Shown here: positions 1 through 28,394 of the stretch, piece by piece | Position numbering within the stretch: the stretch's first letter is position 1 | Layout: every line of letters begins with the position of its first letter | Source of the DNA: a virus | DNA length: 28,394 nucleotides | Reading direction: 5' to 3' (one strand) | Virus record (IMG/VR): IMGVR_UViG_3300008108_000407 | Span: 1-28,394 of that record | Position numbers and translations under genes: made by a program | Notes under the pieces: model-generated | What the model was told of the DNA's origin: nothing | Seen by the model: the letters and a program-made list of their open reading frames with translations, nothing else | The model's database searches: none

Positions 1-1275
1 AAGTTTACGGCTTGCTTTTTCAAGTATTTCTTCCATTTCAGCAAGATCTAGCATATTACCTTTGTGTTTAACATTGCCTTGAGTTCCATCCTTTAAGGCT
101 TCTGCCATATCCCATTTACTTCTATGTTGTCTATATGGATTAAGGAAATCTTTTTCCCATGTACCTTCTTTCACAGCCCAAGCAAAATCTATAATGCGTC
201 CCATGCCGCCGCCAATTTCTCCAAACAAGTCGCTAAGGCGTAGAACTTCTTCATACGTAGCACCTGTTCCATCTTGTATCAAACTAACAACCCAATCAGG
301 ATCATCACTTTCAACAGCTTCAGAATACTTGTCCCAAAGTTTGGAATTTTGTACAATACGCTCACCAAGTCTACCTAATTTTTTAACCAAGGCAAATTCA
401 CGATCCATAGGTTCAGCGTCTTCAGCCATATCCAACACCTTACCTTTGTGTTTAACATCGCCTTGCTTCTCAGCTTTCTTTTTATCTTTGTGAGCTCCAG
501 CGCCGCTAGTAGTTGCATTCTTAGCCACAAAGTTACGTGGCTTAGGAGGTTCTTGTTTTTGTGTTTTGCCTTCTGCTACTGGTGGTTCGCTGTCTTTCTT
601 TTCTTCTGGTTTACCAAAAGGATATACAGGCACCCAACTAGTTCCTTGCTTTTGTACAAATTTATTAGGATCAAACTTACTTCGAATAATATTATGTACC
701 CGTAGAGCTTTTTCTACGCTATCTCTAAACCCCATAGAGTGTGCTTCACGCTCGTCGAGATTATCTATCATTCTTTGTTTTACTCTTCCGGAAGCTGTAT
801 CATATCGATACATAAGATTAGCTTCATCATTTTGAAAAGCTTCGTTAGTTGGTACACAGTTAGGAACTGTTCGGCCACCTTTTTTCTTTGTGCCTACAGG
901 CTTGTAACCTTTCCAGCAGGGATTTGAATTACGTAATGTTTTCTTAGCCTCTTCTAATGCTTGCTCTACTTGTTGAATATCTTCTTCACAGTTCCAACGA
1001 CGGCGAGCTTTGCAAATAGCCTTATCGGGTGTTTTTGCACAACTGATGTTATGCATATCCATTTGCCCTTTTGATCGAGAACAATAGCTGCCTCGACGTT
1101 TAGACGCTTTGCTGCCTTTCTTTAATTTGCTAGGCTTAGTAGTGACGGCTGTTTTTAACTTACTACCTGGATTTTCGCGACGATATGCATTTACTGCTTT
1201 TCGACTCATTCCATCAGTTTTATCTTTTTTGTTAACTTTTTGCCAGTCTTCGTTAAGAACATCTTTTGCTTTCAT
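1..1275 (-). CDS. Virion-type protein with basic Cys motif, C-terminus cut by window edge
   Basis: The frame is open from ATG at 1275 to the window edge, giving 425 residues without a stop. Residues 25-100 are strongly basic and contain KAVNAYRRENPGSKLKTAVT followed by a Cys/Arg-rich stretch ending RRRWNCEED. From memory this block recurs in structural or virion-associated proteins of T4-like marine phages. A second block (about 121-142, KPVGTKKKGGRTVPNC) and a GAGAHKDKKK stretch (258-268) have the same flavour. QGDVKHKGKVLDMAE (271-285) is repeated as QGNVKHKGNMLDLAE (399-413). A T4-type late box lies 23 nt upstream, which fits a late virion gene. The exact role is unknown. Confidence 0.8.
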   Translation of the reverse strand, partial: MKAKDVLNEDWQKVNKKDKTDGMSRKAVNAYRRENPGSKLKTAVTTKPSKLKKGSKASKRRGSYCSRSKGQMDMHNISCAKTPDKAICKARRRWNCEEDIQQVEQALEEAKKTLRNSNPCWKGYKPVGTKKKGGRTVPNCVPTNEAFQNDEANLMYRYDTASGRVKQRMIDNLDEREAHSMGFRDSVEKALRVHNIIRSKFDPNKFVQKQGTSWVPVYPFGKPEEKKDSEPPVAEGKTQKQEPPKPRNFVAKNATTSGAGAHKDKKKAEKQGDVKHKGKVLDMAEDAEPMDREFALVKKLGRLGERIVQNSKLWDKYSEAVESDDPDWVVSLIQDGTGATYEEVLRLSDLFGEIGGGMGRIIDFAWAVKEGTWEKDFLNPYRQHRSKWDMAEALKDGTQGNVKHKGNMLDLAEMEEILEKASRKL

Positions 1276-1298
1276 AGCATATACCCAAAGTAATACTG

Positions 1299-1306
1299 TA
1301 TTTATA
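1299..1306 (-). promoter_or_regulatory. T4-type late promoter box
   Basis: The minus strand reads TATAAATA, the T4 late consensus, between the epimerase gene and the 1275 start codon. A transcript would begin about 18 nt before the ATG. Confidence 0.65.
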
Positions 1307-1310
1307 TGTA

Positions 1311-2129
1311 TTACTGGGCAAGAAACTCAAATACGTTAAGCCACTTTCTTTTACCAATTGTAGCTTTTAAGTTAGTTAAATCTGCTTTTGTAGCATGTCT
1401 AAATCGACTGTTCTCTTCATTAGGCATAGGGATAAATTCTATTTCTACACCTTCTTGTTCGGCTATTTCTTCTGCAATATCTAAGAAACTGTGGGCAAGA
1501 CCGCTGCCAACATTCCATATTCCAGACCCATTAACTTGTTTAATGAAGTCGATGTGTAAACGGCATACATCACCAACCCAAGTCCAATCACGACGAACAT
1601 GTTCAGCATTCTCCCATACAGTAATTTTACCTTCTTTGCGAGCTTGTGTGCGCCACTTGTGTATAGCGTTTGCTCGGCGCCCTCTTAGATGCATCCATTT
1701 TCCGTAGACATTAAAGTAACGGAAACCCTGCACCATTATAGTAAGCCTTTGTTGAAACACCCAACGATCAAATAGATACTTGCTCCAAGCATAAGGAGTC
1801 TGTGGATGACAAGCAGCATGTTCACTAAAGTCTCGGGTGTCTCCGTAGACTGAGCTTGAGCTCGCATATTGGAGGTGTGTTCCGTGTTTGTTGCATTCGT
1901 TGAACAGCCACTGGCTGAATTCATAATTTTGCCTCATAACTAGATCTACATCTGTTTCGGTCATGTCAGCAATAGCACCTAAGTGTATGACCCAGTCATA
2001 CGGAGTTACGTCTGGAAGATTATGTGGATCCCACTCCCATCCATCAACTGTCCAGCCTTCCTCTTGGTGGCACCATGCTAACATATTACGACCAATAAAT
2101 CCATCATGGCCGGTGATTAGTATTTTCAT
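1311..2129 (-). CDS. NAD-dependent sugar-nucleotide epimerase/dehydratase (extended SDR)
   Basis: This 272-residue protein has the N-terminal Rossmann motif GHDGFIG (residues 7-13), an active-site region SSSSVYG and the catalytic YxxxK as YAWSK. The order and spacing match extended short-chain dehydrogenases such as HldD-type heptose epimerases or UDP-glucose 4-epimerases, which modify nucleotide sugars in the cytoplasm. Which sugar is used cannot be told. Phages carry such enzymes for surface-sugar or DNA-modification chemistry. The start is ATG with no clear SD, but a late-type ATTAAATA box sits 5 nt before it, overlapping the stop of the HNH gene. Length is slightly below the usual 300-340. 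Confidence 0.85.
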   Translation of the reverse strand: MKILITGHDGFIGRNMLAWCHQEEGWTVDGWEWDPHNLPDVTPYDWVIHLGAIADMTETDVDLVMRQNYEFSQWLFNECNKHGTHLQYASSSSVYGDTRDFSEHAACHPQTPYAWSKYLFDRWVFQQRLTIMVQGFRYFNVYGKWMHLRGRRANAIHKWRTQARKEGKITVWENAEHVRRDWTWVGDVCRLHIDFIKQVNGSGIWNVGSGLAHSFLDIAEEIAEQEGVEIEFIPMPNEENSRFRHATKADLTNLKATIGKRKWLNVFEFLAQ

Positions 2130-2134
2130 GATAC

Positions 2135-2142
2135 TATTTAAT
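2135..2142 (-). promoter_or_regulatory. Late-type promoter box abutting the epimerase start
   Basis: The minus strand reads ATTAAATA, then 5 nt, then ATG at 2129. The box contains the TAA stop of the upstream HNH gene. With T4 geometry the transcript would start on the A of the ATG. Confidence 0.5.
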
Positions 2143-2569
2143 GTGCATGTTTTCTATAGTCTTCGTTTAAGATAGTCTTCTTAGCATGACAAACAAAACA
2201 AAGAGATTTAACGTTTTCTTTTGAATCAGAGCCGCCGTCAGCCTTTCTTTCGTTATGGTGATCTCCGTGCATGATTACACGACCAACTCTTCGTTTGAGC
2301 ATTTCGTCTTCGATATCTCGAAGGCGAGGGTCTTCTAATGCATTGTAACCGCACTCGATACAAACCCAATCTCGATGGAAAGTATGAGGGCGATCAATAC
2401 GACCCATGCCCCCATACTCTCGTTGCTGTATTTGATGTTCTCTACAAAGAACATCTGAGCCAGGGCCTTCAAATTGGCTAACTTGTTCTCCGCAAACCTT
2501 ACAAGTTTTACCCAAGTCTTTTTTCAACTGGGCTGGGCTTTTTAGTTTATCAAATACAGGATCTCTCAT
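2138..2569 (-). CDS. HNH endonuclease-like zinc-binding protein
   Basis: The 143-residue protein has two CxxC pairs in its N-terminal half (CKVCGEQV and CIECGYN). Its C-terminal HNH-like core reads MHGDHHNERKADGG...NVKSLCFVCHAKKT, with the H-H pair, a central N and a closing CxxCH. This is the treble-clef HNH nuclease layout; phage members nick or cut DNA in homing, packaging or host degradation. It lies between the ParB-like gene and the epimerase in a tight minus-strand run. The ATG at 2569 follows the preceding reading frame's stop by 2 nt. Whether it is a homing enzyme is not shown. Confidence 0.8.
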   Translation of the reverse strand: MRDPVFDKLKSPAQLKKDLGKTCKVCGEQVSQFEGPGSDVLCREHQIQQREYGGMGRIDRPHTFHRDWVCIECGYNALEDPRLRDIEDEMLKRRVGRVIMHGDHHNERKADGGSDSKENVKSLCFVCHAKKTILNEDYRKHAH

Positions 2570-2571
2570 GA

Positions 2572-2772
2572 TTACACCAAATCCTTTTTAAGCGGAGAAA
2601 AAGGACTGTTGCTATCAGAACGGGGAACCCGGTGTGTCATGCCTTTTGCTAATTGTGCAATAAGGTAAGGAAAGCCATGTACAGGTTCTTTCTTAAATTT
2701 AGCAGCAGGAACATCATATCCTAAGTTGGCTAGATGTTTGTTTGTTGCTGTGTGCCAATTAGTGTAGGCATT
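2572..2772 (-). pseudogene. Out-of-frame C-terminal continuation of the ParB-like gene
   Basis: Immediately after the ParB-like ORF stops, the +1-shifted frame is open for 66 residues (NAYTNWHTAT... to ...SPLKKDLV). It has normal phage-like composition and ends 2 nt before the HNH start. It has no ATG/GTG/TTG near its beginning. The only in-frame ATG is about 45 residues in. It is best read as the displaced tail of the 2759-3664 protein, through a 1-nt indel, a sequencing error or programmed +1 frameshifting around 2764-2772. Confidence 0.55.
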
Positions 2773-3664
2773 CTACATAGGCTGTATCAACTTTAATACC
2801 GTCGATACGACAACGATCAAAATAATGAGCCATCATCACCATTTCTTTTTCAATCACTGGCCGCTGTAGTTGTGTAGCTAGAGAAAGATATTGCATCAAA
2901 TACTTTACAGACTCGGCTTCAAGTTTATTAATTTCTTGCAAACGAGTAATTGCTCCAGGCATATCATCGTCATTAAACTTTTTAGCCGTAACAAACAGGC
3001 CAGCTGTTTCAATGTGCTTTTGTTTTTGTTCTGCTTGAACCCATAGCGGATTCTTTGAGCCATCAACTCGAACACCGTAAATCATCTGTTCCCAGATATC
3101 AACAAGGTCAAGTGACTTTTTACCTTCAGGGCCGTTATGGCTAATGAAGGTAGAACGCATTTCTGCTTTCAAATGGCTATGATAGATGTTTACAGGAATC
3201 TCAATAGCTTCTGGCTTTTCTTCAAAGATGTGCGTTGCAATAAGCCACAACAACACCAAAGTGTGCTGCCCGTCCCACGCTAGGTACTCGTCCTTGTTTG
3301 CTATAGGACGGTAGACTTGAATCGGTACAACTTTTGTAGCAAGAAATTTATTAAGCAAGTGTAGCACCCAAAAAATATCAAGTTGACGTTGCATAGTGCC
3401 GTCAACCTTAACCTGTGCCATAATAACAGATTTGGCTTCGGCTAGGAGTAGGTCACTCCATTTTTTAAGATGTGGATTATTTCTGCGGAACTCTGCTTTT
3501 GCCTGTTCTAGGCAAGCATCTACAATTTCTTTATTGTAGTCGGATAGTGCATCGTATGTTTCTTGCCATCTTTGAGAGATTGCGCGAACAGCACTTTTAG
3601 AATTTGAAAAACGTGAGTTTTTGGTTACAGCATAAGACTGTACTGCATTAAGTAAGTTCATCAT
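2759..3664 (-). CDS. ParB/DGQHR-like protein, frame interrupted near the C-terminus
   Basis: The central stretch DEYLAWDGQHTLVLLWLIATHIF (after an IQVYRPI strand) resembles the DGQHR box of ParB-like and DndB-like proteins, which bind a nucleotide or DNA through this loop. The rest is helical with no signature I recognise. The frame opens at 3709, but the ATG pair at 3664/3661 has a good SD (AGAGG, 6-7 nt away). A perfect early promoter at 3717-3745 would put +1 at about 3710, so I choose 3664 (301 residues). The frame ends VECLH*, and clearly coding-like sequence continues in the next frame, so the full protein may be about 65 residues longer. Confidence 0.7.
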   Translation of the reverse strand: MMNLLNAVQSYAVTKNSRFSNSKSAVRAISQRWQETYDALSDYNKEIVDACLEQAKAEFRRNNPHLKKWSDLLLAEAKSVIMAQVKVDGTMQRQLDIFWVLHLLNKFLATKVVPIQVYRPIANKDEYLAWDGQHTLVLLWLIATHIFEEKPEAIEIPVNIYHSHLKAEMRSTFISHNGPEGKKSLDLVDIWEQMIYGVRVDGSKNPLWVQAEQKQKHIETAGLFVTAKKFNDDDMPGAITRLQEINKLEAESVKYLMQYLSLATQLQRPVIEKEMVMMAHYFDRCRIDGIKVDTAYVECLH

Positions 3665-3716
3665 TTTGGCCTCTTCCAGTTTTGATGATTTCTGCACAAA
3701 ATTGTGCATTACCTTA

Positions 3717-3745
3717 ATTATACGGCCACTGATCTTTTATGTCAA
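3717..3745 (-). promoter_or_regulatory. Early sigma70-type promoter of the ParB-like gene
   Basis: The minus strand has TTGACA (3740-3745), a 17-nt spacer and TATAAT (3717-3722), the same architecture as the plus-strand early battery. Confidence 0.75.
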
Positions 3746-3749
3746 CAGT

Positions 3750-3959
3750 TTAGATGCCATTTCTGTTGTAGACTACAGGCATTTCGCAAATATATTGCCC
3801 ATTCCAAAGATGTTTAGCAACATTGCAATTACCGCCTGTCACAGCCGACCCTGCGTGATCTCCTAGTCCTTTACCTGTGGTTGCATAGCTACCGACACTG
3901 GCTACTGTATAGGCGGCACAGCCTTGTAGTAATAAACAGATTAAGAGTAATATTCTCAT
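3750..3959 (-). CDS. Small phage lipoprotein
   Basis: This 69-residue protein begins MRILLLICLLLQGCAAY, a short charged start, a hydrophobic core and a lipobox LLQGC with the lipidated Cys at residue 14. The mature part is about 55 residues with two further Cys. It should be secreted and anchored in a membrane after signal peptidase II cleavage. Similar tiny lipoproteins occur in T4-like phages; a spanin or envelope role is possible but not shown. There is no clear SD. Confidence 0.7.
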   Translation of the reverse strand: MRILLLICLLLQGCAAYTVASVGSYATTGKGLGDHAGSAVTGGNCNVAKHLWNGQYICEMPVVYNRNGI

Positions 3960-4003
3960 ACTACATTTTAGTATAATAAACGATTTGAGTCAATTGTTTT
4001 GAC

Positions 4004-4011
4004 AATAAATA
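4004..4011 (+). promoter_or_regulatory. Late-type promoter box
   Basis: AATAAATA lies 17 nt before ATG 4029. With T4 spacing, RNA would start at about 4017, so the SD (GGAG) would be at the very 5' end. Confidence 0.45.
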
Positions 4012-4028
4012 CTAGAGGAGAATACACT

Positions 4029-4262
4029 ATGCCATATCGAATTAAAGCAAAAAGCTCAAGCGGAAATACAGTTACTCGATTAGATTTACGCGATCAGATT
4101 ATCGAAAATCGTGCGGTTGCACAACAACTAGCTGACGAGTTTGCCGCAACTAGAAAACATGGCGGGAAAGAAACCTGGGTCGGTATTGTTGAATACTATA
4201 CAAACGCAACCAGTATTGCCAATCCCGATTGGGATCGTAAATTAAACGGTTTAGTCCGGTAA
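4029..4262 (+). CDS. Hypothetical protein, 77 residues
   Basis: A lone plus-strand gene in a minus-strand region. ATG 4029 is chosen over the upstream in-frame ATG 3999 because AGAGGAGA lies 7-8 nt before it and a late-type box precedes it. The protein (MPYRIKAKSSSGNTVTRLDL...) looks like a small beta-rich fold followed by a helix; I do not recognise a family. It ends inside the last codons of the convergent 4251-4442 gene (12-nt overlap). Confidence 0.65.
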   Translation: MPYRIKAKSSSGNTVTRLDLRDQIIENRAVAQQLADEFAATRKHGGKETWVGIVEYYTNATSIANPDWDRKLNGLVR

Positions 4263-4442
4263 TTGCGAATATCTGGCTAGGAATGCTTCTAGTCTACAGT
4301 TGTAACTCTGTTTCGTTTCTATATTCTTAAATTCTACCCAATCATCGCCACCAGGGGATGTTATCTCTGTTACTTCCATAACAACAGATTTTGAATTTTG
4401 AACTGAGTGATACCTCTGCCCAATGCGGGGAAATTTACTCAT
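4251..4442 (-). CDS. Hypothetical small beta-rich protein, 63 residues
   Basis: MSKFPRIGQRYHSVQNSKSVVMEV... has alternating hydrophobic strands and a central WVEFKNIET, suggesting an SH3- or OB-like small barrel; function unknown. The start ATG overlaps the TGA of the upstream membrane ORF (ATGA), so it is probably translationally coupled, with AGGA about 11 nt upstream. Confidence 0.6.
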   Translation of the reverse strand: MSKFPRIGQRYHSVQNSKSVVMEVTEITSPGGDDWVEFKNIETKQSYNCRLEAFLARYSQLPD

Positions 4443-4618
4443 TGTATTAACATCCTAATTAATCCAATTGCATCGATAGTTACAAGTAAAAGGTAGTTAG
4501 CCAACATGCCAAACGATTTCCTAGTATGAGCAGCCCAAGCATACATGGCACAGCCAGCGATCCAAATAGGGTACAAAATAAGTAAAGGTGGATTGGGGAC
4601 AGTGGACTTAGGATAGGC
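4439..4618 (-). CDS. Possible small membrane protein without a canonical start codon
   Basis: The frame is open for 59 residues and ends in a TGA overlapping the ATG of the next gene. It encodes two hydrophobic segments (PPLLILYPIWIAGCAMYAWA and ANYLLLVTIDAIGLIRMLI) separated by HTRKS, a convincing two-helix inner-membrane protein. No ATG or GTG precedes the first segment. The first candidates are a TTG at residue 15 (4576) and an ATG at residue 25 (4546), neither with a good SD. Either the start is non-standard or the 5' end is decayed. A palindrome cluster lies at its 5' end. Confidence 0.4.
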   Translation of the reverse strand, partial: AYPKSTVPNPPLLILYPIWIAGCAMYAWAAHTRKSFGMLANYLLLVTIDAIGLIRMLIQ

Positions 4619-4643
4619 CTATCCTTTAATCTTTAGATTAAAG
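4610..4643. repeat. Two adjacent perfect palindromes
   Basis: 4610-4625 is a perfect 16-bp palindrome (AGGATAGGCCTATCCT). It abuts an inverted repeat with arms CTTTAATCT/AGATTAAAG (4624-4632, 4635-4643) and a 2-nt loop. The second overlaps the stop codon of the 4638-4910 gene. It could be a terminator-like or protein-binding site. Confidence 0.6.
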
Positions 4644-4910
4644 AGTAATACCTAATGCCTTAGCCTTGTAGCCCAATGCTACGATTTCACGACTTGGCTG
4701 ACCCATTTCGTATTCAGTTACTGTTACACCGTTGTTAGCAACACGGTTGCGGGTATAAACTGCATAACCGTTTTGTTTAATACGGCTAACTTCTGCGCTG
4801 ATATTCTTGATACCAAAACGCTTCTGTGCTTGTGCAGGTGTAACCTTCTCACCGTTGTAAAGTGCGTTGAATAACTTGAATGTCTTTGTCTCTGGGTTAA
4901 AATATTTCAT
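4638..4910 (-). CDS. Small winged-helix/HTH-like protein
   Basis: This 90-residue protein has the helix-turn-helix arrangement KVTPAQAQKRFGIKNISAEVSRIKQNGYAVYTR: helix, turn at FGIKN, recognition helix ISAEVSRIKQ, then a wing-like strand pair. Small proteins of this type are frequent in T4-like phages; DNA binding is likely but the target is unknown. AGAGGA lies 8 nt before the ATG. It could act as a phage transcription regulator. Confidence 0.7.
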   Translation of the reverse strand: MKYFNPETKTFKLFNALYNGEKVTPAQAQKRFGIKNISAEVSRIKQNGYAVYTRNRVANNGVTVTEYEMGQPSREIVALGYKAKALGITL

Positions 4911-4979
4911 CTTTATTTTCCTCTTTTTAGATTATGCTGTAATTAAACAGCTATATCTAGTTTAACTTAACACGAACTA

Positions 4980-5336
4980 TTATACAAGTTCTTTGGCAGA
5001 ATCTCCGTTAGGAATATTACCAAAAAACTTTCTGCCAGGGAATCTTTTTTGAGCTTGTTCTAGCAAGTCTGAAAGGGTAGGGCCTTGGGCAATAAATTCG
5101 TCATCCTCTTTGGCAAACGCATAAAGAACATCACCAATTCTTTCAATTTTAATTTCAGTACCAACTTTAGTACCCTCATCGGGTTCTTCACCATCATTGA
5201 TCTTTTTAATTTTCTCAAGGCTTTCTATAATCTTATCTGGGTGTTCCGAAATGTTGTATAGAAATACTATTCCCCTAGTATGCCACCCGAGCCAAATGCC
5301 GACTCCAAATGCAATAGAATACAGTAAAAATTCCAT
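4980..5336 (-). CDS. Membrane-anchored hypothetical protein
   Basis: One N-terminal membrane helix (residues 2-25, FLLYSIAFGVGIWLGWHTRG) is followed by an acidic soluble domain rich in Asp/Glu/Lys. ATG 5336 is preferred to 5342 because AAGGA then has a proper 6-nt spacing; from 5342 it would touch the start codon. No family is recognised. Confidence 0.65.
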   Translation of the reverse strand: MEFLLYSIAFGVGIWLGWHTRGIVFLYNISEHPDKIIESLEKIKKINDGEEPDEGTKVGTEIKIERIGDVLYAFAKEDDEFIAQGPTLSDLLEQAQKRFPGRKFFGNIPNGDSAKELV

Positions 5337-5358
5337 GTTCATTCCTTGGTTAGATTTT

Positions 5359-5679
5359 TTATTTAATCAATTCTAAGTTCAAAATCTTTGCTACTCTTTC
5401 GCCAACATCTTCCCCGTTAGGGATTACGTATGTTTGACTGTCGTGTCTGTCTTTGCGTTCATCGTAGCGACGAACGTTGAGTATTCTTCCGCCTACCGCT
5501 GTGCTTAGTTCAAAACTAATGCGATCTTCACCTTCGGAGCGGCCACGTTCAACCAGGGCTGTTCCCATTTTCATATTCCTTTCAAGGATGCCAATTCCTC
5601 TTTCAGATTCTTCATAATGATCTTTCATTTCCCAGGCCTTTTTAGCCTGCTTATAAAACCAACGGTCAAACCATTTCAT
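5359..5679 (-). CDS. Hypothetical protein with basic aromatic N-terminus
   Basis: MKWFDRWFYKQAKKAWEMKDHY... starts with an amphipathic basic/aromatic helix, then a helical and beta region to residue 106. Proteins opening MKWF-RWF-KQ are familiar from T4-like aquatic phages, but no function is known to me. The in-frame ATG at 5733 is rejected: ATG 5679 overlaps the end of the CDGSH-like gene by 14 nt and gives the conserved-looking start. Confidence 0.65.
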   Translation of the reverse strand: MKWFDRWFYKQAKKAWEMKDHYEESERGIGILERNMKMGTALVERGRSEGEDRISFELSTAVGGRILNVRRYDERKDRHDSQTYVIPNGEDVGERVAKILNLELIK

Positions 5680-5872
5680 CGTCCGGCTCTCCCATGGGTT
5701 TTTCAATCCCAATCTTGCCGCGGCCCGCAGCAATGTTTGCTAGGATTTGTGTCTTTTGTTCCGCCCAGGCTTGTTCACTAAGGGTATGCAACCCTAAACA
5801 CTTTCCATTAGGACTACGTCCACACCCACAGCTACCAAATTCCTCGGTATTTTCAGTTACTCTTACTTGCAT
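5666..5872 (-). CDS. CDGSH-like iron-sulfur/zinc motif protein, 68 residues
   Basis: Residues 15-29 read CGCGRSPNGKCLGLH, i.e. CxCxxS-x4-CxGxH. This is very close to the CDGSH 2Fe-2S signature CxCxxS-x3-PxCDGxH but one residue shorter, with Leu for Asp. The three Cys and the His that ligate the cluster are all present, so a small metal site is likely. The remainder is a helical tail. AAAGGA lies 6 nt before the ATG. It overlaps the ends of both neighbours, indicating an operon. Confidence 0.65.
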   Translation of the reverse strand: MQVRVTENTEEFGSCGCGRSPNGKCLGLHTLSEQAWAEQKTQILANIAAGRGKIGIEKPMGEPDDEMV

Positions 5873-6026
5873 TTTTTATCCTTTCAATAAGTTGATTTGC
5901 TTCTGTTAGACCTTTTTGATCTAGCATTGATTCTAAAATGGCAGCTTGTGCTTCATCTATCCATTCTGCTGAGGGCCAGCTGGTGTAAGGTTGTGTCCAT
6001 TTTATAGTATAAAAGTGTTTCTCCAT
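5853..6026 (-). CDS. Hypothetical small protein, 57 residues
   Basis: A full 57-codon frame (MEKHFYTIKWTQPYTSWPS... to ...NASKSN) starts at ATG 6026, overlapping the TAA of the upstream gene as TAATG and ending inside the start of the CDGSH-like gene. An aromatic N-terminus is followed by an acidic helix. The gapless fit between neighbours is the main support; no function is known. Confidence 0.6.
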   Translation of the reverse strand: MEKHFYTIKWTQPYTSWPSAEWIDEAQAAILESMLDQKGLTEANQLIERIKNASKSN

Positions 6027-6286
6027 TATTTTCCATCCTTGATAGTATTAAACAGATTAGACTTTTGTTCTTTAAACTTTCGCCAATTATCTATCAGAGA
6101 GTCTATAATAAACCATTTACACATAAACAAGAATGGAATTACAATAGTACAATAGAATATAGTTCTAGAAACTTCATCTTCTCTAAAGGCGGTAAATCCC
6201 ATAAGAAAGAAGTTTACAATATAAACCTTTTGATAAAATTCTAATTTTTCATATTGCCATTTGACAAATAACCAAAGATCGTTCAT
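6026..6286 (-). CDS. Small membrane protein with two helices
   Basis: This 86-residue protein has hydrophobic segments at about 21-36 (KVYIVNFFLMGFTAF) and 44-64 (IFYCTIVIPFLFMCKWFII) and a basic tail, predicting two membrane helices. Its ATG overlaps the TGA of the upstream gene (ATGA). No family is recognised. Confidence 0.6.
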   Translation of the reverse strand: MNDLWLFVKWQYEKLEFYQKVYIVNFFLMGFTAFREDEVSRTIFYCTIVIPFLFMCKWFIIDSLIDNWRKFKEQKSNLFNTIKDGK

Positions 6287-6738
6287 TTATTGTCCTTAGT
6301 AAGTTCGCAGATCATAAGAAACTTTTCAAAGCTCTTACGGACTGTTGGGTTAGTTAATAGTTTGTCAGCTTCTTCCATCATAGCCCGAACTCCTGCTTCC
6401 GCACAGTCATGCACACTGAGTCCGTGTAGTGTACACAGTTCGTCACCAAACTCCTTGGCTAACTTTTCCCAGGCTTTTTTCTGCCCAGGAGTAATAGGAG
6501 TAGACTTTGGACGCAGTTCGCTAGCCTTGCTGATAGCTTTGCAGATAGCATCCTCGGCAACACGCCCAGCAGCGATCATAGCAGCGTAGTTTGGATCAAT
6601 GTTGAACCTACGACTACTACCGCCAGGATAAGACATAATGAGATGAGTACCTTTCGGAAAGCTATCCAAAAAATCTGAATCATATTCTGCTACAGGCACA
6701 TACCTGCGTCCTTTTTTTTCGTAGTAAATCTTTTTCAT
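6283..6738 (-). CDS. Conserved T4-like phage hypothetical protein
   Basis: The 151-residue protein MKKIYYEKKGRRYVPVAEY..., with the internal FPKGTHL-MSYPGGSSRRFN and a helical C-terminal half, is familiar from T4-like aquatic phages but has no assigned function. The start is the ATG at 6738 within TGATG, coupled to the zinc-finger gene. The TTG one codon earlier is less likely. Confidence 0.7.
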   Translation of the reverse strand: MKKIYYEKKGRRYVPVAEYDSDFLDSFPKGTHLIMSYPGGSSRRFNIDPNYAAMIAAGRVAEDAICKAISKASELRPKSTPITPGQKKAWEKLAKEFGDELCTLHGLSVHDCAEAGVRAMMEEADKLLTNPTVRKSFEKFLMICELTKDNK

Positions 6739-6992
6739 CAAAAACCTTTAGCACGTCGTTCTTCAATGGTTTGACAATGTATGCACAGTTGTACTCCCGG
6801 TATCGCCTTCTGACGAGCTTCTGGGATGTCGTCGCCGCATTCAGCACATTCAGATAAACTAGCATACTTGCGTTGTTCTGCAAGTTTTTCCTGAACTTTG
6901 CCAATAGCATTAAAGTTGTTGTGAATAGATTGAAGTTGAGCTATTTCAGCTTCTTCTTCGTTGTTGTATTCAAAGTCATTAGTATCATTCAT
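6738..6992 (-). CDS. TraR/DksA-type zinc finger protein
   Basis: This 84-residue protein ends in a C4 zinc finger, CAECGDDIPEARQKAIPGVQLCIHC (CxxC-x17-CxxC), the DksA/TraR C-terminal signature. It follows an acidic N-terminal helix with Asp residues near the tip, as in TraR. TraR-like phage proteins bind the secondary channel of RNA polymerase and mimic DksA with ppGpp, altering host promoter use. The ATG lies only 5 nt after a perfect -10 box, so its mRNA may be almost leaderless. Confidence 0.8.
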   Translation of the reverse strand: MNDTNDFEYNNEEEAEIAQLQSIHNNFNAIGKVQEKLAEQRKYASLSECAECGDDIPEARQKAIPGVQLCIHCQTIEERRAKGF

Positions 6993-6997
6993 ACGTT

Positions 6998-7026
6998 ATT
7001 ATACTACCTAAAAATTAAAAAGTCAA
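6998..7026 (-). promoter_or_regulatory. Early promoter of the TraR-like gene, -35 overlapping upstream stop
   Basis: The minus strand has TTGACT (7021-7026), N17 and TATAAT (6998-7003). The TGA stop of the 7023-7331 gene lies inside the -35 hexamer. The ATG follows 5 nt after the -10. Confidence 0.8.
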
Positions 7027-7331
7027 CCTGTGTACCAACCTCTTAGAACATATTCAGTCCATCTTTTGGGTTTGATATAAGCTGTAATTATAACCTTATG
7101 CCCAAAATTTATTGGGTCGGACATTAAATGGTAAGTTGGATCTCGTCCGTGCTTCATTACCCAACTACCGTGATCTGTTTGTTGCCAATCCGATATAGGG
7201 GATGCAATATATATGTCTGGGTCTTCAACATCGCCCATAGTGAATGTATGTACTACCCTACGTTCATATACTTCATCTTCTATTAAACGATATTTTAGTT
7301 GAGGTTTTGGTTGATTTATCGATATTGCCAA
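7023..7331 (-). CDS. Hypothetical protein with TTG start
   Basis: An in-frame ATG exists at 7352, but a strong SD (AGAGGAGG) lies 6 nt before TTG 7331, giving a 102-residue protein and a short overlap with the deoxyribonucleotidase gene. The product is beta-rich and aromatic (DWQQTDHGSWVMKHG, KRWTEYVLRGWYTG); no family is recognised, though its ending loosely resembles the WF-motif proteins upstream. Its stop codon forms part of the next gene's -35 box. Confidence 0.6.
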   Translation of the reverse strand: MAISINQPKPQLKYRLIEDEVYERRVVHTFTMGDVEDPDIYIASPISDWQQTDHGSWVMKHGRDPTYHLMSDPINFGHKVIITAYIKPKRWTEYVLRGWYTG

Positions 7332-7816
7332 ACTAGTTCCTCCTCTAACCATCGTTTACAATTAGGCCAATCTCGGTATAAGAATGCCCTGCCACCGTTT
7401 TCTAACCAATCACTGTTGTTGCCTGCTCGATCGTCAATAAGAATATCTCCAGGTTGCTTTATATGTTGCCACTTGTCATGACTGTATGGTCCAAAAAATA
7501 CAGGTATGCCTGGAAAGCGTTCATGTGCCCACCAAACTTTATCATTAAAAGCCCATTGCATATCGTTATGTCTTGGCACAGCCGTTAAGAACGCTATAAA
7601 GGTTCCCGGATGGGCTCGTTGATAGGCTAAGATCCATTCTACTAGATCATTGGCGCCTTCTTTAAGAGGTAGATCTCTGTAGAGCCTAGGGTTGTCGCGT
7701 AGATGTTGCCATTCGTGTTCAGGAAAGCGTTCGCCATCATGCCTATTACCTAATACTTGTCTAGCATAACTCTTGAAGTCTGCTACTACATCGTCCATGT
7801 CAATATAGATATTCAT
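7316..7816 (-). CDS. 5'(3')-deoxyribonucleotidase-like HAD phosphatase
   Basis: This 166-residue protein starts MNIYIDMDDVVADF, the HAD motif I (DxDxVxAD) of the NT5C family, with nucleophile Asp and acid/base Asp. Later, FLTAVPRH fits motif II (T) and DILIDDRAGN fits motif IV. The family dephosphorylates deoxyribonucleoside monophosphates; phage members probably tune dNTP pools during replication. Length fits the family. It is coupled to the fragment upstream (ATGA overlap). Confidence 0.85.
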   Translation of the reverse strand: MNIYIDMDDVVADFKSYARQVLGNRHDGERFPEHEWQHLRDNPRLYRDLPLKEGANDLVEWILAYQRAHPGTFIAFLTAVPRHNDMQWAFNDKVWWAHERFPGIPVFFGPYSHDKWQHIKQPGDILIDDRAGNNSDWLENGGRAFLYRDWPNCKRWLEEELVWQYR

Positions 7817-7962
7817 TCCTCAACTCCAAAATCTTTCTTTATAGAATCACGGATCTGCTGTGCCGTTCCATTAATCGTAGCATGAGCATCACACCATTCC
7901 ATGCATTCCCTAACAATCAACTCGGCAAACTTTTGTGTATCAAAATGTAACTGCCATGATAT
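7813..7962 (-). pseudogene. Fragment or frameshifted small gene with FAELIVREC motif
   Basis: An open frame WQLHFDTQKFAELIVREC... to ...KKDFGVEE ends in a TGA overlapping the nucleotidase ATG. FAELIVREC followed by a tail ending in FGVE is a recurrent short phage protein type. There is no start codon before the motif. An ATG 1 nt out of frame (ATG-G-CAG) would give MQLHFDTQKF... if one G were removed, suggesting an indel. The only in-frame ATG would leave 28 residues. Confidence 0.45.
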
Positions 7963-8168
7963 TCACGTTCTACTAGCTTATGGAAATGTTCTTGTGTCAG
8001 CGTGACATCAACCGCCTGTTTATAATTATGTTCGATGTAGGCACTGGCGGTACTATTCCAATCATTATAATTAGGTCGGTGGTAGACAGCGTAGCGGGTA
8101 CGGCTTTCTTTGATATCTGCTTCGTATCTTTTTTTAAAATTGGTTAAAGGATCTATGTCCATATTCAT
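7917..8168 (-). CDS. Hypothetical protein, about 83 residues
   Basis: MNMDIDPLTNFKKRYEADIKE... is charged and aromatic, with the ending TLTQEHFHKLVEREYHGSYIL. ATG 8168 overlaps the upstream TGA (ATGA); a second ATG lies 2 codons on. The C-terminus overlaps the FAELIVREC fragment in another frame, so the true stop could be affected by the same indel. No family is recognised. Confidence 0.55.
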   Translation of the reverse strand: MNMDIDPLTNFKKRYEADIKESRTRYAVYHRPNYNDWNSTASAYIEHNYKQAVDVTLTQEHFHKLVEREYHGSYILIHKSLPS

Positions 8169-8419
8169 TTCCAATACTTTATTTGAAACAGCATAAACTT
8201 TTTAGGATTGATTACAGTATATTCAGCTGTGTAATTGCCTGTGCCATCTGTTTCCATTTTAAATCCGTATTTCTCTTCTGCCCAGTAGTGTATAGTAGGA
8301 CGGGAAGTTAAATCATATACACCTTTAAATTCGGCCATATATTCTGGGCGCATGGCATGAATAGCTCCCCAATATCGATTGCGTTCTATCAACGCACGTT
8401 CTAATTCATTATCTCCCAT
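8165..8419 (-). CDS. WF-motif small protein
   Basis: This 84-residue protein ends KKFMLFQIKYWK, matching the C-terminal pattern (small hydrophobic-F-x-(L/I)-K/R-W) shared with several neighbours. AGGAAG lies about 10 nt before the ATG. The rest (WAEEKYGFKMETDGTGNYTAEYTV) looks like beta strands. Function is unknown. It overlaps the next gene by 4 nt. Confidence 0.65.
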   Translation of the reverse strand: MGDNELERALIERNRYWGAIHAMRPEYMAEFKGVYDLTSRPTIHYWAEEKYGFKMETDGTGNYTAEYTVINPKKFMLFQIKYWK

Positions 8420-8432
8420 GCTACAATTCTTC

Positions 8433-8756
8433 CTAAGACCATTTTATCACAAACCAATCACGATCCTTTTGTTCTTTAAACCAAAACTTACGATCATTCA
8501 TGTACCAACGTTGTAAAGGTTCTGGTGTTAAATTCTTTTTTTCACTCCACAGGCTTCCTGTAGGTCCAAAGGTATCCAAACACCAAATTTCCATTTCAAA
8601 CCAATTGCCTCCCACTGGCTCTACTGTATAATATCGACTGCCATAGACTGTGCCTTGTCCAAAGGTCAGTGCTTCTACAGGTCTATCCTTTAGATCATTA
8701 AGTAATCTTTTAAGAGCCTGCTCGCTCATATTGTTATAGTTTGAACGGTTGTTCAT
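8433..8756 (-). CDS. WF-motif small protein
   Basis: 107 residues from ATG 8756, which overlaps the stop of the upstream gene as TAATG; the GTG at 8768 is less likely. The C-terminus DRKFWFKEQKDRDWFVIKWS is the clearest example of the shared WFxIKW ending. The central part is aromatic. No known function. Confidence 0.65.
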   Translation of the reverse strand: MNNRSNYNNMSEQALKRLLNDLKDRPVEALTFGQGTVYGSRYYTVEPVGGNWFEMEIWCLDTFGPTGSLWSEKKNLTPEPLQRWYMNDRKFWFKEQKDRDWFVIKWS

Positions 8757-9055
8757 TAACCTAACCACCTCAATTTAAACCACATGGCGTCTTGAGCTTG
8801 CTCAAAAATGAAATCAAATCGATTCTTTTCGTGGGGGCCTTTAACATGCTGTTCAATCCAACGATGTATTTCTTTTAGGTTGTCCAGGGTTACTGGCCAT
8901 GGTAAATTTACCCTTTGCCAACCTAGACTTTCTAGCATACTCCAAAGTATTTCTCTGTCTATTTCATGGGCTAGTTCTTGGCTTTTTTCTTTGAGCATTT
9001 GCTCTTGCAGGTCGCCAGATCGATCTGTCAGTAACTTCTTCTTAAGCATCGTCAT
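8756..9055 (-). CDS. WF-motif small protein
   Basis: The C-terminus DFIFEQAQDAMWFKLRWLG carries the shared motif, preceded by a helical region with KEIHRWIEQHV. Several starts are possible: ATG 9082 (SD too close), ATG 9055 and ATG 9049 (AAGAAAG upstream). I give 9055, which overlaps the upstream stop by 14 nt. Proteins with an AMWFKLRW-like ending are familiar in T4-like phages but uncharacterised. Confidence 0.6.
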   Translation of the reverse strand: MTMLKKKLLTDRSGDLQEQMLKEKSQELAHEIDREILWSMLESLGWQRVNLPWPVTLDNLKEIHRWIEQHVKGPHEKNRFDFIFEQAQDAMWFKLRWLG

Positions 9056-9272
9056 CTTTCTTACAGCGTTTGCCAATCTCATCACTCCAGCGAAGTATAA
9101 ACCATTCTCTGTGTGCTTCCTTTTTAAACGACCACAGGCGTTCTGTCATGCTCATACCTACACCTTCTGCGGCGGCCCACTCTTGCATTTCCAACAACAG
9201 ATCTTCAGGTAGTTCTTCTTTGTTAAAAACTACACCTGGTAGTCTAAAAGGACCAACATCACAGTTTTCCAT
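9042..9272 (-). CDS. WF-motif small protein with charged tail
   Basis: This 76-residue protein has LWSFKKEAHREWFILRWSDEIGKRCKKDDDA: the shared WFILRW core followed by a 14-residue charged extension. ATG 9272 has AGGGAA 7-8 nt upstream and overlaps the preceding gene by 14 nt. Function is unknown. Confidence 0.65.
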   Translation of the reverse strand: MENCDVGPFRLPGVVFNKEELPEDLLLEMQEWAAAEGVGMSMTERLWSFKKEAHREWFILRWSDEIGKRCKKDDDA

Positions 9273-9555
9273 TGATATTTCCCTGTGTGTAGTCTACCCA
9301 AGTATTGGTTTGGCTGTTCCAATGTCTGTGATCGTAGAAAACAAAGTTTACAGAATAGCCTGCAAGACCCAGCCATAGATCTAGACCAGCATGATCTTGC
9401 CTGCTGGTCAGTCTAAGATCAAAGGCCAGCAAATCATTAGATTTGATAATTTGAAATTCCCAAAACTTATGTTTAAAAGGAGTAGGGCCAGTAGTGGCAT
9501 ACAGGCTTTCAAACCTATCCAGCCAACTGTCTATGGATATTCTTATCTGTATCAT
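9259..9555 (-). CDS. Hypothetical beta-rich protein in the WF cluster
   Basis: This 98-residue protein has alternating strands (FWEFQIIKSNDLLAFDLRLTSRQDHAGLDLWLGLAGYSVNFVFYDHRHWN). It has a good SD (GAGGAA) and overlaps both neighbours, so it belongs to the operon. It lacks the terminal WFxLRW, but the sequence is similarly aromatic. No family is recognised. Confidence 0.6.
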   Translation of the reverse strand: MIQIRISIDSWLDRFESLYATTGPTPFKHKFWEFQIIKSNDLLAFDLRLTSRQDHAGLDLWLGLAGYSVNFVFYDHRHWNSQTNTWVDYTQGNINGKL

Positions 9556-9716
9556 TTTTTCCTCGTTTGGTATCGATATTCTCTTTTAAGCCAATACTTA
9601 TATCTGTTGTAGTACTCTTTAACTTCATAATCACGCTGGATGCCTAGGCCGTCAAGTTCGTCCTTGTGTTGCATCCATCTTTCCTGCAGCCAAACTCTAA
9701 ACAGTTGTTGTTTCAT
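9552..9716 (-). CDS. Hypothetical basic small protein, 54 residues
   Basis: A complete 54-codon frame (MKQQLFRVWLQERWMQHK... to ...YRYQTRKK) has TAGGAG 7 nt before its ATG and a TGA overlapping the next gene's ATG. It is helical, very basic and aromatic, so nucleic-acid contact is possible but unproven. Confidence 0.65.
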   Translation of the reverse strand: MKQQLFRVWLQERWMQHKDELDGLGIQRDYEVKEYYNRYKYWLKREYRYQTRKK

Positions 9717-10044
9717 CAGTGTCTCCTAGGTGTATTCGTTGGTTTGATTCGATGATAATATCAGCCCATCTCAACATGAATAAGGTAGATTTTTTGGGTA
9801 CTCGTATGTTAACAGTCCACCATTTGTCATACTTGCCGCCTTCATGTATAAACCAATCCTTGTACTGTTCTCCTAGATACTGTCCACACCAAAGATATAG
9901 ATCCTGTTTTAGGGCCTGCTTTTTTTGTACCTTATGATAGGAAAACTTAGACAGATATTCTCTAACCATGGGCCCAATGTCCGGATTAGTTTCACCCGGC
10001 ATAGGCGTATATTCAGAGGTATCAAGCGGTTGGTATTTGGTCAT
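9697..10044 (-). CDS. WF-motif protein with C-terminal extension
   Basis: 115 residues; the core WWTVNIRVPKKSTLFMLRWAD matches the shared ending, followed by about 24 extra residues ending TDETTTV. It overlaps the genes on both sides by about 20 nt, so translation is probably coupled. Function is unknown. Confidence 0.65.
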   Translation of the reverse strand: MTKYQPLDTSEYTPMPGETNPDIGPMVREYLSKFSYHKVQKKQALKQDLYLWCGQYLGEQYKDWFIHEGGKYDKWWTVNIRVPKKSTLFMLRWADIIIESNQRIHLGDTDETTTV

Positions 10045-10393
10045 GCTCTACAAACTTTTCAAGCAATTCGAAGTTTTCTTCTGCACGTTTAATAGCTTCT
10101 AGTGCTTTCAATAATGCTGGATTGTTTTGAGCAAGAGTAAGTCTGTTCATCTGCATGGTGCGCTGAGCCCTAGCCCATTCCAGCAGCTCATGTGCTTCGG
10201 AAGTAAGTTCCACTGACGGGTGGCTCATGTTAAGGGTAACCCACATGGTGCCATCCCAAACTTCAAAATTTTGATTGATAACATTGTAGCGCATATTACC
10301 CACACCCTGGGCACCGGCATGGTTGTTGATGTAAGATGATGAGCCACCGTTGGTAACGGTAACCCACCGGCTTCCAGTAATAGTTTTAATCAT
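10022..10393 (-). CDS. Conserved T4-like phage protein, tip/adhesin-like N-terminus
   Basis: This 123-residue protein opens with a glycine-rich beta region containing MRYNVINQNFEVWDGTMWVTL, a 'label plus displayed value' strand pair common in phage tail proteins. It is followed by MSHPSVELTSEAHELLEWARAQ and a coiled helical C-terminus. Similar proteins recur in T4-like aquatic phages without assigned function. ATGA overlap with the upstream gene. Confidence 0.7.
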   Translation of the reverse strand: MIKTITGSRWVTVTNGGSSSYINNHAGAQGVGNMRYNVINQNFEVWDGTMWVTLNMSHPSVELTSEAHELLEWARAQRTMQMNRLTLAQNNPALLKALEAIKRAEENFELLEKFVEHDQIPTA

Positions 10394-10665
10394 AGGCCTA
10401 CTCCGTGTGTAAGTTTAAACCAGTTAAGGTCAGCGTCTGAAGCCAAGTAGATTCTAGTGTTCCACTCGTCTGAGCACCAAGCCCACCTTAGATTGGGCTG
10501 GTCTACATTGGGCCAATGCTGTAGTTCGCAACTGGCGCCCAGAACATGCCAAGCCCAGGCTCGGTGTTCAATAAACTGTTTAATGTCACTGCTGCGTCTA
10601 TATTCAGCGGCCCATTTAAACCACTGATTGCCGTTGTGTCTACGATCAAGCTTCTTTAACTTCAT
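10390..10665 (-). CDS. WF-motif small protein, divergent ending
   Basis: This 91-residue Trp-rich protein ends RIYLASDADLNWFKLTHGVGL. The DLNWFKL segment fits the family core, with the terminal RW replaced by TH. It is coupled by ATGA overlap to the downstream gene. Function is unknown. Confidence 0.6.
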   Translation of the reverse strand: MKLKKLDRRHNGNQWFKWAAEYRRSSDIKQFIEHRAWAWHVLGASCELQHWPNVDQPNLRWAWCSDEWNTRIYLASDADLNWFKLTHGVGL

Positions 10666-10671
10666 AGGGTA

Positions 10672-10833
10672 TTATAATATAGTGTAGATAACGTTGGTCC
10701 ACTGTCCCGGTGCTCTTTCCGGGGGCGCACACTCCCAGCGATGTATAATGGTGTATTCAGGTACACTAATGGTCATGAGCATGACCAACCAACAGGCTGT
10801 GGCCGCTAGGAATCCCAGCACAAACTGTTTCAA
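10672..10833 (-). CDS. Small membrane protein with TTG start, 53 residues
   Basis: The frame beginning TTG 10833 encodes (M)KQFVLGFLAATACWLVMLM..., one membrane helix at residues 3-22, then a soluble tail with two Cys-Pro/Trp stretches. AAGAGG lies 7 nt upstream and the TTG overlaps the TGA of the SWIM gene (TTGA). Both strongly support this start. No family is recognised. Confidence 0.65.
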   Translation of the reverse strand: MKQFVLGFLAATACWLVMLMTISVPEYTIIHRWECAPPERAPGQWTNVIYTIL

Positions 10834-11198
10834 CTTTGGGCCTCTTTAACATGTTTGCACGAGCCTCTGTAGGTGTAGCCAGGGCAGGTGCAGGTATTTT
10901 CCTGTAGGTTAACATAGTAAACAGAGCCAGGCTTGCTGCCTGCAACTTCTCGTAGCTCAGGAGCGGTGTCAGGCTGTGCAAACACCAGTAGTCCGCCTAG
11001 GCTTTGTTCAAACACACGAGCATCAACCCGTTGAAACTTGCGGCCACGACGATCAATGGTTATGGGATTTTTAAACCACTGAGGCTCTAGTGTGCCCTGT
11101 CTTAGATAGGCCAGCATCTTAGATCCTTCTAGATAGTAGGTGTGATTACAGCCCTTGATGTCAGCCCACTCAGTGGTTTCAACGTATGCTTCAGCCAT
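10830..11198 (-). CDS. SWIM-type zinc-binding protein
   Basis: The C-terminus reads CTCPGYTYRGSCKHVKEA, the CxC-xn-CxH signature of SWIM zinc fingers, which mediate DNA or protein contacts. The N-terminal 90 residues are beta-rich (WADIKGCNHTYYLEGSKMLAYL...). ATG 11198 with GAGGG 6 nt upstream is preferred over GTG 11210. It sits second in the minus-strand operon driven from 11371-11399. Stand-alone phage SWIM proteins have no settled role. Confidence 0.75.
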   Translation of the reverse strand: MAEAYVETTEWADIKGCNHTYYLEGSKMLAYLRQGTLEPQWFKNPITIDRRGRKFQRVDARVFEQSLGGLLVFAQPDTAPELREVAGSKPGSVYYVNLQENTCTCPGYTYRGSCKHVKEAQS

Positions 11199-11199
11199 G

Positions 11200-11337
11200 T
11201 TAGCCCTCACTGATCACAGCCAAAAAACTGCCTCGACCATACTGTGCTTCACAGAGCCTAATGGCCTGATCCAATGACTGTGCTGGCACAGGAACATCAG
11301 CCCAAGTGTCACCAACTTTTACACGCAGAACAAACAT
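11200..11337 (-). CDS. Hypothetical small protein, 45 residues, first gene of the operon
   Basis: MFVLRVKVGDTWADVPVPAQ... ending FLAVISEG has an excellent SD (AAGGAGA, 6 nt before the ATG) directly downstream of a perfect promoter, and its stop overlaps the SWIM gene leader. It looks like a compact beta-alpha-beta fold. Function is unknown. Confidence 0.7.
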   Translation of the reverse strand: MFVLRVKVGDTWADVPVPAQSLDQAIRLCEAQYGRGSFLAVISEG

Positions 11338-11370
11338 GCCTATCTCCTTGATTAGTTGACCTACAGCCTA

Positions 11371-11399
11371 ATTATACAGTCAACTCCAAATTAGGTCAA
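11371..11399 (-). promoter_or_regulatory. Early promoter heading the 11.3-7.0 kb minus-strand operon
   Basis: The minus strand has TTGACC (11394-11399), N17 and TATAAT (11371-11376). A TTGACT also lies inside the spacer. No other strong promoter is apparent until 7026. Confidence 0.75.
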
Positions 11400-11409
11400 T
11401 CTAATTTGG
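11386..11409. promoter_or_regulatory. Perfect 9-bp inverted repeat overlapping the -35 box
   Basis: Arms CCAAATTAG (11386-11394) and CTAATTTGG (11401-11409) flank a 6-nt centre that carries most of the minus-strand -35. This is the shape of an operator for a dimeric regulator; it could also be a hairpin. Confidence 0.5.
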
Positions 11410-11416
11410 TTGGCCA

Positions 11417-11424
11417 TGTAAATA
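11417..11424 (+). promoter_or_regulatory. Late-type box before the SGNH-like gene
   Basis: TGTAAATA lies 6 nt upstream of ATG 11431, with no SD between them. Confidence 0.45.
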
Positions 11425-11430
11425 CGGGCT

Positions 11431-12117
11431 ATGTTGCAGACCAGCCATCAAAATCTTCAAGGAGTCTACTCATTTTGGGCGCAGGATTCGCATGAACGCT
11501 ATCTAGCCAATTTAGCTGAACAACCCCCAGATTGGTGGTATCGAACGCACACAGTTACCTATAGGGTCAACAGCGAGGGCTATCGAGCACCAGAATTTGC
11601 GGGCCAGGCTTGGGGGGACACAGTGGTGTTATTGGGCGATGAATTGGCCTGGGGTGTGGGTCTAGATGAAGCAGACACTCTAGCTCGCAAGCTGAGCATA
11701 CACCTAGAACGGCCCGTGATCAATCTCAGTCAGCCCGGTGCAGGCAGCGAATGGATTTGGGCTCAGTGTCTAGACCTAGTGGCCGTCAAACCCTGGGCCC
11801 TTGTGGTCTTTTGGCCCGATCCCCTGCGTTGGTGTTCATGGGCTCACACGCTGCCACAGCATCACGGACACTGGACTGAGAATCCTCCCCCTGATCAAGA
11901 ACGACGCACTAGAAGCTGGCGCAGCCAACGAGCTGTGAGTCAAATGCCCTGGAATCGCTATGCCAGCTGGACCATTACACGCAAATGGGCGCACTTTTAC
12001 TCAGCCGAACATCCTCAAGATAGCCTAGTAGATTTGGATCGCAGCCGTTGTGGTTCAATCCCGGGCAGAGCCAGTATAGATCTAATCAGCAGAGCTGCGG
12101 CTCGCACGATAGCCTAG
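11431..12117 (+). CDS. SGNH/GDSL-hydrolase-like protein with altered catalytic residues
   Basis: This 228-residue protein has VVLLGDELAWGVGLDEADTLARKL, aligning with block I of SGNH hydrolases (usually LGDSxxxGxG). It has block II-like INLSQPGAGSEW and ALVVFWPDPLRW later. The nucleophile Ser is replaced by Glu (GDE), and the C-terminal DxxH region reads DRSRCGSIPGRAS with no obvious catalytic His. So it has the fold but probably not classical esterase chemistry; a sugar-binding or structural virion role is possible. There is no SD; a late-type box sits 6 nt before the ATG. Confidence 0.65.
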   Translation: MLQTSHQNLQGVYSFWAQDSHERYLANLAEQPPDWWYRTHTVTYRVNSEGYRAPEFAGQAWGDTVVLLGDELAWGVGLDEADTLARKLSIHLERPVINLSQPGAGSEWIWAQCLDLVAVKPWALVVFWPDPLRWCSWAHTLPQHHGHWTENPPPDQERRTRSWRSQRAVSQMPWNRYASWTITRKWAHFYSAEHPQDSLVDLDRSRCGSIPGRASIDLISRAAARTIA

Positions 12118-12142
12118 GCCGCGAAGCGGTAGCGGTGCGCAG
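12118..12142 (+). repeat. GC-rich hairpin repeat (copy near 27.55 kb)
   Basis: GGCCGCGAAGCGGTAGCGGT just after the SGNH-like stop recurs with one change at 27553-27575 in opposite orientation. CCGC-GAA-GCGG forms a tight hairpin in both. Confidence 0.55.
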
Positions 12143-12151
12143 CCAAGGTCT

Positions 12152-12159
12152 CATAAATA
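12152..12159 (+). promoter_or_regulatory. Late-type promoter box
   Basis: CATAAATA ends 4 nt before ATG 12164; there is no SD. Confidence 0.45.
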
Positions 12160-12163
12160 CTTA

Positions 12164-12406
12164 ATGGTAGAATACGCTCGCTGTATATACTCTAACTGGA
12201 GTCAAGGCCGCACAGCTGAAGACTGTCGAGAACACTGGAGTGACTATGTAGAAATAGTCAGCCACTGGATGAAAAGAACCCCAGAAGAAGTGAACAGACT
12301 ATTGGCTAGAGAGCGTTGGCGACCCCTGGGAGCAGACTATGACAGCCAAAGAGCGCGAGCACCAACAGATGGTGCAATGGATCATAAAAGAACTGGGATC
12401 AATTAG
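12164..12406 (+). CDS. Hypothetical protein, 80 residues
   Basis: MVEYARCIYSNWSQGRTAEDCREHW... is helical, with TPEEVNRLLARERW. Its last 22 codons overlap the next gene in another frame and read less natural (SQRARAPTDGAMDHKRTGIN), so the product may be shorter in evolutionary terms, or the two ORFs may be one gene split by a frameshift. The start sits 4 nt after a late-type box. No family is recognised. Confidence 0.55.
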   Translation: MVEYARCIYSNWSQGRTAEDCREHWSDYVEIVSHWMKRTPEEVNRLLARERWRPLGADYDSQRARAPTDGAMDHKRTGIN

Positions 12407-12539
12407 TCCCTATGAAGACACGAGTCTAGCAGCACAGTATTCTACTGGATTTCTAGCTGCATGGCTAGCACAAGAGTTTCAACGAGATCCCTGGCAGCGC
12501 AAGAAGTTTAAACTGCTGGTAGATCGATGGCGCACTTGA
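12339..12539 (+). CDS. Hypothetical helical protein, 66 residues
   Basis: MTAKEREHQQMVQWIIKELGS...WLAQEFQRDPWQRKKFKLLVDRWRT is an amphipathic helical protein. GGGAG lies 7 nt before the ATG, but it overlaps the previous ORF by 68 nt, unusual even here. It could be an independent gene or the true C-terminus of the preceding ORF. Confidence 0.55.
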   Translation: MTAKEREHQQMVQWIIKELGSISPYEDTSLAAQYSTGFLAAWLAQEFQRDPWQRKKFKLLVDRWRT

Positions 12540-12764
12540 TCACTTGACACTGTAGTAACCTGCACTATCACTAGCAGAGTAAACACCAATAAGCCTAGTG
12601 CCCTGATAAAAACCCTCTAGTAAACCCTCATGAACAGTGTGTGTTTCATGTATATACTGATCAAAATCCTCACGAGTCAACTGAGTAACATGTGTATAAG
12701 CACTGGGATTGCCAGCAGCCTGCGAATAAAATTCAGCAATAGTAATAGTATTAGTAGTCATCAT
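12540..12764 (-). CDS. Hypothetical protein, about 74 residues
   Basis: The frame is open from 12782; ATG 12764 or 12761 gives MMTTNTITIAEFYSQAAGNPSAYTHV... ending SASDSAGYYSVK. No SD is visible. It converges with, and exactly abuts, the 12539 stop. Composition is plausible but no family is recognised. Confidence 0.5.
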   Translation of the reverse strand: MMTTNTITIAEFYSQAAGNPSAYTHVTQLTREDFDQYIHETHTVHEGLLEGFYQGTRLIGVYSASDSAGYYSVK

Positions 12765-12817
12765 AGTGTATATACTTATCACAACTAGGCCCCGCTGCGT
12801 ATATAGTGTACTCCCGC

Positions 12818-13018
12818 TTAGACTAGATAATCTCTACTAGGATCACGGCGGGCTGAAGGTACACTCAAGACAAACCAATGAGCTAGATCTTCTGGCACAA
12901 ACCAAGCTAGATCATAAGGACCAGCTGAAACCCAACCGCCACGACGTTGCAGCCAAAGCCAAGTAAACTCTAAATCTTCACTGGGCTCCCATGTACGATA
13001 GCATAAGATCAAACTCAT
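12818..13018 (-). CDS. Possible WF-motif small protein with late-type leaderless start
   Basis: This 66-residue Trp-rich protein contains DLAWFVPEDLAHWFVLSVPSARR, whose LAHWFVL resembles the WF-motif core found at 8.1-10.7 kb. A GTTAAATA box (13024-13031) lies 5 nt before the ATG and there is no SD, as in the other late-type leaderless genes. Function is unknown. Confidence 0.55.
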   Translation of the reverse strand: MSLILCYRTWEPSEDLEFTWLWLQRRGGWVSAGPYDLAWFVPEDLAHWFVLSVPSARRDPSRDYLV

Positions 13019-13023
13019 ACATG

Positions 13024-13031
13024 TATTTAAC
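13024..13031 (-). promoter_or_regulatory. Late-type promoter box 5 nt from start codon
   Basis: The minus strand reads GTTAAATA, then 5 nt, then ATG 13018. Confidence 0.4.
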
Positions 13032-13145
13032 AGGCCCCGCTGCCAATAATGTATAGTGTATAACCTACAGTGTATGTGTATAGACTGCTCAGTTTCTAAA
13101 CCTTGCTAGCTGTACAGGCCTACACGTGAGTTAGGAGTAAACGTA

Positions 13146-13271
13146 ATGGGCGGCACCTTATATAGACTAGTATACGAGCTCGAGGAGCAAGGTGCAAGTA
13201 TTCTGGCAAGACTAGGCCCCGCTGCGGCCTCGGCATTGATTGAAGATCTAGCAAGATCTAGATGGATATAG
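13146..13271 (+). CDS. Possible 41-residue protein
   Basis: ATG 13146 follows AGGAG at 8-9 nt and opens 41 codons (MGGTLYRLVYELEEQGASIL... ending LARSRWI). The product is a plausible amphipathic helix, but the ORF carries one of the GC-rich 12-mers and runs into a repeat tract, so it may be fortuitous. Confidence 0.35.
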   Translation: MGGTLYRLVYELEEQGASILARLGPAAASALIEDLARSRWI

Positions 13272-13318
13272 AGGGATATAGGGAAGATCTAGAGAGATAT
13301 AGGGAGATATAGGGAGTA
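13243..13318 (+). repeat. Degenerate tandem GGATATAG/AGATCTAG tract
   Basis: About 75 bp of purine-rich near-repeats: AGATCTAG alternates with GGATATAG-like units about every 10-11 bp. The tract lies inside the noncoding block 13272-13588 (its first units overlap the small ORF). Confidence 0.6.
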
Positions 13319-13427
13319 ACCATTTTAACTATGCCAGTCTCCACCACGGTCTGACAAATTTTTTTAGCCTAAGTCTAGGGTGCCCCACCACACTAAAGAG
13401 TCATAATCTAGGTTTGGCCACACAATA

Positions 13428-13519
13428 TCACACTTTGTCACACTTTTCTGCACTTTTGTCAACTTTGACCCCGTCTGTTGATCACTATGACGAGCCGGGG
13501 TGATCTAGATCACACTTTT
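13428..13519 (+). repeat. Helically phased TCACACTTTT repeats
   Basis: TCACACTTTG (13428), TCACACTTTT (13438), TGCACTTTTG (13449) and TCAACTTTGA (13459) start 10, 11 and 10 bp apart. A further TCACACTTTT is at 13510, about five turns on. GATCTAGATC palindromes lie beside it. This resembles an array of protein sites on one face of the helix (iteron, origin or operator cluster). No gene is seen in 13272-13588. Confidence 0.55.
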
Positions 13520-13575
13520 ATACACTCTAGATCTACGGCTCTAAGCCTATTAACTGGCTGTTAGGCACCAAACCG

Positions 13576-13583
13576 ATTAAATA
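13576..13583 (+). promoter_or_regulatory. Late-type promoter box
   Basis: ATTAAATA ends 5 nt before ATG 13589, with no SD. Confidence 0.4.
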
Positions 13584-13588
13584 TTTAC

Positions 13589-13819
13589 ATGGCTGCTGCT
13601 AATATCAAGACTCTAGCACATGTAGAAGTAACAGGTGCTGCCTTTAATATCTATATCAGTATGAATATGGATTCAGGCGCTATACATATATTCAAATACG
13701 ATAATAATCAATGTGATTATGGAGTATTCATGGACGGGGATAGTGCCTGTGACTTTATTAATCTAGGCATGCCCGTGGGGCGCTGGGGTTATAAGGCTCG
13801 GGATGAGAGTGAGGACTAG
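13589..13819 (+). CDS. Hypothetical beta-rich protein, 76 residues
   Basis: MAAANIKTLAHVEVTGAAFNIYISMNMDSGAIHIFKY... has strands with an acidic C-terminus (KARDESED). No family is recognised. It lacks an SD and follows a late-type box by 5 nt, suggesting a leaderless late transcript. Confidence 0.55.
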   Translation: MAAANIKTLAHVEVTGAAFNIYISMNMDSGAIHIFKYDNNQCDYGVFMDGDSACDFINLGMPVGRWGYKARDESED

Positions 13820-13868
13820 CACCTGCACCAACCAAACACGCCGGGAAAACTAGTCGCACAGCCGGCAT

Positions 13869-13895
13869 GTCCACCCCCAGTATGCCTGTTCGAAC
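13869..13895 (-). other. Shared G-rich/GTTCGAAC motif, copy B
   Basis: The minus strand reads GTTCGAAC, 9 nt, then GGGGGTGGACATG, downstream of the minus-strand promoter at 13934-13963. The same two blocks occur at 16037-16059 behind another minus-strand promoter. GGCAT/ATGCC can pair around the G-run here. It may be a small RNA or a very short ORF. Confidence 0.4.
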
Positions 13896-13933
13896 GCACG
13901 GTGCTCCGCTTGGGGTGTTGTTATTATCCTTGT

Positions 13934-13963
13934 ATTATAGTGCCAAAGTAACCCTGGTGTCAA
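13934..13963 (-). promoter_or_regulatory. Minus-strand promoter within a terminator hairpin
   Basis: The minus strand has TTGACA (13958-13963), N18 and TATAAT (13934-13939). Its -35 is the loop of the AACCCTG/CAGGGTT hairpin. It points away from the early battery into a gene-free stretch. Confidence 0.55.
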
Positions 13964-13973
13964 CAGGGTTTTT
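13950..13973 (+). terminator. Terminator-like hairpin
   Basis: Stem AACCCTG (13950-13956)/CAGGGTT (13964-13970) with loop GTGTCAA and five T in a row (13969-13973). It closes the region before the early battery. Confidence 0.6.
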
Positions 13974-13979
13974 AAGCAT

Positions 13980-13999
13980 CTGTTGTATTTTTACAACAG
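13980..13999. terminator. Second hairpin
   Basis: A perfect 7-bp stem CTGTTGT/ACAACAG with loop ATTTTT, just upstream of the first battery promoter. No long T-tract follows. Confidence 0.4.
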
Positions 14000-14027
14000 G
14001 CGAGTGCGGCCTGTAAAGACCCGCCAT

Positions 14028-14056
14028 TTGACAGGGTTTTTGACTTGTGCTATAAT
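14028..14056 (+). promoter_or_regulatory. Early promoter P1
   Basis: TTGACA (14028-14033), N17, TATAAT (14051-14056); first of the plus-strand battery. Confidence 0.85.
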
Positions 14057-14075
14057 ACACTTTTAAAGGAGCACT

Positions 14076-14231
14076 ATGTCACCGGATAAGCAGCATATTT
14101 TTACATTATTAAGTCAACTTCAAATGTTAATAGATAATGATTTTGAATATAATGAAAATATACAAGAATCATTTAATGTATTATGTACAGTATTAGATGA
14201 CGAAATACCCGAAGATTATACTGCAACATAA
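14076..14231 (+). CDS. Small acidic protein, 51 residues
   Basis: ATG 14076 follows AAAGGAGC by 3-4 nt. The product MSPDKQHIFTLLSQLQMLIDND... ending DDEIPEDYTAT is acidic and helical. Its codons are markedly more AT-rich than the neighbouring genes. Own promoter upstream and intrinsic terminator downstream. An acidic early protein could be a host-takeover inhibitor or DNA mimic, but that is speculation. Confidence 0.65.
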   Translation: MSPDKQHIFTLLSQLQMLIDNDFEYNENIQESFNVLCTVLDDEIPEDYTAT

Positions 14232-14243
14232 TACATAATCCCC

Positions 14244-14270
14244 AAGACCCTAGACCTAGTAGGGTCTTTT
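14244..14270 (+). terminator. Intrinsic terminator
   Basis: AAGACCCT (14244-14251) pairs with AGGGTCTT (14261-14268), followed by T's. It is 2 nt before the next -35. Confidence 0.7.
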
Positions 14271-14272
14271 GG

Positions 14273-14301
14273 TTGACAATTGGGCTAGGGTCTGCTATAA
14301 T
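14273..14301 (+). promoter_or_regulatory. Early promoter P2
   Basis: TTGACA (14273-14278), N17, TATAAT (14296-14301). The spacer carries TTGGGCTAGG, the reverse complement of a motif seen in other spacers. Confidence 0.85.
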
Positions 14302-14326
14302 AATGACATAGTAAGGAGAGCGAACA

Positions 14327-14653
14327 ATGGCAAGAACCCGTAAAATACGCAGCGACTGCAATTACATCATCTACGAAGCGGTGGATGAGCGCGGTGAAAA
14401 CTACATTGGCTTGACCCGCAAGACCATGACCACTGTGAGCAAGAGTGTACTAGAGCGTTGGCGCAAGCATAAGAGTCGCGCTCGCAACGAGAACAGACTG
14501 TGGGCTCTCTATGTATACTTAAAGACTGGTGGACTTGACATGGCTTGGGAGCATCGCGTACTAGAGATCGTGCGCGGTCGCAAAGAAGCCTATGCTAGAG
14601 AGCGCGAAATTGTAAAAGAGCTCCAGCCCTCACTCAACGATCAGTACCTTTAA
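14327..14653 (+). CDS. GIY-YIG-like nuclease domain protein
   Basis: In this 108-residue protein NYIIYEAVDERGENYIGLTRK matches the GIY-YIG motif pair (here YIIY...YIG). It is followed by an Arg in ERWRKHKSR, a central Glu and a C-terminal ELQPSLND with the family's Asn. The domain cleaves DNA; single-domain phage members may be homing or degradation enzymes. SD AAGGAGAGCGAACA. The stop codon merges with the terminator/promoter element that follows. Confidence 0.75.
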   Translation: MARTRKIRSDCNYIIYEAVDERGENYIGLTRKTMTTVSKSVLERWRKHKSRARNENRLWALYVYLKTGGLDMAWEHRVLEIVRGRKEAYAREREIVKELQPSLNDQYL

Positions 14654-14686
14654 GCGGTTGACAAGGCCGCTTTTTGGTACTATAAT
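14652..14686 (+). promoter_or_regulatory. Composite terminator-promoter P3
   Basis: AAGCGG (14652-14657) pairs with CCGCTT (14667-14672) followed by a T-run, an intrinsic terminator. Its 9-nt loop contains the TTGACA (14658-14663) of the next promoter; TATAAT is at 14681-14686, spacing 17. Confidence 0.75.
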
Positions 14687-14719
14687 TGCAGCATACGTTA
14701 ACAAATAGGAGCGAAGACT

Positions 14720-15418
14720 ATGAAGTTACTTTCCACAGCCAACCCTAAGATCCAAAAGGGTACCAAGCTAGGCTATTTGAGCTTTATCCTACACCTTGCA
14801 CCAGCGGACTTGTCAGGGCGTGAGACTTGCCCCAAGCGAACAGCAGGTTGCACTGCCGCATGCCTTAACACTGCAGGACGCGGTGGTATGTTCCGCAAAG
14901 GTGAGAACACCAACATGATTCAGCAGGCTCGTATCCGCAAGACCAAGATGTTCTTTGAAGCTCGCGATGCTTTTATGCAGCAGCTGGAGAAAGACATCCA
15001 GTTGGGCATCAAGCAGGCGGCCAAGCTGGGATTGACTCCTGTGTTTCGCTTGAATGGTACTAGTGACTTGGCTTGGGAGAAGTATGGCATTATTGAAAAG
15101 TTCCCCCAAGTACAGTTCTATGACTATACTAAGGTCTTGGGTCGTAAGGTCAGCCACTTGAAGAACTATCACTTGACGTTCTCAGCTGCTGACGGTAACG
15201 ATGCAGATGTCCAGGGTGCAATTCAGCAGGGTATGAACGTGGCCATGGTCTTTGACAAGCTGCCCGCAGAGTACATGGGCCGTGAGGTTATCGATGCAGA
15301 CGACACTGATCTGCGCTTCTTAGATGCTAAGAACGTGATTGCAGGGCTTAAGGCCAAGGGTCGTGCTAAGAAGGACACCACTGGGTTCGTTCGTAAGGTT
15401 ATTCCTATCGTTGGTTGA
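14720..15418 (+). CDS. Gp88-like phage protein
   Basis: The 232-residue protein matches what I know as the phage 'gene product 88' family. It has an N-terminal LSTANPKIQKGTKLGYLSF, then a Cys-rich segment GRETCPKRTAGCTAACLNTAGRGGMF, a helical region and FRLNGTSDLAWEKY, followed by FYDYTKVLGR. The conserved Cys cluster suggests a metal or Fe-S site. Function is unknown. SD AGGAGCGAA; its TGA is inside the next -35 (TTGACA). Confidence 0.8.
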   Translation: MKLLSTANPKIQKGTKLGYLSFILHLAPADLSGRETCPKRTAGCTAACLNTAGRGGMFRKGENTNMIQQARIRKTKMFFEARDAFMQQLEKDIQLGIKQAAKLGLTPVFRLNGTSDLAWEKYGIIEKFPQVQFYDYTKVLGRKVSHLKNYHLTFSAADGNDADVQGAIQQGMNVAMVFDKLPAEYMGREVIDADDTDLRFLDAKNVIAGLKAKGRAKKDTTGFVRKVIPIVG

Positions 15419-15443
15419 CACCCAGCCCAAACGGTAGTATACT
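15415..15443 (+). promoter_or_regulatory. Early promoter P4
   Basis: TTGACA (15415-15420), N17, TATACT (15438-15443). The stop TGA of the Gp88-like gene is within the -35. Confidence 0.85.
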
Positions 15444-15472
15444 TAAGGCTAGATAGTTAAAAAGGAGCGAAG

Positions 15473-15736
15473 ATGTATACAGTTGAAATCTATAAGCAGG
15501 ATGCTCGTACCAAAAAGGGCGAGCGATTGGTCTCTAAGACGGACTATGACACTGATAACCTCTCCATGCTTGAGCATACGGTCAAGCATACCTATAGAGC
15601 CAGTCAGGGTTTCCGCTATGAAATCCACGTGACTATGGTTGAAAAGACCAACATGATGGGTGGGGGCAAGTTCATGGAACGCTATGACACGCCCTACTAT
15701 TGTTCACCAAGTTCTGAATCTTACTGGAGCATGTAA
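15473..15736 (+). CDS. Conserved phage hypothetical protein, 87 residues
   Basis: MYTVEIYKQDARTKKGERLVSKTDYDTDN... has strand-rich ends and an RYDTPYYCS motif near the C-terminus. Similar proteins are familiar from T4-like aquatic phages, with no function assigned. SD AAGGAGCGAA, 1 nt before ATG. Its TAA is immediately followed by the next ATG. Confidence 0.75.
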   Translation: MYTVEIYKQDARTKKGERLVSKTDYDTDNLSMLEHTVKHTYRASQGFRYEIHVTMVEKTNMMGGGKFMERYDTPYYCSPSSESYWSM

Positions 15737-15964
15737 ATGAAGACTATCTTTGAAATCTTTCCTGGTATCGCCATCTACGACACTGAGCCTGTGAGTGTAC
15801 AGAATCCGTTCAGCGGAGAGAGTGCGACCCTAAGTCCTGAGGAAGTAGCGGTCTATGACTACATCAAGGGCTGTGAGCTTATGGAGGACTATGCGGGTGT
15901 CCGCAAGGGCCTAGACTGGTTCAGCCGTAAGAACCCCGAAGCTTACATGACTTTGCTGGACTAG
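15737..15964 (+). CDS. Hypothetical protein, 75 residues
   Basis: MKTIFEIFPGIAIYDTEPVSV... is an acidic protein with LSPEEVAVYDYIKG helices. The ATG directly follows the upstream stop and GGAGC sits in the previous gene's last codons, so it is probably co-translated from P4. A strong terminator follows. Confidence 0.7.
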   Translation: MKTIFEIFPGIAIYDTEPVSVQNPFSGESATLSPEEVAVYDYIKGCELMEDYAGVRKGLDWFSRKNPEAYMTLLD

Positions 15965-16061
15965 TCAACCTGGGTGTGGCTTTTTTGCCACACCCTTTCC
16001 CATGATCGTCGCCTAGATCCGACAGGCACCCTCCACGTCCACCCCCTCTAAGTTCGAACAT
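15921..16061 (-). CDS. Possible leaderless 46-residue Gly/Cys-rich peptide
   Basis: On the minus strand TATAAT is followed by 6 nt and ATG 16061, so +1 would be the A of the ATG. The frame (MFELRGGGRGGCLSDLGDDHG... ending KLRGSYG) runs through the terminator hairpin and 44 nt antisense to the 15737 gene. Three Cys. It may equally be a noncoding RNA; the GTTCGAAC/GGGGGTGGAC blocks also occur at copy B, where the frame gives a similar GGGHAGC. Confidence 0.3.
   Translation of the reverse strand: MFELRGGGRGGCLSDLGDDHGKGCGKKATPRLTSPAKSCKLRGSYG
15972..15998 (+). terminator. Strong intrinsic terminator
   Basis: GGGTGTGGC (15972-15980)/GCCACACCC (15987-15995), loop TTTTTT, followed by TTT. Confidence 0.75.
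16037..16059 (-). other. Shared G-rich/GTTCGAAC motif, copy A
   Basis: The minus strand reads GTTCGAAC (16052-16059), 5 nt, then GGGGGTGGAC (16037-16046), beginning 8 nt after a -10 box. See copy B at 13869-13895. Confidence 0.4.
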
Positions 16062-16067
16062 GTGTAT

Positions 16068-16096
16068 ATTATACGACATTTTGGGCGGCCCGTCAA
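16068..16096 (-). promoter_or_regulatory. Minus-strand early promoter inside the plus-strand battery
   Basis: The minus strand has TTGACG (16091-16096), N17 and TATAAT (16068-16073). It is divergent from P5. Confidence 0.65.
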
Positions 16097-16141
16097 CCAA
16101 AAGAAAGACCCTACAAGCTAGTCAACTATTATGTTTTTGGC

Positions 16142-16170
16142 TTGACATTTTGGACCCTCTGCGCTATAAT
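16142..16170 (+). promoter_or_regulatory. Early promoter P5
   Basis: TTGACA (16142-16147), N17, TATAAT (16165-16170); the spacer begins TTTTGGACC like P6. Confidence 0.85.
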
Positions 16171-16198
16171 AGCAGCATAAGTTAACAAAGGAGCCAAA

Positions 16199-16429
16199 AT
16201 GCAAACAAACTGCACAGCACTTGCTAAAATTACAATTAACAAAAAATTAAACACATATCGCATTGTGTTTAGTTTTGACAAACACAATCGTATTACAGTT
16301 AAAAATGCTGCGCTAGTAACAGGCGACATTTGCGGAATAGAAAACGAGAATGCTAGCATTTACATTACACAAGCTATACAAGCAGCAAAAGCTGTCCTAC
16401 GCACAAACAATGTGCAAATAGTTGACTAA
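16199..16429 (+). CDS. Hypothetical protein, 76 residues
   Basis: MQTNCTALAKITINKKLNTYRIVFSFD... predicts beta strands followed by a helix (ASIYITQAIQAAKAVL). SD AAAGGAGCCAAA. Codon choice here and up to about 17.2 kb (ACA, GCA, TGC, AAA-rich) differs from adjacent genes, suggesting a separately acquired block. No family is recognised. Confidence 0.65.
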   Translation: MQTNCTALAKITINKKLNTYRIVFSFDKHNRITVKNAALVTGDICGIENENASIYITQAIQAAKAVLRTNNVQIVD

Positions 16430-16443
16430 GCTGTAGGGTTATT

Positions 16444-16483
16444 AGCACAGCAAGTTGACATTTTGGACTTGCTGTGCTATAAT
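16444..16483 (+). promoter_or_regulatory. Early promoter P6 embedded in an 11-bp perfect hairpin
   Basis: Arms AGCACAGCAAG (16444-16454) and CTTGCTGTGCT (16468-16478) are perfectly complementary. The 13-nt loop holds the -35 TTGACA (16455-16460), and the 3' arm is the rest of the 17-nt spacer, ending in the first T of TATAAT (16478-16483). Confidence 0.8.
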
Positions 16484-16512
16484 TGTTTTTTAAGTAGTTA
16501 AAGGAGCGAAAG

Positions 16513-16836
16513 ATGCAAAAACTTACACTTGTGCGTTATGAGATTGAAACAGACTGTGTTATTAGCGAGTTTGCTTGCGACTTTACTGTAACGACTGCAG
16601 GCGACGGCTTGTGGGGCTGTGAAGCAGACAGAAAAATTAATGTTACAGGCGTTTGCATTGTGCATAATGTATTTGACGAAGAAGTGTATACACAAGTAAA
16701 TGTTACACACAACAGCACGTGGGACATTTACACAGACACGGGCTTTGAAAGTGCTATTAGCGAAGCTGTAGGCTTTGGTGTACGCTTTACAGAGCAGGGT
16801 ATGCAAGAAGACGAAATTGCTAGCATGGAGGTTTGA
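16513..16836 (+). CDS. Hypothetical beta-rich protein, 107 residues
   Basis: MQKLTLVRYEIETDCVISEF... has many short strands, five Cys and an acidic tail. SD AAGGAGCGAA. No family is recognised. It is followed closely by two small helical genes, apparently one operon from P6. Confidence 0.65.
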   Translation: MQKLTLVRYEIETDCVISEFACDFTVTTAGDGLWGCEADRKINVTGVCIVHNVFDEEVYTQVNVTHNSTWDIYTDTGFESAISEAVGFGVRFTEQGMQEDEIASMEV

Positions 16837-16838
16837 TA

Positions 16839-17015
16839 ATGCAGACTAGAGAACAGCTTTTTGACAAACTAGCAGAAGTTGAAGCTTTGCTAAAACAAGC
16901 TACTTGCGATGGCGAGGCATTTGAAAATAACTTAGGCGAGTATGACGACTGGGCAGCTGAACTAGCTAGCTGCTTGCGTACACTTACAGACAGTATAGAC
17001 TATTACGTGGATTAA
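16839..17015 (+). CDS. Small helical acidic protein, 58 residues
   Basis: MQTREQLFDKLAEVEALLKQA... is an amphipathic acidic helix pair. ATG 16839 follows the upstream TGA by 2 nt, with GGAGG 8 nt before; the TTG at 16833 is less likely. It resembles the next gene in size and opening (xDKLxExxALL), perhaps a duplication. Confidence 0.65.
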   Translation: MQTREQLFDKLAEVEALLKQATCDGEAFENNLGEYDDWAAELASCLRTLTDSIDYYVD

Positions 17016-17027
17016 GGAGCAAGTATA

Positions 17028-17204
17028 ATGTTAACAGCAAAACAAAAGGCAGACAAACTGCGCGAAGCTATTGCACTGCTAATGGACGTGGATGCACTAG
17101 TGCAAACAGCACTAGGTGACAGTGACGTATGCTATGATATGCACTGCAATATAGAGGAAATGATTGACGACTTGACAGCAGACGTAGAGGAGTTTGAAGG
17201 ATGA
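17028..17204 (+). CDS. Small helical acidic protein, 58 residues
   Basis: MLTAKQKADKLREAIALLMD... with ALGDSDVCYDMHCNIEEMIDDL is a helical protein of a type often seen in phages. SD AAGGAGCAA, 5 nt from ATG. Its TGA overlaps the next gene's ATG (ATGA). Function is unknown. Confidence 0.65.
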   Translation: MLTAKQKADKLREAIALLMDVDALVQTALGDSDVCYDMHCNIEEMIDDLTADVEEFEG

Positions 17205-17437
17205 CACGTACAGAAATAGACAATATACTACAGTGGGCGGGCACTGCCTGCCTGCTTACCATGTACGTGCTTATGTCATTCTTTCCACAGCTACATCCTT
17301 GGAACATTGTAGCGGGTGTATGCGGTGGAGTACTATATTTGGCGTGGACTATACGTGTGGCAAATAAGCCACAGATGCTGGTTAACGTTGTAGCAATAGC
17401 CATAGGGCTAGCAGGGATATACAAAGCCTGGGGTTGA
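17201..17437 (+). CDS. Three-helix membrane protein, SemiSWEET/PnuC-like
   Basis: This 78-residue protein has hydrophobic segments at about 10-28 (QWAGTACLLTMYVLMSFF), 34-51 (NIVAGVCGGVLYLAWTI) and 58-76 (QMLVNVVAIAIGLAGIYKA). The layout and the Trp/Asn-Pro pattern recall half-transporters of the SemiSWEET/PnuC superfamily, which dimerise to move small solutes. Substrate is unknown. It ends KAWG with its TGA inside the next -35 box. Confidence 0.65.
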   Translation: MTRTEIDNILQWAGTACLLTMYVLMSFFPQLHPWNIVAGVCGGVLYLAWTIRVANKPQMLVNVVAIAIGLAGIYKAWG

Positions 17438-17462
17438 CAGTTTGGACCCAAGGTGTTATACT
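17434..17462 (+). promoter_or_regulatory. Early promoter P7
   Basis: TTGACA (17434-17439), N17, TATACT (17457-17462). The -35 is flanked by CCTGGGGT/ACCCAAGG (8 bp with one mismatch). The upstream stop is inside the -35. Confidence 0.85.
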
Positions 17463-17492
17463 ATGGGTACAGTAAGGAATTAGGAGCGATAG

Positions 17493-17777
17493 ATGGAAAG
17501 AGGAACTTGCCCAGTTTGCAACGGAACTACCCGGGTGCCAGCTGGTGACAACAAATACAAACACGTCATTGCCGGCTACGACCGGGACACTGATACATTT
17601 GGTTGCACTAACTGCGGTGGACAGTATATGTGGAGCAACCCTAAAGGCGAAGTGCGCCTGAACAAGGACGGTGTGCCCTGCACCCACTCCTACACTGGAG
17701 CAACAGTAGGACGTTGTCTAACAGAATACACCTGCAAGCATTGTGGGGATAGGTACCAAATTGACAGCGGCGACTAA
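17493..17777 (+). CDS. Zinc-ribbon phage protein
   Basis: This 94-residue protein has three CxxC pairs (CPVCNG, CTNCGG, CKHCGD) plus a Cys-Thr-His, so it probably binds two zinc ions. The opening ERGTCPVCNGTTRVPAG and ending YQIDSGD match a type common in aquatic phages. Role is unknown, perhaps nucleic-acid or protein binding. SD AGGAGCGAT. Confidence 0.75.
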   Translation: MERGTCPVCNGTTRVPAGDNKYKHVIAGYDRDTDTFGCTNCGGQYMWSNPKGEVRLNKDGVPCTHSYTGATVGRCLTEYTCKHCGDRYQIDSGD

Positions 17778-17789
17778 AGGTGCTATACT
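17761..17789 (+). promoter_or_regulatory. Early promoter P8
   Basis: TTGACA (17761-17766), N17, TATACT (17784-17789). The whole -35 and part of the spacer code for the last residues of the zinc-ribbon protein. Confidence 0.85.
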
Positions 17790-17817
17790 ATAGGCTAAGT
17801 TAAACAAAAGGAGCGAA
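17784..17817 (+). repeat. Repeated leader module, copy 1
   Basis: The stretch from the -10 through the SD is almost identical to 22514-22547 and 24762-24795: TATACTATAGGC, TAAGTTAAACAAAAGG, AGC. Confidence 0.75.
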
Positions 17818-17819
17818 CT

Positions 17820-18080
17820 ATGTTTAGTAACCAAAACATCATTAAAACATATAGCGGAAAAATTGGCTGTATGTGCGGTTGTAAGGGCAAGTATAACTAC
17901 ACCCAACACGGCGCCCAAACCGACGGCCCAGGCTATCCTGTAAACGTCTCCGAACGCGGAGTGCGTATCATTGCTAGTCGTGTGCTTAACGATTCTCGTG
18001 TAGTGTTTGACGGTGATATGGCCTATGTCGAGGATCGTGTAGCAAACAAAATTCAAGTCGTCTACTTCAAAGGAGCCTAA
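17820..18080 (+). CDS. Conserved phage hypothetical protein with CxCxC motif
   Basis: The 86-residue protein has KTYSGKIGCMCGCKGKYNY, a short Cys motif that could bind metal, then strand/helix segments ending VVYFKGA. The type is familiar from phage genomes but uncharacterised. SD AAAAGGAGCGAA. Its own last codons form the SD of the next gene. Confidence 0.75.
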   Translation: MFSNQNIIKTYSGKIGCMCGCKGKYNYTQHGAQTDGPGYPVNVSERGVRIIASRVLNDSRVVFDGDMAYVEDRVANKIQVVYFKGA

Positions 18081-18081
18081 T

Positions 18082-18330
18082 ATGAAAGTCGCAGAACTTA
18101 TTGAATCCCTCAAGTATATGGATCAGGACGCTGAAGTCCACTTCAGCTATAACTACGGAGACCACTGGCGCACAGAAGTAGCCCCAGCCGTTAGCCGTGT
18201 TGACGAAGGCTATGTGGGTTACAGTGACTATCACCGCATGGACAAGATGCTTGACGAAGAGGACGTCTATCCAGACGAGGACTACGGTAACCCTAGCGAA
18301 AACGCAAGAAAGGTAGTGGTGTTAGCATGA
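18082..18330 (+). CDS. Conserved phage hypothetical protein, 82 residues
   Basis: MKVAELIESLKYMDQDAEVHFSYNYGDHW... with SDYHRMDK and an acidic run near the end is a recurrent phage protein type of unknown function. AAGGAGCC lies in the 3' end of the preceding gene. Its stop overlaps the next ATG. Confidence 0.75.
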   Translation: MKVAELIESLKYMDQDAEVHFSYNYGDHWRTEVAPAVSRVDEGYVGYSDYHRMDKMLDEEDVYPDEDYGNPSENARKVVVLA

Positions 18331-18575
18331 TCACAGCAGAAGCTCTCCAAGAGATGATTGCCTATAGGGCACCCACATTAACCAAACTGGCCAAGGAAGG
18401 CGGCTGGAAGGGGCCTGCGTTCAGCTCGTGCAAGTTCCTAGGCATCACCAACGGCGGCCAAATCTGCTACATGGGCGTCTTCCTATGTGAGGGTGGCACT
18501 GACAGTACTAAGGTATTCTTATCCCACAGAGGCGGTAGGGTTATTGCTGACGTACAGTTGACAGAGTGGGCTTAA
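18327..18575 (+). CDS. Hypothetical protein, 82 residues
   Basis: MITAEALQEMIAYRAPTLTKLAKEGGW... has a helical start and a beta-rich rest (ICYMGVFLCEGGTDSTKVFLSHRGGRV). It has no SD of its own; ATGA overlap indicates coupling. Its 3' end carries P9. Confidence 0.65.
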   Translation: MITAEALQEMIAYRAPTLTKLAKEGGWKGPAFSSCKFLGITNGGQICYMGVFLCEGGTDSTKVFLSHRGGRVIADVQLTEWA

Positions 18576-18586
18576 GGCACTATAAT
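18558..18586 (+). promoter_or_regulatory. Early promoter P9
   Basis: TTGACA (18558-18563), N17, TATAAT (18581-18586). The upstream stop codon is in the spacer. Confidence 0.85.
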
Positions 18587-18609
18587 ACAAACACTGAAAC
18601 AAACATTTA

Positions 18610-18620
18610 AGGAGCGACTC
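18610..18620 (+). promoter_or_regulatory. RBS complementary to the operon's own 3' hairpin
   Basis: AGGAGCGACTC, 2 nt before ATG 18623, is the exact complement of 19462-19472 at the end of the same operon. Confidence 0.7.
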
Positions 18621-18622
18621 AA

Positions 18623-19084
18623 ATGGCTACACGTTCAACTATTGCATTAGAATTTGCAGACGGCACAGTTCAACAAGTCTACTGTCACTGGGACGGTTAC
18701 TTGAGCAACAACGGAGTCCTGTTGCGCGATCACTACTCCAACCCATTCATCCTGCGTGACCTTATTGACTTGGGCGACATTAGCTCGCTTCGTCCTACTG
18801 TAGGCACCAAGCACGCCTTTAGCCAGTTTGAAACTAAAATGTCTAGCGAAGACTACGACAAGCTCTACGGCGAAATGACAACCTTTTACGGACGCGATCG
18901 CGGCGAAACAGGCACTGGCCCTAAGTCGTTCAAAGACTTTGAGGACTACAAAGAGAACTTCCAACACGAGGAATATGCTTATATCCTGCGTAAGGACGGC
19001 AACTGGTACGTCAAGCAACACAGCAAGGACTTCGAACTGTTGAACGAAGCGTTAGAAGTAGAATTAGCTGAGGAGGCAGCATGA
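18623..19084 (+). CDS. Conserved phage protein (MATRSTIA type)
   Basis: This 153-residue protein begins MATRSTIALEFADGTVQQVYCHWDGYL, an opening very common in phage hypothetical proteins, then SNNGVLLRDHY and an acidic C-terminal region. The function has not been described to my knowledge. It is first in a three-gene operon (18623-19462). The ending ELAEEAA overlaps the next start. Confidence 0.75.
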   Translation: MATRSTIALEFADGTVQQVYCHWDGYLSNNGVLLRDHYSNPFILRDLIDLGDISSLRPTVGTKHAFSQFETKMSSEDYDKLYGEMTTFYGRDRGETGTGPKSFKDFEDYKENFQHEEYAYILRKDGNWYVKQHSKDFELLNEALEVELAEEAA

Positions 19085-19293
19085 AAGTCCTAGTCCGTAC
19101 CCTACTAACACAAGAGCTTGAGGTTCCGGAAGGCTGGGACCGTTACGATGTACTGGACTTCCTTGCTGAACATCAGAGCTTCAGGACCGCGTTCCAAGGC
19201 ATTAGCAACGAGGATCAGACAGCCCGAGTTATTGACCTAGGTGTAGTAGAAGAAACTGTAGAACAACTTGGTGAGGAGTGTTTCGATGAGTAA
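19081..19293 (+). CDS. Hypothetical acidic protein, 70 residues
   Basis: MKVLVRTLLTQELEVPEGWDRYDVLDFLAEHQSF... is acidic, with one predicted strand and several helices. GAGGAGGC lies 4-5 nt before the ATG; it overlaps both neighbours, so it is coupled in the P9 operon. Function is unknown. Confidence 0.7.
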   Translation: MKVLVRTLLTQELEVPEGWDRYDVLDFLAEHQSFRTAFQGISNEDQTARVIDLGVVEETVEQLGEECFDE

Positions 19294-19462
19294 AATGAGT
19301 GAACTAGCATACGATATTGAGCAGCTGTACATTGAGGGCTATGGCCCTAAGAGTATCGCTGTCCAACTAGGCTGTCCTCTTGAACTAGTACATGACTGGA
19401 TCAAAGACAACGGCTGCAACGCCGCAGAGGACTTGAGTCCTTTTGAAACTATTAACAGCTAG
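19286..19462 (+). CDS. Small HTH-like protein, 58 residues
   Basis: ELAYDIEQLYIEGYGPKSIAVQLGCPLELVHDWIKDNG has the shape of a single helix-turn-helix of the sigma/transposase-like type (GYGPKSIAVQLGCPLELVHDWI). DNA binding is therefore likely. ATG 19286 follows GAGGAG by 8 nt. The stop codon lies inside the 3' hairpin discussed below. Confidence 0.7.
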   Translation: MSKMSELAYDIEQLYIEGYGPKSIAVQLGCPLELVHDWIKDNGCNAAEDLSPFETINS

Positions 19463-19475
19463 AGTCGCTCCTAGC
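19458..19475 (+). ncRNA. 3' UTR hairpin with anti-RBS loop
   Basis: GCTAG/CTAGC stem with loop AGTCGCTC. Bases 19462-19472 are the perfect reverse complement of the RBS at 18610-18620, heading the same operon. It may act as a cis or trans translational regulator. Confidence 0.5.
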
Positions 19476-19476
19476 A

Positions 19477-19507
19477 ACCCTGTGGGGCCCCAGGGTATTG
19501 GGCCCCA
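19477..19507 (+). terminator. GC-rich alternative hairpins
   Basis: TGGGGCCC (19483-19490)/GGGCCCCA (19500-19507) forms an 8-bp stem, mutually exclusive with ACCCTG/CAGGGT (19477-19482/19491-19496). There is no T-tract directly after, so it may be a weak terminator or an attenuator. Confidence 0.5.
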
Positions 19508-19546
19508 CCCCGCACTCGCCCTGTTGTTTTAGAGCCACAATCAGAG

Positions 19547-19575
19547 TTGACAGGTTGCCCAAACGATGCTATAAT
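19547..19575 (+). promoter_or_regulatory. Early promoter P10
   Basis: TTGACA (19547-19552), N17 containing GCCCAA, TATAAT (19570-19575). Confidence 0.85.
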
Positions 19576-19600
19576 ATACACATACTAAGGAGAGCGACAC

Positions 19601-19825
19601 ATGATCACTATCGAAGGTTTGTCCCGTAAGCAAAAGATGTTGGCAGACATTATTTGGGCTCTTGATAGCCAAGACCAAGTGCAGACATTTATCGCTAGCC
19701 TGCCACCTAAAGACCGCAGAGATGCACAGACTGTAACGCAGCTGATGATCCTAGCGTTTTTGGACGAAGTCACTGATACCACTGATGCCCGTAGGGTTAT
19801 TGCTGATCTAGTTGACAAGCGATAA
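19601..19825 (+). CDS. Hypothetical helical protein, 74 residues
   Basis: MITIEGLSRKQKMLADIIWALDSQDQVQTFIASLPPKDRRDAQTV... is helical throughout, ending ADLVDKR where GTTGAC encodes Val-Asp and serves as the next -35. SD AAGGAGAGCGAC. No family is recognised. Confidence 0.7.
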   Translation: MITIEGLSRKQKMLADIIWALDSQDQVQTFIASLPPKDRRDAQTVTQLMILAFLDEVTDTTDARRVIADLVDKR

Positions 19826-19840
19826 GAATGGCTATACAAT
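19812..19840 (+). promoter_or_regulatory. Early promoter P11
   Basis: TTGACA (19812-19817), N17, TACAAT (19835-19840); a weaker -10 than the others. Confidence 0.65.
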
Positions 19841-19870
19841 ACACATATACTGACACACAAGGAGCAACAG

Positions 19871-20134
19871 ATGAACATTAGCACACTAGAGCAATATGTA
19901 GATGGTATTAACCGTTGGGGTAAACTGTTTGGTAATGCACCTCTCAGCCTGCTCAACAGCAAGGATCGTCAGAAGATTGCGGATCGTATTGATGCAGACC
20001 TTAGCCCAGAGAATTTGACTTGCGACGGTGAGCTGCCTGCAAGCCAAGTCCGTGCCCGTCATCAAATGTTGACCCGTGCGGCACAGGAGTTGAAGAGCAT
20101 TGACCCTGCTGTAACCTTTTACGAATTTTCTTAA
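19871..20134 (+). CDS. Hypothetical helical protein, 87 residues
   Basis: MNISTLEQYVDGINRWGKLFG... with LNSKDRQKIADRIDADLSPENLTCDGELP and a C-terminal helix. Compact and basic/acidic balanced; no family is recognised. SD AAGGAGCAA. The YubB-like gene follows without its own promoter, so both probably share P11. Confidence 0.7.
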   Translation: MNISTLEQYVDGINRWGKLFGNAPLSLLNSKDRQKIADRIDADLSPENLTCDGELPASQVRARHQMLTRAAQELKSIDPAVTFYEFS

Positions 20135-20151
20135 ACACATAGGAGCGAACT

Positions 20152-20733
20152 ATGCCAAATTGGTGCAATAACTCAGTAGAACTGTATCACAAAGACCCTG
20201 CAATGATTGAGCGGGCTCGAACAGCGTTCAACGATGGACGCTTGCTAGATGAGTTCATTCCAGTGCCCAAAGACTTGCAGATTGTAGCAGGCCGAGTAGG
20301 TGACGACAACGATCCTAAACAGATTGAACTCAAAGAAGCAGAGACTCGTAATCTTGCCACACACGGTTATGCCACATGGTATGACTTCTGCGTCAACGAA
20401 TGGGGCACCAAGTGGGATGTGGGTTCAGATGGTAACCCTGCACAGGACATTCCAGGCGGATTGATGTTGGGCTTTGATTCAGCATGGAGCCCTCCTGTCA
20501 ATGCCTACGAGAAGCTCTTAGGCTTGGGCTTTGAGATCCGTGCAATGTATTACGAACCCGGTATGGCATTTGCTGGCATATGGGACAACGGTGACGATTA
20601 CTTCTACGAATACGGTGGATTAGACAGTGCAGGTATTGCAGAAGAACTGCCTGTGGAACTAGACGAGGCGTTTGGCATTAGTGAGTCAGCTGCTGAGTGG
20701 GAAGAAGAAAACAAAGAAGAGGAAGCAGAATGA
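20152..20733 (+). CDS. YubB/DUF1281-like protein
   Basis: This 193-residue protein opens MPNWCNNSVELYHKDPAMIERARTAF, the hallmark of the ferredoxin-like YubB (DUF1281/Api92-like) family found on plasmids and phages. It continues with WYDFCVNEWGTKWDVG, a typical internal block, and ends in an acidic tail. Function of the family is unknown. SD AGGAGCGAA. ATGA overlap with the next gene. Confidence 0.8.
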   Translation: MPNWCNNSVELYHKDPAMIERARTAFNDGRLLDEFIPVPKDLQIVAGRVGDDNDPKQIELKEAETRNLATHGYATWYDFCVNEWGTKWDVGSDGNPAQDIPGGLMLGFDSAWSPPVNAYEKLLGLGFEIRAMYYEPGMAFAGIWDNGDDYFYEYGGLDSAGIAEELPVELDEAFGISESAAEWEEENKEEEAE

Positions 20734-20876
20734 AAACCAATCGAGAACTAAACGAAGAGCATGACCGACGAGAACTTATGCGAGTGCGGCCTAAACAGCC
20801 TAACTACAACTATAAGCCCTTAGAAGAAGTAGTACGAAAGTGGGTAGAATTGAGCAAGAATCGTGAGCAAGATTGA
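20730..20876 (+). CDS. Hypothetical basic protein, 48 residues
   Basis: ATG 20730 overlaps the YubB-like TGA. The frame MKTNRELNEEHDRRELMRVR... ending LSKNREQD is complete and charged. The next gene starts 14 nt before its end. Tight coupling is the main support. Confidence 0.6.
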   Translation: MKTNRELNEEHDRRELMRVRPKQPNYNYKPLEEVVRKWVELSKNREQD

Positions 20877-21129
20877 GCTTTATATTAGACCACTAGTAGT
20901 TTTTGACGCCGCAAACAGAGAACACCGGCAATACTTCTTCAACTTCCTAAGAACAGGTGGTTGGAAAGGCTGTCCGTATCGTTGGGCCCTTGAGGACGAT
21001 CACGGATTTTTAATTGGGCAAATGCAGAGAGCTGTAAATGAGTATTATTTGGCGCGAGACTTTAAGAATGTGGCAAAAGCGCCACAGACTTTGGTTCGCC
21101 AAAAGAGGAAGAAAACGGTTGACAAGTAA
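20863..21129 (+). CDS. Conserved phage hypothetical protein, GTG start
   Basis: 88 residues; FNFLRTGGWKGCPYRWALEDDHGFLIGQMQRAVNEYYLARDF fits a small protein type frequent in T4-like aquatic phages (an FxRTGxWxxCP core). The GTG at 20863 is the only start that keeps the N-terminus; its SD is weak. The ending KKTVDK carries the next -35 as GTTGAC. Function is unknown. Confidence 0.65.
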   Translation: MSKIELYIRPLVVFDAANREHRQYFFNFLRTGGWKGCPYRWALEDDHGFLIGQMQRAVNEYYLARDFKNVAKAPQTLVRQKRKKTVDK

Positions 21130-21147
21130 CACAACCGAGCTTATAAT
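21116..21147 (+). promoter_or_regulatory. Early promoter P12 overlapping a 6-bp hairpin
   Basis: TTGACA (21119-21124), N17, TATAAT (21142-21147). CGGTTG (21116-21121)/CAACCG (21132-21137) pair around it. The stop codon of the upstream gene is in the loop. Confidence 0.8.
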
Positions 21148-21153
21148 AGAGAC

Positions 21154-21172
21154 ATGCTAAGGAAACTAGCAT
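21154..21172 (+). promoter_or_regulatory. 5'-terminal stem-loop in the 21206 leader
   Basis: ATGCTA/TAGCAT with loop AGGAAAC begins exactly where P12 would start transcription (7 nt after the -10). It fits an mRNA-stabilising 5' hairpin for a highly expressed gene. Confidence 0.45.
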
Positions 21173-21205
21173 AAACTTAAACCACACACAGAAAGAGGTA
21201 ATAAA

Positions 21206-21565
21206 ATGGCTACAGATAAACTTTTTAACGTCGTAGGCGTTTCTAAACTAAATGGCAACTATAAGGTGCGTTTCGCTACTGACCTTATGCGAATTAAGGT
21301 ATTGGCCAAGCACGGTCACGAAGACATCCGACTTGCTGAGTTGGACAAGGTCATGACCAAGTATGAAGCTGTTCAAGCTATCAAAGGCATGGACGACTTC
21401 CAAGATGCAGCTGCTCAGTCTGCTATCGCTGAGTACCTTGAGGAGAAAGCTCCTAAAGCAAAAGCTACCAAGGCTGGCCCCGTTGCTAAGGCCACTAAGG
21501 CACCTGCTAAGACTAAAGCTACTAAGGCTAAGGTCGAAGCTGATCTCGAAGACGCTCCGTTCTAA
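21206..21565 (+). CDS. Phage protein with histone-like Lys/Ala tail
   Basis: 119 residues: a globular N-terminal domain (MATDKLFNVVGVSKLNGNYKVRFATDLMRIKVLAKHG...) of a type known in phages, followed from about residue 78 by repeated K-A-T/P-K-A units resembling histone H1 tails, and ending DLEDAPF. The basic tail suggests nucleic-acid binding and the acidic end may recruit a partner, as in SSB-like proteins. Its leader is longer than the others, with SD AGAGGT rather than AGGAGCGAA. Confidence 0.7.
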   Translation: MATDKLFNVVGVSKLNGNYKVRFATDLMRIKVLAKHGHEDIRLAELDKVMTKYEAVQAIKGMDDFQDAAAQSAIAEYLEEKAPKAKATKAGPVAKATKAPAKTKATKAKVEADLEDAPF

Positions 21566-21568
21566 ACG

Positions 21569-21763
21569 ATGCGGTATGCACCATCGCTCAGTGAGGACTA
21601 TGGAATCAATAGGGTCGTAGTCCGTGATTTCAAATCGGTACCTCCTGGGCGAGTGCTGTGCGTTATCGCAAGAGAAAACCAGTACGAAGCAGAAGAGATC
21701 GCTGTAACAATATCAGATCTACTTAATACACTAGAAAACAACCATGAGCTGGACTCAGTATGA
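21569..21763 (+). CDS. Hypothetical protein, 64 residues
   Basis: MRYAPSLSEDYGINRVVVRDFKSVPPGRVLCVIARENQ... begins 3 nt after the histone-tail gene and overlaps the next by 20 nt. There is no SD, so it is presumably reinitiated. Beta strands, then an acidic helix. No family is recognised. Confidence 0.55.
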   Translation: MRYAPSLSEDYGINRVVVRDFKSVPPGRVLCVIARENQYEAEEIAVTISDLLNTLENNHELDSV

Positions 21764-21932
21764 AGTTTGGGCCGAGATTGACGGACACCAAGAACTTATC
21801 GAAACCACGCATTCCAAAAAAGAAGCAATAAGCCTAGCAAAGAAGGTATATAACGAGGGAGTTGACTTCGTCCAAGTGTTTGAAGAAACCAGTGACGGAG
21901 ACTACCTTGAAGTAGAAACTCTACGCAGGTAA
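21744..21932 (+). CDS. Hypothetical protein, 62 residues
   Basis: MSWTQYEVWAEIDGHQELIETTHSKKEAISLAKKVYNEGVDFVQVFEETSDGDYLEVETLRR predicts a strand-helix-strand fold. It ends 6 nt before the tRNA-Leu gene, so tRNAs may be processed from its transcript. Function is unknown. Confidence 0.65.
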   Translation: MSWTQYEVWAEIDGHQELIETTHSKKEAISLAKKVYNEGVDFVQVFEETSDGDYLEVETLRR

Positions 21933-21938
21933 TACCCA

Positions 21939-22025
21939 GCCCGGGTGGTGAAATAGGTAGACACAAGAGACTTAAAATCTCTCGCTCGAAAGGGCGTGCC
22001 GGTTCGATTCCGGCTCCGGGCACCA
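21939..22025 (+). tRNA. tRNA-Leu (anticodon TAA)
   Basis: The acceptor GCCCGGG pairs with TCCGGGC (one G-T wobble), followed by A and an encoded CCA. Anticodon stem AGAGA/TCTCT with loop CTTAAAA, long class II variable arm, and T-loop TTCGATT. It reads UUA/UUG. Confidence 0.9.
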
Positions 22026-22032
22026 AGTTTCA

Positions 22033-22110
<78 letters not shown>

Positions 22111-22115
22111 TACAT

Positions 22116-22192
22116 CACGCCTTAGCTCAGTTGGATAGAGCAACAGCCTTCTAAGCTGTGGGCCACTGGTTCGAATCCAGTAGGCGTGGCCA
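22116..22192 (+). tRNA. tRNA-Arg (anticodon TCT)
   Basis: CACGCCT pairs with AGGCGTG, then G and CCA. Anticodon stem ACAGC/GCTGT with loop CTTCTAA; T-arm ACTGG/CCAGT. It reads AGA/AGG. It lies 8 nt before the next promoter. Confidence 0.9.
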
Positions 22193-22200
22193 TTCTTTGG

Positions 22201-22229
22201 TTGACACACCTAGCCCAATCTGTTATAAT
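22201..22229 (+). promoter_or_regulatory. Early promoter P13
   Basis: TTGACA (22201-22206), N17 with CCTAGCCCAA, TATAAT (22224-22229). Confidence 0.85.
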
Positions 22230-22259
22230 TACGACATACTGAAACAACAGGAGCGCGAT

Positions 22260-22481
22260 ATGGGTTACAAGGTTCTAGCAGACAAGTTTGAGATGGACGA
22301 GATGCGTACCAAGTACGGGCCACGCAAGGGCCTAGAAGGTCCCTTCAACTTCAACGGCAGAGTGTTGTATTATGACAACAAAGAAGGTCAGTACTATGAC
22401 CCACGCACAGACTTCTATGTTGAGCAAGAAGAGATGGACATGGTCACCCAATCGTTGATGAACCGCTTCTTCCAGGATTAA
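22260..22481 (+). CDS. Conserved phage hypothetical protein, 73 residues
   Basis: MGYKVLADKFEMDEMRTKYGPRKGLEGPFNFNGRVLYYDNKEGQYYDPRTDFYVEQEE is a phage protein type with a characteristic MDEMRxKYGPRKGxEGPF block; function unknown. The frame opens further upstream inside the tRNA-Arg gene; ATG 22260 follows CAGGAGCGCGAT and P13. Confidence 0.75.
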   Translation: MGYKVLADKFEMDEMRTKYGPRKGLEGPFNFNGRVLYYDNKEGQYYDPRTDFYVEQEEMDMVTQSLMNRFFQD

Positions 22482-22490
22482 CCCTAGCGG

Positions 22491-22519
22491 TTGACAGATT
22501 GGACACTCTTTGCTATACT
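22491..22519 (+). promoter_or_regulatory. Early promoter P14
   Basis: TTGACA (22491-22496), N17 containing TTGGAC, TATACT (22514-22519), followed by leader module copy 2. Confidence 0.85.
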
Positions 22520-22547
22520 ATAGGCTAAGTTAAACAAAAGGAGCCAA
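22514..22547 (+). repeat. Repeated leader module, copy 2
   Basis: Near-identical to 17784-17817 and 24762-24795. Here the SD reads AAAGGAGCC. Confidence 0.75.
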
Positions 22548-22549
22548 CA

Positions 22550-22885
22550 ATGATGCTAGTAATCGACACGCAGTACATGGAGAACTATGGCGCCCACGAT
22601 TGGGACGGTGAAGGTGCTTGCCCCCAGTATTGGAAGATGAAGGGCGGCTCTTCCTACAAGGTACTAGGTGTGCCTGTGGGCATCGATCTCCAAGAGATCA
22701 TTGAGTTGGTTACTCCGCAGGTCGAGCGCAGCAACGACTATTGCCGGGAATACATCATTGGTTTCCATTGCGAAGCTGACGACTACCTCAGCCAGTTCGA
22801 GCGTGATCAGCTAGAGTGGGAAGGTGAGATCACCTTCAAAGAACCCATACTGGAATATGGGGATTTGGTTGACGCCACAGTCTAA
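22550..22885 (+). CDS. Conserved phage hypothetical protein, 111 residues
   Basis: MMLVIDTQYMENYGAHDWDGEGACPQYWKMKGGSSYKV is a familiar phage opening (VIDTQYxENYGAHDWDG). The rest is helical and ends YGDLVDATV, where GTTGAC encodes Val-Asp and forms the next -35. Function is unknown. Confidence 0.75.
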   Translation: MMLVIDTQYMENYGAHDWDGEGACPQYWKMKGGSSYKVLGVPVGIDLQEIIELVTPQVERSNDYCREYIIGFHCEADDYLSQFERDQLEWEGEITFKEPILEYGDLVDATV

Positions 22886-22897
22886 TGGCGTTATAAT
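22869..22897 (+). promoter_or_regulatory. Early promoter P15 with hairpin spacer
   Basis: TTGACG (22869-22874), N17, TATAAT (22892-22897). ACGCCA (22872-22877)/TGGCGT (22886-22891) form a perfect stem spanning the spacer. Confidence 0.85.
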
Positions 22898-22927
22898 TAA
22901 GACACATTAGCAAACAAGGAGCGAACC

Positions 22928-23251
22928 ATGCAAGCTAGAGAACTAAACACCCAAGAAGCCCCAACTAAATGGTTTGCAGCCATGGATGCTAGGATGCGTA
23001 ATCTAGCCAACAAGAGTCGCTACCCGCAGACAACCCAAATTCAAATTGATCGCATGAAGATGGTCATGAACATGGTCTACGCAGCCAAAGGTGTCTACGA
23101 AGCCTATGGCAAGAAGGGTGTGTCAATCAAGGTTGACGGTGCTGTTGTCAAGGACCGAAACAACCTACAGGCCCTAGAACAAGAGTGGAGCCTCAAAGGT
23201 TTCACCAAAAAGATTACCCCACAAGGTGTCATCTACCGGTTGACGGCCTAA
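22928..23251 (+). CDS. Hypothetical protein, 107 residues
   Basis: MQARELNTQEAPTKWFAAMDARMRNLANKSRYP... is helical and basic, with a short beta ending (KGFTKKITPQGVIYRLTA). SD AAGGAGCGAA. The last codons CGG TTG ACG GCC provide the next -35. No family is recognised. Confidence 0.7.
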   Translation: MQARELNTQEAPTKWFAAMDARMRNLANKSRYPQTTQIQIDRMKMVMNMVYAAKGVYEAYGKKGVSIKVDGAVVKDRNNLQALEQEWSLKGFTKKITPQGVIYRLTA

Positions 23252-23268
23252 CCAAAAGGCTGTATAAT
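23240..23268 (+). promoter_or_regulatory. Early promoter P16
   Basis: TTGACG (23240-23245), N17, TATAAT (23263-23268). GCCT/AGGC can pair in the spacer. Confidence 0.85.
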
Positions 23269-23296
23269 TAAGACATATTAACAAGGAGCGACCCAA

Positions 23297-23686
23297 ATGG
23301 CTAAATCTAAAGTAAACTACGACAACTTCGCCAGCTTTGACATCAACGAAGCTTGTGACTACTTTGACGTAGACAGCAGAGCACAGTGGAACAAGATTGG
23401 CAAGTTCATCGTGGCAGATGGACAAGACTATCACCAAGTCATGGAAGAGCACTTTGACTTTGAAGACACAGCAGATGGCGAGTATGCTGCCTTTGAAGCA
23501 GGCGTTAAGTATGCACTGACAAAGATGAACTTGGCACTAGAAGCCGCTGGCATCGACGTACAAGTCTGTGAAGTAGACCTAGTAGAGAGCATGGGATTTA
23601 TTATGGTGCGTTGTGATGACGAGCCCGAGGACTTCGTAAAGCGAGCTCTCAAGAAGCCCGTGATGATGGTTGACAGCTGGGTCTAA
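23297..23686 (+). CDS. Hypothetical acidic protein, 129 residues
   Basis: MAKSKVNYDNFASFDINEACDYFDVDSRAQWNKIG... is strongly acidic (FDFEDTADGEYAAFEAG), with a basic ending KRALKKPVMMVDSWV. SD AAGGAGCGAC. An acidic early protein might be a nucleic-acid mimic, but nothing specific is recognised. VDS near the end encodes the next -35. Confidence 0.7.
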   Translation: MAKSKVNYDNFASFDINEACDYFDVDSRAQWNKIGKFIVADGQDYHQVMEEHFDFEDTADGEYAAFEAGVKYALTKMNLALEAAGIDVQVCEVDLVESMGFIMVRCDDEPEDFVKRALKKPVMMVDSWV

Positions 23687-23698
23687 ATATCATATAAT
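23670..23698 (+). promoter_or_regulatory. Early promoter P17
   Basis: TTGACA (23670-23675), N17, TATAAT (23693-23698). Confidence 0.85.
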
Positions 23699-23725
23699 AT
23701 TGATACTGAAACAAAGGAGCGAACC

Positions 23726-23956
23726 ATGTTTACACTAGAATCTCGAGAGAATTACGATACCCGTCACGGTAGCCCATTTGATCGTGGCTCGGCTGACAGC
23801 TACTACCATCGTCCTCGTGATCCTCATTACTTCGTGGGCGACACCTACGGTTCTCTGCGTGTTGGCCGGGACCAAATGACCCCAAATGAAGTCCAAGCCT
23901 ACCTTGCAGGCTATCAGTACAACGAACAGTTTGGCGACAAGAAAGACTGGGGTTGA
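23726..23956 (+). CDS. Conserved phage hypothetical protein, 76 residues
   Basis: MFTLESRENYDTRHGSPFDRGSADSYYHRPRDPHYFVGDTYGS... and the ending AGYQYNEQFGDKKDWG match a small protein type widespread in phages, without known function. SD AAAGGAGCGAACC. Its TGA is in the following -35. Confidence 0.8.
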   Translation: MFTLESRENYDTRHGSPFDRGSADSYYHRPRDPHYFVGDTYGSLRVGRDQMTPNEVQAYLAGYQYNEQFGDKKDWG

Positions 23957-23981
23957 CACCCTAGCCCAAACCTGCTATACT
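23953..23981 (+). promoter_or_regulatory. Early promoter P18
   Basis: TTGACA (23953-23958), N17 with CCTAGCCCAAA, TATACT (23976-23981). The upstream TGA lies in the -35, and GGGT/ACCC flank it. Confidence 0.85.
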
Positions 23982-24011
23982 ATAGACACTTAGACATTAG
24001 GAGCGAAACAA

Positions 24012-24239
24012 ATGACTAACCTGCAAATCCGTATTGAAGAACTCTTGTTCGAAGGTCTCACTGAAGTTGAGATCGCTGAAAAGCTGGGCATCAGCATCGA
24101 AGAAGTAGAAGCCCAGATCACCATCATCGAAGAGCTGGACTATGCCTACGATGACGGGATGGACGGAGACTTTGAGTCTGCGATGGCCAGTGCCGGCTTT
24201 GGCACAGATGAAGATTATGGTTACTATGGAGATGAATAA
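24012..24239 (+). CDS. Small HTH-like acidic protein, 75 residues
   Basis: QIRIEELLFEGLTEVEIAEKLGISIEEVEAQITIIEEL has a helix-turn-helix reading (LTEVEIAEKLGISIEEVEAQI), followed by a very acidic tail (YAYDDGMDGDFES... DEDYGYYGDE). It could be a small transcription regulator with an acidic interaction tail. SD AGGAGCGAA. Confidence 0.7.
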   Translation: MTNLQIRIEELLFEGLTEVEIAEKLGISIEEVEAQITIIEELDYAYDDGMDGDFESAMASAGFGTDEDYGYYGDE

Positions 24240-24240
24240 C

Positions 24241-24429
24241 ATGAGACAAACCAGTGCATTCGCCCTGTTCTTTCTAGGTCTAGTCATGACCTTTGGTGCT
24301 GTGGGCAGCATCGAAACTACCCTAACCACAGAGGAACTCCTCGCAGGCTTGAGCTTGGCTCTAGTGGGCCTGGGCCTGATGGGTGTAGGAGTCCTGGGCC
24401 TGCGCTCTACAGTTGACAATCAGGACTAA
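24241..24429 (+). CDS. Small membrane protein, 62 residues
   Basis: MRQTSAFALFFLGLVMTFGAVGSIETTLTTEELLAGLSLALVGLGLMGVGVLGLRSTVDNQD has two membrane helices (5-22, 33-54) joined by an acidic loop. ATG 24241, 1 nt after the upstream stop, uses GGAGATG as SD; the longer in-frame start at 24142 is rejected. Similar small membrane proteins occur in phages. VDN encodes the next -35. Confidence 0.7.
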   Translation: MRQTSAFALFFLGLVMTFGAVGSIETTLTTEELLAGLSLALVGLGLMGVGVLGLRSTVDNQD

Positions 24430-24441
24430 AGGCCCTATAAT
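24413..24441 (+). promoter_or_regulatory. Early promoter P19
   Basis: TTGACA (24413-24418), N17, TATAAT (24436-24441). Confidence 0.85.
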
Positions 24442-24470
24442 AGAGATACTTAGACAACAAGGAGCGAACC

Positions 24471-24758
24471 GTGGATATCAAGCAAATCAACTCAGCCATC
24501 ATGTTTGGCACTTGGACCAACACCGAACTGACCAGCATGATCGATGCGATCAAGTGGGCTCGGACCAATCTCAGCAAGCAGATCAAACGTACAATCCGAG
24601 TAGGTGATAACGTAGAGTTCACCTCAACCAAACACAATCGTCAGGTGCGCGGCTTCGTTACCAAAGTGGCTGTTAAATATGTAACAGTAGACACGGGCAT
24701 GGGCCTGTGGCGGGTGCCTGCCAATATGTTGGCTGTGGTTGACAAAGAGCTGGCTTGA
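24471..24758 (+). CDS. Hypothetical protein with SH3/KOW-like C-terminus, GTG start
   Basis: 95 residues: a helical N-terminus (MFGTWTNTELTSMIDAIKWARTNL) then VGDNVEFTSTKHNRQVRGFVTKVAVKYVTVDT...WRVPANML, the pattern of a small SH3-like barrel (a basic loop after VGDxVxFxS). Nucleic-acid binding is plausible. GTG 24471 follows AAGGAGCGAACC. VDK near the end carries P20. Confidence 0.7.
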   Translation: MDIKQINSAIMFGTWTNTELTSMIDAIKWARTNLSKQIKRTIRVGDNVEFTSTKHNRQVRGFVTKVAVKYVTVDTGMGLWRVPANMLAVVDKELA

Positions 24759-24767
24759 GCTTATACT
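24739..24767 (+). promoter_or_regulatory. Early promoter P20
   Basis: TTGACA (24739-24744), N17, TATACT (24762-24767), then leader module copy 3. Confidence 0.85.
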
Positions 24768-24795
24768 ATAGGCTAAGTTAAACAAAAGGAGCGAA
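24762..24795 (+). repeat. Repeated leader module, copy 3
   Basis: Near-identical to 17784-17817 and 22514-22547. Confidence 0.75.
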
Positions 24796-24798
24796 CCT

Positions 24799-25143
24799 AT
24801 GCAAGTTACTACACAAGAGCAAGTCAACGCAATCGTTAAAGAAGCCCAGCAGGCAGCTTACGAAGCCGCAATGAAGTTCTTTTACGATCGGCTCAACGGC
24901 CAGGATCAATATGCCTGCGGCTTTGCTTGGACCAACATCTACGGTGTCAAGGGCAACACCAAGCTGGGCAAGATGCTCAAAGCCGCTGGCGTCAAGCAAG
25001 ACTACACCAAGGCGTTTCAGATCTGGAACCCCAGTGGTTTGGGCTGTCAGAACGTAGACACCAAAGAAGCGGGTGCAGAAGCTGCCGCAGAGGTGTTTCG
25101 CAAGTATGGCTTTGAAGCCTACGCTGGTAGCCGATTGGATTGA
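24799..25143 (+). CDS. Conserved phage hypothetical protein, 114 residues
   Basis: The block CGFAWTNIYGVKGNTKLGKMLKAAGVKQDYTKAFQIWNPSGLGCQNVDTKEAGAEAAAEVFRKYGFEAYAGSRLD is a type common in aquatic phages, with no function known to me. Mixed alpha/beta. SD AAAGGAGCGAACC. Its TGA is in the next -35. Confidence 0.8.
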   Translation: MQVTTQEQVNAIVKEAQQAAYEAAMKFFYDRLNGQDQYACGFAWTNIYGVKGNTKLGKMLKAAGVKQDYTKAFQIWNPSGLGCQNVDTKEAGAEAAAEVFRKYGFEAYAGSRLD

Positions 25144-25168
25144 CACTAAGCCCGCAAGGGCTTATAAT
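25140..25168 (+). promoter_or_regulatory. Early promoter P21 with terminator-like spacer
   Basis: TTGACA (25140-25145), N17, TATAAT (25163-25168). The spacer holds AAGCCC-GCAA-GGGCTT (25148-25163), a perfect 6-bp stem with a GNRA-type loop. Confidence 0.85.
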
Positions 25169-25196
25169 ATTAATTTTACACACAGGAGCGAATTAA

Positions 25197-26087
25197 ATGG
25201 CAAAGGTTGTTACCAGTCAAATGCTAATGAATGCTAGCGCAGACGTTAAGAGCTTGGAACAGGACAAGGACTTTCTCAAGGCCAAGGCCCAACAGCTGGC
25301 TTCAGAGTCTGATGAAGACATTATGACTCGACTCAAAGATCGCTTTGAGATTCTTGAAGACATGACTCGTGCCTGCAAGAAGGGCGATGTACGTGCTATG
25401 ATTGTTACTGGTCCCCCAGGCGTGGGCAAGAGCTTTGGCGTAGAGAAAGTACTTAGCAAGCATGATGTGTTTGCTGATGTAGCCAACGATTCAAAGCTGA
25501 AAAAGTACGAAGTAGTCAAGGGTGCGATGAGCGCCATTGGCTTGTACAAGAAGCTCTATGAGTTCTCAGATCGCAAGTGTATACTGGTGTTCGATGACTG
25601 CGACTCAGTGCTCCTAGATGACTTGAGCTTGAACATTCTCAAGGCAGCACTGGACAGTTCAAAGAAGCGTACTATCCATTGGAACACTGACAGCCGACTC
25701 CTGCGCCAAGAAGGTGTGCCCAACTCATTCGAGTTCAAAGGCGGTGCTATCTTTATCACCAACATCAAGTTTGATCACGTTAAGAGCAAGAAGCTTAAGG
25801 ATCACTTGGAAGCTATCGAGTCACGTTGCCACTACTTGGACTTGACCATTGACACTGATCGTGAGAAGCTGTTGCGTATTAAACAGGTAGTGCGTGATCA
25901 TGGCATGCTGGATGACTACAAGCTAGAGGATAGTGCCAAGGTAGAAGTAATTGACTTTATTGAACGCAACCAAAAGCGTATGCGTGAGCTGAGCTTGCGT
26001 ATGGTGCTTAAGGTAGCGGATATACGTGCTAGCATGCCTGCTAAGTGGCAAGCTGTAGCCGAAGTAACCTGTATGCGTAATAGATAA
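25197..26087 (+). CDS. AAA-family ATPase
   Basis: This 296-residue protein has Walker A GPPGVGKS (about residues 72-79), Walker B ILVFDDCD (about 129-136), and GGAIFITNIKF as sensor 1. The lid region follows, with helices near DFIERNQKRMRELSLRMVLKVADI. It is a single AAA module with a helical N-terminus, familiar in phages; such ATPases act as motors or clamp-loader-like remodellers, substrate unknown. SD AGGAGCGAAT matches the anti-RBS loops in its own 3' UTR. It is the last and largest gene of the battery. Confidence 0.85.
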   Translation: MAKVVTSQMLMNASADVKSLEQDKDFLKAKAQQLASESDEDIMTRLKDRFEILEDMTRACKKGDVRAMIVTGPPGVGKSFGVEKVLSKHDVFADVANDSKLKKYEVVKGAMSAIGLYKKLYEFSDRKCILVFDDCDSVLLDDLSLNILKAALDSSKKRTIHWNTDSRLLRQEGVPNSFEFKGGAIFITNIKFDHVKSKKLKDHLEAIESRCHYLDLTIDTDREKLLRIKQVVRDHGMLDDYKLEDSAKVEVIDFIERNQKRMRELSLRMVLKVADIRASMPAKWQAVAEVTCMRNR

Positions 26088-26193
26088 TAATAATAGGCAT
26101 ACAGGCTAGGTCACTGGACGATTCGCTCCCGGACTGTGACTTTGCTGTGCCCCAGGATATCCGATTCGCTCCCGGTATCCTGGGGTTTTTTTT
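26068..26193 (+). ncRNA. Structured 3' UTR / candidate small RNA with two anti-RBS loops
   Basis: Three hairpins in a row. H0: CCTGTATGC/GCATACAGG (26068-26076/26097-26105), enclosing the ATPase stop. H1: GTCAC/GTGAC (26110-26114/26136-26140). H2: CCCCAGGATA/TATCCTGGGG (26150-26159/26176-26185) followed by eight T, a strong intrinsic terminator. H1 and H2 share the identical CGATTCGCTCCCGG (26119-26132, 26162-26175), whose CG-closed loop ATTCGCTCC is the reverse complement of the GGAGCGAA(T) ribosome binding site. It could be released as a small RNA or act in cis. Confidence 0.6.
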
Positions 26194-26416
26194 GATTGAG
26201 ATTTCAAAAAAAATATTTTTCGAATGGTCGGTGGGGGAGTGGGGGGTCAGGCTATATATTGATTTTTTGTTGCAAAAGCGCAACAGCGCATGCCTAAATT
26301 TTCATGGCATATAGACGCAAAATCACCATCATGAATCTATAAGTACTTCTCTATAATTTTTTGCGCGGCAATTTTTTTAGGCCCTAGGACCCATTCGGGC
26401 TATATAGTGTAAAACC
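26194..26416. other. Gene-free AT-rich stretch
   Basis: No convincing ORF. It contains a poly-A/T stretch, a G-run (GGTGGGGGAGTGGGGGG), small hairpins GTTGC/GCAAC and ATGCC/GGCAT around 26270-26307, and TATATAGTGT before the next ORF. It separates the early plus-strand battery from the late genes. Confidence 0.5.
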
Positions 26417-26614
26417 TTGAGAGTATTCTTTGTGCGTCACTACTACATACTAAGCCAGGATCCCGAGTTTGCGTCAGTAATTGAGTTTATTCAACGCCAT
26501 CAGATTCTTCATGAACTGCATCTAAATCGTACACGTTTTTGGATTGCTTCCGGTCCAGTGCTTACAGAATTCTTACTTAGATTTAGTCACTGTTGTCCGT
26601 TGGTACAAGACTAA
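26417..26614 (+). CDS. Small protein with TEFLLRF ending, probable TTG or GTG start
   Basis: (M)RVFFVRHYYILSQDPEFASVIEFIQRHQ...RFWIASGPVLTEFLLRFSHCCPLVQD resembles small phage proteins ending FxIPxGPxxTEFLLRF, and loosely the WF-motif family. There is no ATG; TTG 26417 or GTG 26432 (GAGAG 8 nt upstream) are the options. Its TAA overlaps the stop of the convergent gene. Confidence 0.55.
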   Translation: MRVFFVRHYYILSQDPEFASVIEFIQRHQILHELHLNRTRFWIASGPVLTEFLLRFSHCCPLVQD

Positions 26615-27237
26615 CCACCTATACGTGCAAACAGTTCATACGCTGGTTTTCGTAGTTCGCCCCGTAGTCCCTGCTCGTAGGTCACTGGCGCTAGTCCGCG
26701 ATTAATGTCTGCTAAGGCTGTTTTGCCCACGCCAAAGTCTTTATTATTGCCCAACTGACTTCTAATGTCCCCTAGTGCAGAGTCCAACTGTTCAGCAGCT
26801 TTTTTCAGTGCTGGTCTACCATAGTAAGTGCCCACGTTAGCAGCCTTGTTAATCCAACCGTCAGGGCCAATGCCAAATATAGGATACCAACGACCTGGTT
26901 CTACACCTTCCTTGGGCACACTACCACTGCTCAAATAGTATGGTACACGCTGGCCATTTACCTGTACCACTACTATAGCACGACCGTCATGATTTACTAT
27001 GGGTATTGCACGTTCTGTAAACTTGCTCGTGCCCGTGTCCCATACTTTGGCTGTTAATGGTTCTAGTCGAACACCTGCTGCCAATGCCTGTTGACCCAGT
27101 CGATCTGCTAGACTCTGTGCTGAAGTTTTTACAGCCACTCGAGCTGCATCAGCTGCTGATTGTTTGGCCATGTTTTGCCCAAACCTATCTAGAAATCTTG
27201 ATATTGCAGCATTTTCTGTTAGTTCGTGTATTTTCAT
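26611..27237 (-). CDS. Late phage protein, MKIHELTE type
   Basis: This 208-residue protein opens MKIHELTENAAISRFLDRFG, an N-terminus typical of virion or virion-associated proteins in T4-like aquatic phages. It continues with an Ala-rich helix, a beta domain (AIPIVNHDGRAIVVVQVNGQRVPYYLSSGS...WYPIFGIGPDGWINK) and a helical C-terminus. No function assigned. A GCTAAATA box is 5 nt before the ATG, with no SD. Confidence 0.7.
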   Translation of the reverse strand: MKIHELTENAAISRFLDRFGQNMAKQSAADAARVAVKTSAQSLADRLGQQALAAGVRLEPLTAKVWDTGTSKFTERAIPIVNHDGRAIVVVQVNGQRVPYYLSSGSVPKEGVEPGRWYPIFGIGPDGWINKAANVGTYYGRPALKKAAEQLDSALGDIRSQLGNNKDFGVGKTALADINRGLAPVTYEQGLRGELRKPAYELFARIGG

Positions 27238-27242
27238 CTAGA

Positions 27243-27250
27243 TATTTAGC
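27243..27250 (-). promoter_or_regulatory. Late-type promoter box 5 nt from start
   Basis: The minus strand reads GCTAAATA, then 5 nt, then ATG 27237. The box overlaps the TAA of the upstream gene. Confidence 0.5.
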
Positions 27251-27503
27251 TCCAGGTCAGTAGAAACAGAGTGCGATTCCTTTCTCTACGGAAAGCTATA
27301 CAGGCCTGCCAATAGTCAACAGTAGTACCATTGTGATAGGCCCATTCTGCATGGTGATGGCCTACATAGCGATTTAGCCAGGATTCTAACTCTTCTACAG
27401 CTGCTACCCAATCCATTTGATCCGAGCGGTTGATCATGGGCCACGGTGCAGCAGCTATGTAGAGAAAGTCATGCCATTCTGGCAGATAATACTTGCTGGA
27501 CAT
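27246..27503 (-). CDS. WF-motif small protein, late-type leaderless
   Basis: This 85-residue protein with a Trp/His-rich body ends IAFRRERNRTLFLLTWS, the same C-terminal pattern as the 8.1-10.7 kb cluster, though far from it. A perfect TATAAATA lies 5 nt before its ATG. Function is unknown. Confidence 0.65.
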   Translation of the reverse strand: MSSKYYLPEWHDFLYIAAAPWPMINRSDQMDWVAAVEELESWLNRYVGHHHAEWAYHNGTTVDYWQACIAFRRERNRTLFLLTWS

Positions 27504-27508
27504 ACACT

Positions 27509-27516
27509 TATTTATA
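27509..27516 (-). promoter_or_regulatory. Consensus T4-type late promoter
   Basis: The minus strand reads TATAAATA, then 5 nt, then ATG 27503. With T4 geometry +1 is the A of the ATG. Confidence 0.65.
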
Positions 27517-27552
27517 GGGCTAGAGCTAAGGTAACGCTCTATTCGCGTTTAA

Positions 27553-27620
27553 CCGTTACCGCTTCGCGGCCTTAGGAATTTTCCGGCGCTTCGCGAGTTC
27601 GCTAAAATTTTTGCGCTTCG
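27553..27620. repeat. CGCTTCGCG hairpin repeats in intergenic DNA
   Basis: Three CGCTTCGCG cores lie within 70 bp; the first sits inside a copy of the GGCCGCGAAGCGGTA element from 12118. No gene lies in 27517-27623. Confidence 0.55.
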
Positions 27621-27623
27621 CGA

Positions 27624-28394
27624 TTATCTTCTACGATACCAAGAGGTGTTTGAAGTTCTGTAGACGTACTCTATGGTCTGGTTAGCTGTAGTTGAACCAG
27701 CAAATGTACCCACCAGTGTAGGACCAGCTGCTAACGCCAGGGTCACTGTGTTGGTTGATACTGTAAAGCGCAGAACCTGCCCATCTACTGGAGCACCTGG
27801 GAATGTCAGTGTGGCTGTAAATCCTGTGTTGCTGACTATCAGTAGGTTGTCAGTGATTGTGGTGCTTAGAGCATAGCTGCCCGTGGCTGAAACAGCAATA
27901 TAGTTTGGTGATATAATGTCCAAACCGTTACGATCTAAATTCTGTACCACTGTGGTGCTGGCTGAGCTGCCCACTGTGATTAGGCCTGTACTGGCTGGCC
28001 CAATGTTAAAACTGCCCGTGGTTGCGGGCATAAGGGCTGTGGCTGTGACTATTTCAACACCCCCAATTTCATAGGCTGTGCCTGCGCCTGCTATGTCTAT
28101 GTTGACGTTACTGGTCCAGGCATTGGTAGTGCTGACCCAAGTCCAGGTTAGGCCGCCTCCGCCGTTGTCCAAAGTTAGGCCGCCACCATTGGCTGTTAGG
28201 CTGCTGGGCCCTGTGGCTGCTAGGTTAACTGCACCTGCACCAGCATGATTTACTGTCATGGTCACCTGTACAAGACTGTCCACAGACAGTATGACTGCAC
28301 CCACACCTAGCACTCCAGTACCTCCTGAAACTGTCAACAGTTGGCCGGGAATCAAACCCTGTGTAGTGCCCGAAGTCAGCGTAATTTGTGCTGT
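27624..28394 (-). CDS. Tail-fibre/structural protein, N-terminus cut by window edge
   Basis: The frame is open to the edge (256 residues visible). It is Gly/Thr/Val/Ser-rich with short beta repeats (TGSFNIGPASTGLITVGSSASTTVV, YAVSATGSYALSTTITDN-like). It ends in a domain TATLTFPGAPVDGQVLRFTV...YVYRTSNTSWYRRR, typical of C-termini of phage tail fibres and baseplate adhesins. It would be displayed on the virion to contact the host. It starts the minus-strand late block. Confidence 0.75.
   Translation of the reverse strand, partial: TAQITLTSGTTQGLIPGQLLTVSGGTGVLGVGAVILSVDSLVQVTMTVNHAGAGAVNLAATGPSSLTANGGGLTLDNGGGGLTWTWVSTTNAWTSNVNIDIAGAGTAYEIGGVEIVTATALMPATTGSFNIGPASTGLITVGSSASTTVVQNLDRNGLDIISPNYIAVSATGSYALSTTITDNLLIVSNTGFTATLTFPGAPVDGQVLRFTVSTNTVTLALAAGPTLVGTFAGSTTANQTIEYVYRTSNTSWYRRR

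Follow-up and report, generated by a model that had tools for sequence, protein, structure and literature searches.

Organization of the operon

The window, i.e., the whole stretch of DNA analysed, is an environmental phage record of 28,394 bases. It contains an operon (18623–19462, plus strand) consisting of three genes, g1, g2 and g3, that encode proteins of 153, 70 and 58 aa, respectively, and it is preceded on the same strand by a sigma70-type promoter (TTGACA, 17 nt, TATAAT) at positions 18558–18586. The g1 product (18623–19084) was assigned by protein family search to PHROG 1987, of unknown function, and no family was found in Pfam and PHROG for the g2 reading frame (19081–19293). The third reading frame (19286–19462) most likely starts at ATG 19286, and not at TTG 19268, and its product displays a weak helix-turn-helix similarity, with profile matches to HTH_23 (E 0.0047) and Terminase_5 (E 0.002) that both lie below the curated cut-off. 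A nucleotide search of the operon against named phages gave no match, and a protein search with the downstream 74-aa gene retrieved 20 stretches and no confirmed relative.

The g1 ribosome-binding site (RBS), AGGAGCGACTC, is located at 18610–18620 (+) and ends 2 nt upstream of the ATG at 18623. At the opposite end of the operon, a hairpin (19458–19475, +) is predicted to fold at -6.4 kcal/mol from the arms GCTAG (19458–19462) and CTAGC (19471–19475), which enclose the loop AGTCGCTC (19463–19470). The stop codon of g3 (TAG, 19460–19462) lies within the 5' arm, so a ribosome that reaches the end of g3 should melt this hairpin. When an intrinsic terminator is taken as a GC-rich hairpin followed by a T run, the 19458–19475 structure, with its short stem and no T run, does not qualify as one. 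A stronger GC-rich hairpin, GTGGGGCCC..GGGCCCCAC, is predicted downstream (19482–19508, +) and constitutes a possible terminator, likewise with no T run. Searches against Rfam identified only three tRNAs in the window, and no match to the g3 3' UTR up to an E value of 5.

Three other features of the window were recorded. Near-identical promoter-RBS cassettes, TATACTATAGGCTAAGTTAAACAAAAGGAGC, are present at about 17779–17818, 22512–22548 and 24760–24797, and the genes behind them differ. A tRNA cluster, Leu(TAA), Met(CAT) and Arg(TCT), spans 21939–22192, and the region 13200–13330, devoid of any obvious gene, contains repeats of words resembling GGATATAG/GATCTAGA.

The 3' hairpin carries an 11-nt complement of the first RBS

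The original prediction was that the 3' hairpin of the operon contains a perfect 11-nt complement of its first RBS, and this was confirmed. The stretch GAGTCGCTCCT (19462–19472, +) is the exact reverse complement of AGGAGCGACTC, and the 11-mer occurs only twice in the record, once per strand, with 0 occurrences expected (0 in 100 dinucleotide shuffles). When the leaders of 35 plus-strand genes bearing a Shine-Dalgarno (SD) sequence were compared with their post-stop regions (35 x 35 = 1225 pairs), the pair formed by the g1 leader and the g3 end was the longest, with 10 nt past the stop codon, or 11 when the last base of the latter is included. Six pairs tied next at 9 nt, one of them being the leader of an ATPase gene with its own 3' UTR. 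The bare duplex of the g1/g3-end pair is predicted at -20.2 kcal/mol, a figure that does not include loop constraints.

Eight of the 11 matched nucleotides (AGGAGCGA) are the standard RBS of this phage, of which the plus strand holds 14 copies; hence the complementarity of the hairpin spans the SD regions of several mRNAs, at 14 plus-strand sites in the window. In agreement with this, the best 15 of 58 leaders have predicted pairing energies of -14.0 kcal/mol or lower. The only part of the match that is particular to g1 is CTC, and this additional match may be due to chance. A fortuitous origin of the whole pair, favoured by the recurrence of an RBS that supplies 8 of the 11 nt, is very improbable given that 0 occurrences are expected, and chance was rejected for the loop class as a whole on this ground and on the concordance of loop and RBS across lineages described below. 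On the minus strand the element reads AGGAGCGA, which could suggest the remnant of an RBS or promoter that once served a gene there; this reading, whose probability we regard as negligible, was rejected since no ATG, GTG or TTG is found at SD distance on that strand, and the loops are moreover held on hairpin stems.

The ATPase 3' UTR and a wider class of loops

The general RBS of the phage is AGGAGCGAA, and the loop of the g3 hairpin belongs to a wider class of loops complementary to it. A second member of this class was found behind the ATPase gene mentioned above (25197–26087, +), which family searches assigned to the AAA ATPases of the T4 NrdC.10 family (PHROG 1250) and whose homologues in T4-like phages are annotated nrdC.10. 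The RBS of this gene is AGGAGCGAA(T) (25184–25192, +), and its 3' UTR contains GATTCGCTCCC twice. The first copy (26120–26130, +) is located in a predicted hairpin loop that is not an intrinsic terminator under the definition used above, and the second (26163–26173) at the tip of a hairpin that is one, CCCCAGGATA..TATCCTGGGG-T8, with the apical part CCGATTCGCTCCCGG (26150–26193, +). The bare duplex of the ATPase loop with the RBS is predicted at -13.7 kcal/mol. Comparison of this UTR with Rfam produced six weak matches, the best of 17.1 bits against a cut-off of 54.

To the ATPase of the window we added 80 related loci, which gave 66 distinct rows, hereafter lineage I. All 66 carry TTCGCTCC or AATCGCTCC in the 300 nt of the 3' UTR, once in 5 rows, twice in 59 and three times in 2. 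In four ATPase homologues of named phages (L374-L377), the 160 nt that follow the stop codon do not contain the element. The motif also occurs at the 3' end of a gene encoding an HTH protein (HTH_39), with TCGCTCC within 200 nt in 49 of 55 cases, and the HTH genes that carry the element have no GGAG in their own leader (56/56). A further element was observed on the minus strand of L467, near 17413, behind a 204-aa MPNWCNN gene; its linear TTTGCTCC matches GGAGCAAA in the RBS located two genes upstream, and the two may form an own-operon pair. As a separate observation, a second ATPase family (about 350 aa; L007, L008, L036 and others), with the RBS GGAGCG, is encoded upstream of the HTH gene and forms in the tree a clade separate from the ATPase of the window. 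The general rule put forward in the original prediction, that operon ends act on operon starts, is thereby supported in part, in that some operon ends, namely those of g3, the ATPase gene, the HTH gene and the 204-aa gene, carry RBS complements. When recurrent hairpin-loop words were sought in 13 records without preset motifs, G003 was the only one in which the expected words were prominent.

Covariation was analysed in one structural type, class A, comprising 34 stretches (29 distinct at 35 nt) out of 240 distinct 71-nt motif-bearing stretches. Class A was picked by its inner letters AAC..GGYAA, and its inner invariance is thus partly by construction. In the seven pairs of the outer stem, 97.7% of the cells are paired, and all 7 show changes on both sides. 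The stem covariation score was 0.788, compared with 0.217 for shuffled alignments, none of which reached the observed value in 500 trials, and slid versions scored no more than 0.163. Of the five measures, the number of pairs changed on both sides and the number of pair types were not clearly above the shuffles, of which 262/500 and 49/500, respectively, were equally high.

These data bear on whether the element could be a binding site for a phage protein, a DNA operator or an RNA site placed at gene starts and ends, with the complementarity as a by-product. A double-stranded DNA site would likewise appear as a reverse complement, and two further C bases beside the motif of class A are invariant although they were not a criterion for choosing the class, as in protein-binding RNAs. 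Nevertheless, the 3' copies lie in RNA hairpin loops, the class A stems covary, the ATPase UTRs read hold the motif in the complement orientation and the 5' copy coincides with the SD sequence, none of which a DNA-binding protein needs. We therefore regard a protein site as decidedly improbable.

Loop and RBS differ together between lineages

The ATPases of L002, L004 and L005 are 71% identical and come from phages with RBSs such as AGAGGGCAAT; in the L004 and L005 records, where the UTR was read, the 3' loops are UGCCCUC. A search with this type of ATPase provided 34 distinct UTRs of what we term lineage III, whose typical RBS is GAGGGC. GCCCTC is present in 33 of these 34 UTRs and in none of the 66 of lineage I, and TTCGCTCC is present in 0/34. 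In lineage III, TGTGCCCTCG loops are borne on several different stems. A strict loop test, run after removal of 29 duplicates and of 4 rows that were short or startless, produced the same picture: among UTRs of genes with GGAGCG leaders, 48/60 have a CGCTCC loop and 0/60 a GCCCTC loop, and among those with GAGGGC leaders, 21/24 have a GCCCTC loop, one of which also has a CGCTCC loop. Control cores were found in 9, 7, 1 and 0 of 145. The leaders of other genes follow the same vocabulary, with GGAGCG in 177/551 and GAGGGC in 8/551 for lineage I, and 6/404 and 146/404, respectively, for lineage III.

A clade nested in lineage III has AAGGGC leaders in 8 of 18 rows, and no element was detected within 300 nt after its ATPase (0/17), which is followed by another reading frame. 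Separately, an ATPase homologue was noted in L508, a contig binned as Flavobacteriaceae, with three hairpins (1869–2020) whose loops share TGCCCTC; its own leader is GAGGGAACG, and the other leaders of the contig are mostly GAGGAGC.

A third vocabulary emerged from a protein-guided search with the HTH gene, which gave 80 loci kept without reference to the motif. According to their 3' UTR hairpin, 21 of these loci are of type II (loop GUAGUGU), 2 are of type I and 57 failed both tests, the latter including L453 and L455, which do carry GATTCGCTCCC. The loop of this lineage II is GGUAGUGU, and its leaders carry ACACUA, the complement of UAGUGU. ACACTA was found in 91/279 leaders of the type II loci, compared with 7/344 in loci with the same protein that failed the hairpin test. 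The match between loop and leader is 6 nt long, predicted at -5.9 kcal/mol. In two lineage II UTRs the UAGUGU loop lies downstream of a linear UGCUCC, as would be expected if the two paired antiparallel with ACACUA-AGGAGCA, and many lineage II HTH UTRs retain a linear CGCTCC, which matches their GGAGCA RBSs incompletely. The HTH gene of L396 is followed at about 4280–4390 (L459, 11180–11290) by four adjacent hairpins on different stems, with the loops GTAGTGT (three times) and AACGCTCC (once). ATPases were matched 8 times in 34 loci; 5 have a usable start, 2 have none and 1 (L456) a wrong one. The leaders of the 5 usable ATPases all carry ACACTA, and no element was seen in the at most 87 nt available after their own stop codons; consequently, these 5 are not counted as own pairs. 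In L012, ACACTA is present in 11/17 leaders with no hairpin; at position 5774 of this record, TTAGTGTGG (linear TTAGTGT) lies directly after a stop codon and before a terminator-like hairpin, perhaps as an unstructured anti-leader.

At the level of whole vocabularies, where the comparison is of the kind proposed in the original prediction, loop and RBS thus change together between lineages, as far as the sequences tell. The concordance is further supported by the loop word remaining constant while stems differ and by different genes carrying one loop word. In a tree of 53 rows (5 of the 58 chosen rows, with no protein, were left out), lineage I, the second ATPase family, lineage II and lineage III fall into separate groups. 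The concordance recorded in these sequences therefore amounts to about two or three switches, not to dozens of events, whatever the number of loci.

The loops match the general RBS, own operon included

In the original prediction the g1/g3-end pair also looked co-adapted, on account of gene-specific bases in the match. A g1-guided search of IMG/VR retrieved 53 loci, in which the hairpin follows g3 in 1 of 18 distinct g3 ends (L001); the other 17 have no hairpin, and often the next promoter lies directly behind. In L027 the hairpin follows a gene that shares the last residues of g3. A loose scan for the hairpin pattern yielded at least 119 stretches, and most of those listed are fortuitous and come from unrelated contigs. 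A scan restricted to CTAGTTCGCTCCTAG, in which sequence variants are under-sampled, gave 19 stretches, and 8 records (9 with L169) look genuine by context and resemble this phage group; in L131 the upstream gene falls outside the locus. The hairpin of the relatives reads CTAG-TTCGCTC-CTAG, and its loop UUCGCUC complements the general RBS. Its stem is short, and the outer (fifth) pair, G-C or A-T, does not form in some relatives. The same loop on the CTAG stem is found after g3-like genes and, in L169, after the ATPase gene.

In seven distinct cases, the match of the element, hairpin arms included, to its own g1 leader is 11 (window), 11, 10, 10, 10, 9 and 4 nt, the last in L504/L505, where the loop is kept nonetheless. 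Compared with the other leaders of the same record, the own leader is the unique best in the window only and a tied best in two records, so that no leader is better than the own one in 3/7 cases; it is outranked in the remaining four, by 1, 2 and 6 leaders and, in one record, by 21/32. Other leaders are equal or better in 6/7 cases. Since the own leader is tied or beaten in most records, it appears to be usually among the best targets, with a high rank in 6/7 cases, but not a private one, and fine co-adaptation of this particular pair is not supported: a match of at least 9 nt is kept in 6/7 cases but is shared with other leaders, and it is lost in L504/L505.

For the ATPases, the own leader is at least one of the likely targets. 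In lineage I the core complementary to the loop is present in 60/64 own ATPase leaders compared with 177/551 other leaders, and in lineage III in 24/31 compared with 146/404. The four lineage I rows lacking GGAGCG comprise one cut-off leader (L217), two mis-picked starts (L199, with GGAGCG visible upstream, and L232) and one real exception (L254). Beyond 6 nt, the lineage I match extends in 45/62 own ATPase RBSs and in 216/240 of the other leaders that match at least 6 nt. Fine own-pair co-adaptation was tested in these ATPases and not found, the loop being near-constant whereas the own RBS varies downstream of GGAGCG. Moreover, gene families with no element within 200 nt have GGAGCG throughout (23/23, 16/16 and 13/13).

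Strict autoregulation, in which each 3' element would be tuned to the leading RBS of its operon and, through mRNA circularisation, pair with no other, agrees with several of these observations: the own pair of the window is the longest of the 1225 and that of the ATPase is tied next, own ATPase leaders are richer in the core than other leaders in lineages I and III, the g1 match persists in most records, and the own ATPase leader of L169, AGAAAGAGCGAAC, read by eye, keeps an 8-nt complement despite a weak SD sequence. It is at odds with the equal or better leaders of most g3-hairpin records, with the 4-nt match of L504/L505 and with the GGAGCG leaders of element-free families. The lack of GGAG in the leaders of the element-bearing HTH genes points in the same direction, although it is not decisive because these genes may end an operon that starts with a different RBS. 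We thus consider strict autoregulation unlikely, and a private pair per operon is weakly supported. Because own ATPase leaders extend the match less than other leaders do and element-free families also use GGAGCG, we conclude that the loops would address the general RBS of the phage, own operon included.

Proposed mechanism

The explanation that we consider probable is that these elements constitute a class of 3'-UTR anti-RBS hairpins, whose loops would pair with RBSs and repress the translation of their own mRNA and probably of other phage mRNAs. In this proposal, loops borne on variable stems present the reverse complement of the RBS of the lineage, or of the bases just before it, and would pair with the SD region of phage mRNAs, thereby blocking 30S binding, perhaps with RNase III cleavage. 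As message ends accumulate, translation would in this way be dampened. Pairing probably affects the own operon, within a circularised mRNA or from one copy to another, and it probably extends to other mRNAs that share the RBS, perhaps via a released 3' fragment. Pairing of the RBS with the 16S tail of E. coli, as a stand-in for the host, is predicted at -7.6 kcal/mol, weaker than the pairing of either the g1/g3-end pair or the ATPase loop.

Comparison with known RNA regulators

Plasmid antisense RNAs employ U-turn (YUNR) recognition loops and are encoded opposite their target. UUCG in the lineage I loop fits YUNR by letters only, and, unlike plasmid antisense RNAs, the phage loops are not encoded opposite their target. 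Concerning RNAs that act on phages, one study reportedly describes an RNA derived from the prtV 3' UTR that acts on a phage mRNA.

The closest case that we found is icaR of Staphylococcus aureus. There, the 3' UTR contains a UCCCCUG motif that base-pairs with the SD sequence of the very mRNA that carries it, which blocks ribosome loading and creates an RNase III substrate, and its authors allow for pairing in cis or in trans (PMC3868564). The phage elements resemble this case in that a 3' UTR motif complements the SD region at the start of its own mRNA (11 nt for the g1/g3 end and 9 nt for the ATPase), and by analogy with icaR the loops should repress translation. Unlike icaR, described there as a single chromosomal gene, the phage class extends over many phages and several operons; its loops recur on different stems, and from lineage to lineage the motif differs along with the RBS vocabulary. 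The same source presents RNAIII and RsaE as regulatory RNAs that pair with mRNAs in trans through C-rich motifs (PMC3868564). They share with the phage loops a short pyrimidine-rich motif and a pairing with targets, here predicted; they are dedicated bacterial RNAs, whereas the phage loops form part of mRNA 3' UTRs and terminators.

Phage-encoded or phage-directed small RNAs, in the available sections of a further source, are antisense or Hfq-dependent and stem mostly from temperate phages (PMC12197685). Those sections describe none as a 3' UTR complement of the general RBS of the phage; the likeness to such RNAs, as far as they are covered there, consists in the RNA regulation of phage genes, proposed here, and in one case originating from a 3' UTR. 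In searches of open-licence full-text papers we recognised no report of phage 3' UTR loops complementary to the RBS of the phage. The principle is known from icaR, and the class, its spread and the switching of loop and RBS look new.

Implications for phage gene expression

An action on translation starts is known for few 3' UTRs of bacteria or phages, icaR being a case of one gene. That loop and RBS differ together between lineages suggests, from comparison of sequences, that the ends of messages can switch off their starts. A recurrent class with co-differing loops and RBSs would be a natural compensatory-mutation experiment for 5'-3' mRNA communication, and it supplies ready-made loop/RBS pairs for orthogonality tests. 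We tentatively put forward, as a possibility that falls somewhat short of even chances, a lineage-specific translation code, in which an RBS word private to the phage is common to many of its genes and the complement of this word is displayed by 3' UTR hairpins, providing a phage-wide, self-limiting brake on translation that would spare host mRNAs with other RBSs. If this is true, changing the RBS word requires changing the loops, as in lineages I, II and III, and the class would offer a reason for the uniform RBSs of these phages.

Follow-up and report, generated by a model that had tools for sequence, protein, structure and literature searches.

Phage 3'-end hairpins displaying the complement of a shared ribosome-binding site: a candidate trans-acting anti-RBS RNA

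The window analyzed here, a stretch of 28,394 nucleotides from the virus record IMGVR_UViG_3300008108_000407, carries behind an AAA ATPase gene two hairpins whose common loop is the exact complement of a ribosome-binding site (RBS) shared by many small genes of the same DNA. With a probability of about 0.6, we read these hairpins as parts of a trans-acting antisense (anti-RBS) RNA derived from 3' untranslated regions (3'UTRs), which would repress the gene cassettes bearing that RBS together. The phages that carry the loop form a large group of big freshwater-type phages. An earlier note on this DNA had proposed a regulatory RNA with a loop matching the shared RBS; the association of loop and RBS survived the checks described below, whereas neither a covariation of the two nor a tie to the ATPase was upheld. 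The carrier gene of the window's lineage and the elements that follow it are:

25197..26087, + strand: AAA ATPase (phrog_1250), the hairpin carrier gene in the window's lineage
26108..26142, + strand: anti-RBS hairpin 1, predicted fold, loop AUUCGCUCC at 26121-26129, kept in 81 of 81 ATPase homologues
26149..26186, + strand: anti-RBS hairpin 2, predicted fold, loop AUUCGCUCC at 26164-26172, also the stem of the intrinsic terminator
26186..26193, + strand: U-tract of the terminator (8 T), directly after hairpin 2

The two hairpins with a common 14-mer and loop, as previously described, could both be located and folded in the window. The 14-mer CGATTCGCTCCCGG stands at 26119-26132 and again at 26162-26175, both loops read ATTCGCTCC as DNA, and the fold of positions 26060-26200 reached z = -4.5 against shuffled sequences. 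When the loop was compared with the exposed or single-stranded UCCC of anti-SD RNAs, AUUCGCUCC was found to have a C directly after it, and this third C of the UCCC belongs to the closing base pair. The putative RNA element forms the 3'-terminal part of an mRNA, with an intrinsic terminator as its end, in the window, in the relatives, where the longest T-run 3' of the last loop measures 7-9 in 69 of 81 loci, and in the gene C and A2 contexts too; the reading of the 3' hairpin as a terminator proved sound, hairpin 2 being a good one with its eight T. As judged from its sequence, the 8-U tail is compatible with Hfq binding. No family among the Rfam 15 covariance models reached its gathering threshold, and the top sense-strand match (ErsA, 15.3 bits against a threshold of 50, E 0.89) is at chance level. 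A reading on the antisense strand, with the loop showing GGAGCGAA as a decoy, was rejected because in all three gene contexts the hairpin lies 3' of a stop codon on the same strand, with the terminator on that strand as well.

The complement of the RBS, TTCGCTCC, occurs 13 times on both strands of the window, compared with 0.59 expected and a maximum of 4 in 100 shuffles. Two of these copies lie in the loops and the other 11 are GGAGCGAA on the + strand, each standing 1-4 nt 5' of a start codon, and in this way the exact complementarity claimed for 11 starts was confirmed at every one of them:

14708..14715, + strand: GGAGCGAA RBS of gene 14720 (GP88-like)
15464..15471, + strand: GGAGCGAA RBS of gene 15473
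16503..16510, + strand: GGAGCGAA RBS of gene 16513
17810..17817, + strand: GGAGCGAA RBS of gene 17820
20142..20149, + strand: GGAGCGAA RBS of gene 20152
22918..22925, + strand: GGAGCGAA RBS of gene 22928
23716..23723, + strand: GGAGCGAA RBS of gene 23726
24000..24007, + strand: GGAGCGAA RBS of gene 24012
24461..24468, + strand: GGAGCGAA RBS of gene 24471 (GTG start)
24788..24795, + strand: GGAGCGAA RBS of gene 24799
25185..25192, + strand: GGAGCGAA RBS of the ATPase gene 25197 itself

Matches at 7 of 8 bases, put at three more starts by the earlier note, are in fact found at six (14317, 16190, 17483, 18611, 22540, and 23285). The observation of loop and RBS is correct and far beyond chance. 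In relatives, the distance from GGAGCGAA to the ATG is bimodal, at 2 or 4 nt and less often 3. A protein with a GIY-YIG domain (14327-14650), whose RBS reads AGAGCGAA, heads the array of genes.

A feature absent from the earlier note is that almost every GGAGCGAA-type gene of the window has a near-perfect sigma-70 promoter of its own, and the block therefore forms an array of cassettes and not one operon:

14028..25168, + strand: cassette array with 21 TTGACA-17-TATAAT promoters, at most one mismatch per hexamer, the first at 14028-14056 and the last at 25140-25168

Twenty of these 21 promoters lead straight into a short leader and a gene start, most leaders spanning ~25-35 nt between the -10 box and the start codon; a weaker match at 17201, which lies inside an ORF, was left out of the count. 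A consensus scan of the window placed 12 perfect promoters on the + strand (12/12), about one promoter per small gene, and from the promoters it is plausible that the genes of the block are early. Across relatives, 907 unique promoter-leader cassettes were gathered, 56% of them with GGAGCGA and about 44% without it. GGAG starts with a promoter just upstream continue into CGA in 471 of 715 cases, compared with 50 of 546 for those without a promoter, and the code therefore belongs to promoter-proximal leaders and not to genes generally. In these cassettes the C after GGAG is nearly fixed, GGAGC carrying 1.7-2.0 bits (with the GGAG columns, unlike the C column, fixed by site selection) against 0-0.5 bits for the near-random promoter spacers. 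Within the array, three tRNA genes (Leu TAA, Met CAT, and Arg TCT) occupy positions 21939-22192; the tRNA-Met is up to 97.5% identical to that of Cupriavidus, hinting at a betaproteobacterial host, and in a similarity search of the window against plasmid and phage DNA the matches listed covered only tRNA genes.

The claim that the loop is kept and the stem is not was borne out in the relatives, in which the loop is nearly invariant and the stems vary with compensatory changes. Among 121 unique hairpins behind the ATPase, a set collected by the 8-mer itself, the information content amounts to 2.0 bits at G-A-UUCGCUCC-C, and the flanks drop to 0-0.4 bits within a few columns. A scan of the ATPase 3'UTRs in 81 loci, allowing for two mismatches, returned 122 ATTCGCTCC and six AATCGCTCC loops and nothing else. 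At the six outer stem positions of 35 unique first hairpins, all pairs (100%) are canonical, with 2-5 pair types per position, whereas a control with shuffled 3' letters gave 69% canonical over all tested pairs; inner pairs also change together (CCG/CGG, GUG/CAC, GCG/CGC). Covarying stems around an unchanging loop therefore indicate an RNA that is structured and selected for the sequence of its loop, in which the seed, as in 3'UTR-derived small RNAs (sRNAs), is conserved, single-stranded, and complementary to the start sites of other genes.

The RNA had also been tied to the 3'UTR of the ATPase, and this part of the proposal did not stand, as in relatives the loop also follows two further genes. 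In the closest loci, comprising the best 80 ATPase homologues in IMG/VR at an identity of at least 73% (81 loci with the window), one to three TTCGCTCC loops, usually two, lie at most 300 nt downstream of the ATPase in 81 of 81 cases. A sister group, whose ATPase is about 62-70% identical to that of the window, has one hairpin ~0.8 kb past the ATPase and behind a small gene B, with the exact loop at this place in 69 of the 71 sister-group loci with enough sequence. In the third context, the hairpin directly follows the stop codon of gene C (33 of 40 loci), which is homologous at 48% identity to a gene that the window also has:

21206..21565, + strand: gene C, whose sister-lineage homologues carry an anti-RBS hairpin right 3' of the stop codon; the window's copy has none

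In the contig G016, the two loops of the array stand behind gene C and gene B, and in the close relatives of the window both stand behind the ATPase. As judged from these arrangements, the loop is kept at about two copies per genome, though its position has moved among three 3'UTR contexts.

The distribution of loop and RBS across phages, set beforehand as a test, agreed with the proposal in that users of the RBS have the loop and loop-less phages lack the RBS code. In a 107 kb relative (G012), all 11 GGAGCGAA copies, which stand at starts, and both TTCGCTCC copies, which stand in the closing hairpins, fall within one 10.4 kb block; other contigs of 100-383 kb likewise have the motif clustered on the strand of the hairpins, immediately 5' of them. 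The loop sequence is not scattered through the genomes of the relatives. GGAG-ATG sites upstream of the hairpins continue into CGAA in 377 of 1109 cases versus 5 of 119 downstream on the same strand. Predicted pairing between loop and leader covers no more than about eight bases, which is the stretch of the loop that is single-stranded, because the base 5' of GGAG is A in 89%. GGAGCGAA-ATG was present in 184 of 191 loop-bearing loci, counts that overstate independent events because many of the loci are closely related. Four distant relatives with gene C and no loop have no GGAGCGAA-ATG, and PA5oct has neither loop nor RBS code; its ATPase, used as a query, found no relatives in IMG/VR. Among other loop-less phages, RcSimone-Hastad has one RBS match, fragment L347 has two, and XacN1, CM1, and DC31 contain GGAGCGAA, with both strands counted, only at about chance frequency. 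At the level of these sequence comparisons, the structure, the invariance of the loop, its complementarity to the RBS, and the fact that loop and RBS code occur together or are missing together are all established. No isolate phage with the element was found. A further phage fragment, L437, has GGAGTTGA before five starts without the complementary TCAACTCC in the locus, that is, a repeated RBS without a loop system.

The earlier suggestion that the pairing singles out phage cassettes from host mRNAs holds only in relative terms: one betaproteobacterial genome of 8.5 Mb contains 30 GGAGCGAA-ATG sites, compared with ~10 in a phage block of 12 kb. A scan of bacterial genomes with the 14-mer gave, among the matches listed, single matches in many phyla. 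Covariation of loop and RBS among relatives, formerly named as decisive, was looked for without success, as loop and RBS are both invariant. Among the loci collected, no different RBS 8-mer was accompanied by a convincing complementary hairpin, and IMG/VR scans with six single-substitution loops gave 5-39 matches each, which we consider chance level because none has two copies per locus or at least two matching RBS sites; in the loci with the six AATCGCTCC loops, the eighth RBS base is not shifted accordingly. Ten or more target sites per genome would make a coordinated change hard and can explain this lock between loop and RBS.

In the mechanism that we propose, the phage would mark ~20 small, individually promoted genes with one RBS, (A)GGAGCGAA, and hairpins displaying UUCGCUCC in a 9-nt loop would come from the 3' ends of one or two of the block's own transcripts. 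The resulting 3'UTR RNA, either the whole mRNA tail or a processed fragment, would end at the terminator near 26193 and, as transcripts build up, would pair with the leaders and block ribosome entry, perhaps triggering decay as well, with the whole cassette block being turned down together. The predicted duplex of loop and leader has -13.1 to -13.7 kcal/mol, compared with -5.2 to -8.8 for Shine-Dalgarno (SD) sequences without the CGA continuation. That this RNA is made and stable, pairs in vivo, represses, and times an early shut-off is what we infer. Since it would come from transcripts of the very block that it represses, a delayed negative feedback would result, suiting the shut-off of many strong promoters. 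A wider formulation, to which we give slightly less than an even chance, is that of a private translation code in which takeover genes are tagged with an identical extended RBS and a one-RNA-to-all trans switch silences the block, the anti-RBS hairpins being held at about two copies per genome and moved between 3'UTRs.

Points against a trans-acting RNA include the missing covariation of loop and RBS, the cassette leaders that lack GGAGCGA, and the fact that the window's carrier is itself a target. In a cis-acting alternative, each mRNA would have its own SD bound by the loops of its 3'UTR, as in icaR autoregulation, and the other genes would be bystanders. In the window, the ATPase RBS reads GGAGCGAAU and complements all nine loop bases, GGAGCGA is present in the own RBS of 57 of 79 close ATPase homologues, and icaR provides a direct precedent (PMC3868564); a 3'UTR motif matching the SD of the same mRNA is thus a feature of the window and these relatives and not a general property. 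The motif never occurs in the RBS of carrier gene C (0/39) or B (0/69), although the loop is equally conserved there, and cis pairing therefore cannot be the common function; it also leaves unexplained why other promoter-proximal cassettes share GGAGCGA. We regard the cis reading as distinctly unlikely, and trans action is favored because the motif is always absent from the leaders of carriers B and C themselves, evidence that covers these two gene families. Their exemption may be a gene-family trait, because the RBS of gene C departs from the motif in loop-less phages too, and in the window, where the carrier ATPase has the motif, feedback on itself is likely.

The hairpins could alternatively serve mainly as terminators or 3'-end stabilizers, with the loop bound by a phage or host protein and the RBS complementarity being secondary or coincidental. 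Known protein-binding hairpins also have conserved loops, and hairpin 2 does have the qualities of a terminator. Termination, however, needs no fixed loop, hairpin 1 and the A2 and gene C hairpins are not themselves the terminator, and loop and RBS code are jointly absent; moreover, the naive probability that the loop fits the dominant RBS 8-mer at 8/8 positions is ~2 in 65,000, or ~2 in 256 when the anti-SD CUCC is granted, and we consider this account unlikely. A relic of cassette duplication or optimal initiation could account for the shared RBS, the loop then having another role, such as positive regulation or the decoying of a factor that reads GGAGCGAA. A common leader module does exist, as leaders have further weakly conserved, ACTTA-like columns after the -10 box; yet the contrast between near-random spacers and the conserved GGAGC indicates that this conservation is selected and not recent, and a generic anti-SD pairs with AGGAG only, leaving CGAA unexplained, which makes such a relic improbable. 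Finally, the loop might target host 16S rRNA instead of phage mRNAs, as the 790-loop region of 16S rRNA reads GGAGCAAA or GGAGCGAA in many bacteria and so resembles the RBS motif. This seems very remote, for the site in Cupriavidus, suggested as a host relative by tRNA similarity only, is GGAGCAAA with one mismatch, and the phage RBS code would again go unexplained.

Repression of the cassettes by a trans-acting anti-RBS RNA would have mechanistic precedents, but no known system was found in which genes with a common RBS code are joined by loops that match it, and among the papers listed in literature searches for the motif letters none reported on phages of this kind. In the icaR mRNA of Staphylococcus aureus, a UCCCCUG motif of the 3'UTR pairs with the SD and blocks ribosome loading, in cis or possibly in trans (PMC3868564); the C-rich 3'UTR motif set against an SD resembles the phage element, whereas icaR concerns one gene, has no shared RBS code or duplication of the motif in dedicated hairpin loops, and differs from the carrier genes B and C of the relatives, which have no matching SD. 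OppZ and CarZ of Vibrio cholerae are autoregulatory 3'UTR-derived sRNAs that base-pair with their own transcript and inhibit translation (PMC7398697), similarly arising from the 3' end of a transcription unit, but in bacterial operons rather than among many separately promoted genes with an identical target site. The C-rich UCCC loops of RsaE and LhrC bind SDs, LhrC with several redundant sites per RNA (PMC4132741); these read the generic G-rich SD of chosen host genes, while the proposed phage pairing reaches into CGAA, an extension that is phage-specific and stands at many targets. The c4 antisense RNA of phages P1 and P7 likely displays in loops sequences complementary to the RBS region of ant (in PMC12197685), acting on the ant mRNA for immunity, whereas here a many-gene block would be the target. 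RegB and RegA, from phage T4, effect a post-transcriptional shut-off at the start regions of many phage genes, RegB by cutting GGAG (PMC3014915), and are alike in the proposed outcome only, being proteins where the agent here is a putative RNA. The pairing mechanism has precedents; what is new is an RBS code common to many genes and conserved, together with the loops that match it, across a lineage of phages. If true, this would be a widespread way for phages to govern an entire class of genes by means of a single RNA and a common RBS. Many strong genes with promoters of their own would be switched off by RNA alone, as an RNA counterpart of T4 RegB/RegA, and synthetic biology would gain an orthogonal repressor/RBS pair ready for use; the proposal already constitutes a testable claim on gene timing in jumbo phages, made from the letters of the DNA.

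Further features surround the hairpins. An imperfect inverted repeat, CCTGTATGC/GCATACAGG, at 26065-26108 of the window overlaps the ATPase stop codon just 5' of hairpin 1, and many relatives (L146, L153, L158, L175, and others) have a third small hairpin with a conserved CGCCAACAAGGCAATGG-like core between both anti-RBS hairpins. A conserved non-coding stretch 3' of the terminator (26262-26330), found at the same place in L129, L135, L138, and L140, reads GTTGC...GCAACAGCGCATGC, followed further on by AAAATCACC-like boxes, and might serve as an origin or as the promoter from which the converging genes are transcribed.
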